DNA from: an uncultured Gemmiger sp.
GTDB taxonomy: Bacteria > Bacillota > Clostridia > Oscillospirales > Ruminococcaceae
Direction of reading: 5' to 3'
Assembly: GCA_944386225.1 (NCBI GenBank)
Contig: CALXAH010000002.1
Location: forward strand, 1-64,000
DNA: 64,000 nt
Position 1 is the first letter of the stretch. The number at the start of each line of letters is the position of its first letter. This document shows, in pieces, positions 1-64,000 of this stretch. The notes beneath the pieces were generated by a model that made no database searches, was not told the DNA's origin, and worked only from the letters and a program-made list of their open reading frames with translations. The translations under genes and the position numbers were made by a program.

Positions 1-51
1 CTCTGGTAGAATGAAGTCGCGACACACCATTCTGAAAGGAGACAGCAAACC

Positions 52-1230
52 ATGTCCGAGAAGATTGTACAGCTAAACGAGGAAGTAATCAAGGGGCAGC
101 TCAAGGAACTTGTGCGCGGAAGCGTAGAGGAAACCCTCAACGAACTGCTGGAGGCCGAGGCAGAAAAGTTGACTCAGGCAGCCCGGTACGAGCGAAATGA
201 GCAACGCCAGGGTTACCGCAGCGGCCACTACAATCGTAATCTAACCACCACTTCCGGGGATGTTACTCTCAAGGTGCCTAAGCTCAAAGGAATTTCCTTT
301 GAGACTGCCATTATTGAGCGGTATCGCCGCCGGGAGAGCAGTGTGGAAGAGGCACTCATTGAGATGTACTTGGCGGGCGTATCCGTCCGGCGTGTGGAGG
401 ACATAACCGAGGCTCTCTGGGGCAGCAAAGTCTCGCCCTCTACCATCAGTGAGTTGAATAAGAAAGCGTATGTCCACATTGAAGATTGGCGGAACCGTCC
501 TCTGCAGGGCGGGCGGTATCCGTATGTCTATGTGGATGGAATCTACCTGCGCCGCAACTGGGGAGGAGAGTTTGAAAATGTAGCCATTGCAGTCAACGAG
601 GATGGCTACCGCGAGGTTCTTGGCGCAGCTGAGGGCATGAAAGAAGACAAGGCCAGTTGGGTCAATTTCTTTCAGTGGCTCCGTGGCCGTGGTCTGGATG
701 GGGTTAAATTGGTGGTTGATGACAAGTGTCTTGGTATGCTGGAAGCCGTGGGAGAAGTGTTTCCTGAGGCCAAATACCAGCGGTGTACCGTCCACTTCTA
801 CCATAACGTGTTCTCTGTAACGCCACGCTCCAAGGTAAAGCTGGTGGCCAAGATGTTCAAGGCGATCCACGCTCAAGAGAGCAAGAAAGCTGCCCACGAA
901 AAGGCTAAAGCTGTGGTAGAAGAGCTACGCTCTATGAAGCTGAAAGAAGCGGCCAAGAAGGTGGAGGACAGCATTGAAGAAACGCTAACCTACTGCGATT
1001 TTCCCAGCGAACATTGGGCCCGTATCCGCACCAACAATGTAATTGAACGACTGAACCGGGAGATCCGCCGCCGCACTCGCGTGGTGGGTAGTTTTCAGGA
1101 CGGCAATTCTGCTCTCATGCTGGTCTGTGCTCGGCTGCGCCATGTGGCCGGTACCCAATGGGGCAACAAGAAGTACATGAACATGAAGCACCTGGAGGCA
1201 GCTCTTGAGGATGCCGCCATTGCTGGCTGA
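52..1230 (+). CDS. IS256-family (mutator type) transposase
   Basis: A 392-residue DDE transposase that would cut and paste its own element. The catalytic triad can be placed at Asp162 (in YVDGIYLRR), Asp223/224 (in LVVDDKCLG) and Glu332 (in ERLNREIRRR), and the order and spacing fit the IS256/Mutator family. Length is normal for the family (about 390-410) and there is no internal stop, so it could be active. A GAAAGGAG ribosome site lies just upstream of the ATG. The right inverted repeat, ending TTGACACTACC at 1284, follows the gene; the left repeat is probably outside the window. The element lies inside the remains of an IS21-type istA gene. Confidence 0.95.
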   Translation: MSEKIVQLNEEVIKGQLKELVRGSVEETLNELLEAEAEKLTQAARYERNEQRQGYRSGHYNRNLTTTSGDVTLKVPKLKGISFETAIIERYRRRESSVEEALIEMYLAGVSVRRVEDITEALWGSKVSPSTISELNKKAYVHIEDWRNRPLQGGRYPYVYVDGIYLRRNWGGEFENVAIAVNEDGYREVLGAAEGMKEDKASWVNFFQWLRGRGLDGVKLVVDDKCLGMLEAVGEVFPEAKYQRCTVHFYHNVFSVTPRSKVKLVAKMFKAIHAQESKKAAHEKAKAVVEELRSMKLKEAAKKVEDSIEETLTYCDFPSEHWARIRTNNVIERLNREIRRRTRVVGSFQDGNSALMLVCARLRHVAGTQWGNKKYMNMKHLEAALEDAAIAG

Positions 1231-1265
1231 CTTCATTCATGCGAAGGCCTGCAAACCAATTTTCG

Positions 1266-1284
1266 AAAAGCCCTTGACACTACC
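1266..1284 (+). repeat. Right terminal inverted repeat of the IS256-family element
   Basis: The sequence ends in TTGACACTACC at 1274-1284, which resembles the usual IS256-family terminus (GGTAGTGTCAA read inward). Immediately after base 1284 the sequence becomes in-frame coding sequence of an IstA-like protein, which marks the insertion junction. The left copy is not visible in bases 1-51. Confidence 0.6.
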
Positions 1285-1504
1285 GTGATTTGTTGCACAT
1301 CTATTCTACTGATCTGAAAATGCTGGTTACGCATACCGTTACCTGGAGCCGAACGGATAGTTTCTGCAACGGACAGTACGAACCTTTGGCACAGCCTGAA
1401 GAGTTTCCCACAGCGCCTGTACAAACGCAGATTTTGCAGCTTCCAAAGCCCTCGCAGGATCCTCCTTTGCCAAATTTGATTTTGACAAGGAGGACCAGGT
1501 ATGA
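1285..1504 (+). pseudogene. istA: IS21-family IstA transposase, C-terminal remnant
   Basis: From 1285 the plus strand encodes a fragment that reads DLLHIYSTDLKMLVTH, then TWSRTDSFC and QPEEFPTAPV. This is like the C-terminal beta domain of IS21-type IstA. The rest of the gene is missing because the IS256-family element sits directly upstream. The expected C-terminus (KFDFDKEDQV and stop) is present but in another frame, so an indel lies at about 1440-1470. The stop in that restored frame (TGA at 1502-1504) overlaps the istB start codon at 1501, the normal istA/istB arrangement. The family call is by motif resemblance only. Confidence 0.65.
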
Positions 1505-2316
1505 AGGAAACAATCTTTGAGTGGGTGGCAGCCGCTGCCTCTGTTTTGAAACTGGATCTTTCCGCTGAGGAATTCGCTCTGTTCGCAGAAGACCGGAAAT
1601 TTTCGGAAGCTAATATGGAGGCTGTACAGATGCTGCTCGGCTATCTCAGTGAAAAGAAACAGCAGACCACCATTCAGACCTTATTGAAGTTGAGCCGTCT
1701 TCCCACAAAAGTGCCCAAGACCTTTGAGAATTTTGACTTTTCGCTGCCCAAAGGGAAAGATGTGGAACGCCTGAAGGTTCTAACGTCCTTGAACGTGATC
1801 TACTCTTGCCGCAATCTGAATCTGGCCTTTATTGGCCCGGCAGGCGCAGGCAAAACGCATTTAGCTCAGGCTTTCGGCTACGCCTACTGCCAGCATGGGT
1901 TGAAAACCTATTTCATTAAGGCATCTAAACTCCAGGACCGATTCACGGCAGCTAGACGTTCCGGAAAGAGCAATTCCTGTCTCAATGGCCTTGTGCGCCC
2001 CTCTTGCCTGATTATTGACGAGATTGGCCACTGTGCTTTTGACAAGGAGAATACTCGACTGTTCTTTGACCTGATTGATCGGCGCTACAACAAGGAAGGC
2101 AGTTTCAATATGATCTTCACCAGAAACAAGAATCCGGCTCTCTGGCGTGAGGATTTCTAGGAAGACGCTACCTTGCTGTGTACGCTGGACTGCATCTTTG
2201 ACGATGCCACTGTGTTTAAGCTGCGTGTTGAAAGTTTCCGGGGAAAGAAGCTGGAGATAGTTTCTTTGCAAACCGGCAAGATACCTGCGATTGAGCCGGT
2301 AATGGCGAAGGAATAA
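1501..2316 (+). pseudogene. istB: IS21-family IstB helper ATPase, interrupted by an in-frame TAG
   Basis: IstB is the AAA+ ATPase that assists IS21 transposition. Walker A (GPAGAGKTHLA) is at residues 112-122 and Walker B (CLIIDEIG) is centred on Asp173. The frame stops at TAG 2158-2160 after residue 219. The same frame then continues without further stops (EDATLLCTLD, then FRGKKLE) to TAA at 2314-2316, giving the usual family length of about 270 residues. The simplest reading is a nonsense mutation, probably of a Glu codon. With istA also truncated, the element cannot move by itself. Confidence 0.85.
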
Positions 2317-2679
2317 CCAGATTGAAATCTGTGTTGTTTGGTCTTTTTAATTGATCTACATTTTGTGATTTCTGTTGAGCCCGAAATGGTTATTTCAGCT
2401 GAACGCTAACAACGATTTGCCCGGTAGCAGTAGCTACCTTTAGAGATATGCAAAACTTGAAGACTTTTTTATACTGGAGCTTTTGCTCTAGTGAAGGATG
2501 TCTGGGATGATCCTCTGTATTATAACCGCAAAAGCTAGATCTTTCTTCCGCCAGAATTCGCTTCAACTGGATCCAGTTATACGGTGTTTATCTGCGTGCC
2601 GGATAGCCTAAAATTGTTATAATTTTGTTACTAATTTCATTTTCTCATAAACCTCGAGAGTTGTGCAACTGCCTCATTT
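2317..2679. other. Intergenic stretch with possible IS21 right end
   Basis: No credible coding sequence is seen. The segment ending at about 2411 (GAACGCTAACA) has the CA terminus expected of an IS21-type right end, but the left end is not in the window for comparison. The rest, up to the end of the polysaccharide cluster, is AT-rich and featureless to my eye. Confidence 0.35.
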
Positions 2680-3621
2680 TTATTGCGTATAGCGCAAAAT
2701 ATCTGGACGGTGTTTTTGAAGAATGGTAATTGCCGCCTGTACAGCGGTTTCGTCACTTCCTTGTTCCAAAATCTTCTCCAATTTTCGTGTTTCAGCCCGG
2801 GCTGCTTCCTCTCTTTTCTTTTGTTTTCTTACAGTGAAATCTTTTGCCAATTTTTCTATCTGCTGTTGATTCTGAGGAAGTTTTTTGGTAATTAAGAATT
2901 CTTCATAAGCATCACAATATAACTCTACCTTGTCTGTAAAATCGATCTGCCGGCCATGGTCCAGCCATAAAATCTTATTGCACATCTCACGAACTTGATC
3001 AATAGAATGTGACACCAAAATTCCAGTAACCCCGCTTGCAAGAATTTCTTTCATCTTATCGCCACTTTTTTTCTGAAATGCACCATCACCCACGCTTAGT
3101 ACTTCATCCAAAATTAGAATATCAGGACTAACTAAGCAAGCTATTGAAAAGGCCAAGCGGCTTTTCATTCCCGAAGACAGTTGTTTAAATGGTCTCTCCT
3201 CAAACTCACGCAACTCAGCAAAATCTATAATTTGTGAGTATGTTTTATCCATAAACTTGCGTGTATATCCTAGCATTGCACCGCGCAAATAGGCATTCTC
3301 TCGTACTGTAAGTTCTCCGTCAAAACCACTAGCCAGTTCCAGCAAGGCTGCAATTGTTCCTTCTTTTCGAATTTCACCATAAGTTGGCACCATAATGCCT
3401 GATATAGCTTTCAATAATGTAGATTTCCCAGCACCGTTTGTTCCAATAATCCCCAACATATCGCCGCGATTCAACGTAAAACTTACATCTTTATCCGCCC
3501 AAAATTCCGTTACATGATATTTCCCTTGCAATCTACGCATCACATATTCTTTCAATCCAATATCTTTAAAGTCACCGGTAATATAACGGATGGATACATT
3601 GTTTGCTTCCAGAATACTCAT
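2680..3621 (-). CDS. ABC-2 polysaccharide exporter, ATP-binding subunit (Wzt/TagH-like)
   Basis: This is the ATPase of a two-component exporter for a lipid-linked polysaccharide. It has Walker A GTNGAGKST, signature LSSGMKSRLAF, Walker B ILILDEVLSVGD and the H-loop VSHS. The early motif with KDVSFTLNRGD and the SVGD after Walker B are typical of the Wzt/TagH/RfbE group. After the ABC domain there are about 80 charged, probably helical residues rather than a full carbohydrate-binding Wzt domain. I chose the ATG at 3621, which has GAGGTG just upstream. A GTG at 3633 overlapping the permease stop is possible. It is the last gene of the cluster. Confidence 0.9.
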   Translation of the reverse strand: MSILEANNVSIRYITGDFKDIGLKEYVMRRLQGKYHVTEFWADKDVSFTLNRGDMLGIIGTNGAGKSTLLKAISGIMVPTYGEIRKEGTIAALLELASGFDGELTVRENAYLRGAMLGYTRKFMDKTYSQIIDFAELREFEERPFKQLSSGMKSRLAFSIACLVSPDILILDEVLSVGDGAFQKKSGDKMKEILASGVTGILVSHSIDQVREMCNKILWLDHGRQIDFTDKVELYCDAYEEFLITKKLPQNQQQIEKLAKDFTVRKQKKREEAARAETRKLEKILEQGSDETAVQAAITILQKHRPDILRYTQ

Positions 3622-3629
3622 GTCCCACC

Positions 3630-4397
3630 TCACACATAATACAAAAATTCATGATTATATTTCTTATAAATCCAGCAGCCAATACCAATGGCAATGCAAA
3701 CATCTGCCATCATTAGCAAATGGAACCAAATCGTAGGTACTGTTCTATCTATAACTATCTTCCGAAAATATCGAATAAAAAGATAAATAGGATTAAGCAA
3801 GAAAGCATTTTGCGCTATAGGAGAATAGTCTTCAATTGAATAAAAGATTGCAGATGCATACATAAGCAACTGCGTAAATACCGTCCACAAGTATTGTACA
3901 TCCCGAAAAAAGACAAATAGTGCCGACAAGATTAGCCCCATTCCAATGTTAAAAAGTACAAGGCAGCATATAGGATAGATGAGAAATATCCATCGCCAAG
4001 TAAAAACGATTCCATCTAAAACACAGAATAAAACAAACACCGAAAGAGTTAACAAAAAATTAATCAAGCATTGTACATTTTTAGAAAATAGGAATAGATA
4101 TTTAGGCACATTTACTTTGGTGAAAATGCTGGAATTACTCATAAGAGATTCCATTCCTTGCCCCGTTGACTCATTAAAGCAACCAAAAACCAAATTTCCA
4201 CAGAACAGATAAATTGTGTAATGTTCAATATTACGCCCAAAAAATTGCGTGAACACTACCCGCATTACCATAAGAGTCATAAGTGGAGAGAGCACACTCC
4301 AAACCATTCCTAACACTGTGCGTTTATATTTTCTTTTAAAATCACGCTTCACCAGTTCCTCGAACAGAAACTTGTGACGCTGAAAATTTTTAAGCAT
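3630..4397 (-). CDS. ABC-2 polysaccharide exporter, permease subunit (Wzm/TagG-like)
   Basis: A membrane protein with about six hydrophobic segments and the N-terminal KRDFKRKYKRTVLGMVWSVLSPL typical of ABC-2 export permeases such as Wzm, TagG and KpsM. It pairs with the ATPase encoded 8 bases downstream. I start it at the ATG at 4397, which has AAAGGTG 11 bases upstream. An upstream in-frame start at 4466 would add 23 unlikely residues. It probably moves the finished or partly finished glycan made by this cluster across the membrane. Confidence 0.9.
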   Translation of the reverse strand: MLKNFQRHKFLFEELVKRDFKRKYKRTVLGMVWSVLSPLMTLMVMRVVFTQFFGRNIEHYTIYLFCGNLVFGCFNESTGQGMESLMSNSSIFTKVNVPKYLFLFSKNVQCLINFLLTLSVFVLFCVLDGIVFTWRWIFLIYPICCLVLFNIGMGLILSALFVFFRDVQYLWTVFTQLLMYASAIFYSIEDYSPIAQNAFLLNPIYLFIRYFRKIVIDRTVPTIWFHLLMMADVCIAIGIGCWIYKKYNHEFLYYV

Positions 4398-4605
4398 CGT
4401 TTGGCAACACCTTTCTGTTTTGTACGCAGAAAAACGGCATATGCCGCTATTCAAAAAGTGTTGCATCCATCATACGCATTTCATCGTAGGGAAGCAACTA
4501 GCTCTTTTTGAAAGCGGCATCCTGTCGTAAAATTTTCTTCAAAGAGAGACAAGTCCCATTACGCTGTTTCTGTTGCACAGATTTATTGGCAACAGATGGG
4601 TCATA

Positions 4606-5940
4606 TCAGAGAGCTTCAGAAATTATATCCACCATATAGTCAATCATTGCATCTGTCATCCCTGGATATACTCCAATCCAAAATGTGTCTTGCATAATGC
4701 GGTCAGTATTTTTCAAGTTTCCAATAATACGATACCCTGTTTTGCTTTCCCGCATTTGATCAAAGCAAGGGTGTTTAATCAAATTGCCAGAAAACAACAT
4801 TCTTGTTTGGATTCCTTTACTCTCTAAATGACGCACTATAGAGTCTCTATCAATCCCTTCACGAACCGTAATAAGGAACCCAAACCAGCTGGGATTACTA
4901 TTAGGAGCTGCTTGTGGAAGGATCAATTTATCCTCAAGATGTTTGAGTTTTTCATAAATACGTTTCCAATTATGACGCCGCCGTTCCACAAAGGAAGGGA
5001 ACTTTTTTAGCTGTTCACAGCCAATAGCAGCCTGCATATCTGTAACCTTTAGATTATATCCAAAATGGCTGTAAACATATTTATGATCATAGCCCTTAGG
5101 CAATTGGCCATACTGACCATCGAACCGATGTGTACAAATATTATCATAGCCAGATGGGCATACGCAGTCTCTACCCCAATCTCGATACGAATTAATCAGC
5201 CGGTGAAGCAATGGGTCGTTGGTATATACACAACCGCCTTCCCCCATCGTCATGTGATGCGGCGGATAAAAACTTGAGGTTCCAATATCTCCAATAGTAC
5301 CAGTGAAGCGTGTTTGTCCATCAATTGTATAAGTGCTGCCTAATGCGTCACAATTGTCTTCTATCAGCCATAGCCCATGCTTATCGCAAAAAGACTTTAC
5401 TGTATACAGATCAAATGGATTTCCCAAAGTGTGGGCGATCATAACTGCTTTTGTTTTCTCGCTAATGGCTTCTTCTAAATATGAGACATCAATATTGTAT
5501 TGAGGAATAGTTACATCCACAAACACAGGTACGGCTCCATACTGAATGACAGGTGTGACTGTTGTAGGGAATCCAGCCGCCACTGTAATCACTTCGTCTC
5601 CCGGCCGTATTTGCCTCTCGCCCAGTTCCGGAGCTGTCAGCGCTGAAAAGGCGATCAGGTTGGCAGAAGATCCACTGTTTACCAGGCTTGCATATCGCAC
5701 TCCTAACCATGCAGCAAACTTCTTTTCAAATTGTTCAGCAAAGCGGCCTGTTGTCAGCCAAAAATCCAGCGCCGAGTCTACAAGGCTACACATTTCCTTT
5801 TCGTCATATACACGTGCGGCATAGGTAATGCGATCGCCAGGTTCAAACTCTTTTTTATTTTCCTTAAACTCATGATAAAAGTCTGACACCGCTTGCAAAA
5901 TATACTCTCGCGCCTCTTCCTCGCTGCTCCATCTTTGCAT
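4606..5940 (-). CDS. rfbH: CDP-4-keto-6-deoxyglucose 3-dehydrase, PMP/iron-sulfur type (RfbH/DdhC)
   Basis: RfbH (E1) removes the C3 hydroxyl of CDP-4-keto-6-deoxy-D-glucose on the way to 3,6-dideoxy sugars. The protein has the DegT/StrS aminotransferase fold. The PLP lysine is replaced by histidine in SFYPPHHMTMGEGG (His228/229), the hallmark of this PMP-dependent dehydrase. A C-x-C-x7-C set (Cys259, 261, 269) fits the [2Fe-2S] ligands of E1, with Cys197 a candidate fourth ligand. The start at 5940 has GAGAGGTGA upstream. It lies 5 bases after rfbG. No E3 reductase (DdhD) gene is in the window. Confidence 0.93.
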   Translation of the reverse strand: MQRWSSEEEAREYILQAVSDFYHEFKENKKEFEPGDRITYAARVYDEKEMCSLVDSALDFWLTTGRFAEQFEKKFAAWLGVRYASLVNSGSSANLIAFSALTAPELGERQIRPGDEVITVAAGFPTTVTPVIQYGAVPVFVDVTIPQYNIDVSYLEEAISEKTKAVMIAHTLGNPFDLYTVKSFCDKHGLWLIEDNCDALGSTYTIDGQTRFTGTIGDIGTSSFYPPHHMTMGEGGCVYTNDPLLHRLINSYRDWGRDCVCPSGYDNICTHRFDGQYGQLPKGYDHKYVYSHFGYNLKVTDMQAAIGCEQLKKFPSFVERRRHNWKRIYEKLKHLEDKLILPQAAPNSNPSWFGFLITVREGIDRDSIVRHLESKGIQTRMLFSGNLIKHPCFDQMRESKTGYRIIGNLKNTDRIMQDTFWIGVYPGMTDAMIDYMVDIISEAL

Positions 5941-5945
5941 GTATA

Positions 5946-7001
5946 TCACCTCTCCATAAATTCTTGTATCTGTTTTTCCATTACATTCATGATGTCGTTG
6001 TTCTCTAACCAGGACTTGGTCCACTCTACAGTTTTATCTATTGCCTGCTCAATCTGCCAACGCGGCTTCCAACTAAATACCGATTTAATCCGCGAGCAAT
6101 CCAACTTTAAAAACGAAGCTTCATGAGGTGCATTATTTTCTCCCCGGTTTACCCACTCAGCACCTTTGCCCCAACTAGCACAGAATAGCTCGACCAATGC
6201 ACCTGTAGTAACACAATCCCCTTCGTTGGGGCCTACATTATACCATCCTTCATATCTTTTATCCATATACTGATTCTGGATAATCATTAGATATGCAAAC
6301 AACGGTTCCAGTACATGTTGATATGGTCGCACAGAGTAAGGGTTTCGCACAGTAATAGGCTTTCCTGCAATTACCGCACGCACACAATCAGGAATAATGC
6401 GATCTACAGAAAAGTCACCACCACCGATTACATTGCCAGCTCTAGCCGTAGAAATGGCAACCTCACGCTCCGCAAAAAAGCTCTGCAAGTAGCTATGGGT
6501 AACCAATTCCGAACATGATTTCGAGTTAGAATAAGGGTCATATCCATCGAGTGGATCAATCTCTCGATAGCCCCAACTCCACTCATTATTTTGGTACACT
6601 TTATCGGTAGTTACATTAAGGAAGCTACGGACACAGGTATTTGTCCGCACGCATTCAAGAACATTTACCGTCCCCATTACATTGATTTCATATGTGCTTA
6701 CCGGATTTCTGTAGCTTTCACGAACGATAGGTTGCGCAGCCATATGGATCACTATCTCGGGTTGCACTTGCTGAAAAAAGCTTTGCAAATGCTCGAGGTC
6801 TCGCACATCCCCAATCTCCGAATAAATTAGGCTTTTGACCTTGCTCAGTTCAAACAGACTAGGTTTTGTTGGTGGCTCTAGTGAATACCCATATACATCT
6901 GCCCCTAAATAATGTAGCAACACACACAACCAAGTTCCTTTAAATCCGGTATGTCCTGTTACCAGAACTTTTTTGCCCTGATAGAATGAAATATCCATCA
7001 T
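5946..7001 (-). CDS. rfbG: CDP-glucose 4,6-dehydratase
   Basis: A short-chain dehydrogenase-type enzyme that makes CDP-4-keto-6-deoxy-D-glucose from CDP-glucose with bound NAD. The NAD-binding VTGHTGFKG is at residues 13-21. The catalytic Y-x3-K is in YDPYSNSKSCSE (Tyr157, Lys161) with TTDKVY before it, and the WSWGYRE stretch is typical of RfbG. Length (351) is normal. Start at 7001 or 6998, behind a GGGGGA ribosome site. It stands between neuB and rfbH; its partner rfbF is about 9 kb upstream in the same cluster. Confidence 0.95.
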   Translation of the reverse strand: MMDISFYQGKKVLVTGHTGFKGTWLCVLLHYLGADVYGYSLEPPTKPSLFELSKVKSLIYSEIGDVRDLEHLQSFFQQVQPEIVIHMAAQPIVRESYRNPVSTYEINVMGTVNVLECVRTNTCVRSFLNVTTDKVYQNNEWSWGYREIDPLDGYDPYSNSKSCSELVTHSYLQSFFAEREVAISTARAGNVIGGGDFSVDRIIPDCVRAVIAGKPITVRNPYSVRPYQHVLEPLFAYLMIIQNQYMDKRYEGWYNVGPNEGDCVTTGALVELFCASWGKGAEWVNRGENNAPHEASFLKLDCSRIKSVFSWKPRWQIEQAIDKTVEWTKSWLENNDIMNVMEKQIQEFMER

Positions 7002-7026
7002 GCTTTCCCCCAATGGGATTTATATT

Positions 7027-8064
7027 TCAAACTAAATCCCAAGTCAAAATTGTGTCTTCCTTGCAATCTTTGCGCACACATCGTCCGACTACGATTTCCT
7101 GATACGCCGGTGAAATACCTACTCCAGGACGCTTTGCAATTAAATCATCCTGCGTAATCACTTCCCCTTCTTTCATATCACGGGTCAGTACCAGAGAGCG
7201 GCGGGCCTCTCTTCTGGGAATTATTTCACAAGGCAAAACAGTCTTTTCCTCTGTGCCCATTATCTCTTTGATCAGCTTAAAATTATTGATTGCCTTAGCA
7301 AAATCATCCGGATCGCCTGCATGATAGTGATCGTTACCAGGCAAAGACTTGTCTAAGGTAAAGTGCTTTTCAATAACTTCTGCTCCTGCAAGATACGCAG
7401 CAGTGAGTACTGTCATAGTATCATCGGGTAATGTATGATCACTATAACCGATGGTAATATCAGGGAATACATGTCTAAGTGTTTTGATCACATTCAAATT
7501 GGCGTTTTGGTATGCGCACGGGTAAGACAAAACACAATGCATCAGCACAATTTTAGGGCATTGCTCTTCCTTAATCACTCTAACCGCATATTCTACTTCC
7601 GACAAATAGGCTGCTCCAACAGAAAGAAAAATCGGCTTTCCTTTCTTTGCAATATGCCTGATAAAAGGGATATTGCTTAAGTCAGAAGAGGAAATTTTAT
7701 ACACATCCATCATATTCTGCAAATAGTCAGCAGAGGCATAATCGAATGGCGTGGATAAAAAGTCGATTCCTACTTTTTTGCAATAATTATATAGCTGCCG
7801 ATACTCCTCTTCACCAAAGTGATCATACTTTGAAAACAGTTCATACTGCGTTTTTGTCACTTCTTTTGTGGTATCCCAATAAGCAGGTGAGTTTTTGGAC
7901 GCTATTGTATTAGCTTTATATGTTTGAAATTTAATCGCGTCAATACCCACTCTTTTAGCTTCGTCAACATAATGGAGTGCTTCTTCCAGCGGTGTTACTC
8001 CGCGCTGCTTTGCTGTATCGTAAAAATTTACGCCCGCTTCTGCAATAATGTAAGGTTTATTCAT
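7027..8064 (-). CDS. Nonulosonic acid synthase (NeuB/SpsE/PseI family)
   Basis: This family condenses a 6-carbon amino sugar with phosphoenolpyruvate to give a 9-carbon sialic-type acid. Motifs include IAEAGVNF at the N-terminus, KFQTYK, FLSTPFD, the metal site region IEKHFTLDK and, at the C-terminus, an SAF/antifreeze-like domain (RRSLVLTRDMKEGEVI). Length 345 is normal. Sequence alone does not decide between sialic, legionaminic and pseudaminic acid. The neighbouring PseG-like domain favours a di-N-acetyl-trideoxy sugar. The upstream modifying enzymes (PseB, C, H or equivalents) are not in this window. Confidence 0.9.
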   Translation of the reverse strand: MNKPYIIAEAGVNFYDTAKQRGVTPLEEALHYVDEAKRVGIDAIKFQTYKANTIASKNSPAYWDTTKEVTKTQYELFSKYDHFGEEEYRQLYNYCKKVGIDFLSTPFDYASADYLQNMMDVYKISSSDLSNIPFIRHIAKKGKPIFLSVGAAYLSEVEYAVRVIKEEQCPKIVLMHCVLSYPCAYQNANLNVIKTLRHVFPDITIGYSDHTLPDDTMTVLTAAYLAGAEVIEKHFTLDKSLPGNDHYHAGDPDDFAKAINNFKLIKEIMGTEEKTVLPCEIIPRREARRSLVLTRDMKEGEVITQDDLIAKRPGVGISPAYQEIVVGRCVRKDCKEDTILTWDLV

Positions 8065-8096
8065 ATCATACAGCCCCCTTGAACCAATTATTTGGT

Positions 8097-9704
8097 TTAA
8101 AGATTGTCAATTAGATTCATAACGCGTTTTCGGCCGTCCCTAAGTTCACAGGCCAACATCTTCTTTTGGAGATTTTTTCTCTTGTCAACATCAAATTGCA
8201 GGTATTTTTCCAGCGATTTCTCTATTTGGTCATCGCTTGGATTAATACCTAAATATTCGAATCCATTTTTTTCACGGATAAAAGTATGGAAAGACTCCCT
8301 TTCATTCTGGGCAATAGATATCGACGGAATTCCAAGCATCGCCAATTCATATCCCGTTCTTCCTCGAGAGGTAACAGCAATATCACATTTGCTCATAATT
8401 TCGGGCATATTATCAATATTATACAGTACCTGTATATTTGGAAAACTATTGTATGCAAGAAGTTTATCAATGTTATTTTTTGCACGGCCAATCACTACAT
8501 AGAACTGATAAGGACTAAACTTCTCGTCACTTATAATTTTAAGCAATCTGTCAGTATAGTTTTGTGGATCAGCACCTCCGAAACTGATAAAAATATTTTT
8601 CACTTGTTCTTGTATCACAATCGGATCATAAATCAAAAATAACCTTGATGCAATAAAATACTGCGCTCCCGCACAAACATTTGCAGATTCATCGTCTTCA
8701 TATAAGGCATTGAAGACGACGTCTGCAAACTGCGCCCCGGCTCCTTCATCCTCAAAGTTAACAATCCTGGTATTCGGCAATGCGTCTCGCAATGAAAGCA
8801 TAAATTCTTTTGATGTAGAAAGGACATCATTAATTAATCGATCATATTGCTTTTCACGAAGCGCGTGTATTAATCCTGCTTCTCCATCGACAGGTATTAG
8901 ATTATGAGTTGTTTTTCCAAAGGCAGAAATGTCAGTTTGGTTTATGTCAAAATAAATATCTGGCTTAAAGAAAAATTCATCAGCTAACTCAATCACACGA
9001 TAAATATGCCCCAGTCCAAGTTTATTGTTTCCATTCACATAGAAAGCGGCATTCTTATGTTTTAGGATGTTCTCTACCTGCTTCAAATCCCCCCAGGTGT
9101 CAACATCAATAGCTTCTTTGCCGCTCAATTCAAAAAGTTTGATCTTTTCTCCCAAGCGGGATGTAGGTCTCATAAAACAAGAGCGTGTGATTAAAAAGCC
9201 ACCTGTTTCCACATAAAAAGGAGGGAGGAAGTGTCGACTAAGATCCCGTTGAATGCTTGGCACTGGTTTACCGTCTTGCATTGTCCAATAGTAGCGCGGG
9301 CGGTTCGCCACGGAAACAACAGTATCATATTGTCCTTCAATGCATACGCGAAATGCCATGTCGAGTGTATCCACTTCCAGTGTTGGCGAAATGGACTGCA
9401 TTGTAACTACATAATCGTATTCATCAAAGGGTGTTTCGTCCGATACATCATAAACCACTGCATCAAGCAGAACTTCTTGTCCACATAGAGCTGCGTTGCG
9501 CAGCTTTGCCTTAACTCCCATCTTCTTAGCAATAGTGGCGATCTCCAATGAGTTGGTAGCAACAATTATATCTGTGATATAACGAGAGCGCCTAGCATTA
9601 TTAATAACATAATACACCAACGGCTTACCGTTGATAACTCGAATATTTTTGTTAGGAACCCTCTCAGAACCTTCACATGCCGGAATCACCGCCAAGATTC
9701 TCAT
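8097..9704 (-). CDS. Fusion: CMP-nonulosonate cytidylyltransferase (NeuA/SpsF-like) + PseG/SpsG-like UDP-sugar hydrolase
   Basis: Residues 1 to about 225 form a cytidylyltransferase (IPACEGSERVPNKN, DYVVTMQSISP, DVDTWGDL), which activates a nonulosonic acid with CMP. Residues from about 226 to 535 form a GT-B type domain like PseG/SpsG (LGLGHIYRV, ISFGGADPQNYT, GYELAMLGIPSISIAQN), which in the pseudaminate pathway removes UDP from the sugar before condensation. The two flanking activities of the NeuB step are thus in one polypeptide, encoded next to the NeuB gene. The ATG overlaps the stop of the preceding gene (ATGA), indicating coupled translation. The usual ARGGS loop reads ACEGS here. Confidence 0.88.
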   Translation of the reverse strand: MRILAVIPACEGSERVPNKNIRVINGKPLVYYVINNARRSRYITDIIVATNSLEIATIAKKMGVKAKLRNAALCGQEVLLDAVVYDVSDETPFDEYDYVVTMQSISPTLEVDTLDMAFRVCIEGQYDTVVSVANRPRYYWTMQDGKPVPSIQRDLSRHFLPPFYVETGGFLITRSCFMRPTSRLGEKIKLFELSGKEAIDVDTWGDLKQVENILKHKNAAFYVNGNNKLGLGHIYRVIELADEFFFKPDIYFDINQTDISAFGKTTHNLIPVDGEAGLIHALREKQYDRLINDVLSTSKEFMLSLRDALPNTRIVNFEDEGAGAQFADVVFNALYEDDESANVCAGAQYFIASRLFLIYDPIVIQEQVKNIFISFGGADPQNYTDRLLKIISDEKFSPYQFYVVIGRAKNNIDKLLAYNSFPNIQVLYNIDNMPEIMSKCDIAVTSRGRTGYELAMLGIPSISIAQNERESFHTFIREKNGFEYLGINPSDDQIEKSLEKYLQFDVDKRKNLQKKMLACELRDGRKRVMNLIDNL

Positions 9705-11500
9705 CGATTTACCTTCTTTCGCACCCAGCTATTAAACTGCATCACCTCGTATTCTTCTTTCGGCAAGAACGGTGCAAGGTCATCGATCATTGTAGAAACA
9801 ATGCACCCATCCTCCGATTTGCGGTTCATAACACGCGGTTCGATCACCTGCTCTGGATCCTGGGGCCACTCACAAATTACTGGTCCCTCCTGTGCATAAA
9901 CCTGCTCGAGCACCTCGTCCAACTGCTCCTGTTCTTCCACCTTATAATACGGAATGTCAAATGCACAGGCCACTTTCTCAAAATCAGGCATCTCGACACC
10001 AGTGTCCTCGGTGCAGCCAGTATAGTGTCCAAACATGTTGGACTGGGAACGAACTATTCCACGATAGCCGCCATTGCAACTGATGAAAATCTTGATCGGC
10101 AAATCATAGTGACGTATCGTCATCAGTTCCTGCAGATTCAGCATAAAGCTACCGTCGCCTGTCACCAGAGTGATTCCTTGGGGGTGTGCCTTCACCGCGC
10201 CGGCCGCGGCGGGGAGGTCATAGCCCATCGACCCAAGATTCATGTTGTTAATAATTCGCTGAGCAGGTCGCTCAATGCCCAACTGAAGGACGTGAGCCGC
10301 AATGGTGCTGTTACCCAGGACGATCACACCGTCGTCAGCGATATACTTTTTCAGGTGTTGTGCAAAATAGTAGGGATTCACCTGATGTTCATGGGGGGCA
10401 TTGAACTTTTCCTGATAAATCGGATAGCGTTCACGCAGTTCCCGGCAATAAGTCAGCCATTCCTGCTTATTCTCAAGATCCAAATCAAAACTGACGGTCT
10501 GGAGATCGTGGATAACAGTGCGAATATCGGCGCACACCGGCACATCAATCCGCAGCGTGGGCTTTTTCAATTCGTTTTCATCCACATCAATTACCATGCG
10601 TCGAGCATTGGGCGCAAACTGTTCAAAGTTGAATCCGATTTGACGGAATGCCATACGACACCCCATGCCGATGATGAGGTCCGCATTCTGCATCATAAAG
10701 TTGCCAGCCCGTCCGCCGATGATGCCAAAGTTGCCAAAAAAGACCGGGTCGTCATTAGGGAACAGGTCAGCGTTGTAGGTGGGCGCCAAGACCGGAATAC
10801 CCATTTTCCTTGCCAGCGCACGGAACTCTTCGGTATGCACGGTGCTGCGGATTGCCGAACCGGTAAGAATCACCGGACGGCGAGACTGGCGGATTTCTGC
10901 TATGAATTTTTCTATATCCCATTCGCGGTTTTCGTCCGGTTTTACAAAATGGGGAAGTTTTTCTTCTTCCACCACCATACTCTGAATGTCCATCGGGATG
11001 TCCACCCAAACAGGTCCCGGGCGCCCTTCCTCTGCCAAGTACATCGCCTTTTCCAGTTCGCACAGCACCTCTTCAGGCTTGCGGATCATTACCGCATACT
11101 TGGTCATGTTCCGCACAGTAGTCACAATATCATGCTCCTGTTCGCCCATAAAGCGCAGCGGAAGCCCAGTACTGTCGACTGTGGTAGGATAACGTACCTG
11201 TCCGGAAACCACCAGCATGGGATAGTTGTCCTGATATGCACCCAGTACACCCGTAATGGCGTTAGTACCGCCAGGGCCGGTAGTGACACACACCGCGGCC
11301 ATTTTCCCACCTGCGCGGACATAGCCCTCAGCAGCCATACTGCAAGCCTGTTCATGCTGTGTATACATAACGTTTAGTCTAGGATGATGGCCGAAGGCGT
11401 CATTCAAAAACATGGCACCGCCGCCCACCAAAGAAAATACTTGATCAATTCCGTGCGCGACTATCGAGTCTGCAACAATATCTGCAATACGTTTTTTCAT
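9701..11500 (-). CDS. Thiamine-diphosphate enzyme of the acetolactate synthase family (YerE-like candidate)
   Basis: A full-length three-domain ThDP enzyme of 599 residues. Catalytic Glu50 is in YTQHEQACS, and the ThDP-binding motif is GDG at 448-450 with Asn476 25 residues later. The middle domain (ILTGSAIR, then MGCRMAFRQIG) may bind FAD, as in acetohydroxyacid synthase. Its place among rfbF, rfbG and rfbH suggests a role like YerE of yersiniose A synthesis, which transfers a two-carbon acetyl unit from pyruvate to C4 of CDP-3,6-dideoxy-4-keto-glucose. That is inference. True acetolactate synthase is less likely without ilv genes. The ATG at 11500 overlaps the upstream stop (ATGA). Confidence 0.85.
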   Translation of the reverse strand: MKKRIADIVADSIVAHGIDQVFSLVGGGAMFLNDAFGHHPRLNVMYTQHEQACSMAAEGYVRAGGKMAAVCVTTGPGGTNAITGVLGAYQDNYPMLVVSGQVRYPTTVDSTGLPLRFMGEQEHDIVTTVRNMTKYAVMIRKPEEVLCELEKAMYLAEEGRPGPVWVDIPMDIQSMVVEEEKLPHFVKPDENREWDIEKFIAEIRQSRRPVILTGSAIRSTVHTEEFRALARKMGIPVLAPTYNADLFPNDDPVFFGNFGIIGGRAGNFMMQNADLIIGMGCRMAFRQIGFNFEQFAPNARRMVIDVDENELKKPTLRIDVPVCADIRTVIHDLQTVSFDLDLENKQEWLTYCRELRERYPIYQEKFNAPHEHQVNPYYFAQHLKKYIADDGVIVLGNSTIAAHVLQLGIERPAQRIINNMNLGSMGYDLPAAAGAVKAHPQGITLVTGDGSFMLNLQELMTIRHYDLPIKIFISCNGGYRGIVRSQSNMFGHYTGCTEDTGVEMPDFEKVACAFDIPYYKVEEQEQLDEVLEQVYAQEGPVICEWPQDPEQVIEPRVMNRKSEDGCIVSTMIDDLAPFLPKEEYEVMQFNSWVRKKVNR

Positions 11501-12861
11501 TCTTGGCATCCATCCTTTAAACCGTCTTTGCTTTGAATATCTTCTTGTCGGACAAACTCTCTTTCGCATAAAAAGAGGCGATCCGCACTCAACCCACACT
11601 CCCGACAAATATCGGGAGCCACTCTAGCCGCAAGATATGCTGTCACAATTACATAGAAAAATCTTTTGCCAACATTTTGTCCAATATTCTGGGGCTGTTC
11701 AGAAATAATACCAGCATATTCAATTTTCTTAAACATATCATATATGCCTACTAATTTTGCCTTTGGATAGTACTTTTGTATCAGCTCATGTAATTTCTGA
11801 GTATTCTCATTAACCCCCCAAAATGCATACTCATATTCGTCCTCTTGATTCCATGTGTTTTTTATTTTTTCCCACGTGCGACGATAATAATAAGTTTGAT
11901 TGGAACTATTTGTTTCGTTTGGGAAATATGTTCTTTGCCGATCCGTCAATCGTAAAAGATCACCATATTTTTCTACTTCTTGGGTTATTCTATCCTGACT
12001 AGTTTTCAAAATAAGTTGATGAGTAGCTTCATAATCAACAAGCGGCGGATCCCACTGTATTTCTGAAAATGTTTCTTCGGTGTAAATAGGAACATAGTTT
12101 TTTAACCAGCTAAAACGGAATGTATATCTCTCAAGAGTTAAAATTACCGGTATGTCTTTAGCAAGTGACAAAACCGCACCATGAAATCGGGATGTGACCA
12201 CCATCTTCGGCCTGCTATTATAGCATGCAAACACCTCTGCTGCCCATTGACTTGGTATAAATCCAGGTCCAACTTCCTCTTCACTACAATATAATTCTTG
12301 ATTTAAAAAGACTATCTCATTTCGAATATTTTCTGGCACATAATCGTGAACGCTATAGGGAACATCAATGAAAACGATCTTGTCCGTATATTCTTGCTTT
12401 GCTTTTCCTGTGATTTCCAATATCGATGCTGTACAACCATTTAAATAAGCTGGTATTCCCAAATTCCGCATACACAGATAGGATCTTTCATCACGACAAC
12501 CGATGGGGGCATAGCATTTTAAACACTGAATTTGGCGCTCATTAAGATTGGTATCAGTCAAGCTAATCCCGAGAAAAATCGGATGTATATCCGGAGAAAG
12601 TTTTTCAAGTATTTTATTATATCCTACATAGCTGTCTAATGCGATATTGAGCGCGACAATTAAAGACTCTCCGCGATATGTAATCAGTTCCGGAAGGCTA
12701 ATTGCCTGCATCTCATTTTTTGAGATGCCTATTTTTTCGTACAATTGCTTAATCACAAGATACTCAGCAGCATCTCCAATATTCAGTAGAGCTTTTCTAT
12801 TCCAGGAGTTTTTCCAATAACTCCGCACTGTATCATCAAAACTGATATACCCAAATTTCAC
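11497..12861 (-). CDS. Polysaccharide pyruvyl transferase family protein with C-terminal extension
   Basis: Residues 1 to about 300 match the pyruvyl transferase family (CsaB/WcaK type). NIGDAAEYLVIKQLY is near the start, APIGCRDERS in the middle, and VTSRFHGAVLSLAKDIPVI is the conserved histidine region. These enzymes put ketal-pyruvate on a glycan, using PEP. About 130 extra C-terminal residues (WGVNENTQKLHEL, KLVGIYDM) look like a small Rossmann-type domain of unknown role. The start is a GTG with GGGAG 10 bases upstream. Which sugar is modified cannot be told. Confidence 0.85.
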   Translation of the reverse strand: MKFGYISFDDTVRSYWKNSWNRKALLNIGDAAEYLVIKQLYEKIGISKNEMQAISLPELITYRGESLIVALNIALDSYVGYNKILEKLSPDIHPIFLGISLTDTNLNERQIQCLKCYAPIGCRDERSYLCMRNLGIPAYLNGCTASILEITGKAKQEYTDKIVFIDVPYSVHDYVPENIRNEIVFLNQELYCSEEEVGPGFIPSQWAAEVFACYNSRPKMVVTSRFHGAVLSLAKDIPVILTLERYTFRFSWLKNYVPIYTEETFSEIQWDPPLVDYEATHQLILKTSQDRITQEVEKYGDLLRLTDRQRTYFPNETNSSNQTYYYRRTWEKIKNTWNQEDEYEYAFWGVNENTQKLHELIQKYYPKAKLVGIYDMFKKIEYAGIISEQPQNIGQNVGKRFFYVIVTAYLAARVAPDICRECGLSADRLFLCEREFVRQEDIQSKDGLKDGCQE

Positions 12862-12902
12862 CGTTCATTTTCTCCCAATTTTTATCGATTGCTACATCCG
12901 TT

Positions 12903-14183
12903 TTACCAGAGTCCTTTTTCAAATACAACTACGTGCTCATAATGTTCAGCATTCCATATAATTGCTGTACGCATTCCACTAGACATAGATCCCACCAGAG
13001 AGTCACATTTAGAGAGCAAAGCCACCTCTGTTAAATAGTCCAAGTTTGTCTGGTAACGTTGCCCTGGCGCATACATAGGATTCTGCGTAACACCATCTGC
13101 CGGACGGGTAAGATGATCTCTAAGCCTAGGGAGTACAATAAGATATTCCCCAAATGCTTCCTTCATGGCATCCACCAATTCCTGCATCTCATTCATAAAA
13201 TAAATATAATGAATATCCCATTCTTGACAATAATTTCGCACAGCTCTAATTAGTTCATTGATTTTTGCCTGTTTAGGGTGGCTATGCATAGGCGTACCTG
13301 TTTGTCCATAAGAAGCTCCACGAACTACTACGCCAAGAACTTTTTGCTCCCTCGGAAATAGCTGTTTGTAAATATTCTCGATATAGTTGGTCGTTACTTC
13401 GTTAAGTGATGCAAGACTAGCATACTGTGGACACTGCTCAGCAAGCCGCTGGGCATACTGCATAAATGGTGGCTTCATGGCCGCATCAGGAATATAACCA
13501 TACTGTCCAATATTTTGAGTGGACAGAATTACATTTTTGCTTTGATATACTTCTTCCAGGGTATAATCACTTGGCTGTTCCCAATAATATTCCCAAGCAT
13601 TTTCCGTACCGTTAACAGGATAGTCTTCACTATGGGGCATTTTCCCATAATTTTTCCAGTCAACGACAGGAATATACCCATTCTCAACCGCATAGGACAA
13701 TTTTTGAAGTGTATAGTAATATTGGGTAAGTAAATTGGCAATATTTCTGAAGATTAATTCGTTAGGCTGTAGATAGTAATACGGGCGAATGACATAGAAG
13801 GTTTTGTCTGGATTTGCTCTACCATAAGAAACATACTTTTCTCGTCCTTTTACAAACAATTCAAACGTCAAGATTGCTCGTTTCCAAGTTATTTTCAGCG
13901 AACGTTTGTCCCTCAGCACATCTGTATACATTTGATTTATAATATATTTTATATATCCATATGCTGATGGAGAAACAAGAAGCGCAATAGATTTAAAAAG
14001 CGCTATAGCCAAGGACAATAGTAATACCAAGGGAAATAATATTACCCGCCAAAAAATTTTCAATTCCAAATTGCTGGTAAAGGCCTGCCTAATACCATTG
14101 ACTCTCAGTTGAATGCCTTTCCGCATCTTCAACGGCAACATTCCATAAAATAATATGTTAAATATTTTCCCCAAAAATTTCAT
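12903..14183 (-). CDS. Cluster-specific protein, fucosyltransferase-like; paralog of the 15104-16153 product
   Basis: A 426-residue protein with a positively charged N-terminus and one hydrophobic segment (about 44-70), so probably held at the inner face of the membrane. The soluble part contains PVNGTENAWEYYWEQP, YQSKNVILSTQN, a conserved arginine in VLGVVVRGASYG followed by HPKQAKINELI, and YLTEVALLSKCDSLVGSMSSGMR. The Arg motif and the final Ser-Gly region resemble O-/alpha-fucosyltransferases (NodZ/FUT8-type GT-B folds), so a glycosyltransferase role is inferred. It shares these blocks with the protein encoded 1 kb upstream. GAGGAG precedes the ATG. Confidence 0.6.
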   Translation of the reverse strand: MKFLGKIFNILFYGMLPLKMRKGIQLRVNGIRQAFTSNLELKIFWRVILFPLVLLLSLAIALFKSIALLVSPSAYGYIKYIINQMYTDVLRDKRSLKITWKRAILTFELFVKGREKYVSYGRANPDKTFYVIRPYYYLQPNELIFRNIANLLTQYYYTLQKLSYAVENGYIPVVDWKNYGKMPHSEDYPVNGTENAWEYYWEQPSDYTLEEVYQSKNVILSTQNIGQYGYIPDAAMKPPFMQYAQRLAEQCPQYASLASLNEVTTNYIENIYKQLFPREQKVLGVVVRGASYGQTGTPMHSHPKQAKINELIRAVRNYCQEWDIHYIYFMNEMQELVDAMKEAFGEYLIVLPRLRDHLTRPADGVTQNPMYAPGQRYQTNLDYLTEVALLSKCDSLVGSMSSGMRTAIIWNAEHYEHVVVFEKGLW

Positions 14184-14210
14184 TATAGATTCTCCTCACA
14201 TCTGCTTGAA

Positions 14211-15098
14211 TCACTGATACAATAGCGAAAGCAAATCAATATTCTCTTCAACAGAACGATAATACTCTATCAACTTTTTAATGCTTTCCTCCAAATCTCG
14301 TACCACGAATCCTGTACACTCCGCTTTTAATCTATCACTATTTGCAGTGTACTCTCTTGCATACCCTGGCAGGCACACATAAATTGGAACATCATTTCCA
14401 CTTATTTCTCGTACTTTTTCCGCAATATTCAATAAAGAGACTCTTTTTCCACTGCACACATTGTACGTATGATACTGTTGCTCAGAATCGATGAACCACT
14501 TTACCGCGAAACAAAAGTCATTGATATCTAAATAGTCAAAATACGTATTCTGCCGAATTGTAATTGGAAGATTTTTGATGGCTTTGCAACAAGCACCTGA
14601 AATAAAAGTAGTTCTCCAGTTCTCATATTTGCCAAAAAGGCCAAACACTCTAAAATTATAGATATTGTTACTTTGTTCAATTGTTCTGCCAATTATATAC
14701 TTTGCCAACCCGTATTGATTGTTTGGAATCGAATTATTGAACTCATCTTCTTTTACATTCACAATATCCTTAGTTTTATCAAATTCGGCACCTGATCCGA
14801 AATACAACATTTTTCCAAACAACTCACAATTTTTTTGCAAGTTATAAAACATTCTCAAATCTTGTTCCAGTTCAGATTGAGACGCGGTTGGTGTAAAAAA
14901 GCGAGGGTTTCTACATACAGCACCATTTACCACAACATCCGGCCTCAGATTGTCTAAATAGCGGTGCACACAGCATTCATCTAACAAATCCAACTCTTCG
15001 TGAGAGGGACAGTGAATCTCATACCTTTTGAACGGTGCCAAAAATTCACACAGATTTTTTCCAATAAAACCACTGGCACCTAAGATCAATACCTTCAT
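14211..15098 (-). CDS. NAD-dependent epimerase/dehydratase (sugar-nucleotide reductase candidate)
   Basis: An extended short-chain dehydrogenase with ILGASGFIGKN at the N-terminus, Ser in YFGSGAEFD and Y-x3-K in NQYGLAKYIIG. It is most like small sugar-nucleotide reductases/epimerases (GDP-fucose synthase, CDP-abequose/paratose synthase, YerF). In this cluster it is the best candidate for the last, C4-keto or side-chain-keto reduction of the CDP-3,6-dideoxy sugar. The ATG at 15098 has AAGGAG 10 bases upstream and is preferred over 15107 and 15140. Placed between the two fucosyltransferase-like paralogs. Confidence 0.8.
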   Translation of the reverse strand: MKVLILGASGFIGKNLCEFLAPFKRYEIHCPSHEELDLLDECCVHRYLDNLRPDVVVNGAVCRNPRFFTPTASQSELEQDLRMFYNLQKNCELFGKMLYFGSGAEFDKTKDIVNVKEDEFNNSIPNNQYGLAKYIIGRTIEQSNNIYNFRVFGLFGKYENWRTTFISGACCKAIKNLPITIRQNTYFDYLDINDFCFAVKWFIDSEQQYHTYNVCSGKRVSLLNIAEKVREISGNDVPIYVCLPGYAREYTANSDRLKAECTGFVVRDLEESIKKLIEYYRSVEENIDLLSLLYQ

Positions 15099-15103
15099 GA
15101 GTT

Positions 15104-16153
15104 TCATTCTCCTTTTCGCGAATCCTGGAATAAACCACAATCAATTACTTTAATTCTATTACTTTCAATAGAGCCGCGCACCAATGCATACCGCATTCCA
15201 CTAGTAACAGCACCTATAAGCCCTTCACAGTTTGCTAGTAACTCCATCTCGGTCAAATAGTCAAGACAGGTTTGGTATATGTTTTTCCCCTGATACATTT
15301 CCTTATTTTTGTCCAACCCGTACTCTTTTCCGACTTCAGCACGCAGCCGATGATATGCCAAGAGTTTTTCTCCAAAAACATCCCGAAACCGCTCCACCAC
15401 AATTTGTGCATCGCTCGCAACTAAAACAGCATCCATCTCCCAAGCATCAAACTTTTTTTGAGTTTCCCGAATGAGATCGTCGATTTGCGGTTGAATTGGG
15501 TGCCCCTCACCATGTCTTTTACTCTCCACAGCATGAGCTCCCAGTCGAATATTTACCCCGAGGATTCGCTTCTCTGAACTCATCACTTTTTTTACAGCGG
15601 AGTTCACATACATTTGTGTCTGTACATTCAGAGGCACACCATTCGCAAGATTATGATAAAATGCCAATGTCTCCTTATCCTGATATTCTTGAGGGTTATA
15701 TCCCATATCCCACTGCCAAAACCAACTTTGCTTGGACAAAACAACATTTTTGCTTTGATATGCCTCTTCCAGTGATATACCACCCGGTTGCTCCCAAAAA
15801 TACTCCCATGCATTCCGTGTACCGTTTACCGGCTCTAGCTGACTATTGTACACAGGGTAATTAAGCTGATCAACCACAGGTATCCAGCCCTTGGTTTTTG
15901 CATACTGAATGTGAGATAGAACATAGAAGTAATTGGCAAGCAGATTGTGCACCGGACCAATATAAAATGGGGATTTATCATCAATGCTGCGAATAATATA
16001 AATCGTTTTTTCCGGATTTTGTGAACCGAATGATTTTCTGCGCTCTCTTGTAACAAAGTGGTATAAAACATTTTTAACTGCTATTCCAAACTTATATTTT
16101 CTAAATTGCCCTATCAGCTGCTGTAGGGGCTCTATCAATCCCATGATTTCCAT
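15104..16153 (-). CDS. Cluster-specific protein, fucosyltransferase-like; paralog of the 12903-14183 product
   Basis: About 349 residues sharing blocks with the other paralog: PVNGTRNAWEYFWEQP, YQSKNVVLSKQS, ILGVNIRLGAHAVES followed by HPIQPQIDDLI, and YLTEMELLANCEGLIGAVTSGMR. It lacks the membrane segment of its paralog. The conserved arginine and the spacing to a Ser-Gly motif recall the nucleotide-binding part of fucosyltransferases of the NodZ/FUT8/O-FucT groups, but the similarity is weak and the activity unknown. The start is uncertain (16174, 16153 or 16144); all overlap the end of rfbF. Confidence 0.6.
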   Translation of the reverse strand: MEIMGLIEPLQQLIGQFRKYKFGIAVKNVLYHFVTRERRKSFGSQNPEKTIYIIRSIDDKSPFYIGPVHNLLANYFYVLSHIQYAKTKGWIPVVDQLNYPVYNSQLEPVNGTRNAWEYFWEQPGGISLEEAYQSKNVVLSKQSWFWQWDMGYNPQEYQDKETLAFYHNLANGVPLNVQTQMYVNSAVKKVMSSEKRILGVNIRLGAHAVESKRHGEGHPIQPQIDDLIRETQKKFDAWEMDAVLVASDAQIVVERFRDVFGEKLLAYHRLRAEVGKEYGLDKNKEMYQGKNIYQTCLDYLTEMELLANCEGLIGAVTSGMRYALVRGSIESNRIKVIDCGLFQDSRKGE

Positions 16154-16908
16154 GGTGCTGTACCGTCCATCCACATTTTTTCAAGCTGTTCATGTTCCTT
16201 TTTGGTGTCCATACACTGCCAAAAGCCAGTGTGCATATAGGAAGCCAATTCATTATTTTGCGCAAGTCTTTCCAGCGGTTCCTTTTCAAAAATAGTGCTA
16301 TCATTCGAAAGATAATCGAATATCTGCGGTTCAAGCACCATATAACCTGCATTGATGGGGTCACCATCCATTTTAGCCTTTTCACGAAAAGCTTTAACTG
16401 TGCCGTCTTCAATCTGTAAGACGCCAAATCGCTGTTCCACTTTTACTGCGGTCAGCGTAGCAATTTTTTTCTGGCTCTTATGGTATTCCAGCAGTTGCTG
16501 GATATTCACATCACACACACCATCACCATAGGTCATAAAGAACGGCTCATTACCAACATACTTCTGAATACGTTTGATTCGCCCACCAGTCATTGTGTAC
16601 AGGCCGGTATCCACAACGGTAACTTTCCAAGGCTCTGTTTTCTGGTTATGAACAATAACCTTATTTCCCTGTGTAAAGTCAAACGTTACATCGCTGGTGT
16701 GCAAAAAATAATCAGCAAACCATTCTTTAATCATATGTTGCTTATACCCTGCACAAATAATAAACTCATTGAAACCGTAATGAGAATATTCTTTCATGAT
16801 ATGCCAAAGAATCGGCATGCCTCCAATTTCCAACATTGGTTTTGGACGGTACTGTGACTCTTCCGAAATTCTGCTGCCGATACCTCCTGCAAGCAAAACC
16901 ACTTTCAT
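16135..16908 (-). CDS. rfbF: Glucose-1-phosphate cytidylyltransferase
   Basis: Makes CDP-glucose from CTP and glucose 1-phosphate, the entry step to CDP-dideoxy sugars. The signature VLLAGGIGSRISEES, then RPKPMLEIGG, is at the N-terminus. TYGDGVCDVN and INAGYMVLEP are further diagnostic blocks, and the length of 257 is normal. I start at the ATG at 16908 with GGGAG 8 bases before it. Together with rfbG and rfbH it completes the route to CDP-3,6-dideoxy-4-keto-glucose, apart from the unseen reductase. Its 3' end overlaps the next gene. Confidence 0.96.
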   Translation of the reverse strand: MKVVLLAGGIGSRISEESQYRPKPMLEIGGMPILWHIMKEYSHYGFNEFIICAGYKQHMIKEWFADYFLHTSDVTFDFTQGNKVIVHNQKTEPWKVTVVDTGLYTMTGGRIKRIQKYVGNEPFFMTYGDGVCDVNIQQLLEYHKSQKKIATLTAVKVEQRFGVLQIEDGTVKAFREKAKMDGDPINAGYMVLEPQIFDYLSNDSTIFEKEPLERLAQNNELASYMHTGFWQCMDTKKEHEQLEKMWMDGTAPWKSWD

Positions 16909-16934
16909 TTTAATGACTCCCATCTTTTTTCATT

Positions 16935-17783
16935 TTATTTTCCGCTCAAAAACCTGCTGGCTTCTTTTATAATGCTTCGTCTGCGCGTTCCTGGCGGAAG
17001 CAGGAAATACTTTGTTTTTGCACGCAAATAGCCAACATTTCGAAATTCAACCTTTGGGATTTCCGCGACATTCCATCGGTCGCGATTTTGTTCAGTCCAG
17101 CACCCCAGAAGGCGTTCTGCAATATATCCATCTACACGCATTTCCTGGCGTGAATATCCTGTTGTATCCACTCTCTTGTCAAATTCGAACAACAAAGGAA
17201 AAAGCCAATTGCAATATTCGTCAAAAGCCGCCTTGCGCATAATGAACATATTGCCAAAATATTGCGTAGTCTGATTTAAATATTTCTGCCAGGCGAACAC
17301 TGATTCTGGCCGCATCTCACCAAGTATTTGACCTATTAACGCCAGATCCTTGGCATGATGGTACGGAGCACGTTCATAATGCTTTTTGACCGATTGCTTC
17401 ATGTCCTCTCTTTTGGGGAGGATTATGTCATGTGACTCAATGTATTCAGGAAAATGATCATAACCCAGCTGCAAAAGCAATTCATTAGAAGGCTCTCTGC
17501 GAAAAATATAGGGACGGCGCTGTTTCAGACCTGGATATAAATATCGTCTGTAATGAAACAGCCCATAAAAATCCGCTTTGTAGTTTTTCCAAGCCCAATA
17601 TTGGGCAGTCAATTCACAATACGAACGGTTTCGCTCAGAAATATTATCGCCCGTATCATCATATAGGAAGCCCGAAAAATGTTCTTGCGCCAAAGCTGCA
17701 CCCACTTGAATCGGAACGAGCAGCGGGTTTTCTGCAATGCTTTTGTTCTCATGGCAGCAAACGAACAGTCGTATGCTTGACAT
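16935..17783 (-). CDS. DUF4422 family glycosyltransferase
   Basis: A 282-residue cytoplasmic protein of the DUF4422 family found in capsule and exopolysaccharide clusters. The diagnostic run is DNISERNRSYCELTAQYWAW followed by FYGLFHYRRYL, with NMFIMRK and a Glu/Arg-rich C-terminal block (YIAERLLGCWTEQN). Members are thought to be retaining or inverting glycosyltransferases; donor and acceptor are not predictable. A weak GGGGATGG ribosome site stands upstream. Confidence 0.85.
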   Translation of the reverse strand: MSSIRLFVCCHENKSIAENPLLVPIQVGAALAQEHFSGFLYDDTGDNISERNRSYCELTAQYWAWKNYKADFYGLFHYRRYLYPGLKQRRPYIFRREPSNELLLQLGYDHFPEYIESHDIILPKREDMKQSVKKHYERAPYHHAKDLALIGQILGEMRPESVFAWQKYLNQTTQYFGNMFIMRKAAFDEYCNWLFPLLFEFDKRVDTTGYSRQEMRVDGYIAERLLGCWTEQNRDRWNVAEIPKVEFRNVGYLRAKTKYFLLPPGTRRRSIIKEASRFLSGK

Positions 17784-17953
17784 ATATGTTTTCCATCCCC
17801 TAAGGCGTACATTTCGCCATTACAAAAATTTACAGAAAATCTTATTGATTATATCACATGCCCATTTGTACCTCAAGGCGCGTGTCCGCAAGCTATATTA
17901 GCCGCTTGTATTTGCACACCTTGATATCCAATCAGCCTACTTCGCGCAATATT

Positions 17954-19135
17954 TCAATTATATTTACGTTTTTCCTTGACCGATTTTTGCATTTGTCTGT
18001 ATACATTTGTTGGCAAACGATCCGCACCTGCACCTTTTCTTGCAAGCTTTTCCTTTTGAATGTAATACTTCGAAAGATTTTGCTGTGCCATTTCTATGTT
18101 GTAATGCCTATTTTCCAATTCTTCTGTACGCTGGCTGAACGCCAGAACAGTCCGCGCCCATCTTTCGGGGTCATCAAGAGCGAGCTGTACAGCCTTGCTT
18201 GTCAGTAAAATTTCCTCTGTCATCCGGTCAGAGAATACACAGGGCAGCCCATTCGCCTGGGCTTCCAGCGCTACGACGGGAAGGCCCTCGTAAAAGCTGG
18301 GCAGGCAGAACACATCCATAGCCGAATAGAGTTTCGACACATCTTGGCGTGCGCCGGTGAAGACAACCTTGTCCTCCAAGCCCTGCTCCCGGACACTTTG
18401 ACGGATCGTTTCCTGCAACTCACCTTCTCCCACCAGCAGAAGAAACGCGTTCTCCCGCAGGCGCAGGACCTCTTTGAACACTTGCAGCAAAAACGGATGG
18501 TTCTTTTGATACATGAACCGCCCCACGTGCCCCACTACAAATGCATTTTGCGGAATATTCAGCTCATTTCGCAAGCGGACTCGTGCATCCTGATCAAATT
18601 CATATTTTTTTGTATCAATAGCATTTGGCATCACATGAACCCTGCCCGCATTAAAGTAGCGGTTTCCATACATCCATCGGCCAGCTTTTTCACCACAGGC
18701 AAAATAGTCTGTAGCGAACAATTTATTGAATGGCCGCAGAATATATTTCAGCAGGGTCTTTTTTCCTTCTCCCCAATGTGCAGTCGTATGATTATGGCAA
18801 ATTCGCACTGGCACGCCTGCTCTCCAGGCAGCAAAAAGCGCAAATACTGACATAGTAGACAAATGCGCATGAACAATAGCGTATTTTCTTTTTTTGAATG
18901 CATGATACAGCGTCTGGTGATAGGCAAAAGGATGATTGTAAGGCGGAACTAGAAAGACTCCTGCGCCCAAACGCTCTAATTCTTCCCTTTGAGGAAAAGT
19001 ACTATTAGCCGCAAAGTAAAAATCAAACTGTATTCGGTTGCGATCAATATGACGATAGTAGTTCATTACTACCGCTTCAATTCCTCCGCTGTCCATACGA
19101 TTCAAGACCTGTGCTATACGCAGCGCTTCTCCCAT
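17954..19135 (-). CDS. Glycosyltransferase family 4 (EpsF-like)
   Basis: A GT-B glycosyltransferase with the N-terminal RIAQVLNRMDSGGIEAVVMNYYR typical of the EpsF/GT4 group, HNHTTAH in the N-lobe, GHVGRFMYQKNHPFL in the linker and PSFYEGLPVVALEAQANGLP, the E-x7-E donor phosphate motif. It adds one sugar of the repeat unit on the cytoplasmic side. I prefer the ATG at 19135, with AAAGGGA 6-8 bases upstream. The ATG at 19156 overlaps the stop of the preceding gene and is possible. Confidence 0.92.
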   Translation of the reverse strand: MGEALRIAQVLNRMDSGGIEAVVMNYYRHIDRNRIQFDFYFAANSTFPQREELERLGAGVFLVPPYNHPFAYHQTLYHAFKKRKYAIVHAHLSTMSVFALFAAWRAGVPVRICHNHTTAHWGEGKKTLLKYILRPFNKLFATDYFACGEKAGRWMYGNRYFNAGRVHVMPNAIDTKKYEFDQDARVRLRNELNIPQNAFVVGHVGRFMYQKNHPFLLQVFKEVLRLRENAFLLLVGEGELQETIRQSVREQGLEDKVVFTGARQDVSKLYSAMDVFCLPSFYEGLPVVALEAQANGLPCVFSDRMTEEILLTSKAVQLALDDPERWARTVLAFSQRTEELENRHYNIEMAQQNLSKYYIQKEKLARKGAGADRLPTNVYRQMQKSVKEKRKYN

Positions 19136-19152
19136 ATCAGATCCCTTTTCTG

Positions 19153-20553
19153 TCATTTTCTGATCTGTTCGCTGTTTTTCATGCCACCGAATGCCGTCAT
19201 GAACAATATTCGAATATCAAGCCAGATGCTCCAGTTTTCAATATACCAGATATCATATTCTACCCGTTTTTCGATACTGGTATCTCCACGCAACCCATGC
19301 ACCTGGGCCCACCCGGTCATTCCTGGACGCACCTGCTGTCGTACCAGATACAAAGGCACTTCCTCTTTGAACTGCCGCACATAAAAGGGAATCTCCGGCC
19401 GCGGTCCCACAAGGCTCATATCGCCTTTCAAAACATTGAAAAGCTGGGGCAGTTCATCGATACTATATTTACGGATAAAGCTTCCAAACTTTGTTTTTCG
19501 GGGATCCGAATTGGTACTCCAAGCGGAGTTCTCGGTGTCGTTAACACGCATGCTGCGAAATTTGTACATGCGGAATTCCTTTTTGTTTTTGCCGATTCTT
19601 CCCTGCTTAAAAATAATCGGACCCGGGCTGGACAGACGGACTCCAATCGCCGCTGCAAGCATTAAAGGGCTTGTAAGTGCGATTAGGACAAGCGCACCAA
19701 CGAAATCCATCATTCGCTTCACGATCTGCCACAGCATATTGTCCAGCGGGGTGGTGCGGATATTAATGAGCTTTGTACGTCCTACCACATCCACAACCGG
19801 ATGCGTAGGAATATAATCGTTGTAAAACGGGATGATACAGACTTTGGTTCCCTCTTTATCAGCACAAGCCAGCACCTGTTCCATAAAACAGATCTCGTGC
19901 GGTTCCAGCGCCACAATAAGTTCATCTGCGCTGTATCTCTCCAGAATAGCCTCAAGTTCTTCGTATTCGCCCAGCCTGCGGCCCATACCAGGCTTGTCCG
20001 TCTTGCTGACGTACCCGTCTACCACGAATCCCAGATAGGGCCGTCTTTTCACATCTTCGATATACTGTTTTGCAAAATGGCCATTTCCAACTACAATGAC
20101 ATGTTTCTGGTTATATCCGAGTTTTCGGAAATAGCGCAAAAGCGCCCGCAGACAAATGCGCTTGACCAAAACCAGCACCGTGGAAAAGACAAAAAAGAGG
20201 AAAAGGGCCAAACGCGAGAAATCCACAATTTTGGTAACATACAGAATTCCTGTGATCACGGAAACGCCTACAGCGTTGATCATCACGATAACAGAAAGTT
20301 CCCGTATCTGTGACTGAAAGCGATACGATCCATACAGTTTAAACGCATAGAACGCCGCTACTAGCGCCACCGTATACAGTGCGGCCGCTCGCAGAAAATG
20401 CGGGGTCCATCCCTGTTCCAGCACCGATCCCCGACCATACATGATTTCAAAGCGGATATACGTAGCCAGCAAATAGGAAGAAAAAATCAGGATCGCATCA
20501 AGAATCATGTTGATCGCATTCAACAGACTTTGATTTCTTCGGATCACAGACAT
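19153..20553 (-). CDS. Undecaprenyl-phosphate sugar phosphotransferase (initiating glycosyltransferase)
   Basis: Starts the glycan by moving a sugar-1-phosphate onto undecaprenyl phosphate. The N-terminal half has four hydrophobic segments. It is followed by a Rossmann-like domain (VIVVGNGHFAKQYIEDV), another membrane helix (about 280-300) and the catalytic sugar-transferase domain with FKQGRIGKNKKEFRMYKFRSM, DELPQLFNVLKGDMSLVGPRPE and RPGMTGWAQVHG. Length (466) is typical of the WcaJ/CpsE/EpsL class. GGAGG precedes the ATG. Second gene of the cluster. Confidence 0.95.
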   Translation of the reverse strand: MSVIRRNQSLLNAINMILDAILIFSSYLLATYIRFEIMYGRGSVLEQGWTPHFLRAAALYTVALVAAFYAFKLYGSYRFQSQIRELSVIVMINAVGVSVITGILYVTKIVDFSRLALFLFFVFSTVLVLVKRICLRALLRYFRKLGYNQKHVIVVGNGHFAKQYIEDVKRRPYLGFVVDGYVSKTDKPGMGRRLGEYEELEAILERYSADELIVALEPHEICFMEQVLACADKEGTKVCIIPFYNDYIPTHPVVDVVGRTKLINIRTTPLDNMLWQIVKRMMDFVGALVLIALTSPLMLAAAIGVRLSSPGPIIFKQGRIGKNKKEFRMYKFRSMRVNDTENSAWSTNSDPRKTKFGSFIRKYSIDELPQLFNVLKGDMSLVGPRPEIPFYVRQFKEEVPLYLVRQQVRPGMTGWAQVHGLRGDTSIEKRVEYDIWYIENWSIWLDIRILFMTAFGGMKNSEQIRK

Positions 20554-20594
20554 GTCCTCCTTTGCGAGTTTATTTAACGCACAAGGTATCTATT

Positions 20595-20623
20595 AGTGTA
20601 TCACACCTGACAATGTTCAGCAA
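20595..20623 (-). promoter_or_regulatory. Candidate internal promoter before the initiating transferase gene
   Basis: On the minus strand TTGCTG (20618-20623) and TACACT (20595-20600) are 17 bp apart in the 258-base gap between the Wzy-like gene and the transferase gene. Both hexamers are weak matches. No other feature was seen in this gap. Confidence 0.35.
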
Positions 20624-20811
20624 CGTTTGCCACACTTATCCAGCACACTTCTAACATTTTTTACAGTTTTCTACGCCTACACCGTGACAGAATCGTTTTA
20701 TATTTTGGCATTGTTTCCTGAAAGGTTTTTAAACTGCAGTTTTGTCAGGAAATATTGATCTAGGATCTCAGAACATCCCGGCAAAAAGATTAGAGAAATT
20801 TTTATCCGTCT

Positions 20812-22140
20812 CTATTTTTCAGCATCTGTAATGGGGTTTGCAAAGTCTGGAGTTCTTTCCTGCGGCAGCAGATACACTACGCAAGGCAGCAACCAAAGGC
20901 ACACATTGATACAGGGCCAAATAAAATGGCTTTCCATAGTGGCATGTGCCAGCATTACCACAAGGCAGATACTTTCTGCCGCTGCTCCTTTCATCATAAG
21001 CCGCCAGAGCAACAAGGTAACTGCACCCCAGAGCAACAGACTGGCTACCGGGCCGCCATATATCCACAGATATACATAGTAGTTGTCCACAATGAAGTTT
21101 TTGTCCCACAAGCCCTGCCCAGCAATGGCAATACTGGTTTCTTGCAACGCCTGCTGGCCCAAGAGCAGCCGTCCCGACAGAAGAGTATTTATAGCATAGA
21201 GGACTGGATTATCATCCTCGTACAACCAGCTTCCAAGCAAACTGACCCAAAACGCCACTGCCGGTATGGCAGCTACCAAAGAGCGAATCCACACCGGCTG
21301 AATTACCTGCGGCCACAACCGCAGAACTACCGCCAGCAAAATCAAAAGTGCTATACAAGTAGTAGCCGCCCGGCTGTCCGGCCCTTGGTTGCAGAAAACC
21401 AAAACGCTGCCCAGCAGCACAAAGTCAAACCATTTCAGGTGTTTGACCTGCCGCCAGCAGAGATACATCAGACAAATCGCCAGCAGTACTGCGCCGGTCA
21501 TATTATACCAGCCATAGCCAAAACTGTCCCGCAAGCGGCTGTTACTTTCAGCCGCTCCCGTATGGAGGGTGGGAATCCATCCGACTATTGAGCCTCCTGC
21601 CACGGCGGCAAAGCAGAGTATACTGGCAACCAATCCCGCTTTGACCGTGCGACGCAGATCTGCATCCTTGGCGGCCAGAATACAAAACAGTCCAAGCCCC
21701 ATCCAGAATGCATGGTTGTTGATAAAAACCCAGCGGAACACAAAGAAGAAGCAGAATCCTACAATCAGCTGTTGGCCTGAGTACCGTGTAAAAAATACTA
21801 TCTTAAGCAGCAATACCCACAGATACAAAAATTCCGTTGCCTGCAGCAGCAGCGTATACCAAGTGCCGGTATTCTCACGAACAAGGCTGTTCAGGAAAAA
21901 GGCCGTAATCTGGGTAGCAACCACACCGGACAGAAACATCCAATCTCCAGCCTGATGCCGGAATTCACCGCCCCAGTTTCCAAAAAGGTATTTCTCTTGC
22001 TGCAAAAAGCCAGCCAGCTTTTGCTGAACTCCCCCCTGCAGACGCAGGGCGCATCCGGCCAGCCACAGCAACCCAAGCGCCCAACCCGCCAGAAGAACAT
22101 CCAGAGCACTGAATATTCCATTGGTAAATGTTAAAAGCAT
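20812..22140 (-). CDS. O-antigen polymerase/ligase-like membrane protein (Wzy candidate)
   Basis: A 442-residue protein with about ten to twelve hydrophobic segments and little else. Near the C-terminus VDNYYVYLWIYGGPVASLLL and ESHFIWPCINV match the pattern seen in Wzy/O-antigen ligase proteins (Asp-Asn before an aromatic membrane stretch, followed by a conserved Glu-x-His). A large extracytoplasmic loop before this block also fits. First gene of the polysaccharide cluster, with AAGGAG upstream of the ATG and a good promoter 45-75 bases before it. Confidence 0.7.
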   Translation of the reverse strand: MLLTFTNGIFSALDVLLAGWALGLLWLAGCALRLQGGVQQKLAGFLQQEKYLFGNWGGEFRHQAGDWMFLSGVVATQITAFFLNSLVRENTGTWYTLLLQATEFLYLWVLLLKIVFFTRYSGQQLIVGFCFFFVFRWVFINNHAFWMGLGLFCILAAKDADLRRTVKAGLVASILCFAAVAGGSIVGWIPTLHTGAAESNSRLRDSFGYGWYNMTGAVLLAICLMYLCWRQVKHLKWFDFVLLGSVLVFCNQGPDSRAATTCIALLILLAVVLRLWPQVIQPVWIRSLVAAIPAVAFWVSLLGSWLYEDDNPVLYAINTLLSGRLLLGQQALQETSIAIAGQGLWDKNFIVDNYYVYLWIYGGPVASLLLWGAVTLLLWRLMMKGAAAESICLVVMLAHATMESHFIWPCINVCLWLLPCVVYLLPQERTPDFANPITDAEK

Positions 22141-22184
22141 CCCGTTTTTCTCCTTCTTTTTGCAAAATCCCCCTATTGTATAAT

Positions 22185-22213
22185 ACTATAGGCGATTTAG
22201 GAGCACTTGTCTA
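22185..22213 (-). promoter_or_regulatory. Promoter of the polysaccharide cluster
   Basis: TAGACA (22208-22213) and TATAGT (22185-22190) on the minus strand are separated by 17 bp, each one mismatch from the sigma-A consensus. It lies between the rubredoxin terminator and the Wzy-like gene and probably drives the whole cluster. Confidence 0.7.
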
Positions 22214-22231
22214 TAAAACCGGATATTTTAT

Positions 22232-22266
22232 CACAACAAAACGCGTCCCGCCAGACGGCGGGACGC
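22232..22266 (-). terminator. Rho-independent terminator of the rubredoxin gene
   Basis: A perfect 10-bp stem (GCGTCCCGCC / GGCGGGACGC, 22243-22266) with a 4-base loop is followed on the minus strand by a TTTTGTTG tract. It begins about 20 bases after the rubredoxin stop. Confidence 0.88.
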
Positions 22267-22286
22267 ATTCCTACTTTTGGTAAATC

Positions 22287-22442
22287 TTACTCCTGCTCAA
22301 ACAGGTCCTTGCCTACGCCGCACAGGGGGCAGACGTAGTCTTCGGGCACGTCGGCCCAGGCAGTGCCGGGGGCCACGCCGTGATCCGGATCGCCCGCCGC
22401 TTCTTCATAGATATAACCACAAACGGTGCACACATAACGCAT
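22287..22442 (-). CDS. Rubredoxin
   Basis: A 51-residue protein with two knuckles, C5-x2-C8 (VCTVCGYIY) and C38-x2-C41 (CPLCGVGKD), plus the [13 protein letters not shown] loop: all the rubredoxin landmarks at normal length. The Fe(Cys)4 centre carries single electrons, usually in oxygen or peroxide detoxification in anaerobes. It is a single-gene unit with AGGAG 9 bases before the ATG and a strong terminator after it. No partner enzyme (rubrerythrin, flavodiiron protein) is adjacent. Confidence 0.96.
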
Positions 22443-22701
22443 GGTTCATCGCTCCTTTTAACGTTTTATAGAGATAAGTATTGCAGCACCTTGTCCAGCA
22501 AAGACTGCAGGCTTATTGTATGCGAAGCGGCGCAAAAAATCCGTTGTTTGGGCAACATTTCTCTGTTTCATTCCCATTTTTTAGCTATATATTTCCTGTG
22601 CCGGACTTGCCGCGCAAAATTTTCGGTTTCTTCATGAATTCGCCATATTTTTATTGGATAATAGCGTTGTAAATAAACTGTATCGAAAGGATGGTGACGG
22701 C

Positions 22702-23508
22702 ATGCTGCAGCGAATTCAGGTGGAACAGTTGGGGCTGGCCCCCGCGCAGGTACAGCGGTACCGGTCGTTCTGCACCCAGATGAGCCGCACGCTGGTTCGC
22801 CGTCACGGTCCGCTGGGGCGGCTGGCCCGCATGCCGGATCTGGCATTTCTGGCCCTGCTGCTGACCAGCCTGCGGGAAGGCGGCGGCAACGGCCCGGCGC
22901 CGGGCCCGGACAATCCCTATACCGATTATGTAGCGGACATGGCCGTTGCGCTGCGGTACCAGGATTACATGGACAACTGGCTGGACGACCACAGCTACCG
23001 GGATCTGGCGCTGGCCAAACTGCTGGAGCCCGCCCGGCTGAATGTGTTGCAGCGGTATCCCCGGCAATGTGCAGCGGCGCACAGCTGTCTGAGCCGTCTG
23101 CACCGGGGTGAACAGCAGAACTGTACCGACATTGAGCAGATGAGCAGCTATTGGGGCCAGGTCATGGCGGAGATCTTTGACTTCTGCCGCGGCTCCCACG
23201 GCGAGCAGCTGCGTGCCCTGGGCGACGCCACCGGCAGGCTGTTCTATCTTCTGGACGCCTGGGAGGATCTGCCCCGCGACCAGAGGGCCGGCGTGTACAA
23301 TCCGTTGGCACACCTGGCTGGTTCCCCCGACTTTGAATCGGACTGCCGCGCACTGCTGGACCGGCAGCGGCAGCTGGCGCTGGATGCTCTGGACAAACTT
23401 CCCCTGCGCACCGACTGTGCGCTTGCCGAACGCTTACTGCTGAGTCTGGCCGCCTCCCAGCCGAACCCAGCTGCCCATCGGCGCCCGGTTTCCCGCCGGG
23501 CGGTCTGA
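22702..23508 (+). CDS. DUF5685-like protein
   Basis: A 268-residue, mostly helical, Arg- and Leu-rich cytoplasmic protein. The block LFYLLDAWEDLPRDQRAGVYNPL matches the aspartate-rich YLxDAxxDxxxDxxxGxYNPL pattern of DUF5685 proteins. The helical fold and double Asp recall the terpenoid synthase-like shape, but no activity is known. The usual Cys-containing N-terminus of that family is not obvious, and the protein starts at MLQRIQVEQLGL, with AAGGA upstream. It stands alone between the rubredoxin gene and a convergent phosphatase gene. Confidence 0.6.
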   Translation: MLQRIQVEQLGLAPAQVQRYRSFCTQMSRTLVRRHGPLGRLARMPDLAFLALLLTSLREGGGNGPAPGPDNPYTDYVADMAVALRYQDYMDNWLDDHSYRDLALAKLLEPARLNVLQRYPRQCAAAHSCLSRLHRGEQQNCTDIEQMSSYWGQVMAEIFDFCRGSHGEQLRALGDATGRLFYLLDAWEDLPRDQRAGVYNPLAHLAGSPDFESDCRALLDRQRQLALDALDKLPLRTDCALAERLLLSLAASQPNPAAHRRPVSRRAV

Positions 23509-23558
23509 CAGGACTCAATAAGCAAGCTCCTCTTTATTTCTCTTTCCCCCTCGCAACA

Positions 23559-23603
23559 GCAAATGGGCCCCATGGATCGCTCCTTGGGGCCCATTTGCCG
23601 ATT
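23559..23603. terminator. Bidirectional terminator between convergent genes
   Basis: The inverted repeat AAATGGGCCCCA / TGGGGCCCATTT (about 23561-23596) forms a 12-bp stem between the stop of the DUF5685-like gene and the stop of the convergent phosphatase gene. Confidence 0.75.
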
Positions 23604-24248
23604 TTATTCTTCTTCCTGTGCGTCCAGATAGCCCAGCGGCAACACTTCCACCGCCTCTACCAGGCCATCCCGCATCCACATGGCCGCATCGCAGCGCACG
23701 GTATAGCCGCAGCCCGGGTCGGCCATCCAGTCCTCCGGTTTATGCTGGGGCAGCGCTTTCTGGGCCAGCATGCTCATGATCACGCCGCCGTGGGTAACGC
23801 AGGCGGCCTCGCTGACGCCGGCCTTGATCAGATACTCAAACAGCCCCATCAGGGTGCGGGCGCAGCGGGCATGGAAATCCGCCGCCGGCTCGGCCCCTTT
23901 CGGCGTGAAAGGATGGCTGGGATCCATCCAACGGGCAAAATCCGGTTCGTGCACCAGTTCCCGCACCGGGCGGCCCTCCCAGCAGCCGAAGGCCATCTCC
24001 CGCAGATCCGGCACGATCAGCTTTTTTTCTGCCGCGGGAAACAGAATATCCGCCGTCTGTACGGCGCGGGCCAGCGGCGAGCAGAACACCGTATCCGGCG
24101 CCGGATAGGTGAACCGGGTACGCAGCTCCTGCAGGGCGCGGCGCCCCTCCTCACACAATTCCGGATCGGTGCCGCTGCCCACATAGATACCGTCCAGATT
24201 GGCCTGGGTCAGCCCATGCCGGATCAGGTGCAGACGAAAAGTTTTCAT
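23604..24248 (-). CDS. Histidine phosphatase family protein (phosphoglycerate mutase-like)
   Basis: A 214-residue member of the histidine phosphatase superfamily. The phosphate-accepting histidine is in HLIRHGLTQAN near residue 9. FCSPLARAVQTADI carries the second arginine, REMAFGCWEGR the acid region, and VTHGGVIMSML the second histidine. These enzymes act on small phosphate esters (phosphoglycerate, alpha-ribazole phosphate, sugar phosphates); the substrate is not clear. The ATG at 24248 has AAAGGA 7 bases upstream. Confidence 0.9.
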   Translation of the reverse strand: MKTFRLHLIRHGLTQANLDGIYVGSGTDPELCEEGRRALQELRTRFTYPAPDTVFCSPLARAVQTADILFPAAEKKLIVPDLREMAFGCWEGRPVRELVHEPDFARWMDPSHPFTPKGAEPAADFHARCARTLMGLFEYLIKAGVSEAACVTHGGVIMSMLAQKALPQHKPEDWMADPGCGYTVRCDAAMWMRDGLVEAVEVLPLGYLDAQEEE

Positions 24249-24436
24249 AAACACGTCCTTTCCCGCTTGAAAACAGGCGTTAAATATTACAAAATTATTA
24301 CATTTTCGTTACGCTTCGGCAAATCGCACCACAATATTTGGGGCAGATGGCCTCTTGATATCATACATATTGTTGCCCCCGCAGGGCAATAGACAGAATT
24401 GCCGAAAATAAGAATCAAATCTTGGCGCTTTTTGTA

Positions 24437-24465
24437 TTTACAAAGGGTTTTCTCTGGTTTATAAT
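24437..24465 (+). promoter_or_regulatory. Promoter of the HTH regulator gene
   Basis: TTTACA (24437-24442) and TATAAT (24460-24465) are 17 bp apart, one mismatch in the -35 and none in the -10. The rest of the 279-base gap before it is AT-rich with no other clear signal. Confidence 0.8.
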
Positions 24466-24527
24466 TTACGATGCGTTATAGCCTCTTGGGGGTAGTACGC
24501 CAAAAATTCAGAAGGACAGGTGCCCTT

Positions 24528-25223
24528 ATGAACATGGAATTCAACCGCATTATAACCCTGCTTCGCAAGGAGCGGGGGATTACCCAGAAGCAGGCAGCTC
24601 AGGATCTGGGTGTTTCCCAGGCCTTGCTGTCTCATTATGAGAAGGGTATCCGTGAATGCGGTCTGGATTTTGTGGTGCGGGTTGCCGACTATTATAATGT
24701 ATCCTGCGATTATCTGCTGGGCCGCAGTGCGGAACGCAGCGGGCTGATTCTGTCTGCGGAAGAACTGCCCAGCCCTGAAACCGCCAAGGATAACGTGTAC
24801 AAGGGCAGTGTGCTGCCCACCATGAACAAAAAGCTGATCTCCAACAGCCTGAACATCCTGTTTGACAAGCTGGCCGCCAGCCACGACAAGGGCCTGGTAA
24901 CCGAGGTAAGCGCCTATCTGATGATGGCGGTATACAAGATGTTCCGGATGGTGTATGCTTCTGCGCCCCGCAACGCGTCCAGCCTGTTCCGGCTAAGCGC
25001 CTCCCGGTGGGAAGGCTACTCCTCCGCCGCCATGACCCGCGCCGAGGCCGATGTAAACGCCATCCTGCACGGCGAAGAGGTGGGCGAGGAGCCCGCGTTC
25101 AAGGACCCCAGCTGCTTTGCCATGACCAGTGAGAGCCTGGCCCGGGAATACCCGCTGTATTCCACCAGCCTGCTGCATCTGATCAAGACCAGCGAGACCA
25201 ACATTGAAAAGCTTGTAAAATAA
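24528..25223 (+). CDS. XRE-family transcriptional regulator
   Basis: Residues 1-65 form a lambda-repressor-type HTH (ITLLRKERGITQKQAAQDLG, then ALLSHYEKGIRECGLDFVVRVADYYNVSCDYLLG). About 165 residues follow with no motif I recognise, mostly helical, and with DVNAILHGEEVGEE near the C-terminus. I use the ATG at 24528, where AGGTG stands 5 bases upstream. It has its own strong promoter and a terminator, so it is monocistronic. The DNA target and signal are unknown. Confidence 0.88.
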   Translation: MNMEFNRIITLLRKERGITQKQAAQDLGVSQALLSHYEKGIRECGLDFVVRVADYYNVSCDYLLGRSAERSGLILSAEELPSPETAKDNVYKGSVLPTMNKKLISNSLNILFDKLAASHDKGLVTEVSAYLMMAVYKMFRMVYASAPRNASSLFRLSASRWEGYSSAAMTRAEADVNAILHGEEVGEEPAFKDPSCFAMTSESLAREYPLYSTSLLHLIKTSETNIEKLVK

Positions 25224-25244
25224 GCATTTTCCTTATAGAAAGAC

Positions 25245-25273
25245 AAAAAACCAGGCGGATCGCCTGGTTTTTT
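25245..25273. terminator. Bidirectional terminator between the HTH and AbrB genes
   Basis: AAAAAACCAGGCG-GAT-CGCCTGGTTTTTT (25245-25273) is a near-perfect symmetrical terminator with A and T tracts on both sides, serving the plus-strand regulator gene and the convergent abrB-like gene. Confidence 0.93.
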
Positions 25274-25296
25274 GTTTGCGCGGAGTGCCCGGCCGT

Positions 25297-25542
25297 TTAT
25301 TCCAATCCGGCCAGCGCAGCACGGCAGGCTTTGCAGACGTTGCGTCCCTTGAAGCTGACCACGTCCCGGGCCTCGCCGCAGAAGATGCAGGCGGGCTGGT
25401 ATTTTTTCAGCACAATGGTGTCACCGTCCACATAGATCTCCAGCGAATCCGCGTCGCCCACGTCCAGGCTCCGGCGCAGCTCGATGGGCAGCACGATACG
25501 GCCCAGACTGTCGATCTTTCGTACGATACCGGTGGATTTCAT
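25297..25542 (-). CDS. AbrB/SpoVT-family transition-state regulator with C-terminal Cys4 zinc-ribbon
   Basis: An 81-residue DNA-binding protein. The swapped-hairpin AbrB domain is residues 1-52 (MKSTGIVRKIDSLGRIVLPI, ELRRSLDV, DSLEIYVDGDTIVLKKY). It is followed by CIFCGEARDVVSFKGRNVCKAC, a Cys4 set (C-x2-C-x14-C-x2-C) that looks like a small zinc ribbon; this tail is common in clostridial AbrB proteins. These proteins control transition-phase and sporulation genes. AGGAG stands 9 bases before the ATG at 25542. Confidence 0.93.
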   Translation of the reverse strand: MKSTGIVRKIDSLGRIVLPIELRRSLDVGDADSLEIYVDGDTIVLKKYQPACIFCGEARDVVSFKGRNVCKACRAALAGLE

Positions 25543-25618
25543 AGCATGGTTCTCCTTTATTCGGCAGGATAACGGAATCTGTGCGCCTTTGCGCCCCCAG
25601 CGTTCCGGCTTCGACTTA

Positions 25619-25647
25619 ATTGTACCGTCTTCTGGTGGAACTGTCAA
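25619..25647 (-). promoter_or_regulatory. Promoter of the AbrB-like gene
   Basis: On the minus strand TTGACA (25642-25647), 17 bp, TACAAT (25619-25624): a perfect -35 and a -10 with one mismatch. Confidence 0.85.
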
Positions 25648-25675
25648 CATTTGGTAATTTTATCGCAGGAGAAGT

Positions 25676-25730
25676 TTTCGACAGAAAACCCCGCCCCACG
25701 ACCGGTTAGGCCGCGGAAAGCGGGGTTTCG
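25676..25730 (-). terminator. Terminator downstream of trpS
   Basis: On the minus strand AAACCCCGC (25720-25728) pairs with GCGGGGTTT (about 25685-25694) around a 25-base loop that is itself GC-rich, and the distal arm ends in TTTTC. It lies about 75 bases after the trpS stop. Confidence 0.65.
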
Positions 25731-25799
25731 ACAAGTTACGACTTGTAACATTTTTGTGAAATTCAACAGCTTGTATTTTCACTGCTGTCGAAATCCGGC

Positions 25800-26810
25800 T
25801 TACAGCTGCAGCAGGCCGATCTTTTTATACACCTTGGCAACCATGCGGTCGGCCAGACGGGCCGCCTGCTCGGCGCCCTGCTTCAGCACACCGTCCACAT
25901 ACTCCTTGTCCTCCAGGATGCGCTTGTACTCGCCCTGGATGGGGGCCAAGCCCTCGATGACGCTCTGGGCCACCGCCTCCTTGAAGGCACCGTAGCCCTG
26001 GCCGGCAAACTCCTTCTCGATGGCTTCAAAGTCCTTGCCGGTAAAGACGCTGTAGATGGTCATCAGGTTGGTGACGCCGGGCTTGTCCTCCGAGGCGCGC
26101 ACCACGCCGTCGCTGTCGGTAACCGCGCGCTTGAACTTGCGCAGGATGGTGTCGGCGTCGTCGGTCATGAGCACAAAGCTGTTGGCGTTGGTGTCCGACT
26201 TGCTCATCTTCTTGTCCGGCTCCTGCAGGCTCATGATCTTGGCGCCCGCCTTCAGAATATAGGGTTCCGGCATGGTAAAGGTGGGGCTGTACAGACCGTT
26301 GAACCGCTGGGCAATGTTGCGGGCCAGTTCCAGATGCTGTTTCTGGTCGATGCCCACCGGCACCAGGTCGGCGTTATAGATCAGGATGTCCGCCGCCATG
26401 AGCACCGGATAGGTGAACAGACCGGCGTTCACGTTGTCGGGGTGTTTGGCACTCTTATCCTTGTACTGGGTCATGCGGCTCAGCTCGCCGAACTGGGTGC
26501 AGCAGCTCAGGGCCCAGCTCAGCTGGGTGTGAGCGGGTACATGGCTCTGCACAAACAGCAGGCTGCGGGCCGGGTCGATACCGGCCGCCAGCAGCATGGC
26601 CGCCGCCTCGCGGGTGTTGCGGCGCAGCTTGGCCGGCTCCTGCCGCACGGTGAGGGCGTGCAGGTCAGCGATCATATACAGGCACTCGTGCTCCTCCGTC
26701 TGCAGGGCGCCCCAGTTGCGCACCGCCCCCACATAGTTGCCCAGTGTAAAGGTGCCGGTGGGCTGGATGCCGGAAAGAATGCGCTTTTTGCGCGGCAGTT
26801 GTTCACTCAT
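25800..26810 (-). CDS. trpS: Tryptophanyl-tRNA synthetase
   Basis: A class I aminoacyl-tRNA synthetase charging tRNA-Trp. The HIGH-type motif is GIQPTGTFTLGNYVGAVRNW at the N-terminus and the KMSKS loop is PDKKMSKSDTN at about residue 201. Blocks such as MADILIYNADLVPVGIDQKQHLEL are diagnostic of TrpRS. Length (336) is normal. It has its own promoter, whose -35 overlaps the stop codon of the preceding gene. Confidence 0.98.
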   Translation of the reverse strand: MSEQLPRKKRILSGIQPTGTFTLGNYVGAVRNWGALQTEEHECLYMIADLHALTVRQEPAKLRRNTREAAAMLLAAGIDPARSLLFVQSHVPAHTQLSWALSCCTQFGELSRMTQYKDKSAKHPDNVNAGLFTYPVLMAADILIYNADLVPVGIDQKQHLELARNIAQRFNGLYSPTFTMPEPYILKAGAKIMSLQEPDKKMSKSDTNANSFVLMTDDADTILRKFKRAVTDSDGVVRASEDKPGVTNLMTIYSVFTGKDFEAIEKEFAGQGYGAFKEAVAQSVIEGLAPIQGEYKRILEDKEYVDGVLKQGAEQAARLADRMVAKVYKKIGLLQL

Positions 26811-26866
26811 TGTTGATGCCTCATTTCTTTTAAGGGCGCAGGTGCGTCCGAAGATACTTACTTTGT

Positions 26867-26894
26867 ATTATAGCGGCTCGCCGGGCACTGTCAA
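26867..26894 (-). promoter_or_regulatory. Promoter of trpS
   Basis: TTGACA (26889-26894) and TATAAT (26867-26872) on the minus strand, perfect hexamers with a 16-bp spacer. The -35 includes the TGA stop of the upstream SGNH-like gene. I see no T-box leader in the short 5' region. Confidence 0.85.
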
Positions 26895-27994
26895 GACACC
26901 TCCGCCAGCAGCAGCGGATTGGCTCCCGGCTGCAGGGCTGCGTTCAGATATTCGGTGTCGATCAGCCCCGCCAGCGTCTCACTCTGCTGCGCCAGTTCCA
27001 GGGTCAGCCGGGCATAGACCCGGTCCCCGCCGTGGTAGCCGTCGACGTATTCGTCGTCGGAGGTTTCGGGCATATAGCTGAAATCATACACCTCATAGCC
27101 GTAGGGCTCGCAAAGTTCGTTCAGAATTTTAGGGATCCAGTCAAAATAGCCGTACTTGCCGGTTTCTTCCATCCGTTCCCACACGCTGGGGGCGTAAGGC
27201 GGGATGATCAGCACCACCTCGATCTGATGCTCATTGCACCAGGCCAGCAGCTGTTCCACCTTTTCGGTGCTGACAGGGTAGACATACTCGGCAGGCTCGA
27301 ACCGGTTGATGCCCCGCAGGATCCGGTCATAGGTATCGTGGAAGCCCACGTCGGTGCCTTCCTCCGGGTAATCCATCAGACGGCCGTAATCGTAGCTGCC
27401 GTCGGCGTTGTAGCCGCTTCCCCGCCCCACGGCCGCCATGCCGTACACATTGGGATGGGAGGCGAACACATCCCGCAGGGAATATTTGCCCTGGGCCCAG
27501 TCCCGCATGGCGCTGAACAATGCCTTGGTGGCGTCAAACTCATAGTGCCCGTAATCGAATGCCTGGGGCATCCCGCCGGTGCCGGTCCAGGCCTGGTTGA
27601 ACAGGTACTGGTCCATGACCATGATCAGCTTGTCGGGCAGGGATTCTTCCGGCAGGTTTTCCAGAAAGAACTGGAACTCATTGATATAGCCCGCGCCGCC
27701 GCCCGCGTTGTAAAAGCTGTCGGTGGTAAAAAACTCGCTGTGGAACTGCATCGACCGGCTGGTGCCCAGCACCAGCAGATCCGCCGCTTTGGCGCCGGCC
27801 ACCAGATGTTTGTAGTACCGGGTGTTGTCCCGGTAGGCAAGGCCGAAAAAAGCGGGCTCGCCATTCATGACCATTTCGGTGATCTGCTCCTCGGTGTACC
27901 ATTCGCCGCTGGCATACACCGCCAGCCCGAACACCCCGCACACCGCCAGCACCGGCACGAGAAACAGCGCCACCACTGCCAGAAACCGTTTCAT
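26891..27994 (-). CDS. SGNH-like partner of an MBOAT acyltransferase (AlgJ/AlgX or DltD analog)
   Basis: A 367-residue exported protein with one N-terminal membrane anchor (residues 4-26). The likely nucleophile block is LLVLGTSRSMQF (the GDS-like Ser) and the distal D-x2-H is DGYHGGDRVYARL, which together suggest an SGNH-type esterase/acyltransferase fold. The gene directly follows an MBOAT acyltransferase gene (13 bases), the usual AlgI/AlgJ-like arrangement, so the pair probably O-acetylates a cell-surface glycan outside the membrane. The acceptor is unknown; the polysaccharide cluster 5 kb away is one possibility. Confidence 0.72.
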   Translation of the reverse strand: MKRFLAVVALFLVPVLAVCGVFGLAVYASGEWYTEEQITEMVMNGEPAFFGLAYRDNTRYYKHLVAGAKAADLLVLGTSRSMQFHSEFFTTDSFYNAGGGAGYINEFQFFLENLPEESLPDKLIMVMDQYLFNQAWTGTGGMPQAFDYGHYEFDATKALFSAMRDWAQGKYSLRDVFASHPNVYGMAAVGRGSGYNADGSYDYGRLMDYPEEGTDVGFHDTYDRILRGINRFEPAEYVYPVSTEKVEQLLAWCNEHQIEVVLIIPPYAPSVWERMEETGKYGYFDWIPKILNELCEPYGYEVYDFSYMPETSDDEYVDGYHGGDRVYARLTLELAQQSETLAGLIDTEYLNAALQPGANPLLLAEVS

Positions 27995-28007
27995 GGCTCA
28001 CACCTCC

Positions 28008-29414
28008 TTAAAACGCAAAGTACACATTGGGCAGCGACTGGGCCGCGCCAAAGAACAGGGCAGCAAACACGCACAGATAGCACAGCGCTACCCGCAGCCA
28101 GGGCTTCTGCCGGGCCTGCCAGGCGCCGAAACCGTCGTTCCGGGCCAGCCAGTCCACCGCCGCGGCCAGCAGGGTAAACACGCCCAGCTGGATCAGGATG
28201 GCCGGGGTATAGCCCAGCTGGGTCAGGCTCTCCTTAAGGAACTGCAGATTGACCGACACCGGCTGCAGGATCGACCCCACCAGCCGGCAGACCTTTTTCA
28301 GACTGCCCACGGCGAAAAAGAGCCAGCCCGTATTGACCAGCAGGAAGGTAACGGCACAGCCCACAACACAGCGCAGCGGGCTGTTTTCGCCCTGTTTCAG
28401 CCGCGCCCAGGCCTGCTGCCGGGCCGGACGGGTGGCCCGGCCGATCAGCAGCCAGATCCCGTGCAGCGCGCCCCAGACCAGAAAGCCCGCGGCCGCGCCA
28501 TGCCAGACGCCGGAGGCCAGGAAGGTGGCCATGGTGGCCAGGATCAGCACCTTTGTTCCCCGCCGGCTGCCGCCCAGCGGGATATAGATATAGTCACGCA
28601 GGAACGAGGACAGGCTGATGTGCCAGCGCCGCCAGAATTCCCCCACGCTGCGGGAGAAATAGGGGCTGAGGAAGTTCTCCTGCACCCGCAGGCCCAGCAG
28701 GTTTGCCACCCCGATGGACAGCTGGGAATAGCTGGCGAAATCAAAATACAGATACAGCCCGTACCCGAACACCGACCACACAATGGCCAGGCCGTAATAC
28801 TGTTCCGGCTTATAGGCCAGCGCCCCCTGATACAGAGCGAACTGGTCGGCCAGGCAGCGCTTCAGGAACAGGCCCCAGCACAGCCGCACGCAGCCGGTAT
28901 AGGCCAGCGTCCGGTCGAACCGGGCGGGGGCTTTCAGTTGGGGCAGCAGCTCCTCCGACCGCTGGATCGGTCCGCTGGTCAGCTGGGCAAAGAAGCCCAG
29001 CCAGGCAAAGTACAGCAGCAGGCTGCGTTCCGCCGGGCGCTTGCCGCGGTATACGTCCGCCAGACAGGCGATGGTCTTGAAGCCGTAGAAGCTCAGCCCC
29101 ACCGGGGCGGCCAGTTCCGCAAAAAGGGACGGAACCGCCAGCGGCAGGTATTTACAGGCGGCCAGCGGTACCAGGCAAACCAGAATGCCCGCCCACAGAA
29201 CAAACCGGGAAGGCCGCTTTTCCAGCAATCGGCCGCACAGGTACCCTGCCAGGCAGAGCAGCAGCAGGCAAACCAGCGTGCGGGAGCCGAACATTCCGGC
29301 AAACAGCAGGTTGGCCGCCGCCAGCAGCCAGGGCCGGGCTTTTGCGGGCAGGATCCACCAGCCGGCAAACACCAGCGCCCCGAATCCGGCAAAGGAAAAT
29401 GACAAAAACTCCAT
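28008..29414 (-). CDS. MBOAT-family membrane O-acyltransferase (AlgI/PatA-like)
   Basis: A polytopic membrane protein of 468 residues. The MBOAT signature is EFWRRWHISLSSFLRDYIYIP then LGGSRRG, and the catalytic histidine is in ASGVWHGAAAGFLVWGALHG. Such proteins pass acyl groups, usually acetyl, across the membrane to a partner that acylates glycans (alginate, peptidoglycan, teichoic acid with D-Ala). No dltA or dltC is near, which argues against D-alanylation. It starts an operon with the SGNH-like gene and has its own promoter. Confidence 0.92.
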   Translation of the reverse strand: MEFLSFSFAGFGALVFAGWWILPAKARPWLLAAANLLFAGMFGSRTLVCLLLLCLAGYLCGRLLEKRPSRFVLWAGILVCLVPLAACKYLPLAVPSLFAELAAPVGLSFYGFKTIACLADVYRGKRPAERSLLLYFAWLGFFAQLTSGPIQRSEELLPQLKAPARFDRTLAYTGCVRLCWGLFLKRCLADQFALYQGALAYKPEQYYGLAIVWSVFGYGLYLYFDFASYSQLSIGVANLLGLRVQENFLSPYFSRSVGEFWRRWHISLSSFLRDYIYIPLGGSRRGTKVLILATMATFLASGVWHGAAAGFLVWGALHGIWLLIGRATRPARQQAWARLKQGENSPLRCVVGCAVTFLLVNTGWLFFAVGSLKKVCRLVGSILQPVSVNLQFLKESLTQLGYTPAILIQLGVFTLLAAAVDWLARNDGFGAWQARQKPWLRVALCYLCVFAALFFGAAQSLPNVYFAF

Positions 29415-29460
29415 GTATGTACCTCTCTATCCACATCCTGCATTGGCAAAGGACTTCTTT

Positions 29461-29489
29461 ATTATATAGGAAAAGGGCGAATTCTGCAA
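29461..29489 (-). promoter_or_regulatory. Promoter of the MBOAT operon
   Basis: TATAAT (29461-29466, minus strand) is a perfect -10. The -35 at 17 bp (TTGCAG, 29484-29489) is weak. It is back-to-back with the gltX promoter. Confidence 0.6.
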
Positions 29490-29510
29490 AGCAAAGAGCC
29501 CCGTGCCCGG

Positions 29511-29539
29511 TTGACAAGCCGCGGCGCGGCCCTTACAAT
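29511..29539 (+). promoter_or_regulatory. Promoter of gltX
   Basis: TTGACA (29511-29516), 17 bp, TACAAT (29534-29539). The start site would be about 60 bases before the ATG. Confidence 0.85.
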
Positions 29540-29604
29540 AACAGGAGAAGATCAGGCCGGGCCTTGTTCCGCCCGGGAAACCACATAAAAGGAGAAGGAT
29601 CATC

Positions 29605-31056
29605 ATGGCATCCAACACCGTCCGCACCCGTTTTGCGCCCAGCCCCACCGGCTATATGCATGTGGGCAACCTGCGCACCGCCCTGTACGCCTATCTGAAG
29701 GCCAAGAGCCAGGGCGGCACCTTTATCCTGCGCATCGAAGACACCGACCAGGGCCGCCTTGTGGAAGGCGCCGTGGACGTGATCTACGACACCCTGCGCC
29801 AGACCGGCCTGCTGTGGGACGAGGGCCCCGACGTGGGCGGCCCGGTAGGCCCCTATGTGCAGAGCGAGCGGATGGGGATGTTCCGCCAGTATGCCGAGCA
29901 GCTGGTGGAGCAGGGCAAGGCCTACTACTGCTTCTGCACCGCCGAGCGTCTGGAGCAGCTGCACGCCGACCAGAAGGCCGCCGGTGAGGCGGTGGGCCAT
30001 TACGACGGTCACTGCCGCGACCTGCCCGCCGAGGAGGTGCGCCGTCTGCTGGACGCCGGTACCCCCTACGTGATCCGCCAGAAGATGCCCCGGGAGGGCG
30101 TGACCGGTTTTGACGATGCGGTGTACGGCCACATCGAGGTGAACAACGCCGAGCTGGAGGATCAGATCCTGATCAAGACCGACGGCATGCCCACCTACAA
30201 CTTCGCCAACGTGGTGGACGACCATCTGATGGGCATCACCCACGTGATCCGGGGCAGCGAGTACCTGTCCAGCACCCCCAAGTACAACCTGCTGTACGAC
30301 AGCTTCGGCTGGGAGAAGCCGGTGTATATCCACTGCCCGCCGGTCATGAAGGACGCCCAGAACAAGCTGAGCAAGCGCAATGGCGACGCCAGCTACCAGG
30401 ATCTGATGGCCAAGGGCTATCTGAGCGCTGCGGTGCTGAACTACATCCTGCTGCTGGGCTGGAGCCCCAAGGGCGAGGAGGAGATCTTCAGCCTGGAGGA
30501 AATGGTCAAGATCTTTGACGAGAGCGGCATCAGCAAGAGCCCGGCTATCTTTGACCCGCTCAAGCTGCGGGCGCTGAACGCGGCCTACATCCGCCGGCTG
30601 AGCCCGGAGGAGTTCCGCAAGATGGCCGATCCCTGGATCGACCAGGCCGTGCATGTGGAGATCGACCGGGATCTGCTCTGCGCCAACCTGCAGCCCCGCT
30701 GCGAGGTGCTGGGCGAGATCCCCGAGCAGCTGGACTTCTTTGACGCGCCGCTGCCCTTCGGCCCCGAGATGTATGCCAACAAGAAGCAGAAAACCACCCC
30801 GGACACCGCCCGCCAGGCGCTGAGCGCCCTGCTGCCGGTGCTGGAGAATCTGCCCGACTGGAACAAGGACGCCATCTTTGAGGCCTGCAAAGCCAAGGCC
30901 GAGGAGATGGAGGTCAAGAACGGCTGGCTGCTCTACCCGCTGGGCATTGCCCTGTCCGGCAAGCAGCGCACCCCCGGCGGCGGCACCGATCTGGCCGCCA
31001 TGATGGGCCGGGAGGAAACCCTGACCCGCCTGCGCGCCGCGCTGGCCGCCCTGTAA
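29605..31056 (+). CDS. gltX: Glutamyl-tRNA synthetase
   Basis: Class I synthetase charging tRNA-Glu (and possibly tRNA-Gln in organisms that use GatCAB). The HIGH-type motif is [18 protein letters not shown], with [13 protein letters not shown] after it, and the KMSKS-type loop is NKLSKRNGD. The C-terminal anticodon-binding helical domain is present, total 483 residues, normal. A purine-rich AAAGGAGAAGG stands before the ATG. Codon use is strongly GC-biased. Confidence 0.98.
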
Positions 31057-31067
31057 ATTACCGCTTT

Positions 31068-31108
31068 GTGCCGTCCCCGGCCCTGCACCGGGGGCGGCAC
31101 TATCTTTT
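31068..31108 (+). terminator. Terminator after gltX
   Basis: GTGCCGTCCCCGG (31068-31080) pairs with CCGGGGGCGGCAC (31088-31100) over a 7-base loop, then TATCTTTT. Confidence 0.8.
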
Positions 31109-31142
31109 CGGGACAAAAATCCATAAAATGTGCCAATTGTCC

Positions 31143-31171
31143 TTGTTCTTTGCCTCCCGGTACGCTACAAT
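31143..31171 (+). promoter_or_regulatory. Promoter of the transaldolase gene
   Basis: TTGTTC (31143-31148), 17 bp, TACAAT (31166-31171), placed directly after the gltX terminator and 47 bases before the ATG. Confidence 0.65.
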
Positions 31172-31217
31172 GGAGAAAAGCGCCCGGTGTGCCGGGCAGG
31201 AAAGAGAGGCTGTTTTC

Positions 31218-31877
31218 ATGCGTTTTTTCATTGACACCGCCAATGTAGACGAGATCCGCGCCGCCAACGATATGGGCGTGATCGCGGGCGTGACCACCAA
31301 CCCCAGCCTGATCGCCAAGGAGGGCCGGGACTACGCCGAGACCCTGAAAGAAATCGCCACCATCGTGGACGGCCCCATCTCCGGCGAGGTAAAGGCCACC
31401 ACCACCGACGCGGCCGGTATGATCGAGGAAGGCCGCGCCATCTACGCCCTGGACCCGGCCCACATGGTCGTGAAGATCCCCATGACCGTAGAGGGTTTGA
31501 AAGCCATCAAGGTGCTGTCCGCTGAGGGCATCCCCACCAACTGCACCCTGATCTTCTCGGCCAACCAGGCGCTGCTGGCGGCCCGGGCGGGTGCCACCTA
31601 CGTATCTCCGTTCCTGGGCCGACTGGACGACATCAGCCAGCCGGGCATTGACCTGATCGAGAGCATCGCGGCGATCTTCGCCAACTACCCGGACATCGAG
31701 ACCCAGATCATCGCGGCCAGCGTGCGCAACCCCATCCATGTGACCGACTGCGCCCTGGCCGGCGCGGACATCGCCACCGTGCCCTACAAGGTCATCGAGC
31801 AGATGACCAAACACCCCCTGACCGATTCCGGCATTGAGAAGTTCAAGGCCGACTATGTGAAGGTATTCGGGGAATAA
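31218..31877 (+). CDS. Transaldolase, small TalC/fructose-6-phosphate aldolase type
   Basis: A 219-residue class I aldolase that moves a dihydroxyacetone unit between sugar phosphates. The N-terminus [35 protein letters not shown], the Schiff-base lysine region [45 protein letters not shown] and ASVRNPIHV are all typical of the short transaldolases. Many of these proteins are true transaldolases and some are fructose-6-phosphate aldolases; sequence reading alone does not decide. Monocistronic. It would complement the transketolase genes at 39.5-41.3 kb. Confidence 0.93.
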
Positions 31878-31898
31878 ACTGCCGCAGAAATACAGAAA

Positions 31899-31940
31899 AA
31901 CAGCCGCGAAGCGATGCGCTTCGCGGCTGTTCTGATTTTC
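31899..31940 (+). terminator. Terminator after the transaldolase gene
   Basis: A perfect 15-bp stem (AACAGCCGCGAAGCG / CGCTTCGCGGCTGTT) with a 3-base loop at 31899-31931, then CTGATTTT. Confidence 0.88.
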
Positions 31941-31944
31941 CACC

Positions 31945-32105
31945 TATCCCGCCATGGCCGTCTGCAGCCAAATCAAACCTACCGGTATGGCAGGTGGGTG
32001 CCCTGCCCCCGGGTTCATGCTCCCTTCGTCCGCCCGAAGGCGGGAGGTCTGCGATCCGCCGGGGGACCCGTGCTCCCTTTAATTGATTAGTAGGATTTTT
32101 CAGAC
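31945..32105 (+). ncRNA. Candidate structured RNA, 6S-like
   Basis: This stretch lies between a terminator and the 3' end of a convergent gene, yet it is rich in designed-looking pairings: CCCCCGG with CCGGGGG (around 32006 and 32060), an inner CCGCCC-GAA-GGCGGG hairpin, and GCAGG with CCTGC. The inner part (CATGCTCCCTTCGTCCGCCCGA, then CTGCGATCC) resembles the apical region of 6S RNA. It ends in an AT-rich run (TTTAATTGATTAG, then ATTTTT). Strand and ends are estimates. It could also be a decayed element or an unrecognised small RNA. Confidence 0.35.
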
Positions 32106-32146
32106 TGCAACAAATCGAACCGGGCAGGATGCCGTTTTGTCTGTGC

Positions 32147-32470
32147 TCAGGACTGGATATCGAAGAAGTCCTCCAGACGCTTCTCGAACTCCTTGCTTAC
32201 CTCCAGAAGTTCCTCGTCGTCCTCCACGATGTCCATGAACTCGCCTTCCTCGTCCTCGCCCACCTTCATGATCAGCATCTGCAGATCTTCGTTCAGCGAG
32301 GCCTCGTCCGCCACATAGGGCACCAGGGCCATATAGCGGGTTTCCTTGTAGTCCAGCGCGTCGATCACCTCAAAGGTATGCTCTTTGCCGTCCTCATCCT
32401 CCAGGGTGATCAGATCAGGCTCGTAATCCTCTTCCTCCGGCTGCAGGGCCGGATTGTTGGTTTCTGCCAT
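32147..32470 (-). CDS. DUF1292 family protein
   Basis: A 107-residue, very acidic protein of the DUF1292 family widespread in Firmicutes. The conserved core is DLITLEDEDGKEHTFEVIDALDYKETRYMALVPY followed by the LMIMKVGEDEEGE strand. In many genomes the family is encoded near ruvX and related housekeeping genes; function is unknown. No signal or membrane segment. It has its own promoter. Confidence 0.9.
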   Translation of the reverse strand: MAETNNPALQPEEEDYEPDLITLEDEDGKEHTFEVIDALDYKETRYMALVPYVADEASLNEDLQMLIMKVGEDEEGEFMDIVEDDEELLEVSKEFEKRLEDFFDIQS

Positions 32471-32508
32471 TCGTGTTTCCTCCGTTTCGGGGGTTATTGT
32501 CTATACAT

Positions 32509-32537
32509 AGTTTACCCTGTTTGCCCGCCGCCGTCAA
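32509..32537 (-). promoter_or_regulatory. Promoter of the DUF1292 gene
   Basis: TTGACG (32532-32537) and TAAACT (32509-32514) on the minus strand, 17-bp spacer; moderate match to the sigma-A consensus. Confidence 0.55.
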
Positions 32538-32591
32538 GCGCCCGGACAGGAACAAAAAAGTTTTGCCTGTTTTTTCTATTTTACAGCCAAG

Positions 32592-32807
32592 TATGCTATA
32601 ATAACCGGAGAGTGTCTGTTTCGCGGCGTCCCTGCGGGACAACTGAAAAAGATGGCAAATTATAGCATATCCGCTGACGCGGTATGCTATAATAGCCGCA
32701 AAGCGGCTATTATCCCTTATTTTAGATGCCCTTTTTCTCGCCCCTGCAGGGCAACCGAAAAAGATGGCAAATTATAGCATACCTGCTGACGCGGTATGCT
32801 ATAATAG
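32592..32807. repeat. Palindromic repeats each containing an extended -10 promoter on both strands
   Basis: TATGCTATAAT occurs on the plus strand at 32592-32602, 32683-32693 and 32795-32805. The last two copies each face an exact inverted copy (ATTATAGCATA at 32659-32669 and 32771-32781) across a 13-base spacer with GCTGACGCGG in common. The flanks (CTGC-GGG/GGC-AAC-GAAAAAGATGGCAA) repeat too, so about 65 bases are duplicated 112 bases apart. The first copy has lost its left arm. The last copy gives the probable promoter of the downstream cyclophilin gene. Confidence 0.85.
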
Positions 32808-32837
32808 CACCAAACTCATTTTGCGCGGAGGTATACC

Positions 32838-33563
32838 ATGCACAAATCGATCCTGCGCCTGGCCGGGCTGGCCCTGGCCGCGGGCCTGCTGCTGGCGGGC
32901 TGCGGCGGTGGCGGCGTGCTGTCCGGCGGCGTGAACCGTCCCGCCGTGGAAAGCGCTGAACGACAGTTCACCGGCCCGGCCGAGGGCGACACCATTGCCA
33001 TCTTCAACACCTCCAAAGGGGAGATCCGGGCGGTTCTGTACCCGGACGCGGCCCCCATGGCGGTGGAAAACTTTATCGGCCTTGCCCGGCAGGGCTATTA
33101 CGACGGCACCGTCTTTCACCGGGTGGTGGAAGGGTTTGCGGTGCAGGGCGGCGACGGTACCGGCACCGGGAGCGGCGGCACCTCCATCTGGAAAGGAAAT
33201 CCCTACCCGATGGAATGGAGCGACAGCCTGCATCACTACGCGGGCGCCCTGTGCGTTGCGTTCAGCCCGGAGGACGAGACCAGCGGTCTGAGCCAGTTTT
33301 ATTTTGTCCAGGCTCATCCCGGCCTTACCGAGGAACAGAAAACCCAGCTGGCCGGCGCAGGCTACCGGCAGGAGGTCATTGACGCCTATGCCGCCGCCGG
33401 CGGCCTGCCCTATCTGGACTACACCGATACCGTATTCGGCCAGATCTACGAGGGCATGAAGATTGTGGACGAGATCGCGTCGGTGGCGGTGGACGAAAAC
33501 AGCCGTCCCACCGAGGATGTGGTGCTGAACTCGGTAACCATTGAGACCTATACCGCCGGATAA
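32838..33563 (+). CDS. Cyclophilin-type peptidyl-prolyl isomerase lipoprotein
   Basis: A 241-residue lipoprotein: signal peptide with lipobox LLAGC (Cys22), then a cyclophilin domain with FNTSKGEIRAVLYPDAAPMAVENFIGLA, YYDGTVFHRVVEGFAVQGGD and SQFYFVQAHP. It would help fold exported proteins at the outer face of the membrane. The loop around residues 105-130 (GTSIWKGNPYPMEWSDSLHH) is the Trp-containing insertion typical of bacterial secreted cyclophilins. The ATG has GGAGG 7 bases upstream. Its start site would be just after the TATAAT at 32800-32805. Confidence 0.93.
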   Translation: MHKSILRLAGLALAAGLLLAGCGGGGVLSGGVNRPAVESAERQFTGPAEGDTIAIFNTSKGEIRAVLYPDAAPMAVENFIGLARQGYYDGTVFHRVVEGFAVQGGDGTGTGSGGTSIWKGNPYPMEWSDSLHHYAGALCVAFSPEDETSGLSQFYFVQAHPGLTEEQKTQLAGAGYRQEVIDAYAAAGGLPYLDYTDTVFGQIYEGMKIVDEIASVAVDENSRPTEDVVLNSVTIETYTAG

Positions 33564-33597
33564 GCACGGCGGGGAAGCAAAAAAGGAAGGAGCGTTC

Positions 33598-35136
33598 ATG
33601 AAACGTTTACTGCGCGGGGCGCTGACCCGTACCTTCTTCGCGGTGGTGCTGGTCCTGATGCAGATCGCTTTGACCATCGGCCTGTTCCTGTGGGTGGGCA
33701 GCCTTGCCCCCTATGTCTACCTGGTTCTGATTGTCCTGAGCGTTCTGTTTATCGTGGCCCTGCTGGACCGGGACAACGTAAACCCGGCCTACAAGATCAT
33801 GTGGATCCTGCTGATCGTATCCCTGCCCCCCACCGGGAGCCTATTCTATCTGTTCTGGGCCAAGCCCCGGCACCGGGGCCGCAAGGCCCTGCGCTACGCC
33901 CAGTGCGAAGCCAGGGGCCGTCGTGCCTGCCCGGTGGACGAGGAACCGCTGCACCGTTTGCGGGAGTACTCCCCTGCTATGGGCCGCTGCGCCCGCTATC
34001 TGGCCGATTACGCCGGCGCGCCGGTATACGGGGACACCTCCAGCCGCTACTTTGCCTGGGGCGAGGATTTCTTTCCGGTATTTCTGGAACAGCTGCGGAA
34101 CGCCAAGCGGTTTGTTTTTATGGAGTACTTCATCATCAACCCGGGCTATATGTGGGACACCACCCTGGCGATCCTGAAGGAGAAAGCCGCCCAGGGGCTG
34201 GACGTGCGGGTGATGTACGACGCAGTGGGCTGTATGTTCACCCTGCCGGAAGGCTACGACCAGGTGCTGCGCAGCTACGGCATCAAATGCGTGGTATTTT
34301 CGCCGCTGGAGGTAAGCCGCCGCATCTCGGACTACCGGATGTTCAACCACCGGGATCACCGCAAGATCGCGGTGATCGACGGCAACGTGGGCTTTACCGG
34401 CGGGCTGAACTTTGCGGATGAGTACATCAACCGAAAGAAGCGGTTCGGCGTCTGGAAGGACACCGGCCTGATGCTGCAGGGCAGCGGGGTCTATTCCCTG
34501 ACCTGTACCTTCCTGAGCAACTGGGACTACTGCACCGGTGCGGCCAGCCACTATGAGGACTACGCCCCCCAGCTGCGCTGCCCGGCGGACGGCTATGTGC
34601 AGCCCTATGCGGACAACCCGCTGGATCAGGAAAACATCTCGGAAAACGCCTATTTCAACATTCTGCACCAGAGCCAGCACTACGCCTATATTGTGACCCC
34701 CTATCTGGTGATCGACAGCGAGATGATCTCCAGCCTGAAGCTGGCGGCCAAGAGCGGCGTGGACGTGCGGATCATCACCCCCGGCATCCCGGACAAGTGG
34801 TATGTCTACTGGGTGACCCAGAGCTTTTACCGCACCCTGCTGGAGGCGGGTGTGCGCATCTATGAATACACCCCGGGCTTTATCCACGCCAAGATGTATG
34901 TGTCGGATGACCGGATGGCGGTGGTGGGCAGCGCCAACATGGACTACCGCAGCCTGTATCTGCATTTTGAGAACTGCTGTGCCTTTTACGGCGGCAAGAT
35001 GGTGCAGGATGTGCGCCGGGATATCGAGCGCTGCATGACCCAGAGCCGGGAAGTGACCATTGAGGACGTGGATCACACCCCCTGGCCCAAGCGATTGTTC
35101 CAGTTGTTCCTGCGGCTGTTTGCGCCGCTGCTGTGA
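33598..35136 (+). CDS. cls: Cardiolipin synthase
   Basis: Joins two phosphatidylglycerols to cardiolipin plus glycerol at the membrane. Two N-terminal membrane segments (about 10-60) precede a phospholipase D-type body with two HKD motifs, HRKIAVIDGNVGFTGG and HAKMYVSDDRMAVVGSAN. WILLIVSLPPTGSLFYLFW is the typical second-helix block. Length 512 is normal for the Firmicute enzyme. The ATG at 33598 has AAGGAG upstream, 34 bases after the cyclophilin gene, so co-transcription is likely. Confidence 0.96.
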   Translation: MKRLLRGALTRTFFAVVLVLMQIALTIGLFLWVGSLAPYVYLVLIVLSVLFIVALLDRDNVNPAYKIMWILLIVSLPPTGSLFYLFWAKPRHRGRKALRYAQCEARGRRACPVDEEPLHRLREYSPAMGRCARYLADYAGAPVYGDTSSRYFAWGEDFFPVFLEQLRNAKRFVFMEYFIINPGYMWDTTLAILKEKAAQGLDVRVMYDAVGCMFTLPEGYDQVLRSYGIKCVVFSPLEVSRRISDYRMFNHRDHRKIAVIDGNVGFTGGLNFADEYINRKKRFGVWKDTGLMLQGSGVYSLTCTFLSNWDYCTGAASHYEDYAPQLRCPADGYVQPYADNPLDQENISENAYFNILHQSQHYAYIVTPYLVIDSEMISSLKLAAKSGVDVRIITPGIPDKWYVYWVTQSFYRTLLEAGVRIYEYTPGFIHAKMYVSDDRMAVVGSANMDYRSLYLHFENCCAFYGGKMVQDVRRDIERCMTQSREVTIEDVDHTPWPKRLFQLFLRLFAPLL

Positions 35137-35161
35137 CCCATTGTATGCGAGAAGGAGACCT

Positions 35162-35578
35162 ATGGAAACCACAAAACCGATTCTGATCATTGACGGACAG
35201 GGCGGTGGCATGGGCCGTACTCTGATCACCCAGCTGCGGGCCGCGGGCTGCACCCGGGAGATCCTGGCGGTGGGCGCCAACGCGGCCGCCACCGCAGCCA
35301 TGCGCAAAGCGGGCGCCAACGCCGGGGCCACCGGCGAAAACGCCGTGCTGGTGAACGCGCCCCGGGCGGCGGTGATTGCCGGCCCCCTGGGCATTGTACT
35401 GGCGGACAGCCTGCTGGGCGAATGCACCGCCGCCATGGCAGCGGCGGTGGCCCGCAGCCCGGCCCACAAGGTGCTGGTACCGGTAAGCCGGTGCGGCGTG
35501 TCGGTGGCCGGTGTGGAGGAAAAGCCTCTGGCCGACTACATCGCCGACGCGGTGCAGCGCATCCTGGCGCTGGCGTAA
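35162..35578 (+). CDS. DUF3842 family protein
   Basis: A 138-residue protein of the clostridial DUF3842 family. It starts with a Rossmann-like ILIIDGQGGGMGRTLITQL and has the family blocks EILAVGANAAATAAMRKAGA and GPLGIVLADSLLGE. The family often accompanies corrinoid or nickel-related genes, but its function is not established and nothing of that kind is near here. AAGGAG stands before the ATG; it is the last gene of the cyclophilin-cls unit. Confidence 0.88.
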   Translation: METTKPILIIDGQGGGMGRTLITQLRAAGCTREILAVGANAAATAAMRKAGANAGATGENAVLVNAPRAAVIAGPLGIVLADSLLGECTAAMAAAVARSPAHKVLVPVSRCGVSVAGVEEKPLADYIADAVQRILALA

Positions 35579-35592
35579 ATACCAGGAATCAA

Positions 35593-35629
35593 CAAAAACT
35601 GCCGTGGGCAATGCCCACGGCAGTTTTTA
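35593..35629. terminator. Bidirectional terminator
   Basis: AAAAACTGCCGTGGGCA and TGCCCACGGCAGTTTTT (35594-35628) form a near-perfect symmetrical terminator between the DUF3842 gene and the convergent flavoprotein gene. Confidence 0.92.
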
Positions 35630-35631
35630 TG

Positions 35632-37485
35632 TTATTGCAGCGCCGCAGCGACCTGCTCGCCGCAAAGCTTGCCGGAGGTAGCGGCCCAGGACAGCATGCA
35701 GGTGGGCATGCTCTCCGTGCCGTGCACACCGCCCACGCACTCGCCCGCCGCATACAGGCCGGCAATGGGCTGATCTTCGCCATTCAGAACCTGGAAGCTC
35801 TCGTTGACCTTCACACCGCCCAGTGTGGTGGCAAAGCGCAGCTTCTGTTCAATAATGTAATATGTACCGCCCTCTTCCAAGGGGAACAGCTCCTCGCGGC
35901 CAAACTGGGTATCTTCCCCAGCGGCAACCATGGCGTTCCAATTGTCCACGGTAGCTTTCAGCGCTTCGCCGTCGATGCCGGCGGCCTCGCCTACCGCTGC
36001 CAGGTCTTCACCGCGGCGGAATACCGGAGTGGTGCCGTCGGGCGCGGTGAACCATTTCTCCTGATCCTCATACGTAAACAGACCGGAGGAACTGTGGGAC
36101 TCATTTGCCGATTTGGCCCACACATCGTAGGCGTTCTGATCCATGACCAGGTAGATCACGTTGTCAGTCTGGGGAACAGTGGCCTTCTTGATAGAGACGA
36201 AATCCAGATTTTCGTCCACCACCCGCTGGCCTTCCTTGTTCACATAGATCGCACCGGTGGTCTGGGTGGTCAGGGCAGAGTGCACCGAGGCCACCTTGCC
36301 CAGACCTTCGGATACCTCGATACCCTGGGGGTACATCTTGGCATAATCCATAAAGCAGGTCTGTGCGCCCACAGCCTCGGCCATCTGGATGCCTTCGCCG
36401 GTGGAGGAAACCGCGCCGTAGAACAGGGCAATGGACAGAGAGTCGGACAGCATGTCCGGGTTGTTGCCGAAGCCGCCGGTAGCCAGCACCGTGATAGGCG
36501 CGCTGACCTTGACGGTGTTTCCATCCGCATCGGTGGCGGACACACCCACCACAGCACCGCTCTCATCGGTAAGCAGTTCGTTGGCCTTGGTCTCCATCAG
36601 GATTTCGCCGCCCTGGTTTTCAAAGTTCTCAGCCAGCACATTGATCATGGTCATGCTGCCGCCATCCACCTGGAAGCTGCGCTGCACGGTGTGTTCCGGG
36701 AAATTGGAGAACTGCTGGGTGATGGGTACGTTCATATCATCAATCAGCCAGTCCAGGGTGGTTCCCATGTTCTCGGCAAACAGCTTGAGAAGGGTGGGAT
36801 CATTCTGACCCTCGCCGCCCTTGAGCAGATCGTCGTAGATCAATTCCGGGCTGTCATTGGTGATGCCAAAGGATTTTTGCAGTTCCGAGCAGCCGCCCGC
36901 GATACCGCCCGCCACAGCGGAAGCGCCGCCCATGGAGGCCATCTTTTCCAGCAGGATCACGCTGCCTGCGCCCTGCTGCAGCGCGGCATTGGCCGCGCTC
37001 AGACCCGCGGCACCGCTGCCGATGACTACCACATCGGCGGTCTTTTCAATGGTCTGGGCCGGGGTTTCATCCGTCTGGGCCGCAGCCTGCTTGAGCGCTT
37101 CCACATCGGCGCCCGCCTGCGTCAGGCAATCCTCAGCCGCCGCCAGGATTGCCTTGCTGGTGTTGGTAGCGCCAGCCACCGCATCCACGGCCAGTGTCTG
37201 CCCTTCCACAATGGATGCCGGGATACGCTCGATCGCCGGATCGCTGATGCCCGGGGTTTCAGCATGATCGGTGACAGTGACGCTCACAATAGAGGCATCA
37301 TCCACCACTACCTCCACCGTTACCGGGCCATTGTTGCCGTCCGCCTGGGCGGTATAAGTACCGGCGGTATAGCCACCGTCCGCAGGCACCGAGGAACCGG
37401 TGCCGCTTTGGCCGCAGCCGGCCAGCCCGGCCAGCATTACTGCTGCCAGAATCAGGCCCAGCCCACGTTTGTGCCAATTGCTCAT
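35632..37485 (-). CDS. Flavinylated lipoprotein: FMN-binding domain + fumarate reductase-type flavoprotein
   Basis: A 617-residue exported flavoprotein. Lipobox LAGC ends at Cys24. An FMN-binding domain (about 35-120) carries the flavinylation motif DAVAGATNTSKAI, with Thr109 the likely FMN site; it needs ApbE, not in the window. From residue 150 a FAD domain starts with ADVVVIGSGAAGLSAANAAL and continues in fumarate reductase/urocanate reductase style (EKMASMGGASAVAGG, then PTCMLSWAATSGKLCGEQ). Such proteins reduce an enoate (fumarate, urocanate, cinnamate-like) as an extracellular electron acceptor; the substrate here is unknown. Divergent from a TetR-type gene. Confidence 0.92.
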   Translation of the reverse strand: MSNWHKRGLGLILAAVMLAGLAGCGQSGTGSSVPADGGYTAGTYTAQADGNNGPVTVEVVVDDASIVSVTVTDHAETPGISDPAIERIPASIVEGQTLAVDAVAGATNTSKAILAAAEDCLTQAGADVEALKQAAAQTDETPAQTIEKTADVVVIGSGAAGLSAANAALQQGAGSVILLEKMASMGGASAVAGGIAGGCSELQKSFGITNDSPELIYDDLLKGGEGQNDPTLLKLFAENMGTTLDWLIDDMNVPITQQFSNFPEHTVQRSFQVDGGSMTMINVLAENFENQGGEILMETKANELLTDESGAVVGVSATDADGNTVKVSAPITVLATGGFGNNPDMLSDSLSIALFYGAVSSTGEGIQMAEAVGAQTCFMDYAKMYPQGIEVSEGLGKVASVHSALTTQTTGAIYVNKEGQRVVDENLDFVSIKKATVPQTDNVIYLVMDQNAYDVWAKSANESHSSSGLFTYEDQEKWFTAPDGTTPVFRRGEDLAAVGEAAGIDGEALKATVDNWNAMVAAGEDTQFGREELFPLEEGGTYYIIEQKLRFATTLGGVKVNESFQVLNGEDQPIAGLYAAGECVGGVHGTESMPTCMLSWAATSGKLCGEQVAAALQ

Positions 37486-37534
37486 CTTTTCTTCTCCATT
37501 CTGCTTCAAAGCATGATTTCGCGGTACAAACCGC

Positions 37535-37575
37535 GTTACATACCGTAGTATAATACCAGAGTATGTAACTGTCAA
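37535..37575 (-). promoter_or_regulatory. Promoter and probable TetR operator of the flavoprotein gene
   Basis: On the minus strand TTGACA (37570-37575), 17 bp, TATACT (37547-37552). A perfect 9-bp inverted repeat, GTTACATAC at 37535-37543 and GTATGTAAC at 37561-37569, flanks the -10, so a dimer or dimer pair bound here would block RNA polymerase. A second smaller repeat (CGCGGT-ACAA-ACCGCG, 37520-37535) follows in the leader. Confidence 0.8.
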
Positions 37576-37683
37576 TCGTTTCTTGAACTTTTTTTCACAA
37601 AGATTGGCCCATTCTGTGTGGCTTGACATCCGCCTGCCTACCTTTTATTATTAAATTACTTAAACAAAAGGATGTATTGTGCC

Positions 37684-38280
37684 ATGTCTATCCATGCCAC
37701 CGCCCAGGAAGACCGCTCCCGCGCCACCAAAGAAACCCTGACGCAATCGGCCATGCGGTTGTTTTCGGAATACGGCTGCGACCGGGTGACCATCGACGAT
37801 ATCTGCGCCGACTGCCATCTGACCAAGGGCGCTTTTTACCACAACTTTCCCTCTAAGGATCACATCGTGGTACTGACCTTCAACCTGTTTCTGGATCAAT
37901 ACCTGCAGGAGCGTTTTGTATACGATCCCCGGCGGCCCGTGCCGGAGCAGCTGATCGAGCTGTACATGACCACCCTGGATTTCTGCCGTTCCATCGGCAA
38001 AGAACTGACTGCCTGTAACTATGAGGCAGGTATCCGCGCCCGGATTGACGTGCGCATCCAGGGACGCTTTTTTGTGCAGGCACTGGAACAGTTGGTGCGA
38101 CAGGGTATGGAGGCGGGCAACTTTCCGCCGGAACTGAGTTTTCTGGAAATTTACCAGAGCCTGGTGGCAACTTTTTCCGGCATGGCGGTAAAATGGGCCA
38201 CCCAGCCGGATGAAATGGACGAACAACTGGACTGGAAAAAGCTGCTGCGTGTACAGCTGTGCTACATGCTGCGGCCTTGA
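37684..38280 (+). CDS. TetR-family transcriptional regulator
   Basis: A 198-residue regulator with the TetR N-terminal HTH (ATKETLTQSAMRLFSEYGCDRVTIDDIC then LTKGAFYHNFPSKDHI) and a ligand-binding helical C-terminal domain. Divergently placed to the flavoprotein gene, it is the likely repressor of that gene, with the enoate substrate or a related compound as inducer (inference). The ATG at 37684 has AAAGGA 11 bases upstream; an ATG at 37672 leaves no room for a ribosome site. Confidence 0.92.
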   Translation: MSIHATAQEDRSRATKETLTQSAMRLFSEYGCDRVTIDDICADCHLTKGAFYHNFPSKDHIVVLTFNLFLDQYLQERFVYDPRRPVPEQLIELYMTTLDFCRSIGKELTACNYEAGIRARIDVRIQGRFFVQALEQLVRQGMEAGNFPPELSFLEIYQSLVATFSGMAVKWATQPDEMDEQLDWKKLLRVQLCYMLRP

Positions 38281-38288
38281 TTGCAATG

Positions 38289-38336
38289 AAAAAAAGCCCC
38301 GTGTATTTCCTGCATGCAGGAAATACACGGGGCTTT
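38289..38336. terminator. Bidirectional terminator after the TetR gene
   Basis: A perfect palindrome AAAGCCCCGTGTATTTCCTGC and its complement (about 38293-38335), stem of about 20 bp, between the convergent TetR and DUF1836 genes. Confidence 0.88.
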
Positions 38337-38345
38337 GCTTAACGC

Positions 38346-38897
38346 TCAGCATTCTTCATTCTGCCCCTGCCGGGCAACATACTGCAGACGTTTCTGTACG
38401 TAGACCTTGCCGGCACAGGCCAGCACGATGCGGCGCACCATGGCGCTGAGCTCGGTGGGCACCGAAGCGGTATCCGGCGGCTGGGTGATGTCGTCGTTCT
38501 CCAGCACGGCGCGCAGGGCGTTTTCCAGTTCGGCGCAGAAATAGTCATAGGCCACCTGGGGCGGGTATTCCGCCAGACCGGCCCGCAGGATCGCGTCCAC
38601 CTCCGGGATGCTGAACACCTGCTTCATGACGCAGAGCACCAGCAGGCTGGCCAGCTGCTGCCGGTCATACTTCTTGTTCTGCGGCCGGGCAATCACCTGC
38701 TGCTTGACGTAGTTGTTCACCATCGCCTTGGTCAGGTTGCTCTCCATGCTCACCCCCAGCGGGGCCAGGGCTTCGTTGATATAGCCGGTAAGCTGGTCCA
38801 TATACAGCTGGATCCCGGGCAGTTCCGCCCAGCGGGGGCAATGAAACTGCAGCAGCTGTTCAGCCAGCGGGCTTTGCCGAAAGGTTTGTTCCATCAT
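38346..38897 (-). CDS. DUF1836 family protein
   Basis: A 183-residue protein of the DUF1836 family. The recognition block is SNLTKAMVNNYVKQQVIARP followed by KKYDRQQLASLLVLCVMKQVFS, which looks like a winged-helix/MerR-like DNA-binding arrangement. Function is unestablished. Start at 38897 or 38894 behind AGGTG. It follows ruvX by 22 bases and is probably co-transcribed with it. Confidence 0.85.
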   Translation of the reverse strand: MMEQTFRQSPLAEQLLQFHCPRWAELPGIQLYMDQLTGYINEALAPLGVSMESNLTKAMVNNYVKQQVIARPQNKKYDRQQLASLLVLCVMKQVFSIPEVDAILRAGLAEYPPQVAYDYFCAELENALRAVLENDDITQPPDTASVPTELSAMVRRIVLACAGKVYVQKRLQYVARQGQNEEC

Positions 38898-38919
38898 CAG
38901 CACCTGCTTTCCGGGGCGG

Positions 38920-39348
38920 TCAGGCCTCGTCCGGGTGGTTTTTGCGCCAGGCCAGGAAGCTGTCCAGAATCACCGCGGCGCTCACCGCGTCCAGCCTCTG
39001 CTTGCGCTTTTTGCCAAAAGTACCGGCCTCGGTCAGCTGGGCCGCGGCGGTCACGGTGGTACGGCGCTCGTCCCACAGGCGCACCGGCATCTGGGCACCC
39101 AGTTCCACCAGCGCCGCCAGCTTGCGGGCCTTTTCCGCCCGGGCGCCTTCGGTGCCGTCCATGTTCCGGGGCAGGCCGATCACAATCATGCCCACGTCGT
39201 ATTCCCGGCTGGCATAGATGATCTTTTCCGCCACCTTGGCCATGCTTTTTTCCTCAATCTGCCCCACCGGAGTGGAAAGAAACTCGGTGCGGTCGCAAAC
39301 GGCCAGCCCGGTGCGGGCGTCGCCGTAATCCACTGCCATGATCTTCAT
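38920..39348 (-). CDS. ruvX: RuvX/YqgF-family putative pre-16S rRNA nuclease
   Basis: A 142-residue RNase H-fold protein, thought to finish the 5' end of 16S rRNA and earlier called a Holliday junction resolvase. It has MAVDYGDARTGLAVCD at the N-terminus (catalytic Asp), IVIGLPRNMDGTEG in the middle, LWDERRTTVTAA and the C-terminal DAVSAAVILDSFL with the last Asp. Normal length. It begins a two-gene unit with the DUF1836 gene and has a good promoter. Confidence 0.95.
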   Translation of the reverse strand: MKIMAVDYGDARTGLAVCDRTEFLSTPVGQIEEKSMAKVAEKIIYASREYDVGMIVIGLPRNMDGTEGARAEKARKLAALVELGAQMPVRLWDERRTTVTAAAQLTEAGTFGKKRKQRLDAVSAAVILDSFLAWRKNHPDEA

Positions 39349-39423
39349 TGTTTTCCGTATCCTCTCTGGGACAAGGCAAAGGCCCGTATCCCCGGCGTTT
39401 CGCGCAATTCCGCGTATGGTAGT

Positions 39424-39452
39424 ATTGTACACCATATCACCCGCCTTTTCAA
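39424..39452 (-). promoter_or_regulatory. Promoter of ruvX
   Basis: TTGAAA (39447-39452), 17 bp, TACAAT (39424-39429) on the minus strand. Confidence 0.72.
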
Positions 39453-39465
39453 GCGCGGCAGGACG

Positions 39466-39512
39466 CAACGAGACGGGGATGCCCGAAAAGAGCATCCCCG
39501 TCTCGTTTTTGT
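39466..39512. terminator. Terminator of the nucleoside/pentose operon
   Basis: ACGAGACGGGGATGC (39468-39482) pairs with GCATCCCCGTCTCGT (39492-39506) over a 9-base loop, 15 bp. It lies directly after the transketolase genes and before the ruvX promoter. Confidence 0.85.
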
Positions 39513-39534
39513 TTATAAACAGGTCAGTCCGCCC

Positions 39535-40485
39535 TTACTTGCGGGCCGCGACCCGCAGAGCCGCCGCGGCGATGTCCTTGGCCCGCAGGCCGAACTCATC
39601 CACCAGACCCATACCGGTACCGGAATGGCCGTACACATCCTGCACCGCCACCTTTTCCACCGGCACCCGCACGTCGGCATCGGCCAGCGCGGCCAGCACC
39701 GCGTCGCCCAGGCCGCCGATGGCACTGTGTTCCTCGGCGGTGACCACCGCGCCGGTCTTGCGGGCCAGCTCGGCCACCAGCTCGGCGTCCAGCGGCTTGA
39801 TGGTGTGGATGTCGGCCACGGCGGCGCTCACCCCCTGGGCAGCCAGAAGTTCGGCGGCCGCCAGGGCTTCCGGAACCTCCAGGCCGGTGGCCAGCAGGGC
39901 CACATCGGTGCCTTCCCGCAGCAGGTTGCCCTTGCCAATGGTGAAGTTTTCCAGCGAATGTGCATGGTAGACGCTGTCCACCGGCAGACGGCCCAGGCGG
40001 ATATACACCGGGCCCTCATGCTCCAGCATGCCCCGAACCGCCGCCTTGGTCTCATAGTGATCCGCCGGGCAGAGAACGGTCATGCCCGGGATGGTGCGCA
40101 TCAGGGCCATATCCTCCAGGCACTGGTGGGTGGCGCCGTCCTCGCCCACGCTTACGCCCGCGTGGGTGCCGGCAATCTTCACATTCAGATGAGGATACCC
40201 CACCGAATTGCGGATCTGCTCATAGGCGCGCCCGGCGCTGAACATGGCAAAGGTAGCCGCCACCGGGATCTTGCCCGCCGCCGCCAGGCCGGCGGCCACG
40301 CCCAGCATATTGCACTCGGCAATGCCGCAGTTGACGAACCGCTCCGGGCAGGCCGCTGCAAAAATATCGGTGCGGGTAGCCTTGGACAGGTCTGCGTCCA
40401 GCACCACCAGATCCGGGTATTCTGCCGCCAGTTCGGCCAGCGTTTCACCAAAACTTACGCGGGTTGCTTCTTTGATCGGTTCCAT
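39535..40485 (-). CDS. Transketolase, C-terminal subunit
   Basis: The pyrimidine-binding and C-terminal half of a split transketolase (316 residues). It shows RVSFGETLAELAAEYPDLVVLDADLSKATRT, FVNCGIAECNMLGVAAGLAAAG with the catalytic Glu, and a C-terminal domain ending GLVDEFGLRAKDI. Works with the N-terminal subunit encoded immediately upstream (stop and start adjacent) to move two-carbon units between sugar phosphates. Last gene of the long operon, where it would recycle pentose phosphate into glycolysis. Confidence 0.95.
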   Translation of the reverse strand: MEPIKEATRVSFGETLAELAAEYPDLVVLDADLSKATRTDIFAAACPERFVNCGIAECNMLGVAAGLAAAGKIPVAATFAMFSAGRAYEQIRNSVGYPHLNVKIAGTHAGVSVGEDGATHQCLEDMALMRTIPGMTVLCPADHYETKAAVRGMLEHEGPVYIRLGRLPVDSVYHAHSLENFTIGKGNLLREGTDVALLATGLEVPEALAAAELLAAQGVSAAVADIHTIKPLDAELVAELARKTGAVVTAEEHSAIGGLGDAVLAALADADVRVPVEKVAVQDVYGHSGTGMGLVDEFGLRAKDIAAAALRVAARK

Positions 40486-41331
40486 TCACTCCACCTCCCA
40501 GCGGGCCAGTTCGGCCTCCAGTTCCTGTTTTGCCTGGGCATACTGCTCGGCGTTCGGGGCCTTGCCGTGCCAGCCGGCCTGATCTTCCATAAAGCTGACC
40601 CCCTTGCCCTTGACGGTGGTCGCCAGGATCACGGTGGGGCGGCCCTTTTCGGCGCGGGCGGCGGCAAAGGCGGCCTCCAGCGCGTCAAAGTCGTGGCCGT
40701 CCACCTTCAGCACCTGAAAACCGAAGCCCTCGAACTTCTTGTCCAGCGGGCCGGGGCCGGCCACGTCCTCCACCCGGCCGTCGATCTGCAGGCCGTTGGA
40801 GTCCACGATCCAGCACATGTTGTCCAGCTTGTTGTGGGCGGCAAACATGGCGGCCTCCCACACCTGGCCCTCTTCCATCTCGCCGTCGCCCAGCAGGGTG
40901 TATACCCGCCAGGACGCGCCGTCCAGCTTGGCGGCCAGCGCCATGCCGCAGGCGGTGCTCACACCCTGGCCCAGGCTGCCGCTGGTCATGTCCACGCCGG
41001 GGATCTTCTTCATATCGGGATGCCCCTGCAGGATCGAACCGCTCTTGCGGAAGGTGGGCAGCAGCGCCGGGTCAAAGAACCCGCGCCGGGCCAGCGCCGC
41101 GTACAGGCCGGGGCTGCTGTGGCCCTTGCTCAATACGAACCGGTCCCGGTCGGGCCAGCGGGGCTGGGCCGGGTCAAGGTTCAGTTCCTTATTATACAGC
41201 CAGGTCAGGATATCGGCGCTGCTCAGCGCGCCGCCCGGATGGCCGGACTGCGCCGTGAACACCTGTTCCAGCACGTCCAGCCGCAGCCGGGCGGCGGCCC
41301 GGCGCAGGGCGCTGCGTTCGGATTGTTCCAT
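40486..41331 (-). CDS. Transketolase, N-terminal subunit
   Basis: The ThDP-diphosphate-binding half of a split transketolase (281 residues): HPGGALSSADILTWLYN, KGHSSPGLYAALARRGF, GSLGQGVSTACGMALAAKLDG and the ThDP motif GDGEMEEGQVWEAAMFAAHNKLDN. The split form is common in Firmicutes pathway operons. Its subunit partner is encoded directly after it. Expression from a nucleoside operon suggests a catabolic isozyme in addition to a housekeeping one elsewhere. Confidence 0.95.
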   Translation of the reverse strand: MEQSERSALRRAAARLRLDVLEQVFTAQSGHPGGALSSADILTWLYNKELNLDPAQPRWPDRDRFVLSKGHSSPGLYAALARRGFFDPALLPTFRKSGSILQGHPDMKKIPGVDMTSGSLGQGVSTACGMALAAKLDGASWRVYTLLGDGEMEEGQVWEAAMFAAHNKLDNMCWIVDSNGLQIDGRVEDVAGPGPLDKKFEGFGFQVLKVDGHDFDALEAAFAAARAEKGRPTVILATTVKGKGVSFMEDQAGWHGKAPNAEQYAQAKQELEAELARWEVE

Positions 41332-41347
41332 TTTGCAAAACCTCCTT

Positions 41348-41776
41348 TTACAACGCGTCGATCATGGCGACCCGCGCGGCGTGGATACCGCCCAGATGCT
41401 CCGCGTTCATATAGGCGCAAACCATCTCCCAGGCGTGTTCCACACCCACGGTACGGCCGCCAAAAGCAATCACGTTGGCATTGTTGTGTTCTTTGGCCAT
41501 GCGGGCGCTGTAGCAATCGGCGCACAGGGCGGCCCGGATCCCCTTGATCTTGTTGGCCGCCATCGAGATGCCGATGCCGGTGCCGCAGCACAGAATGCCG
41601 AACGACACCTCGCCTTCCAGCACAACACGGCTCAGGGCCACCGCAATGTCGGGATAGTCCACCGGTTCGCCGCCGCAGCCCACATCCAGCACATCGTGCC
41701 CCTGTTCGATGAGGCGTTTTTTCAGCTGTTCTTTCAGTTCATAGCCGCCGTGATCGCTGCCTACCACGATCTTCAT
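41348..41776 (-). CDS. rpiB: Ribose-5-phosphate isomerase B
   Basis: A 142-residue RpiB/LacAB-type sugar phosphate isomerase that interconverts ribose 5-phosphate and ribulose 5-phosphate. MKIVVGSDHGGYELKEQLK at the start, catalytic Cys region FGILCCGTGIGISMAANKIKGIRAALC, and HNNANVIAFGGRTVG are diagnostic. I start at the ATG at 41776. In this operon it would process pentose phosphate from nucleosides. A close relative acting on another aldose phosphate (allose, galactose) cannot be excluded. Confidence 0.93.
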   Translation of the reverse strand: MKIVVGSDHGGYELKEQLKKRLIEQGHDVLDVGCGGEPVDYPDIAVALSRVVLEGEVSFGILCCGTGIGISMAANKIKGIRAALCADCYSARMAKEHNNANVIAFGGRTVGVEHAWEMVCAYMNAEHLGGIHAARVAMIDAL

Positions 41777-41795
41777 AATCAGTTCCTCTTTTCTT

Positions 41796-42461
41796 TCATT
41801 TTGCCAGCGCCTGCACGAACCGGCGGCTGGAGGCCTCCACTCCGTCGGGCTGGCCAAAGCATACAAAGGCCCCGCCTACCAGGATATCCGCCCCTGCCCG
41901 TGCACAGGCGGGACCGTTTTCGTGATCAATGCCCCCATCCACCATTATCTGGAAAGAAAGCTTCCGCTGGCGGCGCTTTGCATCCAGTTCAGCCAGGCGG
42001 GAAAGGGTCTGGGGCAGGAAACTCTGGCCGGAAAAGCCGGGCTCCACCCCCATCAGCAGCACATAGTCCACCTGATCCAGCACCGGATCCAGCAGCTCTG
42101 TGGGCTGGCTGGGGTTCAGCACCACACCGGGGTGAATCCCCATAGCCCGCAGCTGGCTGATCAGACGCAGCGCAAAGGGGGTTGCGTCCAGGTGGAAGGA
42201 TACATGGGTGGGATTCACCGCCCGCAGCTTGTCCAGCCAGGCAAAGGGATCGGTGACCATCAGGTGCAGATCCATCGGAAGGTCAGGCTTTGCCCGGCGG
42301 ATAGCCATGGCCTGGTCAAAGTTCAGGCACAGGTTGGGCACATAGTGGCCGTCCATTACGTCCACGTGCAGCATCCCCGCGCCGCCCCGTTCCAGAGCAT
42401 CCAGATCCCGCGCCAGATGCAGCGGATCCGCACAGGCCAGAGTCGGGTTCAGGATCGCCAT
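41796..42461 (-). CDS. rpe: Ribulose-phosphate 3-epimerase
   Basis: A TIM-barrel epimerase of 221 residues converting ribulose 5-phosphate to xylulose 5-phosphate. It has LNPTLACADPLHLARDLDAL, HVDVMDGHYVPNLCLNFD with the metal ligands, DLHLMVTDP, HLDATP and MGVEPGFSGQSFLPQTLSRL, then MVDGGIDHENG. It supplies transketolase with its ketose donor, together with RpiB. 19 bases separate it from rpiB and 15 from the nucleoside hydrolase gene. Confidence 0.95.
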   Translation of the reverse strand: MAILNPTLACADPLHLARDLDALERGGAGMLHVDVMDGHYVPNLCLNFDQAMAIRRAKPDLPMDLHLMVTDPFAWLDKLRAVNPTHVSFHLDATPFALRLISQLRAMGIHPGVVLNPSQPTELLDPVLDQVDYVLLMGVEPGFSGQSFLPQTLSRLAELDAKRRQRKLSFQIMVDGGIDHENGPACARAGADILVGGAFVCFGQPDGVEASSRRFVQALAK

Positions 42462-42476
42462 CTCGCCCGCCTCCTC

Positions 42477-43433
42477 TCAGTATGTGGCCAGCGTGTCCAG
42501 GAAGTAACGCACATAGGCTTCCCGGTCCACCTTTTTCAGGAAGTATACCGTCTTGTCCTCCGCCGGCTTGCGCAGGTTGTCCTCATAATCCACCAGGGTG
42601 AAGCCGGTGGTCAGTTCCCCTTTGGTTTCCACATCGGCAAAATACGATTCCCCTTCAAACAGTTCCGGGTGGGTCACGTACATCACGGTGCACAGATCGT
42701 GGATGTCGATGCCCTTTTTCTTGCCGTCCACCGTGTTTTCCTTTTTTGTACTGGTAATGTAGAAGCCGGTGACCTGGCGCACCATATCGGCCACCGGGTT
42801 CTGGAACTGACGGGTACTTTCCAGCTCTTCAAAGGTCAGGTAGCTGCCCCGGGTGCAGTCCAGGCTGCACATCACAAAAGGCACCTTGGTGGCGATCATG
42901 TATTTGGCCGCTTCCGGATCGGCCAGCACGTTGAAGGTTGCTACCGGCGTGGGGTTGCCGGTACGCAGCGAGCCGCCCATAAACACGATACGGCGGATAC
43001 GGGCCAGCGCATCCGGATGCTTCTGCAGCAGCAGCGCGATGTTGGTAAGCGGCGCCAGAGCCAGGATATCAATAGGCTCGGACTGCTCGCAGAGCTTGGC
43101 GTGCAAAAACTCCCAGGCAGGCTGATCCACAGGGGTCTTGCTGGTTTTTTCCGGGAACTCATAGCCGCCCAGACCATTGGAGCCGTGGATATAAGCGGCA
43201 TCCTGCAGCGGGCGCTCCAGCGGACGATCGGCACCGCGGGCCAGAGGGATATCGTCCCGCCCCATCAGATGCAGGGCGTTCAGCGTATTGTAGGTGGTGA
43301 TATCGGTGGGCAGATTGCCGCAGACGGTGGTCACACCCAGCACCTCCAGGTCGGGGGTCTTGAGCGCGTAGGAAAGAGCCACAATATCGTCGATACCGGT
43401 ATCGCAATCAATAAGTACCTTTATGGGATTCAT
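42477..43433 (-). CDS. Nucleoside hydrolase (inosine/uridine-preferring family)
   Basis: Splits ribonucleosides into base and free ribose. The calcium/ribose motif DCDTGIDD is at residues 9-16, with GVTTVCGNLPTDITTYNTL, GSNGLGGYEFP and PLTNIALLLQKHP, and the C-terminal metal ligand region DIHDLCTVMYV. Length 318 is typical. AGGAGG stands 6 bases before the ATG; the start overlaps the end of the cytidine deaminase gene by 26 bases. Free ribose would need a ribokinase, which is not in the window. Confidence 0.93.
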   Translation of the reverse strand: MNPIKVLIDCDTGIDDIVALSYALKTPDLEVLGVTTVCGNLPTDITTYNTLNALHLMGRDDIPLARGADRPLERPLQDAAYIHGSNGLGGYEFPEKTSKTPVDQPAWEFLHAKLCEQSEPIDILALAPLTNIALLLQKHPDALARIRRIVFMGGSLRTGNPTPVATFNVLADPEAAKYMIATKVPFVMCSLDCTRGSYLTFEELESTRQFQNPVADMVRQVTGFYITSTKKENTVDGKKKGIDIHDLCTVMYVTHPELFEGESYFADVETKGELTTGFTLVDYEDNLRKPAEDKTVYFLKKVDREAYVRYFLDTLATY

Positions 43434-43884
43434 GGTATCCTCCTGTTCTGTTCGTAGAGGCGGGCGGGGCCCAGCACTCCGGCAGCAGGTCGCCCAGCCG
43501 CCAGATCCGGATACTGTCCGGCGCAAGCACCGACAGCACCGGCATATCCGGGCTGCAGAACTGCATCAGCACCTGCCGGCAAACACCGCAGGGGGTGCAG
43601 AAGGTTTCCGGTTCACCCGGAAGCGGGCCGCCGCACACCGCCAGGGCAGCAAAGCGGTCCGCACCCTCGCTGAGGGCCTTGAACAACGCCACCCGCTCCG
43701 CGCAGATGCTGGGCGTCTGGCCATAGCACTCGATGTTTCCGGCGCTGAACAGTCTGCCATCCTCCGTGAGCAGCGCAGCGCCCACCCCATAGCCGGACAA
43801 AACCGGCCGGCTGCGGGTACGCCGCGCCTCCAGGCAGGCCACCGCCAGGCGGGTTTGGGAATAGGCGGAAAGTTCAGCGCCCAT
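43408..43884 (-). CDS. cdd: Cytidine deaminase
   Basis: Converts cytidine to uridine. Zinc ligands are Cys61 with the catalytic Glu63 (SICAERVALFKAL) and Cys98, Cys101 (TPCGVCRQVL), the classic arrangement of the homotetrameric enzyme. It is 158 residues, about 25 more than usual, because of a Pro/Thr-rich tail that reads into the start of the next gene. AAAGGAGG precedes the ATG. In the operon it would feed uridine to the nucleoside hydrolase. Confidence 0.92.
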   Translation of the reverse strand: MGAELSAYSQTRLAVACLEARRTRSRPVLSGYGVGAALLTEDGRLFSAGNIECYGQTPSICAERVALFKALSEGADRFAALAVCGGPLPGEPETFCTPCGVCRQVLMQFCSPDMPVLSVLAPDSIRIWRLGDLLPECWAPPASTNRTGGYHESHKGTY

Positions 43885-43896
43885 AGTCGGCCTCCT

Positions 43897-44826
43897 TTAT
43901 CGCTGCTGTACGAACTTGGTATAGGGCTTGCCGCCGGCGGCAATACCCGCGTTGCTTTTGCCGGCGCTGAGGGCCAGCACGATGACGGTAGCCACATAGG
44001 GAATCATCTGGATAAATTCGGTGGGAACCGGCACCTGGATGCTCTGCAGATAGAGCTGCAGGGCGCTGAAGAAGCCGAAGAACATGGCGGAACCGAACAC
44101 GCCCCAGGTGTTCCAGCGGCCCATGGTGACCGCGCCGAGCGCCAGGTAACCGCGGCCGGCCACCATGCCCTCCTGGAACATGTTCATGCTGCCGATGGAG
44201 AGCATCGCGCCGCCCAGACCGCCCAGAATACCGGAATAGATCACGCCGAAATAGCGCAGCCGGTGCACATTCAGGCCGGCGGTCTCCGCCGCTTTGGGGT
44301 TTTCGCCCACGGTGATCAGGCGCAGGCCCAGCCGGGTATGCCGGAACAGGAACCAGGTGATCAGCAGGCAGAGCAGCAGCAGATACACAAAGGGAGACTG
44401 CTGGGACAGGAACTCACCAATGACCGGGATGCCTTCCAGCGGGGTGGTGGTCGGCAGGCTGGGCACCTCGGGGCTGTTGCCCTGGCGGCCGAACAGGGCT
44501 TTCAGGCCCACGCCGGAGATACCGGTGGACAGCAGCACCAGCGCCATGGAGCTGACCGCCTGGGTACCGCCCCAGGTGATGCAGACCAGAGAGTGCACCG
44601 CCGAGATGGCTATGCCGATCAGGATGGCGAACACCACACCCATCCAGGCATTCTGAAACAGGTAGCTGCCCACCGCGGCGCCGAAGGCGGCGGCGGTCAT
44701 GATACCTTCCAGACCGATGTTGTTGACGCCGCTGCGCTCGCTGGTCATACCGCCCAGCGCGGTATAGGCGATGGGAGTGCCCATGCGGAGCGTAGCCGAA
44801 AGCAGATAGCTGATGGCATTAAGCAT
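43897..44826 (-). CDS. Nucleoside/simple-sugar ABC transporter permease (second subunit)
   Basis: A 309-residue polytopic permease of the BPD_transp_2 family, with about eight to nine membrane helices. The N-terminal GTPIAYTALGGMTSERSGVNNIGLEGIM and GENPKAAETAGLNVHRLRYFGVIYSG are typical of the second permease of BMP-dependent nucleoside importers (NupQ-like). Its start overlaps the end of the first permease gene by 8 bases, indicating coupled translation. Confidence 0.92.
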   Translation of the reverse strand: MLNAISYLLSATLRMGTPIAYTALGGMTSERSGVNNIGLEGIMTAAAFGAAVGSYLFQNAWMGVVFAILIGIAISAVHSLVCITWGGTQAVSSMALVLLSTGISGVGLKALFGRQGNSPEVPSLPTTTPLEGIPVIGEFLSQQSPFVYLLLLCLLITWFLFRHTRLGLRLITVGENPKAAETAGLNVHRLRYFGVIYSGILGGLGGAMLSIGSMNMFQEGMVAGRGYLALGAVTMGRWNTWGVFGSAMFFGFFSALQLYLQSIQVPVPTEFIQMIPYVATVIVLALSAGKSNAGIAAGGKPYTKFVQQR

Positions 44827-45910
44827 GTTTCTTCCCTCCGATCCTGTGCTTGATGTAGTAACGGATCACATGCTCCGAGCAGAGGAACACGATAATCAGG
44901 CCTTGCAGCACGTCGATCATATTCTGCGAAATACCGGCGCTGGACTGCATCATGGACGAGCCGCTGCGCATCGCGCCGATCAGCAGGGCGGAAAAGATGA
45001 TCGCAAAGGGGTTGTTGTGGGCCATCAGGGCCACCGGGATACCGTTGAAGCCGTAGTTGGCCGAGAAGTTATTGACGATCTTGTTCAGGCTGCCGGTGAC
45101 CTCGATGCCGCCGCCCAGACCGGCCAGCGCGCCGCTGATCAGAAGCGCCAGGAACATATTGCGGCCCACATCGATGCCGTTGGTATGCGCGGCGGAGGCA
45201 TTGAAGCCCACGGCCCGCATTTCATAGCCCATGCTGGTGCGGTTGAGCAGGATGTAGGTGCCCACCACGGCCAGCAGCGCCAGCACAAAGCCCAGATTGA
45301 GCACGTAGGGTTTGGGCAGGATATCCGGCAGCTGCGCCGTTTCGGCGATGGTGGCGGTTGCCGGGCTTTCGCCCGGGCCCTTGAAGGGCCCCAGAATCAG
45401 GTACTGCACCAGATACTGGGCGATGTAGTTGAACATAATGGTGCTGATGACCACGCTCACATTGCCCCGGAGCTTGAGCACCGCCGGGAAGAACGCCCAG
45501 AACATACCGGCGGCCATGCTGGCCAGGATGGTAAGGGGAAGATGCAGCACCATGGGCAGATTTACATACGCGCCTACCAGGGCCGCTGCCATGGCGCCCA
45601 TGAGCAGCTGGCCCTCGGCGCCGATATTGAACACGCTGCATCGGAAAGCGATCGCCACCGCCAGACCGGTGAGCATGACCGGCACCGCTTTGCCCAGGGT
45701 AACGGTAAAGGCAATGCCCGTGCCGAAAGCGCCGCGCCACAAAGCGCCGTACGCTTCAAAGGGATTGCTGCCGAAGGCCCAGATCACGATGGCACCCACG
45801 ATCAGCGCCGCCACAAGGGAAATCAGGGTGATCAGCAGGCTGAGCCCGGTTTCCTGCAGCTTTTTCCTGTCCGGTTTGAACCGGGGTTTCCCGATAGCCT
45901 TAGTTGCCAA
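44819..45910 (-). CDS. Nucleoside/simple-sugar ABC transporter permease (first subunit)
   Basis: About 363 residues with eight or more membrane helices. NIGAEGQLLMGAMAAALVGAYV is the hallmark block of NupP-like permeases, and MRAVGFNASAAHTNGID the cytoplasmic coupling loop. The start is uncertain: TTG at 45910 has AAGGAGG 8 bases before it, while the GTG at 45919 leaves no room for a ribosome site. It overlaps the end of the ATPase gene. Confidence 0.92.
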   Translation of the reverse strand: MATKAIGKPRFKPDRKKLQETGLSLLITLISLVAALIVGAIVIWAFGSNPFEAYGALWRGAFGTGIAFTVTLGKAVPVMLTGLAVAIAFRCSVFNIGAEGQLLMGAMAAALVGAYVNLPMVLHLPLTILASMAAGMFWAFFPAVLKLRGNVSVVISTIMFNYIAQYLVQYLILGPFKGPGESPATATIAETAQLPDILPKPYVLNLGFVLALLAVVGTYILLNRTSMGYEMRAVGFNASAAHTNGIDVGRNMFLALLISGALAGLGGGIEVTGSLNKIVNNFSANYGFNGIPVALMAHNNPFAIIFSALLIGAMRSGSSMMQSSAGISQNMIDVLQGLIIVFLCSEHVIRYYIKHRIGGKKHA

Positions 45911-47447
45911 TCTGCACACCTCCTTGTTCCTCGCGGGCAGCGTTGCTGCCCAGCATCATCAGGCCCAACTGCTGCCGGTTGACGCTGGTGGCGTCCACCA
46001 CATCCACGATGCGGCCCTTGAAGATAACGGCGATCCGGTCGCTGACCGACAGAATCTCGTCCAGCTCCAGCGAAAGCAGCAGCACGCCCTTGCCTTTATC
46101 CCGCTGCTCCAGCAGGGTCTTTTGCACAAACTCCATCGCGCCGATATCCAGACCGCGGGTGGGCTGCACCGCTACGAACACATCCGGGTCCCGGGATGCC
46201 TCCCGGGCAATGATGATCTTCTGCTGGTTGCCGCCGGACAAGGTGCCCGCCGCCACATCCACATTGGCGCAGCGGATGTCGAAGTCCTCTTTCATTGTTT
46301 CGGCGTTCTCATGGATCTTTTTGAAATCCAGCCAGGCGCCGCCTTTGGCAAATTCCTTATGGTTGTGCATACCCAGCACCAGGTTGTCGGCCACGCTGTA
46401 TTCCAGCACCAGGCCATCGCGGTGGCGGTCCTCCGGCACCAGGCCCAGGCCGGATTCCTTGCGGGCGCGGATGCCGGTACGGCTTACGTCGTTTCCCTTG
46501 AAGATCACCTGGCCCTCATCCGGCCGGATATCCCCATAAATCGCGCGCACCAGTTCTTCCTGACCGTTTCCGTCCACGCCGGCCACGCCCAGCACCTCGC
46601 CGGCGCGCAGCTGAAGGTTGATGTGATCCAGCTTGCGCACACCGTTCACGCTGTAGCTTACGTCACGCAGTTCCAGCAGATTGGGCTGGTTTTCAAACTG
46701 GCGGCGGTCACGGCGGGCCAGGCTTACGTCACGGCCCACCATCATGCGGGTCAGTTCTTCGGCCGTGGTCTTGTCCTTTTCCACGGTGCCCACCACCTTG
46801 CCCAGACGGATCACAGTGATCCGGTCGCTGATCCGCATGACCTCGGCCATCTTGTGGCTGATAAACAGGATGGTCTTGCCGGCTGCCTTGAGCCCCAGCA
46901 GGATCTCACAGAACTCATCGATCTCCTGGGGGGTCAGCACAGCGGTGGGTTCGTCAAAGATCAGGATCTCCGCTTCCCGGTAGAGGATCTTCAGGATCTC
47001 CACCCGCTGCTGCTCGGTAACCGAAAGATCCGCCACCTTGCGGGCAGGATCGATCTTCAGGCCGTACTTTTCCGACAGGGCCCGGATACGCTCCTCGGCG
47101 CCTTTCCGGTCCACCTTCAGGGCGCTGCCCGGCTCCTGGCCTACAACGATGTTTTCGGCCACGGTAAGCTTGGGGATCAGCATGAAGTGCTGGTGCACCA
47201 TGCCGATACGATGGGCAATGGAATCCTTGGAGCTGCTGAACTGCACCGGTTTTCCCTCGATGCGGATCTCCCCTTCATCCGGCCGGTACAGGCCGTAGAT
47301 GATGTTCATCAGGGTGGATTTGCCCGCGCCATTTTCGCCGGCCAGCGTATGGATGGTTCCCTTTTCCACCTCAAAGGAGATGTGATCGTTGGCCACAACG
47401 CCGGGGAACCGCTTGGTGACATCTTTCAGCTGGATGATCGCGTTCAC
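45900..47447 (-). CDS. Nucleoside/simple-sugar ABC transporter, double ATP-binding protein
   Basis: A 515-residue tandem ABC ATPase of the RbsA/NupO type. The first domain has GENGAGKSTLMN, LSVTEQQRVEILKIL and ILIFDEPTAVLTPQE; the second has GVDGNGQEELVRAI, a degenerate Walker A, and TLSGGNQQKIIIAREA with the Asp-to-Gln-type Walker B region (VFVAVQPTRGLDIGA). The asymmetry is normal for the family. It powers the two permeases encoded after it. A hairpin terminator stands between it and the binding-protein gene. Confidence 0.95.
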   Translation of the reverse strand: MNAIIQLKDVTKRFPGVVANDHISFEVEKGTIHTLAGENGAGKSTLMNIIYGLYRPDEGEIRIEGKPVQFSSSKDSIAHRIGMVHQHFMLIPKLTVAENIVVGQEPGSALKVDRKGAEERIRALSEKYGLKIDPARKVADLSVTEQQRVEILKILYREAEILIFDEPTAVLTPQEIDEFCEILLGLKAAGKTILFISHKMAEVMRISDRITVIRLGKVVGTVEKDKTTAEELTRMMVGRDVSLARRDRRQFENQPNLLELRDVSYSVNGVRKLDHINLQLRAGEVLGVAGVDGNGQEELVRAIYGDIRPDEGQVIFKGNDVSRTGIRARKESGLGLVPEDRHRDGLVLEYSVADNLVLGMHNHKEFAKGGAWLDFKKIHENAETMKEDFDIRCANVDVAAGTLSGGNQQKIIIAREASRDPDVFVAVQPTRGLDIGAMEFVQKTLLEQRDKGKGVLLLSLELDEILSVSDRIAVIFKGRIVDVVDATSVNRQQLGLMMLGSNAAREEQGGVQIGN

Positions 47448-47473
47448 TCTGTATCACCTTCTCTTTTTTCTGG

Positions 47474-47517
47474 TAAAAAGCGGGGCCGCAGAGATATCCA
47501 GTTGCTCCCTGCGGCCC
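47474..47517 (-). terminator. Intra-operon terminator/attenuator after the binding-protein gene
   Basis: On the minus strand GGGCCGCAG (47509-47517) pairs with CTGCGGCCC (47483-47491), followed by CGCTTTTT. It lies between the BMP lipoprotein gene and the ABC ATPase gene, a place where partial termination gives more binding protein than transporter. Confidence 0.75.
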
Positions 47518-47534
47518 TTTGCGTTCGGTTTCTA

Positions 47535-48584
47535 TTACTGTACGCTGGCTTTGTAGGTCTCGAACTCTTCCTGCGTACCGGGCACCTGAATGGTACCGTC
47601 GATGATCTGCTGCTTCAGCTCCTCGATCTTGTCCATGACCTCATCGGGGATGGAGGCAAGCAGTTCGTCGTTCATGGTCGTGAAGCGCAGGGTCACGCCG
47701 TTCTCCGCCAGACCCCAGACGCTGGCGGTGCCGCCCACGAAGGTACCGTCTTTCAGATAAGCGTCCAGCACGTTGAAGATGGCTTCGTCAATGGGCTTGA
47801 CCACCGAGGCAATGATCTTGTCCGGATTCTGGTCAAACTGGCCGGTGGCGGCGCCCAGGCAGTAGCAGCCGTCGCCCGCCTCGCTGGCAGCATTGAACAC
47901 ACCCAGGTTGCAGGCGCCGGCAAAGCAGCTCACATAGTCGGCACCCTGGCTGTACAGGGCGCTGGCCATCTCTTTGCCCAGGTTGGTATCGCTGTAGCTG
48001 TTGGTGAACATGGTGGTTACCTGGCAATCGGGGTCAACGGTGTAGGCACCGGCCGTAAAGCCGTACTGGAAGCGCACCTGCAGAGGCTCCTGAACAGCCA
48101 GCACCGCGCCGATCTTGCCGGTCTTGCTCATCATGGCCGCCAGCGCGCCGCCCAGGAACGCGCCCTCGTTCTCCCGGTATTCTACCGACATGATGTTGTC
48201 ATAGCCCTCTTCGGCAGCAGCCAGGTAGAGGAACTTCACGTCGGTGTATTCCGTGGCGACCTCCACCATGGCGTCCCGGTAGGATGCGCTGGGCACTACC
48301 ATAAAGGTGCAGCCCTGGGCAATCAGGGTACGCAGGCTGTTGGCCGCGTCGGAAATCTCGCTGACCTCGATGTAGTCCAGCGCGATGCCCAGTTCCTCCT
48401 GAGCACGCTGCAGACCGGCCAGCACGTCATCGTTGAAGCTCTGGGTGCCCAGGCTTTCGCAGATCATGCCCACATGCAGGGCGCCGTCGCCCGCCTGCTC
48501 GTTGCCGCCGTTTCCGGAACCGCCGCATCCCGCCAGAGAGAGCAGCAGGACTGCCGCCAGCAATACAGTTACCAGCTTTTTCAT
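47535..48584 (-). CDS. BMP-family substrate-binding lipoprotein (nucleoside type)
   Basis: A 349-residue lipoprotein with lipobox LAGC (Cys20) and a periplasmic-binding fold of the BMP/Med family: VGMICESLGTQSFNDDVLAGL, FLYLAAAEEGYDNIMSVEYRENEGAFLGGALAAMMSKTG. BMP proteins usually bind nucleosides such as guanosine, inosine or adenosine. It starts the transporter part of the operon, 74 bases after the sulfatase gene, with AGGAGG before the ATG. Confidence 0.93.
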   Translation of the reverse strand: MKKLVTVLLAAVLLLSLAGCGGSGNGGNEQAGDGALHVGMICESLGTQSFNDDVLAGLQRAQEELGIALDYIEVSEISDAANSLRTLIAQGCTFMVVPSASYRDAMVEVATEYTDVKFLYLAAAEEGYDNIMSVEYRENEGAFLGGALAAMMSKTGKIGAVLAVQEPLQVRFQYGFTAGAYTVDPDCQVTTMFTNSYSDTNLGKEMASALYSQGADYVSCFAGACNLGVFNAASEAGDGCYCLGAATGQFDQNPDKIIASVVKPIDEAIFNVLDAYLKDGTFVGGTASVWGLAENGVTLRFTTMNDELLASIPDEVMDKIEELKQQIIDGTIQVPGTQEEFETYKASVQ

Positions 48585-48658
48585 TGTTATTACCTCCTGA
48601 ATCGTTGTCCGTGTTCGTTTCCGTATCATAGTACGGGCTGTCGCCCGCTCTACCCCTG

Positions 48659-50173
48659 TTAAACCGGCATCAGGCGTTCGGGCGATACCGGGTCGCGGCT
48701 TTCGGCCATCTTTTGGGCCAGAAGCTGCTGCATCTTCCGGCGCAGCGGCTGCCAGTCCGCCAGCCGGGCCAGATTGCGCATCTCATAGGGATCCTGCTGC
48801 AGATCGTACAGCTCATCGGAATCCCCTTCAAAGCATACATACTTATACGGCCCCTGAACCACCATCCGGCCGATCAGGGTCAGCCCGTAGCCATGGCCGT
48901 AGGTCTCGCACATCAGGCTGTCCCGCCAGGGGGGAACGTCCTGGTGCTCGCCGGTCAGATCCAGCAGGCTGCGGCCGTCCACCGGGTTGCGGGTAAAGGC
49001 CAGCCCCGCCGCATCCAGCATGGTCACCGGCAGATCGCAGGTGAACACCAGATGGTCGTCCCTGCCGCCGGGTGCCACATGACCTTTCCAGTTCAGGGCC
49101 AGCGGTACCCGTTCCACCTCCTGGGCCATATGGCTGTCCTTATCAAAATGGCCGCCCTGGCAGGCGATGGCATCGCCGTGGTCGGTGGTCCAGATGATCA
49201 GGGTGTTCTCGTCCAGGCCCAGTTCCCGGAGCTTGTCCAGGATCCGTCCCCCCGCCGCGTCCACCATGGTGATGTGCGCGTAGCAGCGGGCCAGCATCTT
49301 CTGCCATTCGCTCCAGGGCAGCGGGTTGGGCTGCCGGATGTACTTGCCGTCGCCCAGGGGACGGCTTACCTCCCAGTGCAGGTTATCCGGCTTGTCCGCC
49401 AGGTCACTGTCAAAACTGGGGTACGGGGGGATCTCCCCGGGATCGTACAGGTCCGCGTATTCCTTTGTGGGGAAGAACGGCTGGTGCGGGCCCCAGAAAT
49501 CCACCCGAAGGCTCCAGGGGCCGGCGTCCGGGCCCTGGGCAGCCAGTTCCTCCAGCTTTTCACAGGCCAGATTGGCCAGGAAAAACGCTTCGTGGGTGTC
49601 TTTCGGGGTAACGGTCAGCCCGATGGCATGTTCGCCGCACCAATAGTCCTCACACTGGTAGAGTTCGCCCTCCTGCAGCTTGGGGAAAAAGTGGCTGTTT
49701 TCGTAAGAGTCCGGCCGCAGCACCCGTTCTACCATATGCTGTGCACGGGGCAGGCCCCGCTTTTTGCAGTACTCGGCGTATTCGGGCGTGTTGTACGGGT
49801 TTCCGTATCCGCTTTGGGACAAGCCGGTACAATGGTGATCGTACGCGCAGCCGGGACCGGCATGCCATTTGCCGTAATAATAATTGGTATATCCCGCTTC
49901 CGCCAGGGTGTCCAGATAGACCTCGTGCCGGTAGGGCGGATCGTTCTCGTTGTGTACCTGGCCGTGGGTGTGGGGATACAGGCCGGTGAGCATGCTGCGC
50001 CGGGCCGGGCCGCACATGGGAGCCACGCAGTAGGCGTTGGTGAACTCCATCCCCTGTGCCGCGAAGGCTTCGAAGCAGGGGCGCATCGGTTTGGGCCCGC
50101 CCTGAAGCATGCCGTGGCCGTAATACGCCTGGTGATCGTTAAGGATATACACGATGTTGGGTCTGCGCGCCAT
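48659..50173 (-). CDS. Sulfatase (formylglycine-dependent, Cys-type)
   Basis: A 504-residue sulfatase with RPNIVYILNDHQ (metal site) at the N-terminus and the maturation motif C-G-P-A-R (VAPMCGPARRSMLTGLYPHTHG), in which Cys becomes formylglycine. The metal-site block IIWTTDHGDAIA follows. There is no signal peptide, so it acts in the cytoplasm on an imported substrate. A radical-SAM maturase (anSME) is required and is not in the window. Placed between the Crp-type regulator and the importer genes, it suggests that the operon handles a sulfated glycoside, or a phosphoester if it is a relative with another specificity. Confidence 0.9.
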   Translation of the reverse strand: MARRPNIVYILNDHQAYYGHGMLQGGPKPMRPCFEAFAAQGMEFTNAYCVAPMCGPARRSMLTGLYPHTHGQVHNENDPPYRHEVYLDTLAEAGYTNYYYGKWHAGPGCAYDHHCTGLSQSGYGNPYNTPEYAEYCKKRGLPRAQHMVERVLRPDSYENSHFFPKLQEGELYQCEDYWCGEHAIGLTVTPKDTHEAFFLANLACEKLEELAAQGPDAGPWSLRVDFWGPHQPFFPTKEYADLYDPGEIPPYPSFDSDLADKPDNLHWEVSRPLGDGKYIRQPNPLPWSEWQKMLARCYAHITMVDAAGGRILDKLRELGLDENTLIIWTTDHGDAIACQGGHFDKDSHMAQEVERVPLALNWKGHVAPGGRDDHLVFTCDLPVTMLDAAGLAFTRNPVDGRSLLDLTGEHQDVPPWRDSLMCETYGHGYGLTLIGRMVVQGPYKYVCFEGDSDELYDLQQDPYEMRNLARLADWQPLRRKMQQLLAQKMAESRDPVSPERLMPV

Positions 50174-50190
50174 AGGACACCTCTCTTTCT

Positions 50191-50913
50191 TTATCGGTAC
50201 GCCCGCTGGATGCGCTGCATCTGCTGGGGCGTACAATAGATGTGGCCGGCCCGGTCGGTGGTGCACATGTCCTGTTCCTTGAGCTTGTTCAGCGCCCGGC
50301 AGACCGTGCGCACCGTACAGCCCAGTTCGTTGGCAATCAGACTGTGCTTTTCCTTGATACAGAGGGTCTCCTCCCGCGCACCGGCCTCCACCCACTTGCG
50401 GTACAGATAGGCGATCAGGTTTTCGGTGGCATCAAAAAAGGAGATCCGTTCAATCTGCCGGTAATTGCGCTCCATGCTGCGGCTCATGCAGTTGACGCAG
50501 TGGATGGAAACTTCCGGGCTGCTGCGCATGCACTGATCAAAAAATCCGCAGTCGATATGCAGGGTCAGGCAGTTTTCACTGGCGATGATGTTGGAATAGA
50601 AGGTCTTATCCTTTCCCACCAGCTGGGGGATCCCCAGGAATTCCGGGGCCCAGATCCGGGCCACCATACTGCTCATGCCGCTGTCGGAAGAACGGGTAAG
50701 ATAAAACTCGCCCTGCACCACCAGAATGATGCTTTGCAGGCTCTCAAACATCCGTACAATGTTGTGCCCCTTGCGAACCCGATGGACCGTAACCAGCGGC
50801 GAAAGGCGGGACAGATACGGCTGCATCTGCTGAACCGTCATCGTGCCGCCAGGCGTTTGCCCCATGACCAACCGCAGCAGTTCCAGCAGGTCGTCCTGAT
50901 GTCGATTGTCCAT
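50191..50913 (-). CDS. Crp/Fnr-family transcriptional regulator
   Basis: A 240-residue regulator with an N-terminal cNMP-type beta-roll (FESLQSIILVVQGEFYLTRSSDSG) and a C-terminal winged helix (KHSLIANELGCTVRTVCRALNKLKEQDM). No Fnr-type N-terminal Cys cluster is evident. It is the first gene of the long operon and faces a divergent fucose-isomerase-like gene; palindromes suited to such a dimer lie before both. AGGAGGTGA precedes the ATG at 50913. The ligand is unknown. Confidence 0.9.
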   Translation of the reverse strand: MDNRHQDDLLELLRLVMGQTPGGTMTVQQMQPYLSRLSPLVTVHRVRKGHNIVRMFESLQSIILVVQGEFYLTRSSDSGMSSMVARIWAPEFLGIPQLVGKDKTFYSNIIASENCLTLHIDCGFFDQCMRSSPEVSIHCVNCMSRSMERNYRQIERISFFDATENLIAYLYRKWVEAGAREETLCIKEKHSLIANELGCTVRTVCRALNKLKEQDMCTTDRAGHIYCTPQQMQRIQRAYR

Positions 50914-50971
50914 ACTTGCTGTCACCTCCTGAATGCAGGGAGCGGCGGATCGTTGTATTTTCGACATACTC

Positions 50972-51014
50972 ATCATAATCTTTCCGCAGCCCCGCGAATA
51001 TGACATATGTCATA
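50972..51014 (-). promoter_or_regulatory. Probable Crp/Fnr-type operator and promoter of the regulator-sulfatase-transporter operon
   Basis: A 16-bp perfect palindrome, TATGACATATGTCATA (50999-51014), is centred about 41.5 bp before the start site predicted from a TATGAT -10 (50972-50977, minus strand). There is no good -35. This is the geometry of class II activation and implies that the regulator controls its own operon. Confidence 0.7.
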
Positions 51015-51277
51015 CATTTCCCGCATTTATCTGTTTTGCCGTTATTCGAGGAATGTTTTTATGCAAACCTCACATTAAAAGTAACATTTTTTGCCATATT
51101 ATTCCACAAATCCAGGCCATTATGCCGTTTCAGAACAGCTCGCCGCAGCAAACTTGCTTTATTCGCCCGGCCAAAGGCAGGAAGGATGTCCGCGTTCTTC
51201 CCAGTTTTTTGTTGATCCGCAAAAATCAAGTTGGTTATTTTGCAGATATCACACCATAACATTTTGGGCATTCCACC

Positions 51278-51320
51278 ATGACGCATGTCATACGTCTGTT
51301 CAGAAAGGCTATGGTATCAT
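51278..51320 (+). promoter_or_regulatory. Probable Crp/Fnr-type operator and promoter of the fucose-isomerase-like gene
   Basis: ATGACGCATGTCAT (51278-51291), with the same ATGAC/GTCAT arms as the site at 50999-51014, is centred about 42 bp before the start site predicted from an extended -10 (TATGG, then TATCAT at 51315-51320). No -35 match exists, as expected of an activator-dependent promoter. The 260 bases between the two sites are AT-rich and hold nothing else I recognise. Confidence 0.7.
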
Positions 51321-51386
51321 GAAAGCAACATCCCCGGCCGCAAGCGGCGGGACAAAAGAACCAATCAAACAAGGAGGAAACTTCAT

Positions 51387-52586
51387 ATGAAAAAACTGGG
51401 TATACTTCAGTTGGCCGGCGCGATCAACGAAAACGATCCGGCACTGCTGGCCTATTGCCGCGACTATCTGCAGCGGTTGAGCCAGGCTCTGGGTGAAGAA
51501 CTGACGGTGGTGGATCCCGACACCTTTGCCCGCCAGGGGCTTCCGGTGTTTTTCCTGGCTTCCGGCGGTTCTGCCAGCCTGTTCCGGGATTGCTACCGCT
51601 GTGTGGAAGGCCCTTATATTCTGCTGACTACCGCGGGCTGGAACTCGCTGCCCGCCTCGATGGAGATCCTGGGCTTTTTGCAGGAGCAGGGACTGCGGGG
51701 CGAGATTCTGCACGGTGAACCGGAAGAGATTGCCGCCCGCCTGCGGGAACTGCTTCAGGTGATCCGGGCGCGGCGGCGTCTGGCCGCCATGCGGCTGGGT
51801 GTGATCGGGGAGACGCAGACCCTGGTATCCAGCCGTGCCAACCCCGCCCGTCTGGCGGAAAACTACGGCGCCCAGCTGGTAATGCTGGAGATCGACGAAC
51901 TTGTGGATGAATATCATAAGGGCGGTTGGCAGGAAAACGAACACACCCGGACGCTGCAGACCCGCGGTTACGACCCCATCGAGATAGAAAAAGCCCTGAA
52001 CGTTTACGGCGCAGTCCAGCGGCTGATCCGGAAATATGATCTGCAGGCCGTGACCGTACGCTGCTTTGATCTGCTGGGCCGCATCGGCACTACCGGATGC
52101 CTGGCGCTGGCCATTCTGAACGCGGAAGGCATCCCCGCCGCCTGCGAAGGCGACACCCGCAGCCTGCTGAGCATGGCGGTGCTGCATCAGCTGACCGGTG
52201 AACCGGTATTCATGGCCAATCCCAGCCAGCTGGACCGGCGTCAGGATGAAATGGTATTTGCCCATTGTACCCTTCCCCTGAATATGCCCCGTCAGTACAC
52301 GCTGACCACCCATTTCGAATCCGGTATCGGGGTGGCGCTGGCAGCCGATCTGGACGAAGGCCCGGTAACTGTTTTCAAGTGTGACGAAAACGGCCGTTTC
52401 TATGTCCAGGACGCCTGGCTTCAGGAGAGCATGCACCGTCCGGATCTGTGCCGCACCCAGCTGCGGATCCGCTTGCCGGAAGGCACCGATTACTTCACCA
52501 GCCGCCCCATCGCCAACCATCAGATGGTCTGCAAGGGCCACTGGAGCAAACGGATCTGCGAATTTTTCGGCGGATCCCCCGTATGA
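51387..52586 (+). CDS. L-fucose/L-arabinose isomerase-like protein
   Basis: A 399-residue protein resembling the FucI/AraA isomerase fold. It has an N-terminal Rossmann-like part (LGILQLAGAINENDPALLAY), LGVIGETQTLVSS in the second domain, and a C-terminal part with FANPSQ-like FMANPSQLDRRQDEMVFAHCTLPL. Glu and Asp metal ligands of true FucI are only partly recognisable (AACEGDTRSLLSMAVLHQLTGEPVF), so the activity is a guess: an aldose-ketose isomerase for the sugar freed in this locus. AAGGAGG is upstream of the ATG. Divergent from, and probably co-regulated with, the Crp-sulfatase-transporter operon. Confidence 0.75.
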   Translation: MKKLGILQLAGAINENDPALLAYCRDYLQRLSQALGEELTVVDPDTFARQGLPVFFLASGGSASLFRDCYRCVEGPYILLTTAGWNSLPASMEILGFLQEQGLRGEILHGEPEEIAARLRELLQVIRARRRLAAMRLGVIGETQTLVSSRANPARLAENYGAQLVMLEIDELVDEYHKGGWQENEHTRTLQTRGYDPIEIEKALNVYGAVQRLIRKYDLQAVTVRCFDLLGRIGTTGCLALAILNAEGIPAACEGDTRSLLSMAVLHQLTGEPVFMANPSQLDRRQDEMVFAHCTLPLNMPRQYTLTTHFESGIGVALAADLDEGPVTVFKCDENGRFYVQDAWLQESMHRPDLCRTQLRIRLPEGTDYFTSRPIANHQMVCKGHWSKRICEFFGGSPV

Positions 52587-52588
52587 CA

Positions 52589-52632
52589 AACGCCCCCTGC
52601 TGCGGAATTTTTCGCAGCAGGGGGCGTTCTTA
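52589..52632. terminator. Bidirectional terminator between the isomerase-like gene and lysS
   Basis: ACGCCCCCTGCTGCG (about 52590-52604) pairs with CGCAGCAGGGGGCGT (52613-52627) over an AT-rich loop, 15 bp, between convergent genes. Confidence 0.88.
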
Positions 52633-52664
52633 TAACCAGACAGCGCTGTCCGGGCAGGGTAACA

Positions 52665-54668
52665 TCAATACAGCTTCGCGCCGGCGGGGATGCGATCGTC
52701 CAGCATCAGCAGATTCAGGCGTTCCTCGCCCTGTTCGCTGTGCACGGCGCTGATCAGCATGCCGCAGGAGTCAATGCCCATCATCTTGCGGGGCGGCAGG
52801 TTGGTAATGGCCACCAGGGTGCGGCCTACCAGCTGCTCCGGCTCGTAATACTCGTGGATGCCGCTCAGGATCACACGGGGGGTGCCGCTGCCGTCGTTCA
52901 GCTCAAAGGCCAGCAGCTTTTTGCTCTTGGGCACAGCCCAGCACTTGATGACCTTTACGGTGCGGAAATCCGACCGGCTGAAGGTCTCGAAGTCCACCGT
53001 ATCCTGGAACAGCGGCTCGATCTCCACCTTGGACAGATCCAGGGTGTTCACGGCCGGGGCCAGAATGGCGGGCACTTCGGGGGCAGCAGCAGGGGCCGGG
53101 GCGGCTTCGCCCTCCTTCTTGGGGGCCTCGCCCGTGCCCAGCGGCTTCATGGTGGGGAACAGGATGACTTCCCGGATGGTGCTGGAATTGGAGAGCATCA
53201 TGACGCAGCGGTCGATGCCCATGCCCATGCCGCCCGTGGGAGGCATGCCGTACTCCAGCGCGGTCAGGAAATCTTCATCCATCATCTCGGTCTCGTCATC
53301 GCCGCGCTCACGCTGCTCCACCTGCTTCTGAAAACGCAGGCGCTGGTCGATGGGATCGTTCAGCTCGGAGTAGGCGTTGGCCAGCTCGCTGTGACAGATG
53401 AACAGCTCGAAACGCTCGGTCAGGCGCTTGTCCTGCGGGCTGCGCTTGGTGAGCGGAGACACCTCCACCGGGTACATGGTGATGAAGGTGGGCTGCACCA
53501 GCTTCTCCTCCACCTTCTGATCGAAGCAGGCGTACAGGGCGTTGCCCCAGGTCTTTTCGGCGGCGTCAGCCAGTTCCACGCCGATGGCCTTGGCGGCGGC
53601 CACCGCTTCGGCGTCGTCGGTGATGGCGCCGAAGTCCACGCCCGCGTACTCCTTGACCGCGTCCACCATGGTCAGGCGGCGCCAGCCCGGGGTCAGGTCG
53701 ATGGTCTCGCCCTGCCACTGCACCTGATAGGTGCCCAGCAGTTCCTTGGCCGCACCGGACAGGATACCCTCGGCAATGTCCATCATGGTGTGGAAGTCGG
53801 CGTATGCCTGGTACAGCTCCACGGTGGTGAACTCGGGGTTATGCTTGGGGTCCATGCCCTCGTTGCGGAAGATGCGCCCGATCTCGTACACCCGGTCAAT
53901 GCCGCCGATGATCAGCCGCTTCAGGGGCAGCTCGGTGGCGATGCGCATGTACATGTCAATGTCCAGGGTATTGTGATGGGTAATAAAGGGCCGGGCCGCC
54001 GCACCGCCGGCGATGGTGTTCAGCACGGGGGTTTCCACCTCCATGTAGCCACGCTCGTCCAGGTAGCGGCGCATATAGCGGATAAAGCCGCTGCGGATCT
54101 CAAAGGTCTTGCGAACCTCCGGATTCATGATCAGATCCACATAGCGCTGGCGGTAACGGGTCTCCTGATCCTTCAGGCCGTGGAACTTCTCGGGCAGGGG
54201 CAGCAGGCTCTTGCTCAGCAGTACGATCTCGGTAACATGGACGCTGATCTCCCCCATCTTGGTACGGAACACAAAGCCCCGGACGCCCACGATGTCGCCG
54301 ATGTCAAACTTCTTGAAGGCCTGGTACTCGTCAACGCCCACGTCCTCACGGCGCACATACAGCTGGATACGGCCGGTGCAGTCCCGCAGGTCGGCGAAGC
54401 TGGCCTTGCCCATGACCCGCTTGCTCATCATGCGGCCCGCCATGCAGACGGCCGGGCCGTGCTCGCCCTCGGCCGGATCCACAAAGGCATCCTTGACCGG
54501 CTGGGCATAGTCGCTCTGGGGCCAGCTGGTACGCTCAAAGGGGTCCTGGCCGGCCTGCTGCAGCGCGGCCAGCTTTTCCCGGCGCACCGCTACCAGTTCG
54601 CTGTAGGAAGGTTCCGCCGCGCCGTTCTCCGGCTGGCGGGCATTGGTCGTGTTCTCGTTCTGTTCCAT
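52665..54668 (-). CDS. lysS: Lysyl-tRNA synthetase (class II) with fused C-terminal tRNA-binding domain
   Basis: Charges tRNA-Lys. An N-terminal OB domain (VCMAGRMMSKRVMGKASFADLRD) is followed by the class II core: motif 2 RIFRNEGMDPKHNPEFTTVELYQAY and motif 3 GMGMGIDRCVMM. After a Pro/Ala-rich linker (about 508-535) there is a second OB-fold like the MetRS C-terminus/Arc1p/Trbp111: FSRSDFRTVKVIKCWAVPKSKKLLAFELNDG, then GRTLVAITNLPPRKMMGIDSCGML. Total 667 residues against about 500 for a standard LysRS. The ATG at 54668 has AGGA 8 bases upstream. Confidence 0.97.
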   Translation of the reverse strand: MEQNENTTNARQPENGAAEPSYSELVAVRREKLAALQQAGQDPFERTSWPQSDYAQPVKDAFVDPAEGEHGPAVCMAGRMMSKRVMGKASFADLRDCTGRIQLYVRREDVGVDEYQAFKKFDIGDIVGVRGFVFRTKMGEISVHVTEIVLLSKSLLPLPEKFHGLKDQETRYRQRYVDLIMNPEVRKTFEIRSGFIRYMRRYLDERGYMEVETPVLNTIAGGAAARPFITHHNTLDIDMYMRIATELPLKRLIIGGIDRVYEIGRIFRNEGMDPKHNPEFTTVELYQAYADFHTMMDIAEGILSGAAKELLGTYQVQWQGETIDLTPGWRRLTMVDAVKEYAGVDFGAITDDAEAVAAAKAIGVELADAAEKTWGNALYACFDQKVEEKLVQPTFITMYPVEVSPLTKRSPQDKRLTERFELFICHSELANAYSELNDPIDQRLRFQKQVEQRERGDDETEMMDEDFLTALEYGMPPTGGMGMGIDRCVMMLSNSSTIREVILFPTMKPLGTGEAPKKEGEAAPAPAAAPEVPAILAPAVNTLDLSKVEIEPLFQDTVDFETFSRSDFRTVKVIKCWAVPKSKKLLAFELNDGSGTPRVILSGIHEYYEPEQLVGRTLVAITNLPPRKMMGIDSCGMLISAVHSEQGEERLNLLMLDDRIPAGAKLY

Positions 54669-54743
54669 CAAGGATTCCTCCCGTTTTCACTTTATGGGAT
54701 GGGCGGGGCAGAGCGCCCCGTCCCAATGTCATACACGGATAGT

Positions 54744-54754
54744 ATTATAGCATA
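54744..54754 (-). promoter_or_regulatory. Extended -10 promoter of lysS
   Basis: TATGCTATAAT on the minus strand, a perfect extended -10 with no good -35, about 75 bases before the ATG. It is the same 11-mer as in the palindromic repeats at 32.6-32.8 kb. Confidence 0.65.
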
Positions 54755-54801
54755 TTTCAGAGGGCTGCGTACAGGGTTTTTCCCGGATTTTCCGCCAAAA
54801 A

Positions 54802-54833
54802 ACGAAAAAAGAGAGGCCGAAGCCTCTCTTTTC
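54802..54833 (-). terminator. Terminator of greA
   Basis: On the minus strand AAGAGAGGC-TTCG-GCCTCTCTTTTTT, 9 bp with a stable TTCG loop and a long T run, directly after the greA stop. Confidence 0.93.
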
Positions 54834-54843
54834 TGCGTTGGAA

Positions 54844-55335
54844 TTACAGCTGCGCGCGGGAGATCTCCAGGATCTTGTACACGCAGGTCGCGCCGTTGGG
54901 CAGCTGGATCTCGGCGGTCTCGCCCACCTTTTTGCCCAGCAGACCCGCGCCCACCGGGCTCTCGTCGCTGATTTTGCCGTTCATCGGGTCGGCTTCGGTG
55001 GAGCCCACGATATCGTACTCGTCCACGTCGCCGTCCTCGTCCTCGATCTTCACATGGGAGCCCACCGACACCGCATCCAGATTCAGATCCTCGTTGTCGA
55101 TCACCCGCACGTGCTTGAGCATTGCCTCCAGCTGGGCGATCCGGCTCTCAATAAAGGCCTGTTCGTTCTTGGCCTCGTCGTACTCGCTGTTCTCGGACAG
55201 GTCACCGAAGCCGCGGGCGGTCTTGATCTTCTCCGCCACGTCCTTACGGCGCACCGTCTTGAGTTCTTCCAGTTCCTGCTCCAAAGCGGTCAGACCAGAC
55301 CGGCTGATCACGATCTCTTTCGCCATAGTATCCAT
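54844..55335 (-). CDS. greA: Transcription elongation factor GreA
   Basis: A 163-residue Gre factor that enters the RNA polymerase secondary channel and stimulates cleavage of backtracked RNA. The N-terminal coiled coil carries the acidic tip ([20 protein letters not shown]), followed by the globular domain with [30 protein letters not shown]. Start at 55335 (AAGGAG 4-5 bases upstream) or at the ATG at 55326. Monocistronic, with consensus promoter and strong terminator. Confidence 0.97.
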
Positions 55336-55400
55336 TTCACTCCTTGCTCCGCAGGGTTTGGATGGCTTTCCCTCCGGGCATCCGCCCCGCTAATTTTGAT

Positions 55401-55429
55401 ATTATAGCCCACGCACATACTTCTGTCAA
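55401..55429 (-). promoter_or_regulatory. Promoter of greA
   Basis: TTGACA (55424-55429), 17 bp, TATAAT (55401-55406) on the minus strand: both hexamers are perfect. Confidence 0.92.
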
Positions 55430-55577
55430 CCAAAGTGGGTATTTTTGGACAGTTAAACAAAAAACGACTTTCTTTTTTGACAGAGCACGCACCGCCCGCG
55501 GCAAATCCGGCGCCGGAACAGCCCAAAATCCGCGAAAGGGGCCCGCTTGCGCGGCAGGGCTGCGGCCGCAGGGCCGC

Positions 55578-55610
55578 AGGAAAACCCCGGGCAGCGGGCT
55601 GCCCGGGGCC
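55578..55610 (-). terminator. Terminator of the EF-G-like gene
   Basis: On the minus strand GGCCCCGGGCAG-CCCG-CTGCCCGGGG followed by TTTTCC, about 40 bases after the stop. Confidence 0.9.
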
Positions 55611-55646
55611 TTGCTGTTACTGCATTGTATGAGGGTATGGGAAGGA

Positions 55647-57725
55647 TTATTCGTCGTCGGCGGGGCCGTTGCCCAGCTTCTTGGCTTCCTCGATGACCTT
55701 GCCTTCCAGCATGGAGGGCAGCGGCTCATAACGGGTGAACTCCAGGGTGAACCAGCCGCGGCCCTGGGTCAGCTGCCGCATAAAGGTGGTGAAGTCCTGC
55801 ATTTCGGCCATGGGCACCTCGGCCTCCACCATCTGCAGGCCGTCCTCGTCCGGGTGCATGCCCAGCACGCGGCCGCGGCGCTTGGTCACGTCGCCCATGA
55901 TGTCGCCGGTGTTGTCGCCGGGCACGTGGGCTTTCAGGGTGCCCATCGGCTCCAGCAGGATGGGGCCCGCCTGGGGCAGAGCCGCCTTGTAAGCCAGCTT
56001 GGCCGCCATGATGAAGGCCATTTCGCTGGAGTCTACCGGGTGATAGCTGCCGTCCAGCAGGGTGGCTTTCAGGCCCACCACCGGATAACCGGCCAGCACA
56101 CCGTGGGCGGACGCCTGGCGCAGGCCCTTTTCCACGGCGGGGAAGTAGTTCTTGGGCACGCTGCCGCCGAACACCTTCTCCTCAAATACCAGTTCTTCGC
56201 TGTCGCAGGGCTCGAATTCGATCCACACGTCACCAAACTGGCCGTGGCCGCCGGTCTGCTTCTTGTGGCGGCCCTGGGCCTTGCACTTTTTGCGGATGGA
56301 TTCACGATAGGCCACGCGGGGCGTTTCCAGGGTGACCTCCACGCCGAATTTGGCTTTCAGCTTGGCCACCACCACGTCCAGGTGCTGCTCGCCCAGGCCG
56401 CTCAGCAGCTGCTGACCGGTCTCGCTGTCCACACGGTAGCAGACGGTGGGATCTTCCTCGATCAGGCGGGTGAGCGCCGCGCCGATCTTGCCCTCGTCCC
56501 CTTTCTTGGCCACCTTGACCGCCATGGACAGGGTGGGAATCGGGAACGCCGGACGGGGCAGCGCCGCCACGCGGGCGGGGTCGCACAGGGTATCGCCGGT
56601 CTGGGCGGCGGGCAGCTTGGTGATCGCGCCCATATCGCCGGCGGGGATCGCGTCTGCGTCGGTCTGCTTTTTGCCGCGCACGGTGAGCAGCTTGCCCAGG
56701 CGCTCGGTCTCGCCGGTGCGGGCGTTGACCAGGGTGCTGGAAGAAGTGAGCTTGCCGCTGAGCACACGCACGTAGCTCAGCTTGCCCACAAAGGGATCGG
56801 CTACCGTTTTATATACGTATACGGCGGTGGGCTCGGCTTCGTCGCACTTGAACTCCACCTCGGCGCCGTCGGCGTCCACGCCGGTGCGGCCGCCCGCGCG
56901 CTCGGCGCTGGGCAGCAGACGTACCATGTTGAGCAGCAGCATATCCAGCGCCTGCAGGTTCACGGGGCTGCCGCAGAACACCGGGGTGATGATGCCGTTC
57001 TTAACGCCCAGGCGCATGCCTTCCACGATTTCCTCGGTGGTAAAGGGCTCGCCCTCGAAGAACTTTTCCATCAGCGCGTCGTCGGTTTCGGCCACGGCTT
57101 CGCTCATGGCTTCTACCAGACCTTCCAGACGGTGGCCCATATTGGGCAATTCGATCTGGATCTGTTTGCCGCCCTCATACTTGAAGGCTTTCTGGCTGAA
57201 CAGGTTCACGTAGGCAACCGTGCCGTCGTCCAGACGCACCGGCACCACGCAGGGGCAGATGGAGGGGCCGAAACGGGTTTTCAGATCCTCCAGAATCTTA
57301 TAGAAATTGGCATTCTCCAGATCCATCTTGGAGATGAAGATCATACGGCTCTTGCCCTGCTTTTCGGCCATCTTGTAGGCCTTTTCCGCGCCTACCGACA
57401 CGCCGCTGCGGCCGGATACGCAGATCAGCACACTTTCCACCGCGGGCAGCCCTTCGTACATGCCTACCTCAAAGTCAAACAGGCCGGGCACGTCGATCAT
57501 GTTCAGCTTGATGTCCTCATACTGCACGGGCGCCACCGCGGCCGACAGCGAGGCGTGGCGCTTGGCCTCCTCGGGATCGAAGTCGCAGACGGTGTTGCCG
57601 TCCTCCACACGACCCATGCGCTCCAGCGCACCGGTGGTGTAGAGCAGAGATTCCACCAGGGTGGTCTTGCCGCAGCCGGCGTGGCCCGCGACGAGAATGT
57701 TGCAGATTTTGTTCGCTTGGTTCAT
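55647..57725 (-). CDS. EF-G-like translational GTPase (EF-G2 group) with altered G3 motif
   Basis: A 692-residue five-domain GTPase with EF-G architecture. G1 is AGHAGCGKTT (13-22) and G4 is SKMD. G3 reads DVPGL (78-82) where true EF-G has DTPGH, so the GTP-hydrolysing histidine is replaced by leucine. Domain IV contains KKQTGGHGQFGDVWIEFEPCD and domain V DPTKRRGRVLGM-like DVTKRRGRVLGMHPDEDG. Proteins of this second EF-G group are widespread; their role is not settled and they do not replace EF-G. The gene stands alone, with a terminator and no rpsL/rpsG neighbours. Confidence 0.9.
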   Translation of the reverse strand: MNQANKICNILVAGHAGCGKTTLVESLLYTTGALERMGRVEDGNTVCDFDPEEAKRHASLSAAVAPVQYEDIKLNMIDVPGLFDFEVGMYEGLPAVESVLICVSGRSGVSVGAEKAYKMAEKQGKSRMIFISKMDLENANFYKILEDLKTRFGPSICPCVVPVRLDDGTVAYVNLFSQKAFKYEGGKQIQIELPNMGHRLEGLVEAMSEAVAETDDALMEKFFEGEPFTTEEIVEGMRLGVKNGIITPVFCGSPVNLQALDMLLLNMVRLLPSAERAGGRTGVDADGAEVEFKCDEAEPTAVYVYKTVADPFVGKLSYVRVLSGKLTSSSTLVNARTGETERLGKLLTVRGKKQTDADAIPAGDMGAITKLPAAQTGDTLCDPARVAALPRPAFPIPTLSMAVKVAKKGDEGKIGAALTRLIEEDPTVCYRVDSETGQQLLSGLGEQHLDVVVAKLKAKFGVEVTLETPRVAYRESIRKKCKAQGRHKKQTGGHGQFGDVWIEFEPCDSEELVFEEKVFGGSVPKNYFPAVEKGLRQASAHGVLAGYPVVGLKATLLDGSYHPVDSSEMAFIMAAKLAYKAALPQAGPILLEPMGTLKAHVPGDNTGDIMGDVTKRRGRVLGMHPDEDGLQMVEAEVPMAEMQDFTTFMRQLTQGRGWFTLEFTRYEPLPSMLEGKVIEEAKKLGNGPADDE

Positions 57726-57928
57726 GTCGTTACCTCTCCCCGCTGCCGCCTGAGTTTGCCCCGACCGGAACGCGGCAGCGCTTATGCAATAATTTTACCA
57801 TAATACTTTTCATATTCAAATACAAAACTGGTAACTATGGACGAAAACCCGCCCAAAATTTCCCGCTACAGTTTGTGTATTGTGCCGAAAGCGGATAAAA
57901 AACCGACAAAGTTTTCGTCGATTCAGGA

Positions 57929-57957
57929 TTGTAGACCGCCGCAAAAGGTGATACAAT
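57929..57957 (+). promoter_or_regulatory. Promoter of the YerC-like gene
   Basis: TTGTAG (57929-57934), 17 bp, TACAAT (57952-57957). It lies about 50 bases before the ATG. Confidence 0.65.
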
Positions 57958-58009
57958 ATATAAGAGAAAATGCGCGGCCATGTATGCCGCACCAAAAAGG
58001 AGAAAGGCT

Positions 58010-58306
58010 ATGCCAAAAAAAATCGCCGCTGAGCGCAACATGGAATTTTACCGGGCGATCCTGCTGCTGAAAGACGAGGACGAGTGCCGCCGCTTTTTTG
58101 ACGACATCTGCAGTGCCGCGGAACTGAGCTCCATGGAGCAGCGCTACCAGGTGGCCGCCCTGCTTACCGAGGGCAAGGTGTACACCGACATTCTTGAGCG
58201 TACCGGCGCTTCCAGCGCCACCATCAGCCGTGTGAACCGCATGCTGCAGGGGGGCACCGGCGCCGTATCGGAAATTTTAGAGCGCAGCAAAACTTCGACT
58301 CGCTAA
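58010..58306 (+). CDS. YerC/YecD-family TrpR-like repressor
   Basis: A 98-residue all-helical protein with a TrpR-type helix-turn-helix (SSMEQRYQVAALLTEGKVYTDILERTGASSATISRVNRML). The YerC family is conserved in Firmicutes next to different genes; its targets are not established. AAAAGGAGAAAGG stands before the ATG at 58010. Monocistronic, with terminator. Confidence 0.92.
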   Translation: MPKKIAAERNMEFYRAILLLKDEDECRRFFDDICSAAELSSMEQRYQVAALLTEGKVYTDILERTGASSATISRVNRMLQGGTGAVSEILERSKTSTR

Positions 58307-58330
58307 ATGCAGAAAGTATTCTGCAGAAGA

Positions 58331-58366
58331 AAGCGCGCGCCCCGCACAAGGGGCGCGCGCTTTTGA
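58331..58366. terminator. Bidirectional terminator
   Basis: AAGCGCGCGCCCC-GCACAA-GGGGCGCGCGCTTTT, 11-13 bp, between the YerC-like gene and the convergent permease gene. Confidence 0.9.
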
Positions 58367-58382
58367 TTTGTTGCTTTTTATC

Positions 58383-59501
58383 TCACGCCAGACCCATGGC
58401 CCAGGCCATGGCCAGCAGTATCACCAGACCCGCCGCATTGACCGCGGCAAACCAGCCCAGGAACCGGCCCATACGGGCATCCGGGCTGCGGGCGTAGAGT
58501 TTGAGGGAAATCAGGCTGGCCAGCGAGGCCACCGGGGTGCCCAGACCGCCCAGGTCGGTACCCAGCAGCAGGCCCGCGCCGTCGCTTGTGAAGCCGGACA
58601 ACAGCACCGCGGCGGGCACATTGCTGATCAGCTGGCTGGCCGCGGCGGCGGTGAACAGGGTACTGCGGGCCAGCATGGCCTCCAGCAGGCCGCGCACCGC
58701 CGGGATGGCCCCCAGATTGCCCGAGAACACAAAGAAACAGACAAAGGTGGCCAGCAGGCTGTAGTCCACCGTGCGCAGGGTGCCGCGGGAAAGCAGCAGC
58801 AGGGCCGCCAGGGTTACCACGAACACCGCGGGCACCGGCAGGACATGCAGCACCGACAGCAGGCAGAGCACAAACAGCGTGCCGAACAGCACCAGGCTGC
58901 GGGCCGCAGGGGCCGGGGCGGGGCTGTCCATCCGCACCTGTACCGACTGGTTGGGCAGCAGCAGGCAGGGCAGCAGAACCCCCACCAGGCTTACCGCTGC
59001 AAAGGGGCCCACCAGTGCCAGGAACTCGCCAAAAGAAAACCCGTACCGGCTGTACAGATACAGGTTCTGGGGGTTGCCCATGGGCAGCGCCATGCTGCCC
59101 AGGTTGGCCGCCGCCGTCTGCAGCACCACCACCAGCGGGGCCTGTTCGGCCCGGCCGCAGAGCCCCAGCAGCAGCACCGCGAAGGGCACAAAGGTAAGCA
59201 GCGCCACGTCGTTGGTGATGAGCATGGAGCTGAAGAAGGGCAGCAGCACCAGCACCCCGCAGAGCAGCCGGAAGCTTTTGCGGCCCGCCAGCAGACGACG
59301 GCCCAGCCAGTCGAACAGGCCGCTGGCCTGCAGCCCGGCCACCACCGCCATCAGGCAGAACAGCTGCATGAGCACATTCCAGTCGATATACCCCAGCCAG
59401 GCCGCGCTGGGCGGTACCCAGAACGCGCTTACCGCTGCGCACACAAAGGCGATGCAGAGCACCGCCTCCTTTTTCATCCATCCCCACACCTTTGCCGCCA
59501 T
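58383..59501 (-). CDS. ArsB/NhaD-superfamily anion permease (SLC13/citrate-transporter-like)
   Basis: A 372-residue membrane protein with about ten helices in two pseudo-repeats. GLFDWLGRRLLAGRK, SSMLITNDVALLTFVPFAVLLL and NLGSMALPMGNPQNLYLYSRYG in the first half, with SQLISNVPAAVLLSGF in the second, match the SNT/NP-rich hairpins of the ArsB/NhaD and SLC13 (DASS) transporters. The substrate may be a dicarboxylate, sulfate or another anion. AGGAG stands 10 bases before the ATG at 59501. The permease is shorter than typical DASS proteins (about 450). Confidence 0.82.
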   Translation of the reverse strand: MAAKVWGWMKKEAVLCIAFVCAAVSAFWVPPSAAWLGYIDWNVLMQLFCLMAVVAGLQASGLFDWLGRRLLAGRKSFRLLCGVLVLLPFFSSMLITNDVALLTFVPFAVLLLGLCGRAEQAPLVVVLQTAAANLGSMALPMGNPQNLYLYSRYGFSFGEFLALVGPFAAVSLVGVLLPCLLLPNQSVQVRMDSPAPAPAARSLVLFGTLFVLCLLSVLHVLPVPAVFVVTLAALLLLSRGTLRTVDYSLLATFVCFFVFSGNLGAIPAVRGLLEAMLARSTLFTAAAASQLISNVPAAVLLSGFTSDGAGLLLGTDLGGLGTPVASLASLISLKLYARSPDARMGRFLGWFAAVNAAGLVILLAMAWAMGLA

Positions 59502-59526
59502 CCGCCGCACACTCCTCTTTTTTCCG

Positions 59527-59560
59527 CACAAAACCCGCCGGTAGTCCTGCCGGCGGGCAT
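59527..59560 (-). terminator. Terminator of the membrane-anchored HTH gene
   Basis: On the minus strand GCCCGCCGG-CAGGACTA-CCGGCGGGTTTTG (59534-59557), located after the HTH gene and before the anion permease gene. Confidence 0.75.
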
Positions 59561-59646
59561 TTTTCCTCTGACCGGTTTTCCGGCGCTTGTTATCATAGCA
59601 CATTTGTCCGGGAAAAGAAAGGTTTCCTGCGCAAACCAGCGCATTT

Positions 59647-60033
59647 TCAGAGGATTTTGGCATACCGCAGAAGCAGCCCCGCCACCAGTGCGAGGGCGGA
59701 TATACCGAGGATCGCCCAGCCAAACAGGCACAGCCACCGCCAGGCAAGGCGCAGCAGTTCCTCGGCCTTTTCGCTTTTCTGCAGCAGGGCGTCCACCTTC
59801 TGTATGGTCTGGCTGTCGTTGCGCACCGCCTGCAGATCCACATCCCGCACCAGTTCATCCAGGGAAAGCTGAAAGTAATCCCCCAGCAGCACCAGCTTCT
59901 GAAAATCCGGGTAGGACTGGCCTGCCTCCCATTTGGATACCGTCTGCCGGGACACCCCCAGTTCCAGCCCCAGTTCCTCCTGGGACAATCCTTTCTGCTT
60001 GCGCAGCCGGACGAGTTTTTCACAAAGCAGCAT
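59647..60033 (-). CDS. XRE-family HTH regulator with C-terminal membrane helix
   Basis: A 128-residue protein. The HTH is at residues 6-60 (VRLRKQKGLSQEELGLELGVSRQTVSKWEAGQSYPDFQKL), followed by LGDYFQLSLDELVRD. A linker leads to one clear hydrophobic helix at about 97-122 (WLCLFGWAILGISALALVAGL). Membrane-bound one-component regulators of this shape are common in clostridia and often act in stress or peptide resistance; target and signal are unknown here. Confidence 0.9.
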   Translation of the reverse strand: MLLCEKLVRLRKQKGLSQEELGLELGVSRQTVSKWEAGQSYPDFQKLVLLGDYFQLSLDELVRDVDLQAVRNDSQTIQKVDALLQKSEKAEELLRLAWRWLCLFGWAILGISALALVAGLLLRYAKIL

Positions 60034-60167
60034 GGTTCTCTCTCCTTTTCCGCCGCCGCAGCGGCTCTGTCTGGTTCACAGAATACCCCGGCGTCGTTTT
60101 TCCGGCAAGCAACAAGGGTTGGCAATCTGTCAACCGGGCTGTGCATCCGCCCCAAAATCCGCTTTGG

Positions 60168-60221
60168 GCGGCAAACGACCCGCTTCTCCCCTGCCGGAAC
60201 CGGCGGAAACAAGCGGGTCGT
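60168..60221 (-). terminator. Terminator of the pfl operon
   Basis: On the minus strand ACGACCCGCTT (60211-60221) pairs with AAGCGGGTCGT (60175-60185), enclosing a second CCGCCGG/CCGGCAGG hairpin, then TTTGCC. Just after the pflA stop. Confidence 0.7.
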
Positions 60222-60227
60222 GATTTG

Positions 60228-60956
60228 TCAGTCGGCCAGGTTCCCCAGCGCGGCGCGCAGGCTGACCAGGTGCTCCGCCGACGCGGCGGGCACATCCGCC
60301 AGCGGAAACGGCAGGCCCAGATTCTCGTACTTGTGCAGGCACAATTTATGGAAGGGCAGCAGCTCCACCTTTTGCAGGGTGGGCAGGGTGCGGGCCAGGG
60401 CGGCGAAGCGGGCGGCGTGTTCCGGCCCGTCGGTCAGGCCCGGCACCACCACATGCCGCAGCCAGACAGGCACCCCCATCTGCCCGGCCAGAGCCAGCAC
60501 CTCCATCGTGTGGGACAGGCTGCCGCCGGTATAGCGGCGGTAGTCCTCCTCGGTGGAGAATTTCAGATCCGCCAGCAGCAGGTCGGTGTGTTCCAGCGCC
60601 GCCCGGGCGGCAGCCAGGAGGGCGGCGCAGGAGGTATCCAGCGCGGTGTGGAAGCCCTCCGCCTGCAGAGCCGCCAGCAGCGCGGCGGCAAATTCCGGCT
60701 GGGCCAGGGGCTCGCCCCCGGTCAGGGTGACCCCGCCGCTTTCCTTTATATAGGGCGCGCAGCGGCGCACCTTCTGCAGCACCTGTTCCACCGTGACCGG
60801 CTGCCCGCCGGAAAATGCCCAGGTATCCGGGTTATGGCAGTAGGCACAGCGCAGCGGGCAGCCCTGAAAGAACACCACATACCGCAGGCCGGGGCCGTCC
60901 ACCGCCCCCATCGACTGGAAAGAGTGGACCCGGCCGGTCATCACCCCGGCGCTCAC
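60228..60956 (-). CDS. pflA: Pyruvate formate-lyase activating enzyme (radical SAM)
   Basis: Creates the glycyl radical on PflB using SAM and a [4Fe-4S] cluster. The cluster motif C-x3-C-x2-C is in [49 protein letters not shown] and a C-terminal HVVVPGLTD block complete the picture. Length 242 is normal. The GTG at 60956 overlaps the PflB stop (GTGA); the ATG at 60941 is an alternative start. It directly follows pflB. Confidence 0.96.
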
Positions 60957-63181
60957 AGCGCCTCGTGGAAGGTGCGCTGGATGACCTCCCGCTGCTGTTC
61001 CCGACTAAGCTTGTGGAAGTCCACCGCGTAGCCGGATACCCGGATGGTCAGGTTGGGGTACTTGTCCGGATCGTTGTAGGCATCCACCAGCTTCTGGCGA
61101 TCCATCACGTTCACATTCAGATGGTGGGCTCCCTGGGCAAAATAGCCGTTCAGCAGCTGCACCAGGTTGGCGTACCGGTCCGCGTCGGTGCGGCCCAGGG
61201 CGGCGGGCAGGATGGAGAAGGTATTGGAGATGCCGTCCTTGCAGTAGTCGTACCGGATCTTGGCCACCGAGTTCAGGCTGGCCAGTGCGCCGCTCTTTTC
61301 CCGGCCGTGCATGGGGTTGGCACCGGGGGCAAAGGGTTCGCCCGCCTTGCGGCCGTCCGGGGTGGAGCCGGTCTTTTTGCCGTAGACCACGTTGGAGGTG
61401 ATGGTGAGCACCGACAGGGTGGGTTCGGCGTTGCGGTAGAGCGGATGCTTTTTCAGTTCCTCAAAGAACAGCCGGGCCTGTTCGACGGCCAGGGAATCCA
61501 CCCGGTCGTCGTCGTTGCCGTAGGCGGGGTACTCCCCTTCCACCTCGAAATCGGTGATCAGGCCGGTTTCCTCGTCCCGGATGCAGCGCACCTTCGCGTA
61601 CTTGATCGCCGACAGGGAATCCGCCAGCACGCTCAGCCCCGCGATGCCGAAGGCCATATACCGGTGCACCTCGGTATCGTGCAGGGCCATCTGCAGCTTC
61701 TCGTAGGCGTATTTGTCGTGCATGTAGTGGATCACGTTCATGGTGTTGGCATAGACACCGGCCAGCCACTCCCGGTAGAAGTCCAGGCGGCGGCAGACGC
61801 CCTCGTAATCCAGATACTCACCCTGCCAGGGGGTGGTGGCGGGGCCCACCTGCTGGTTCTTCTTTTCGTCCTTGCCGCCGTTCAGGGCCATGAGCAGCAT
61901 CTTGGGCAGGTTGGCCCGGGCACCGAAGAACTGCATATCCTTGCCCAGCCGCATGGCAGACACGCAGCAGGCAATGGCATAATCGTCCCCGTAGATGGGG
62001 CGCATCACATCGTCGTTTTCATACTGGATGGCGTCGGTCTGGCAGGATACCCGGGCGCAGAACCGCTTGAAGCCCTCCGGCAGAGCGACGGCCCAGAGCA
62101 CCGTCAGGTTGGGTTCCGGCGCGCTGCCCAGGTTGTACAGGGTGTTCAGCACCCGGAAGGAGTTGCGGGTGACCAGGGTACGGCCATCCTCCCCCATGCC
62201 GCCCACCGCCTCGGTGATCCACATGGGATCGCCGCCGAACAGCTCGTTGTATTCGGGGGTGCGCAGGTGGCGGGCCATCCGCAGCTTGAGCACGAACTGA
62301 TCCATCAGCTCCTGGGCGCCGGTCTCGTCCAGGATACCGGCCGCCATGTCCCGCTGGAAGTAGATGTCCAGGAAGGTGCTGACCCGGCCCAGGCTCATGG
62401 CCGCGCCGTTCTGCTCCTTGATGGCGCCCAGATAGCCGAAGTAGGTCCACTGCACCGCCTGCCGGGCATTTCCGGCGGGGGCGGAGATGTCAAAGCCGTA
62501 CAGCCCGGCCATCTTTTTCAGCTTGTCCAGAAAGTCGATGTGACGCCAGACCTCCTCCCGCAGGCGGATGGTGTCCTCGTCCATGTCCCGGTGGCCCAGG
62601 GCGGCGTAGTCGGCCTTTTTGGCCTCGATCAGCTTATCCACCCCGTACAGGGCTACCCGGCGGTAGTCGCCGATAATGCGGCCCCGGCCGTAGGCGTCGG
62701 GCAGGCCGGTGATCAGGCCGCAGTGCCGGGCGGCACGGGCCTCCTCGTTATAGACCCGGAACACCCCGTCGTTGTGGGTGGTACGGTAGCGGAACTCGGT
62801 TTCGATCTTGTCGGACAGCTTGTAGCCGTAGGCTTCGCAGGCCTGCCGGGCCATCCGGATACCGCCGAAGGGATTCACGCCCCGGCACAGCGGCGCGCCG
62901 GTCTGCAGGCCCACGATCAGTTCATTCTCCTTGTCCAGGTAGCCGGGGCCGTAACTGAGCAGGCTGGACACGTTCTCGGTGTCCACGTCCAGCACGCCGC
63001 CCTTGGCCCGCTCCTCCCTGAGCAGAGCGTTGAATTTTTCCATCAGCCCTTTGGTGCGGGCGGTGGGCCCGGCCAGAAAGCTGTCGTCCCCCTCGTAGGG
63101 GGTATAGTTGCGCTGGATAAAGTCCCGCACGTTGATCTCGTTCTGCCAGACGCCGGGCACAAAGCCATTCCACTGCTGCAT
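60953..63181 (-). CDS. pflB: Formate C-acetyltransferase (pyruvate formate-lyase)
   Basis: A 742-residue glycyl-radical enzyme converting pyruvate and CoA to acetyl-CoA and formate, the anaerobic entry to acetate, butyrate or ethanol and a source of formyl groups. The adjacent active-site cysteines are in [12 protein letters not shown], and the glycyl radical loop is [11 protein letters not shown] near the C-terminus. [24 protein letters not shown] and [18 protein letters not shown] are standard PFL blocks. The ATG at 63181 has GGGAG 10 bases upstream. Its leader contains a ZTP riboswitch. Confidence 0.98.
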
Positions 63182-63246
63182 AGTTGCATTCTCCCTTCCC
63201 CTGCCTGCGGCAGGCCCTCCCGCACCGCCGTGCCGCCCTGTTTTCC

Positions 63247-63282
63247 AAACAAAAGGGCAGCACCGCAAACGCGATGCTGCCC
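63247..63282 (-). terminator. Riboswitch-controlled terminator in the pflB leader
   Basis: On the minus strand GGGCAGCA (63275-63282) pairs with TGCTGCCC (63255-63262), extended by CGC/GCG pairs, and is followed by TTTTGTTT. Its 5' arm includes the GGGCA of the aptamer next to it, so aptamer folding and termination exclude each other. Confidence 0.85.
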
Positions 63283-63355
63283 AGACGGTCGGCAAACTAT
63301 GGGACGGCCTGTTCCCCTGTGGTAGTTCCACTGATCCGTCAGTCACAGGCGTCTG
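63277..63355 (-). promoter_or_regulatory. ZTP riboswitch (pfl motif) upstream of pflB
   Basis: On the minus strand the leader reads GCCTGTGACTGACGG, then AGTGGAACTACCACAGGGGAAC, AGGCC and CCGTCTGGGCAGC. This follows the pfl-motif consensus: GUGACUGGCG-like element, UGGAACcACCgGGGAG-like internal hairpin, and the 3' CCGCCUGGGCA. The pseudoknot is kept by a paired change (GACGG with CCGTC instead of GGCG with CGCC). The RNA senses ZMP/ZTP, which builds up when 10-formyl-tetrahydrofolate is short, and would raise PFL (formate) expression by preventing the overlapping terminator. Confidence 0.87.
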
Positions 63356-63405
63356 CCCCTATATATGGTGGCGGGCGGAACGCCGCGCCGGTGGGGGCAC
63401 TTCAT

Positions 63406-63435
63406 ATAGTACGCCATAGCAGGGGTGCTTGTCAA
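63406..63435 (-). promoter_or_regulatory. Promoter of the pfl operon
   Basis: TTGACA (63430-63435), 18 bp, TACTAT (63406-63411) on the minus strand. The start site would be about 45 bases before the riboswitch aptamer. Confidence 0.7.
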
Positions 63436-63508
63436 GCGTCAGACTGCACGAACCGGCCTGCCCACAGCCGGGGAACGACCGGCGGGGTACACAAAAATGA
63501 AGTTGCCG

Positions 63509-63553
63509 CCGAAAACCCGAACGCCCCTGCCGGAGCAGGGGCGTTCGGGTTTC
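63509..63553 (-). terminator. Terminator of the TPR gene
   Basis: On the minus strand AAACCCGAACGCCCCTGC-TCCG-GCAGGGGCGTTCGGGTTTTC, an 18-bp perfect stem, 40 bases after the stop of the TPR gene. Confidence 0.93.
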
Positions 63554-63593
63554 AGATAAGAGAAAAATTGAGAGATAAAGAGGATAACAGAAA

Positions 63594-64000
63594 TCAGCGG
63601 CACAGGCTGCTGTGCAGGATGGCCCCCTGATGGGCGCAGTCGATGCGCAGGGTCTCGGCAAAGCTGGCGGCGGCGCGGGCGGTATCGCCCAGGCCGTAGC
63701 TGCCCAGACCAATCAGGTAGTGGCAATGGCCCTGGTTGCGGCGGGTCAGATCCTCCTCAAACAGCTGCAGTTCCGGCAGGGACACGGCAAAGTAGTCGAT
63801 CTTGACGGTATCGAACAGGTGCTTCTCGCCGTAGTCCACCAGCTTGTGGAACCGGGCCAGGGCGGCATCCTCCCGGCCCAGGGCGCGGTGTGCCAGGCCC
63901 TGGTACAGGATCATGTCGGCGGGCTGGTCGTTGTAGTACATCATGCCCGCGGGCTCCTCGGTGCCCACGCCGGCGCGCTCGAAGTAGGCCACGGCCTGCT
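63594..64000 (-). CDS. TPR-repeat protein, C-terminal part (DUF5107-type), gene runs off the window
   Basis: The 3' end of a longer gene; about 135 residues are visible and the frame stays open to the window edge. The stretch MMYYNDQPADMILYQGLAHRAL, GREDAALARFHKLVDYGEKH, VKIDYFAVSLPEL and NQGHCHYLIGLGSYGLGDTARAA, ending DCAHQGAILH, shows at least two TPR helices pairs. It resembles the C-terminus of large DUF5107 proteins found in carbohydrate-use loci of gut Firmicutes and Bacteroidetes. Function unknown. Confidence 0.8.
   Translation of the reverse strand, partial: QAVAYFERAGVGTEEPAGMMYYNDQPADMILYQGLAHRALGREDAALARFHKLVDYGEKHLFDTVKIDYFAVSLPELQLFEEDLTRRNQGHCHYLIGLGSYGLGDTARAAASFAETLRIDCAHQGAILHSSLCR

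Follow-up and report, generated by a model that had tools for sequence, protein, structure and literature searches.

A Gemmiger gene cluster that probably builds a carbon-branched surface sugar, with a branch that may come from a sialic-acid-like molecule rather than pyruvate

We analyzed positions 1 to 64,000 of contig CALXAH010000002.1 from an uncultured Gemmiger sp. (GCA_944386225.1), here called the window, and found a surface-sugar cluster whose probable product is a rare sugar with a carbon branch. This branch may derive, by cleavage, from a sialic-acid-like molecule that neighboring genes make, and not from pyruvate. With somewhat less than even confidence, we propose that a 2-ulosonic acid made by NeuB is the donor of the ThDP enzyme and is joined to CDP-3,6-dideoxy-4-keto-glucose. 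A wider version, which we hold a little more loosely, is that a nonulosonic-type acid was diverted from CMP activation and serves as decarboxylative donor for a YerE-like ThDP enzyme, which would fuse two sugar skeletons by a C-C bond; NeuB would be one of three interchangeable donor-making families, and the decay of the window NeuA would have followed the switch.

The genes of RfbF, RfbG, RfbH, the ThDP enzyme and an SDR form a single operon-like run, on the minus strand throughout, and the gaps within the run are small or overlapping. An earlier note on this DNA had described RfbF/G/H, a ThDP enzyme and a reductase/epimerase as one cluster with diagnostic motifs, and we found both the genes and the motifs where it had placed them. 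It did not mention the NeuB gene and the NeuA-PseG fusion between the ThDP gene and RfbG, a polysaccharide pyruvyl transferase-like gene (11497..12861, minus strand; Pfam PS_pyruv_trans 41.4 bits), two cluster genes without a family match at E 1e-5 among NCBIfam and Pfam profiles, or the missing DdhD/RfbI-type reductase. Also on the minus strand are a predicted glycan ABC exporter at 2680..4466 (ATPase 2680-3633, Pfam ABC_tran 87.3 bits; permease 3630-4466, ABC2_membrane 53.5 bits) and, at 16935..20553, a DUF4422 protein, a group-1 glycosyltransferase and an initiating sugar-phosphate transferase (Pfam DUF4422 245.9, Glyco_trans_1_4 101.2 and Bac_transf 237.2 bits).

The counterparts of DdhA, DdhB and DdhC all scored above their curated NCBIfam cut-offs: RfbF, the glucose-1-phosphate cytidylyltransferase (16135..16923, minus strand), 378.9 bits against 300.25; RfbG, the CDP-glucose 4,6-dehydratase (5946..7004, minus), 455.5 against 278.45; and RfbH, the CDP-4-keto-6-deoxyglucose 3-dehydrase (4606..5943, minus), 729.7 against 423. 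The RfbH motif reads FYPPHHMTMGEGG, where the His occupies the usual place of the PLP lysine, and CVC-x7-C is also present. Judging from family membership, the three enzymes are predicted to make CDP-3,6-dideoxy-4-keto-glucose. No Fer2 motif of a DdhD/RfbI-type 2Fe-2S reductase, the partner of RfbH, was found within the cluster by motif rather than profile search; elsewhere in the genome, a single PF00175 protein carries Fer2 at its C terminus.

The ThDP enzyme (9701..11500, minus strand) has its catalytic Glu at residue 50 from Met and carries GDG-x25-N. Its best solved relative was the YerE-like JanthE from Janthinobacterium (PDB 8RPH), at 388.9 bits over 586 residues, against 216.7 bits for acetolactate synthase. 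The phylogeny against acetolactate synthases that the earlier note had proposed as a check left the YerE-like reading standing: in a tree without YpYerE, the ThDP enzyme and JanthE were split from the synthases at 100/100. We therefore give almost no weight to an acetolactate synthase of central metabolism; the NCBIfam large subunit was indeed the best model, but its 342.5 bits fall below the cut-off of 538.35, and JanthE fits far better. In addition, Ser stands at the position of the acetolactate synthase Trp, and a separate acetolactate synthase is encoded on another contig (C5) of the same genome. By sequence, the ThDP enzyme is a predicted YerE-like carboligase. JanthE has the motif CDG where the window enzyme has GDG (PMC12247030), and its physiological substrate is not established (PMC12188165). 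Groups of YerE-like enzymes differ at some active-site columns; since ancestry was not controlled in this comparison, we called no donor size from them.

Next to the ThDP gene lies the NeuA-PseG fusion (8097..9704, minus strand), followed by a NeuB-family synthase with a SAF domain (7027..8064, minus). NeuB was recognized by Pfam (NeuB 260.3, SAF 38.9 bits), at 307.8 bits below the NCBIfam NeuB cut-off of 399.65 and also under that of PseI; its family reaction is predicted to convert phosphoenolpyruvate and an aldose to a 2-ulosonic acid. The PseG-like nucleotide-sugar hydrolase domain keeps GxGH intact and reached 96.3 bits in NCBIfam, below the cut-off of 153.55. The NeuA domain (Pfam CTP_transf_3 66.3 bits) is otherwise recognizable, being full length, with DxD kept and 227.8 bits with a NeuA model. 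In its CTP motif, however, Arg is replaced by Cys and Lys by Glu, two residues kept in 17/17 other NeuAs in the motif comparison. At the sequence level, the window NeuA thus does not qualify as a CMP-sugar synthetase with a conserved CTP motif, and this loss argues for the ulosonic donor. Within the genus, the fusion was found only in the window's own genome, one of four; the best relative elsewhere was 47% identical.

The neighbors of NeuB in other genomes point the same way. NeuA was found in 0/16 same-strand NeuB-ThDP loci and in 8/8 NeuB loci without ThDP, and this is a further reason for favoring the ulosonic donor. The 16 leave out the window (1/17 with it) and L091, because the NeuB and NeuA of L091 lie on the other strand; five of them (L047, L085, L095, L104 and L105) are shorter than 11 kb. 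L150 was uninformative, as its contig begins just before NeuB. The NeuA model was built partly from four of the eight NeuA-positive controls, and not from L196, L197, L198 or L200. Of L028 and L115-L119, which were retrieved by the NeuA-PseG query, L028 alone, which the NeuB search picked up as well, is within the eight. Of the 32 match rows in that NeuB search, we excluded 20 (41-57 bits) that looked DAHP-synthase-like. One genome (G037) has both modules on different contigs.

We also surveyed 91 YerE-like loci, 11 from the order and the best 80 of 592 confirmed, which is not a random sample. HMGL-like, NeuB or HpcH, the 2-oxo-acid-forming families, occurred in 51/91 (80 being the best 80 of 592), with two families in one locus only. 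In the same 91 loci, including the best 80 of 592, HMGL-like never occurred together with NeuB (expected 4.5, p 0.0047) or with HpcH (expected 2.9, p 0.034); NeuB and HpcH were not significantly exclusive (1 locus, expected 2.1, p 0.68). The near exclusivity of these families across the YerE-like loci so sampled favors the ulosonic donor. The earlier note knew of no well-described Firmicute example. Yet 30/50 Bacillota ThDP loci, in the sample that includes the best 80 of 592, carry RfbF, G or H, counted by sequence identity, and 18 carry all three; RfbFGH beside a YerE-like enzyme is common in Bacillota, so the core claim of that note is not new.

The closest relatives of both the ThDP enzyme and the SDR (14211..15098, minus strand; Pfam Epimerase 73.9 bits) come from one locus, L052, of a Clostridiales MAG. 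The two SDRs are 49% identical and are sisters in the tree at 94/89, just below the tool's star; the ThDP enzymes are sisters as well, a pair flagged in the quick tree as long branches meeting. L052 is a legionaminic-type operon that shares NeuB with the window, and has LegB, LegC, NeuC and NeuD instead of RfbFGH, of which none was found in its 21.8 kb. No PF02348 match for NeuA was found in the L052 genome, a MAG of unstated completeness; in the genomes of L024 and L026, PF02348 matches were read as IspD- or GlmU-like only, and neighbors of all three loci included, by reading, no PseG-like partner. That the sister ThDP enzyme and SDR sit with NeuB and without RfbFGH favors the ulosonic donor and, together with the damaged NeuA, means that the branch may exceed two carbons. 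The earlier note had predicted a two-carbon-branched CDP sugar: its YerE-like carboligase beside CDP-3,6-dideoxy-4-keto-glucose genes holds up, but NeuB, the damaged NeuA and L052 leave the two-carbon branch from pyruvate unsupported as stated.

With an ulosonic donor, the pathway would run as follows. RfbF, RfbG and RfbH would provide CDP-3,6-dideoxy-4-keto-glucose, while the PseG domain would release an aldose from a nucleotide sugar and NeuB would join it with phosphoenolpyruvate to give a free 2-keto acid. No longer activated with CTP, this acid would lose CO2 on the ThDP enzyme, which would join the remainder to the C4 ketone of the CDP sugar and leave a long polyhydroxy branch at C4; the SDR is likely the reductase of the new branch ketone. 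We infer every chemical step here, beside gene identities, trees, neighbor counts and a NeuA motif loss that are observed. Several points count against the ulosonic donor: the window NeuB is nearer to NeuBs beside intact NeuA-PseG, the window NeuA is full length with DxD, NeuB and HpcH are not exclusive, the ThDP pair is flagged for long branches, and the SDR support is 94/89. Ulosonic acids are mostly closed rings, which we also counted against it. Moreover, donors of YerE-like enzymes are reported as C2 to C8 (PMC12247030), and a C9 acid would lie beyond them.

Among known systems, the yersiniose A pathway of Yersinia pseudotuberculosis (DdhA-D, YerE, YerF) shares with the window the DdhA/B/C counterparts, a YerE-like ThDP enzyme and an SDR; the window differs in having NeuB and NeuA-PseG, with no DdhD found. 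ErwE and MMAR_2332, of erwiniose and caryophyllose, are YerE-like too and use a hydroxylated 2-oxo acid, not pyruvate, described there without a link to NeuB (PMC12247030). ErwE in particular does not accept pyruvate, its preference being for 4-hydroxy-2-oxo acids (PMC12247030), which favors the ulosonic donor. In gene content, the sfmABCDE flagellin-modification operon of Shewanella oneidensis resembles the window in uniting a NeuB-domain protein, a ThDP enzyme and an SDR, and differs in lacking RfbFGH; it is required for a glycan whose chemistry is still unsolved (PMC3765264).

A serious though doubtful alternative is a yersiniose-like route: through the ThDP enzyme, pyruvate would donate two carbons to CDP-3,6-dideoxy-4-keto-glucose, the SDR would reduce the product, and an unrelated nonulosonic acid, activated with CMP, would be supplied to the same glycan by NeuB and NeuA-PseG. 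YpYerE takes pyruvate on this very acceptor (PMC12247030). In the sample of 91 YerE-like loci that includes the best 80 of 592, 40 had none of the three 2-oxo-acid families, some of these 40 lying on short contigs. Eight other loci (L028, L115-L119, L149 and L151) pair NeuB with NeuA-PseG and show no ThDP gene in the stretch covered. Nine NeuBs from loci without ThDP share 41-54% identity with the window NeuB, and that of L052 shares 35%; eight of the nine sit next to a NeuA-PseG that is intact, the ninth at the end of a contig, so the window NeuB may belong to a separate CMP-sugar module. Precursors could come from a legionaminic-type gene set on contig C1 of the same genome; the cluster has no such gene of its own, NCBIfam finding neither PseB/C/H nor LegB/C/H among the ten cluster proteins scanned. 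This, the two lost NeuA residues, the lack of NeuA in the 16 other NeuB-ThDP loci and the absence of RfbFGH beside the closest ThDP enzyme and SDR all weigh against the pyruvate route. We consider it improbable that the PseG domain acts on the branched CDP sugar, freeing it for NeuB to add phosphoenolpyruvate and form a carbon-branched ulosonic acid. The close-set run of genes and the intact GxGH would suit this, but the CMP-activating domain is damaged, L052, L024 and L026 lack a PseG-like partner by reading, and the PseG substrates of known pathways are UDP sugars.

YerE-like enzymes are of interest as catalysts for making tertiary alcohols. More than 200 have been predicted, and for the great majority of them the sugar structure is not known (PMC12247030). 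If the neighboring 2-oxo-acid enzyme reveals the donor, the branch would become predictable from the genome for many clusters. If the ulosonic donor is true, sialic-acid-type synthases would gain a role outside the making of CMP-sugars, and a chemistry would be suggested for the unsolved flagellin modification of Shewanella.

The cluster spans 2680-20553, with all genes on the minus strand and mostly small gaps or overlaps between them (the largest 139 and 170 bases). Read from 2680, it encodes an ABC-2 exporter, RfbH, RfbG, a NeuB-family protein (7027-8064), a NeuA-PseG fusion (8097-9704), the thiamine-diphosphate (ThDP) enzyme (9701-11500), a pyruvyl transferase-like protein, a protein without family assignment (12903-14183), the SDR (14211-15098), a second unassigned protein (15104-16174), RfbF, a DUF4422 protein, a group-1 glycosyltransferase and, up to 20553, an initiating sugar-phosphate transferase. 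The two unassigned proteins, which have no Pfam or NCBIfam match at E 1e-5, are perhaps glycosyltransferases. RfbF, RfbG and RfbH exceeded their curated cut-offs, and the motifs read by eye in the earlier note were correct. The G+C content of the cluster is 38-48%, versus 55-65% on its right side, and a Mutator-type transposase gene and an IstB-like gene (52-2160) adjoin it at the left contig end. Therefore, the cluster was probably acquired.

Among solved structures, the top match of the ThDP enzyme was 8RPH (389 bits, 586 residues), and the second best was a plant acetolactate synthase (217 bits). The accessible text of PMC12188165 names 8RPH as JanthE, a YerE-like enzyme. The earlier note had likened the protein to YerE, and this held against acetolactate synthases in a tree of 24 rows: the window enzyme grouped with JanthE and sugar-cluster enzymes, and a split with support of 100/100 set it apart from IlvI of E. 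coli and the synthase encoded elsewhere in its genome. That other synthase, on a different contig, is 30% identical to it. In the window enzyme, the DDR motif of the synthases keeps its Arg, but Ser stands at the place of the synthase Trp; both residues presumably have functional roles in the synthases. On sequence grounds, we consider it quite probable that this is a YerE-like branched-sugar cluster.

At E < 1e-80, the ThDP enzyme was found in 12 of 295 genomes of the order. We compared 91 ThDP loci, made up of 11 from the order and the best 80 of 592 confirmed in a scan of the genome collection. RfbF, RfbG or RfbH occurred in 56 of these 91 (all three in 33) and, within the Bacillota subset of 50, in 30 (all three in 18). 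The core of the proposed pathway for a yersiniose-like CDP sugar, itself sound, is therefore not new for Firmicutes, in which the earlier note had known of no well-described example.

We clustered the neighbours in the 91 loci (1306 frames). An epimerase-type SDR, mostly directly adjoining the ThDP gene, was present in 38 loci and the window's SDR type in 12; the two never co-occurred (expected 5.0, p 0.001, shared ancestry ignored), a pattern that alternative reductases acting at a single step would produce. HAD phosphatases occurred in 19 loci, and an AroB-related family (TIGR04425, putative cyclizing sugar phosphate phospholyase; e.g. L070:15096-16154) in 11, eight of which also carry a FabG-like SDR. 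The Fer2 motif of the DdhD-type reductase was found by motif search (not profile) neither in the cluster frames nor in the 1306 neighbour frames; the only match in the window, at 58386-60227, was read as chance. A single PF00175 protein of the genome, encoded on contig C19, carries Fer2 at its C terminus, and RfbH probably draws its electrons from a general carrier.

Three families that form 2-oxo acids, the donors of YerE-like enzymes, were represented in 51 of the 91 loci: HMGL-like proteins (24 loci; nearest to 4-hydroxy-2-oxovalerate aldolase, below its cut-off), NeuB (17) and HpcH/HpaI (11), overlapping solely in L091. HMGL-like proteins never occurred with NeuB (expected 4.5, p 0.0047) or HpcH (expected 2.9, p 0.034), and the exclusion between NeuB and HpcH was not significant (1 seen, expected 2.1, p 0.68), all with shared ancestry ignored. 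According to the accessible text of a review, pyruvate is not a substrate of ErwE, whose preferred donors are 4-hydroxy-2-oxo acids (PMC12247030). From this preference and these neighbours, we infer that a neighbouring 2-oxo-acid enzyme supplies the ThDP donor. In the other 40 loci, which lack a neighbour of this kind and include some on short contigs, the donor may be pyruvate. Elsewhere in the window's genome (contig C17, ~44.3-46.7 kb; L134:315-2706), LLDCTLRDGG, the start of the HMGL-like family, occurs in a frame that adjoins a KdsB-like cytidylyltransferase, and no ThDP match was found in the 18 kb around it.

Among the 295 genomes, NeuB scored above 200 bits at 12 loci in 10 genomes, and a ThDP enzyme of the window's family adjoins four: the window, L024, L025 and L026. 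The NeuA model found NeuA around 8/8 of the remaining loci, but none in the stretches around L024, L025 and L026 or in 13 further same-strand NeuB-ThDP loci (L052, L032, L047, L067, L084, L085, L086, L093, L095, L098, L103, L104 and L105). The window is the exception, with a NeuA domain at 227.8 bits. The contrast of 8/8 without ThDP and 0/16 with ThDP gave a Fisher value of 1.4e-6, or 0.006 within the order alone, which look stronger than warranted because of shared ancestry and five short contigs. Genome-wide, PF02348 had no match in the L052 genome (G688, of unstated completeness), and its sole matches in the L024 and L026 genomes (G193 and G280) read as IspD or GlmU. In genome G067, NeuA adjoins the other NeuB. 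The window's genome also has a second NeuB with NeuA (contig C1, ~89-105 kb), in a legionaminic-type cluster with genes reading as NeuC, LegB, LegC and NTP transferase. Near NeuB and ThDP in L024 (14496-15587) and L026 (7884-8954), a KdsC-like phosphatase is fused to a GmhA-like isomerase, both below curated cut-offs; this would fit a free ulosonic acid, hinting that it is heptose-derived.

The window ThDP enzyme was sister to that of L052, a Clostridiales MAG operon (100/99). A quick tree flagged this pair as long branches meeting, and their identity (43%) is no nearer than that to L030 (44%). However, the SDR independently supports the pairing, being sister to the L052 SDR in a separate tree (94/89; 49% identical). 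In L052, LegB, LegC, NeuD, NeuB and NeuC scored above cut-offs, with the ThDP and SDR genes among them, and RfbFGH were not found in the 21.8 kb examined. Besides ThDP and SDR, the two loci have NeuB in common. However, the window NeuB is nearer to nine NeuBs from loci without ThDP (41-54% identical), eight of which adjoin intact NeuA-PseG, than to that of L052 (35%). Weighing all findings, we tentatively favour a NeuB-made ulosonic acid as the donor, with pyruvate somewhat less likely.

A similar set is sfmABCDE of Shewanella oneidensis, which combines a NeuB-domain protein, a ThDP enzyme and an SDR, and whose loss shifts flagellin mass; the nitrogen-free part of the modification is C9H16O7 to C11H20O7 (PMC3765264). 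In the accessible text, the authors relate SfmA to PseI and propose no donor role (PMC3765264). Among the papers listed in searches with most subscription journals outside their reach, no other looked relevant by title to a link between NeuB and ThDP sugar enzymes.

The NeuA domain motif reads IPACEGSERVPNKN in the window and IPARAGSKGIPNKN in the closest fusion, L151 (47% identity). Its Arg and Lys, which presumably handle CTP, are lost in the window and kept in all 17 of the other NeuA sequences. Eight of these 17 are fusions, and all eight have QPTSP and RQ where the window has QSISP and RH. The window protein retains the DxD pair as well as GxGH in its PseG part. These changes would fit a loss of CTP use by the window NeuA domain. 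A second sugar may still be made by the NeuB/NeuA-PseG module, or the module may have arrived for a CMP-sugar and then been re-used.
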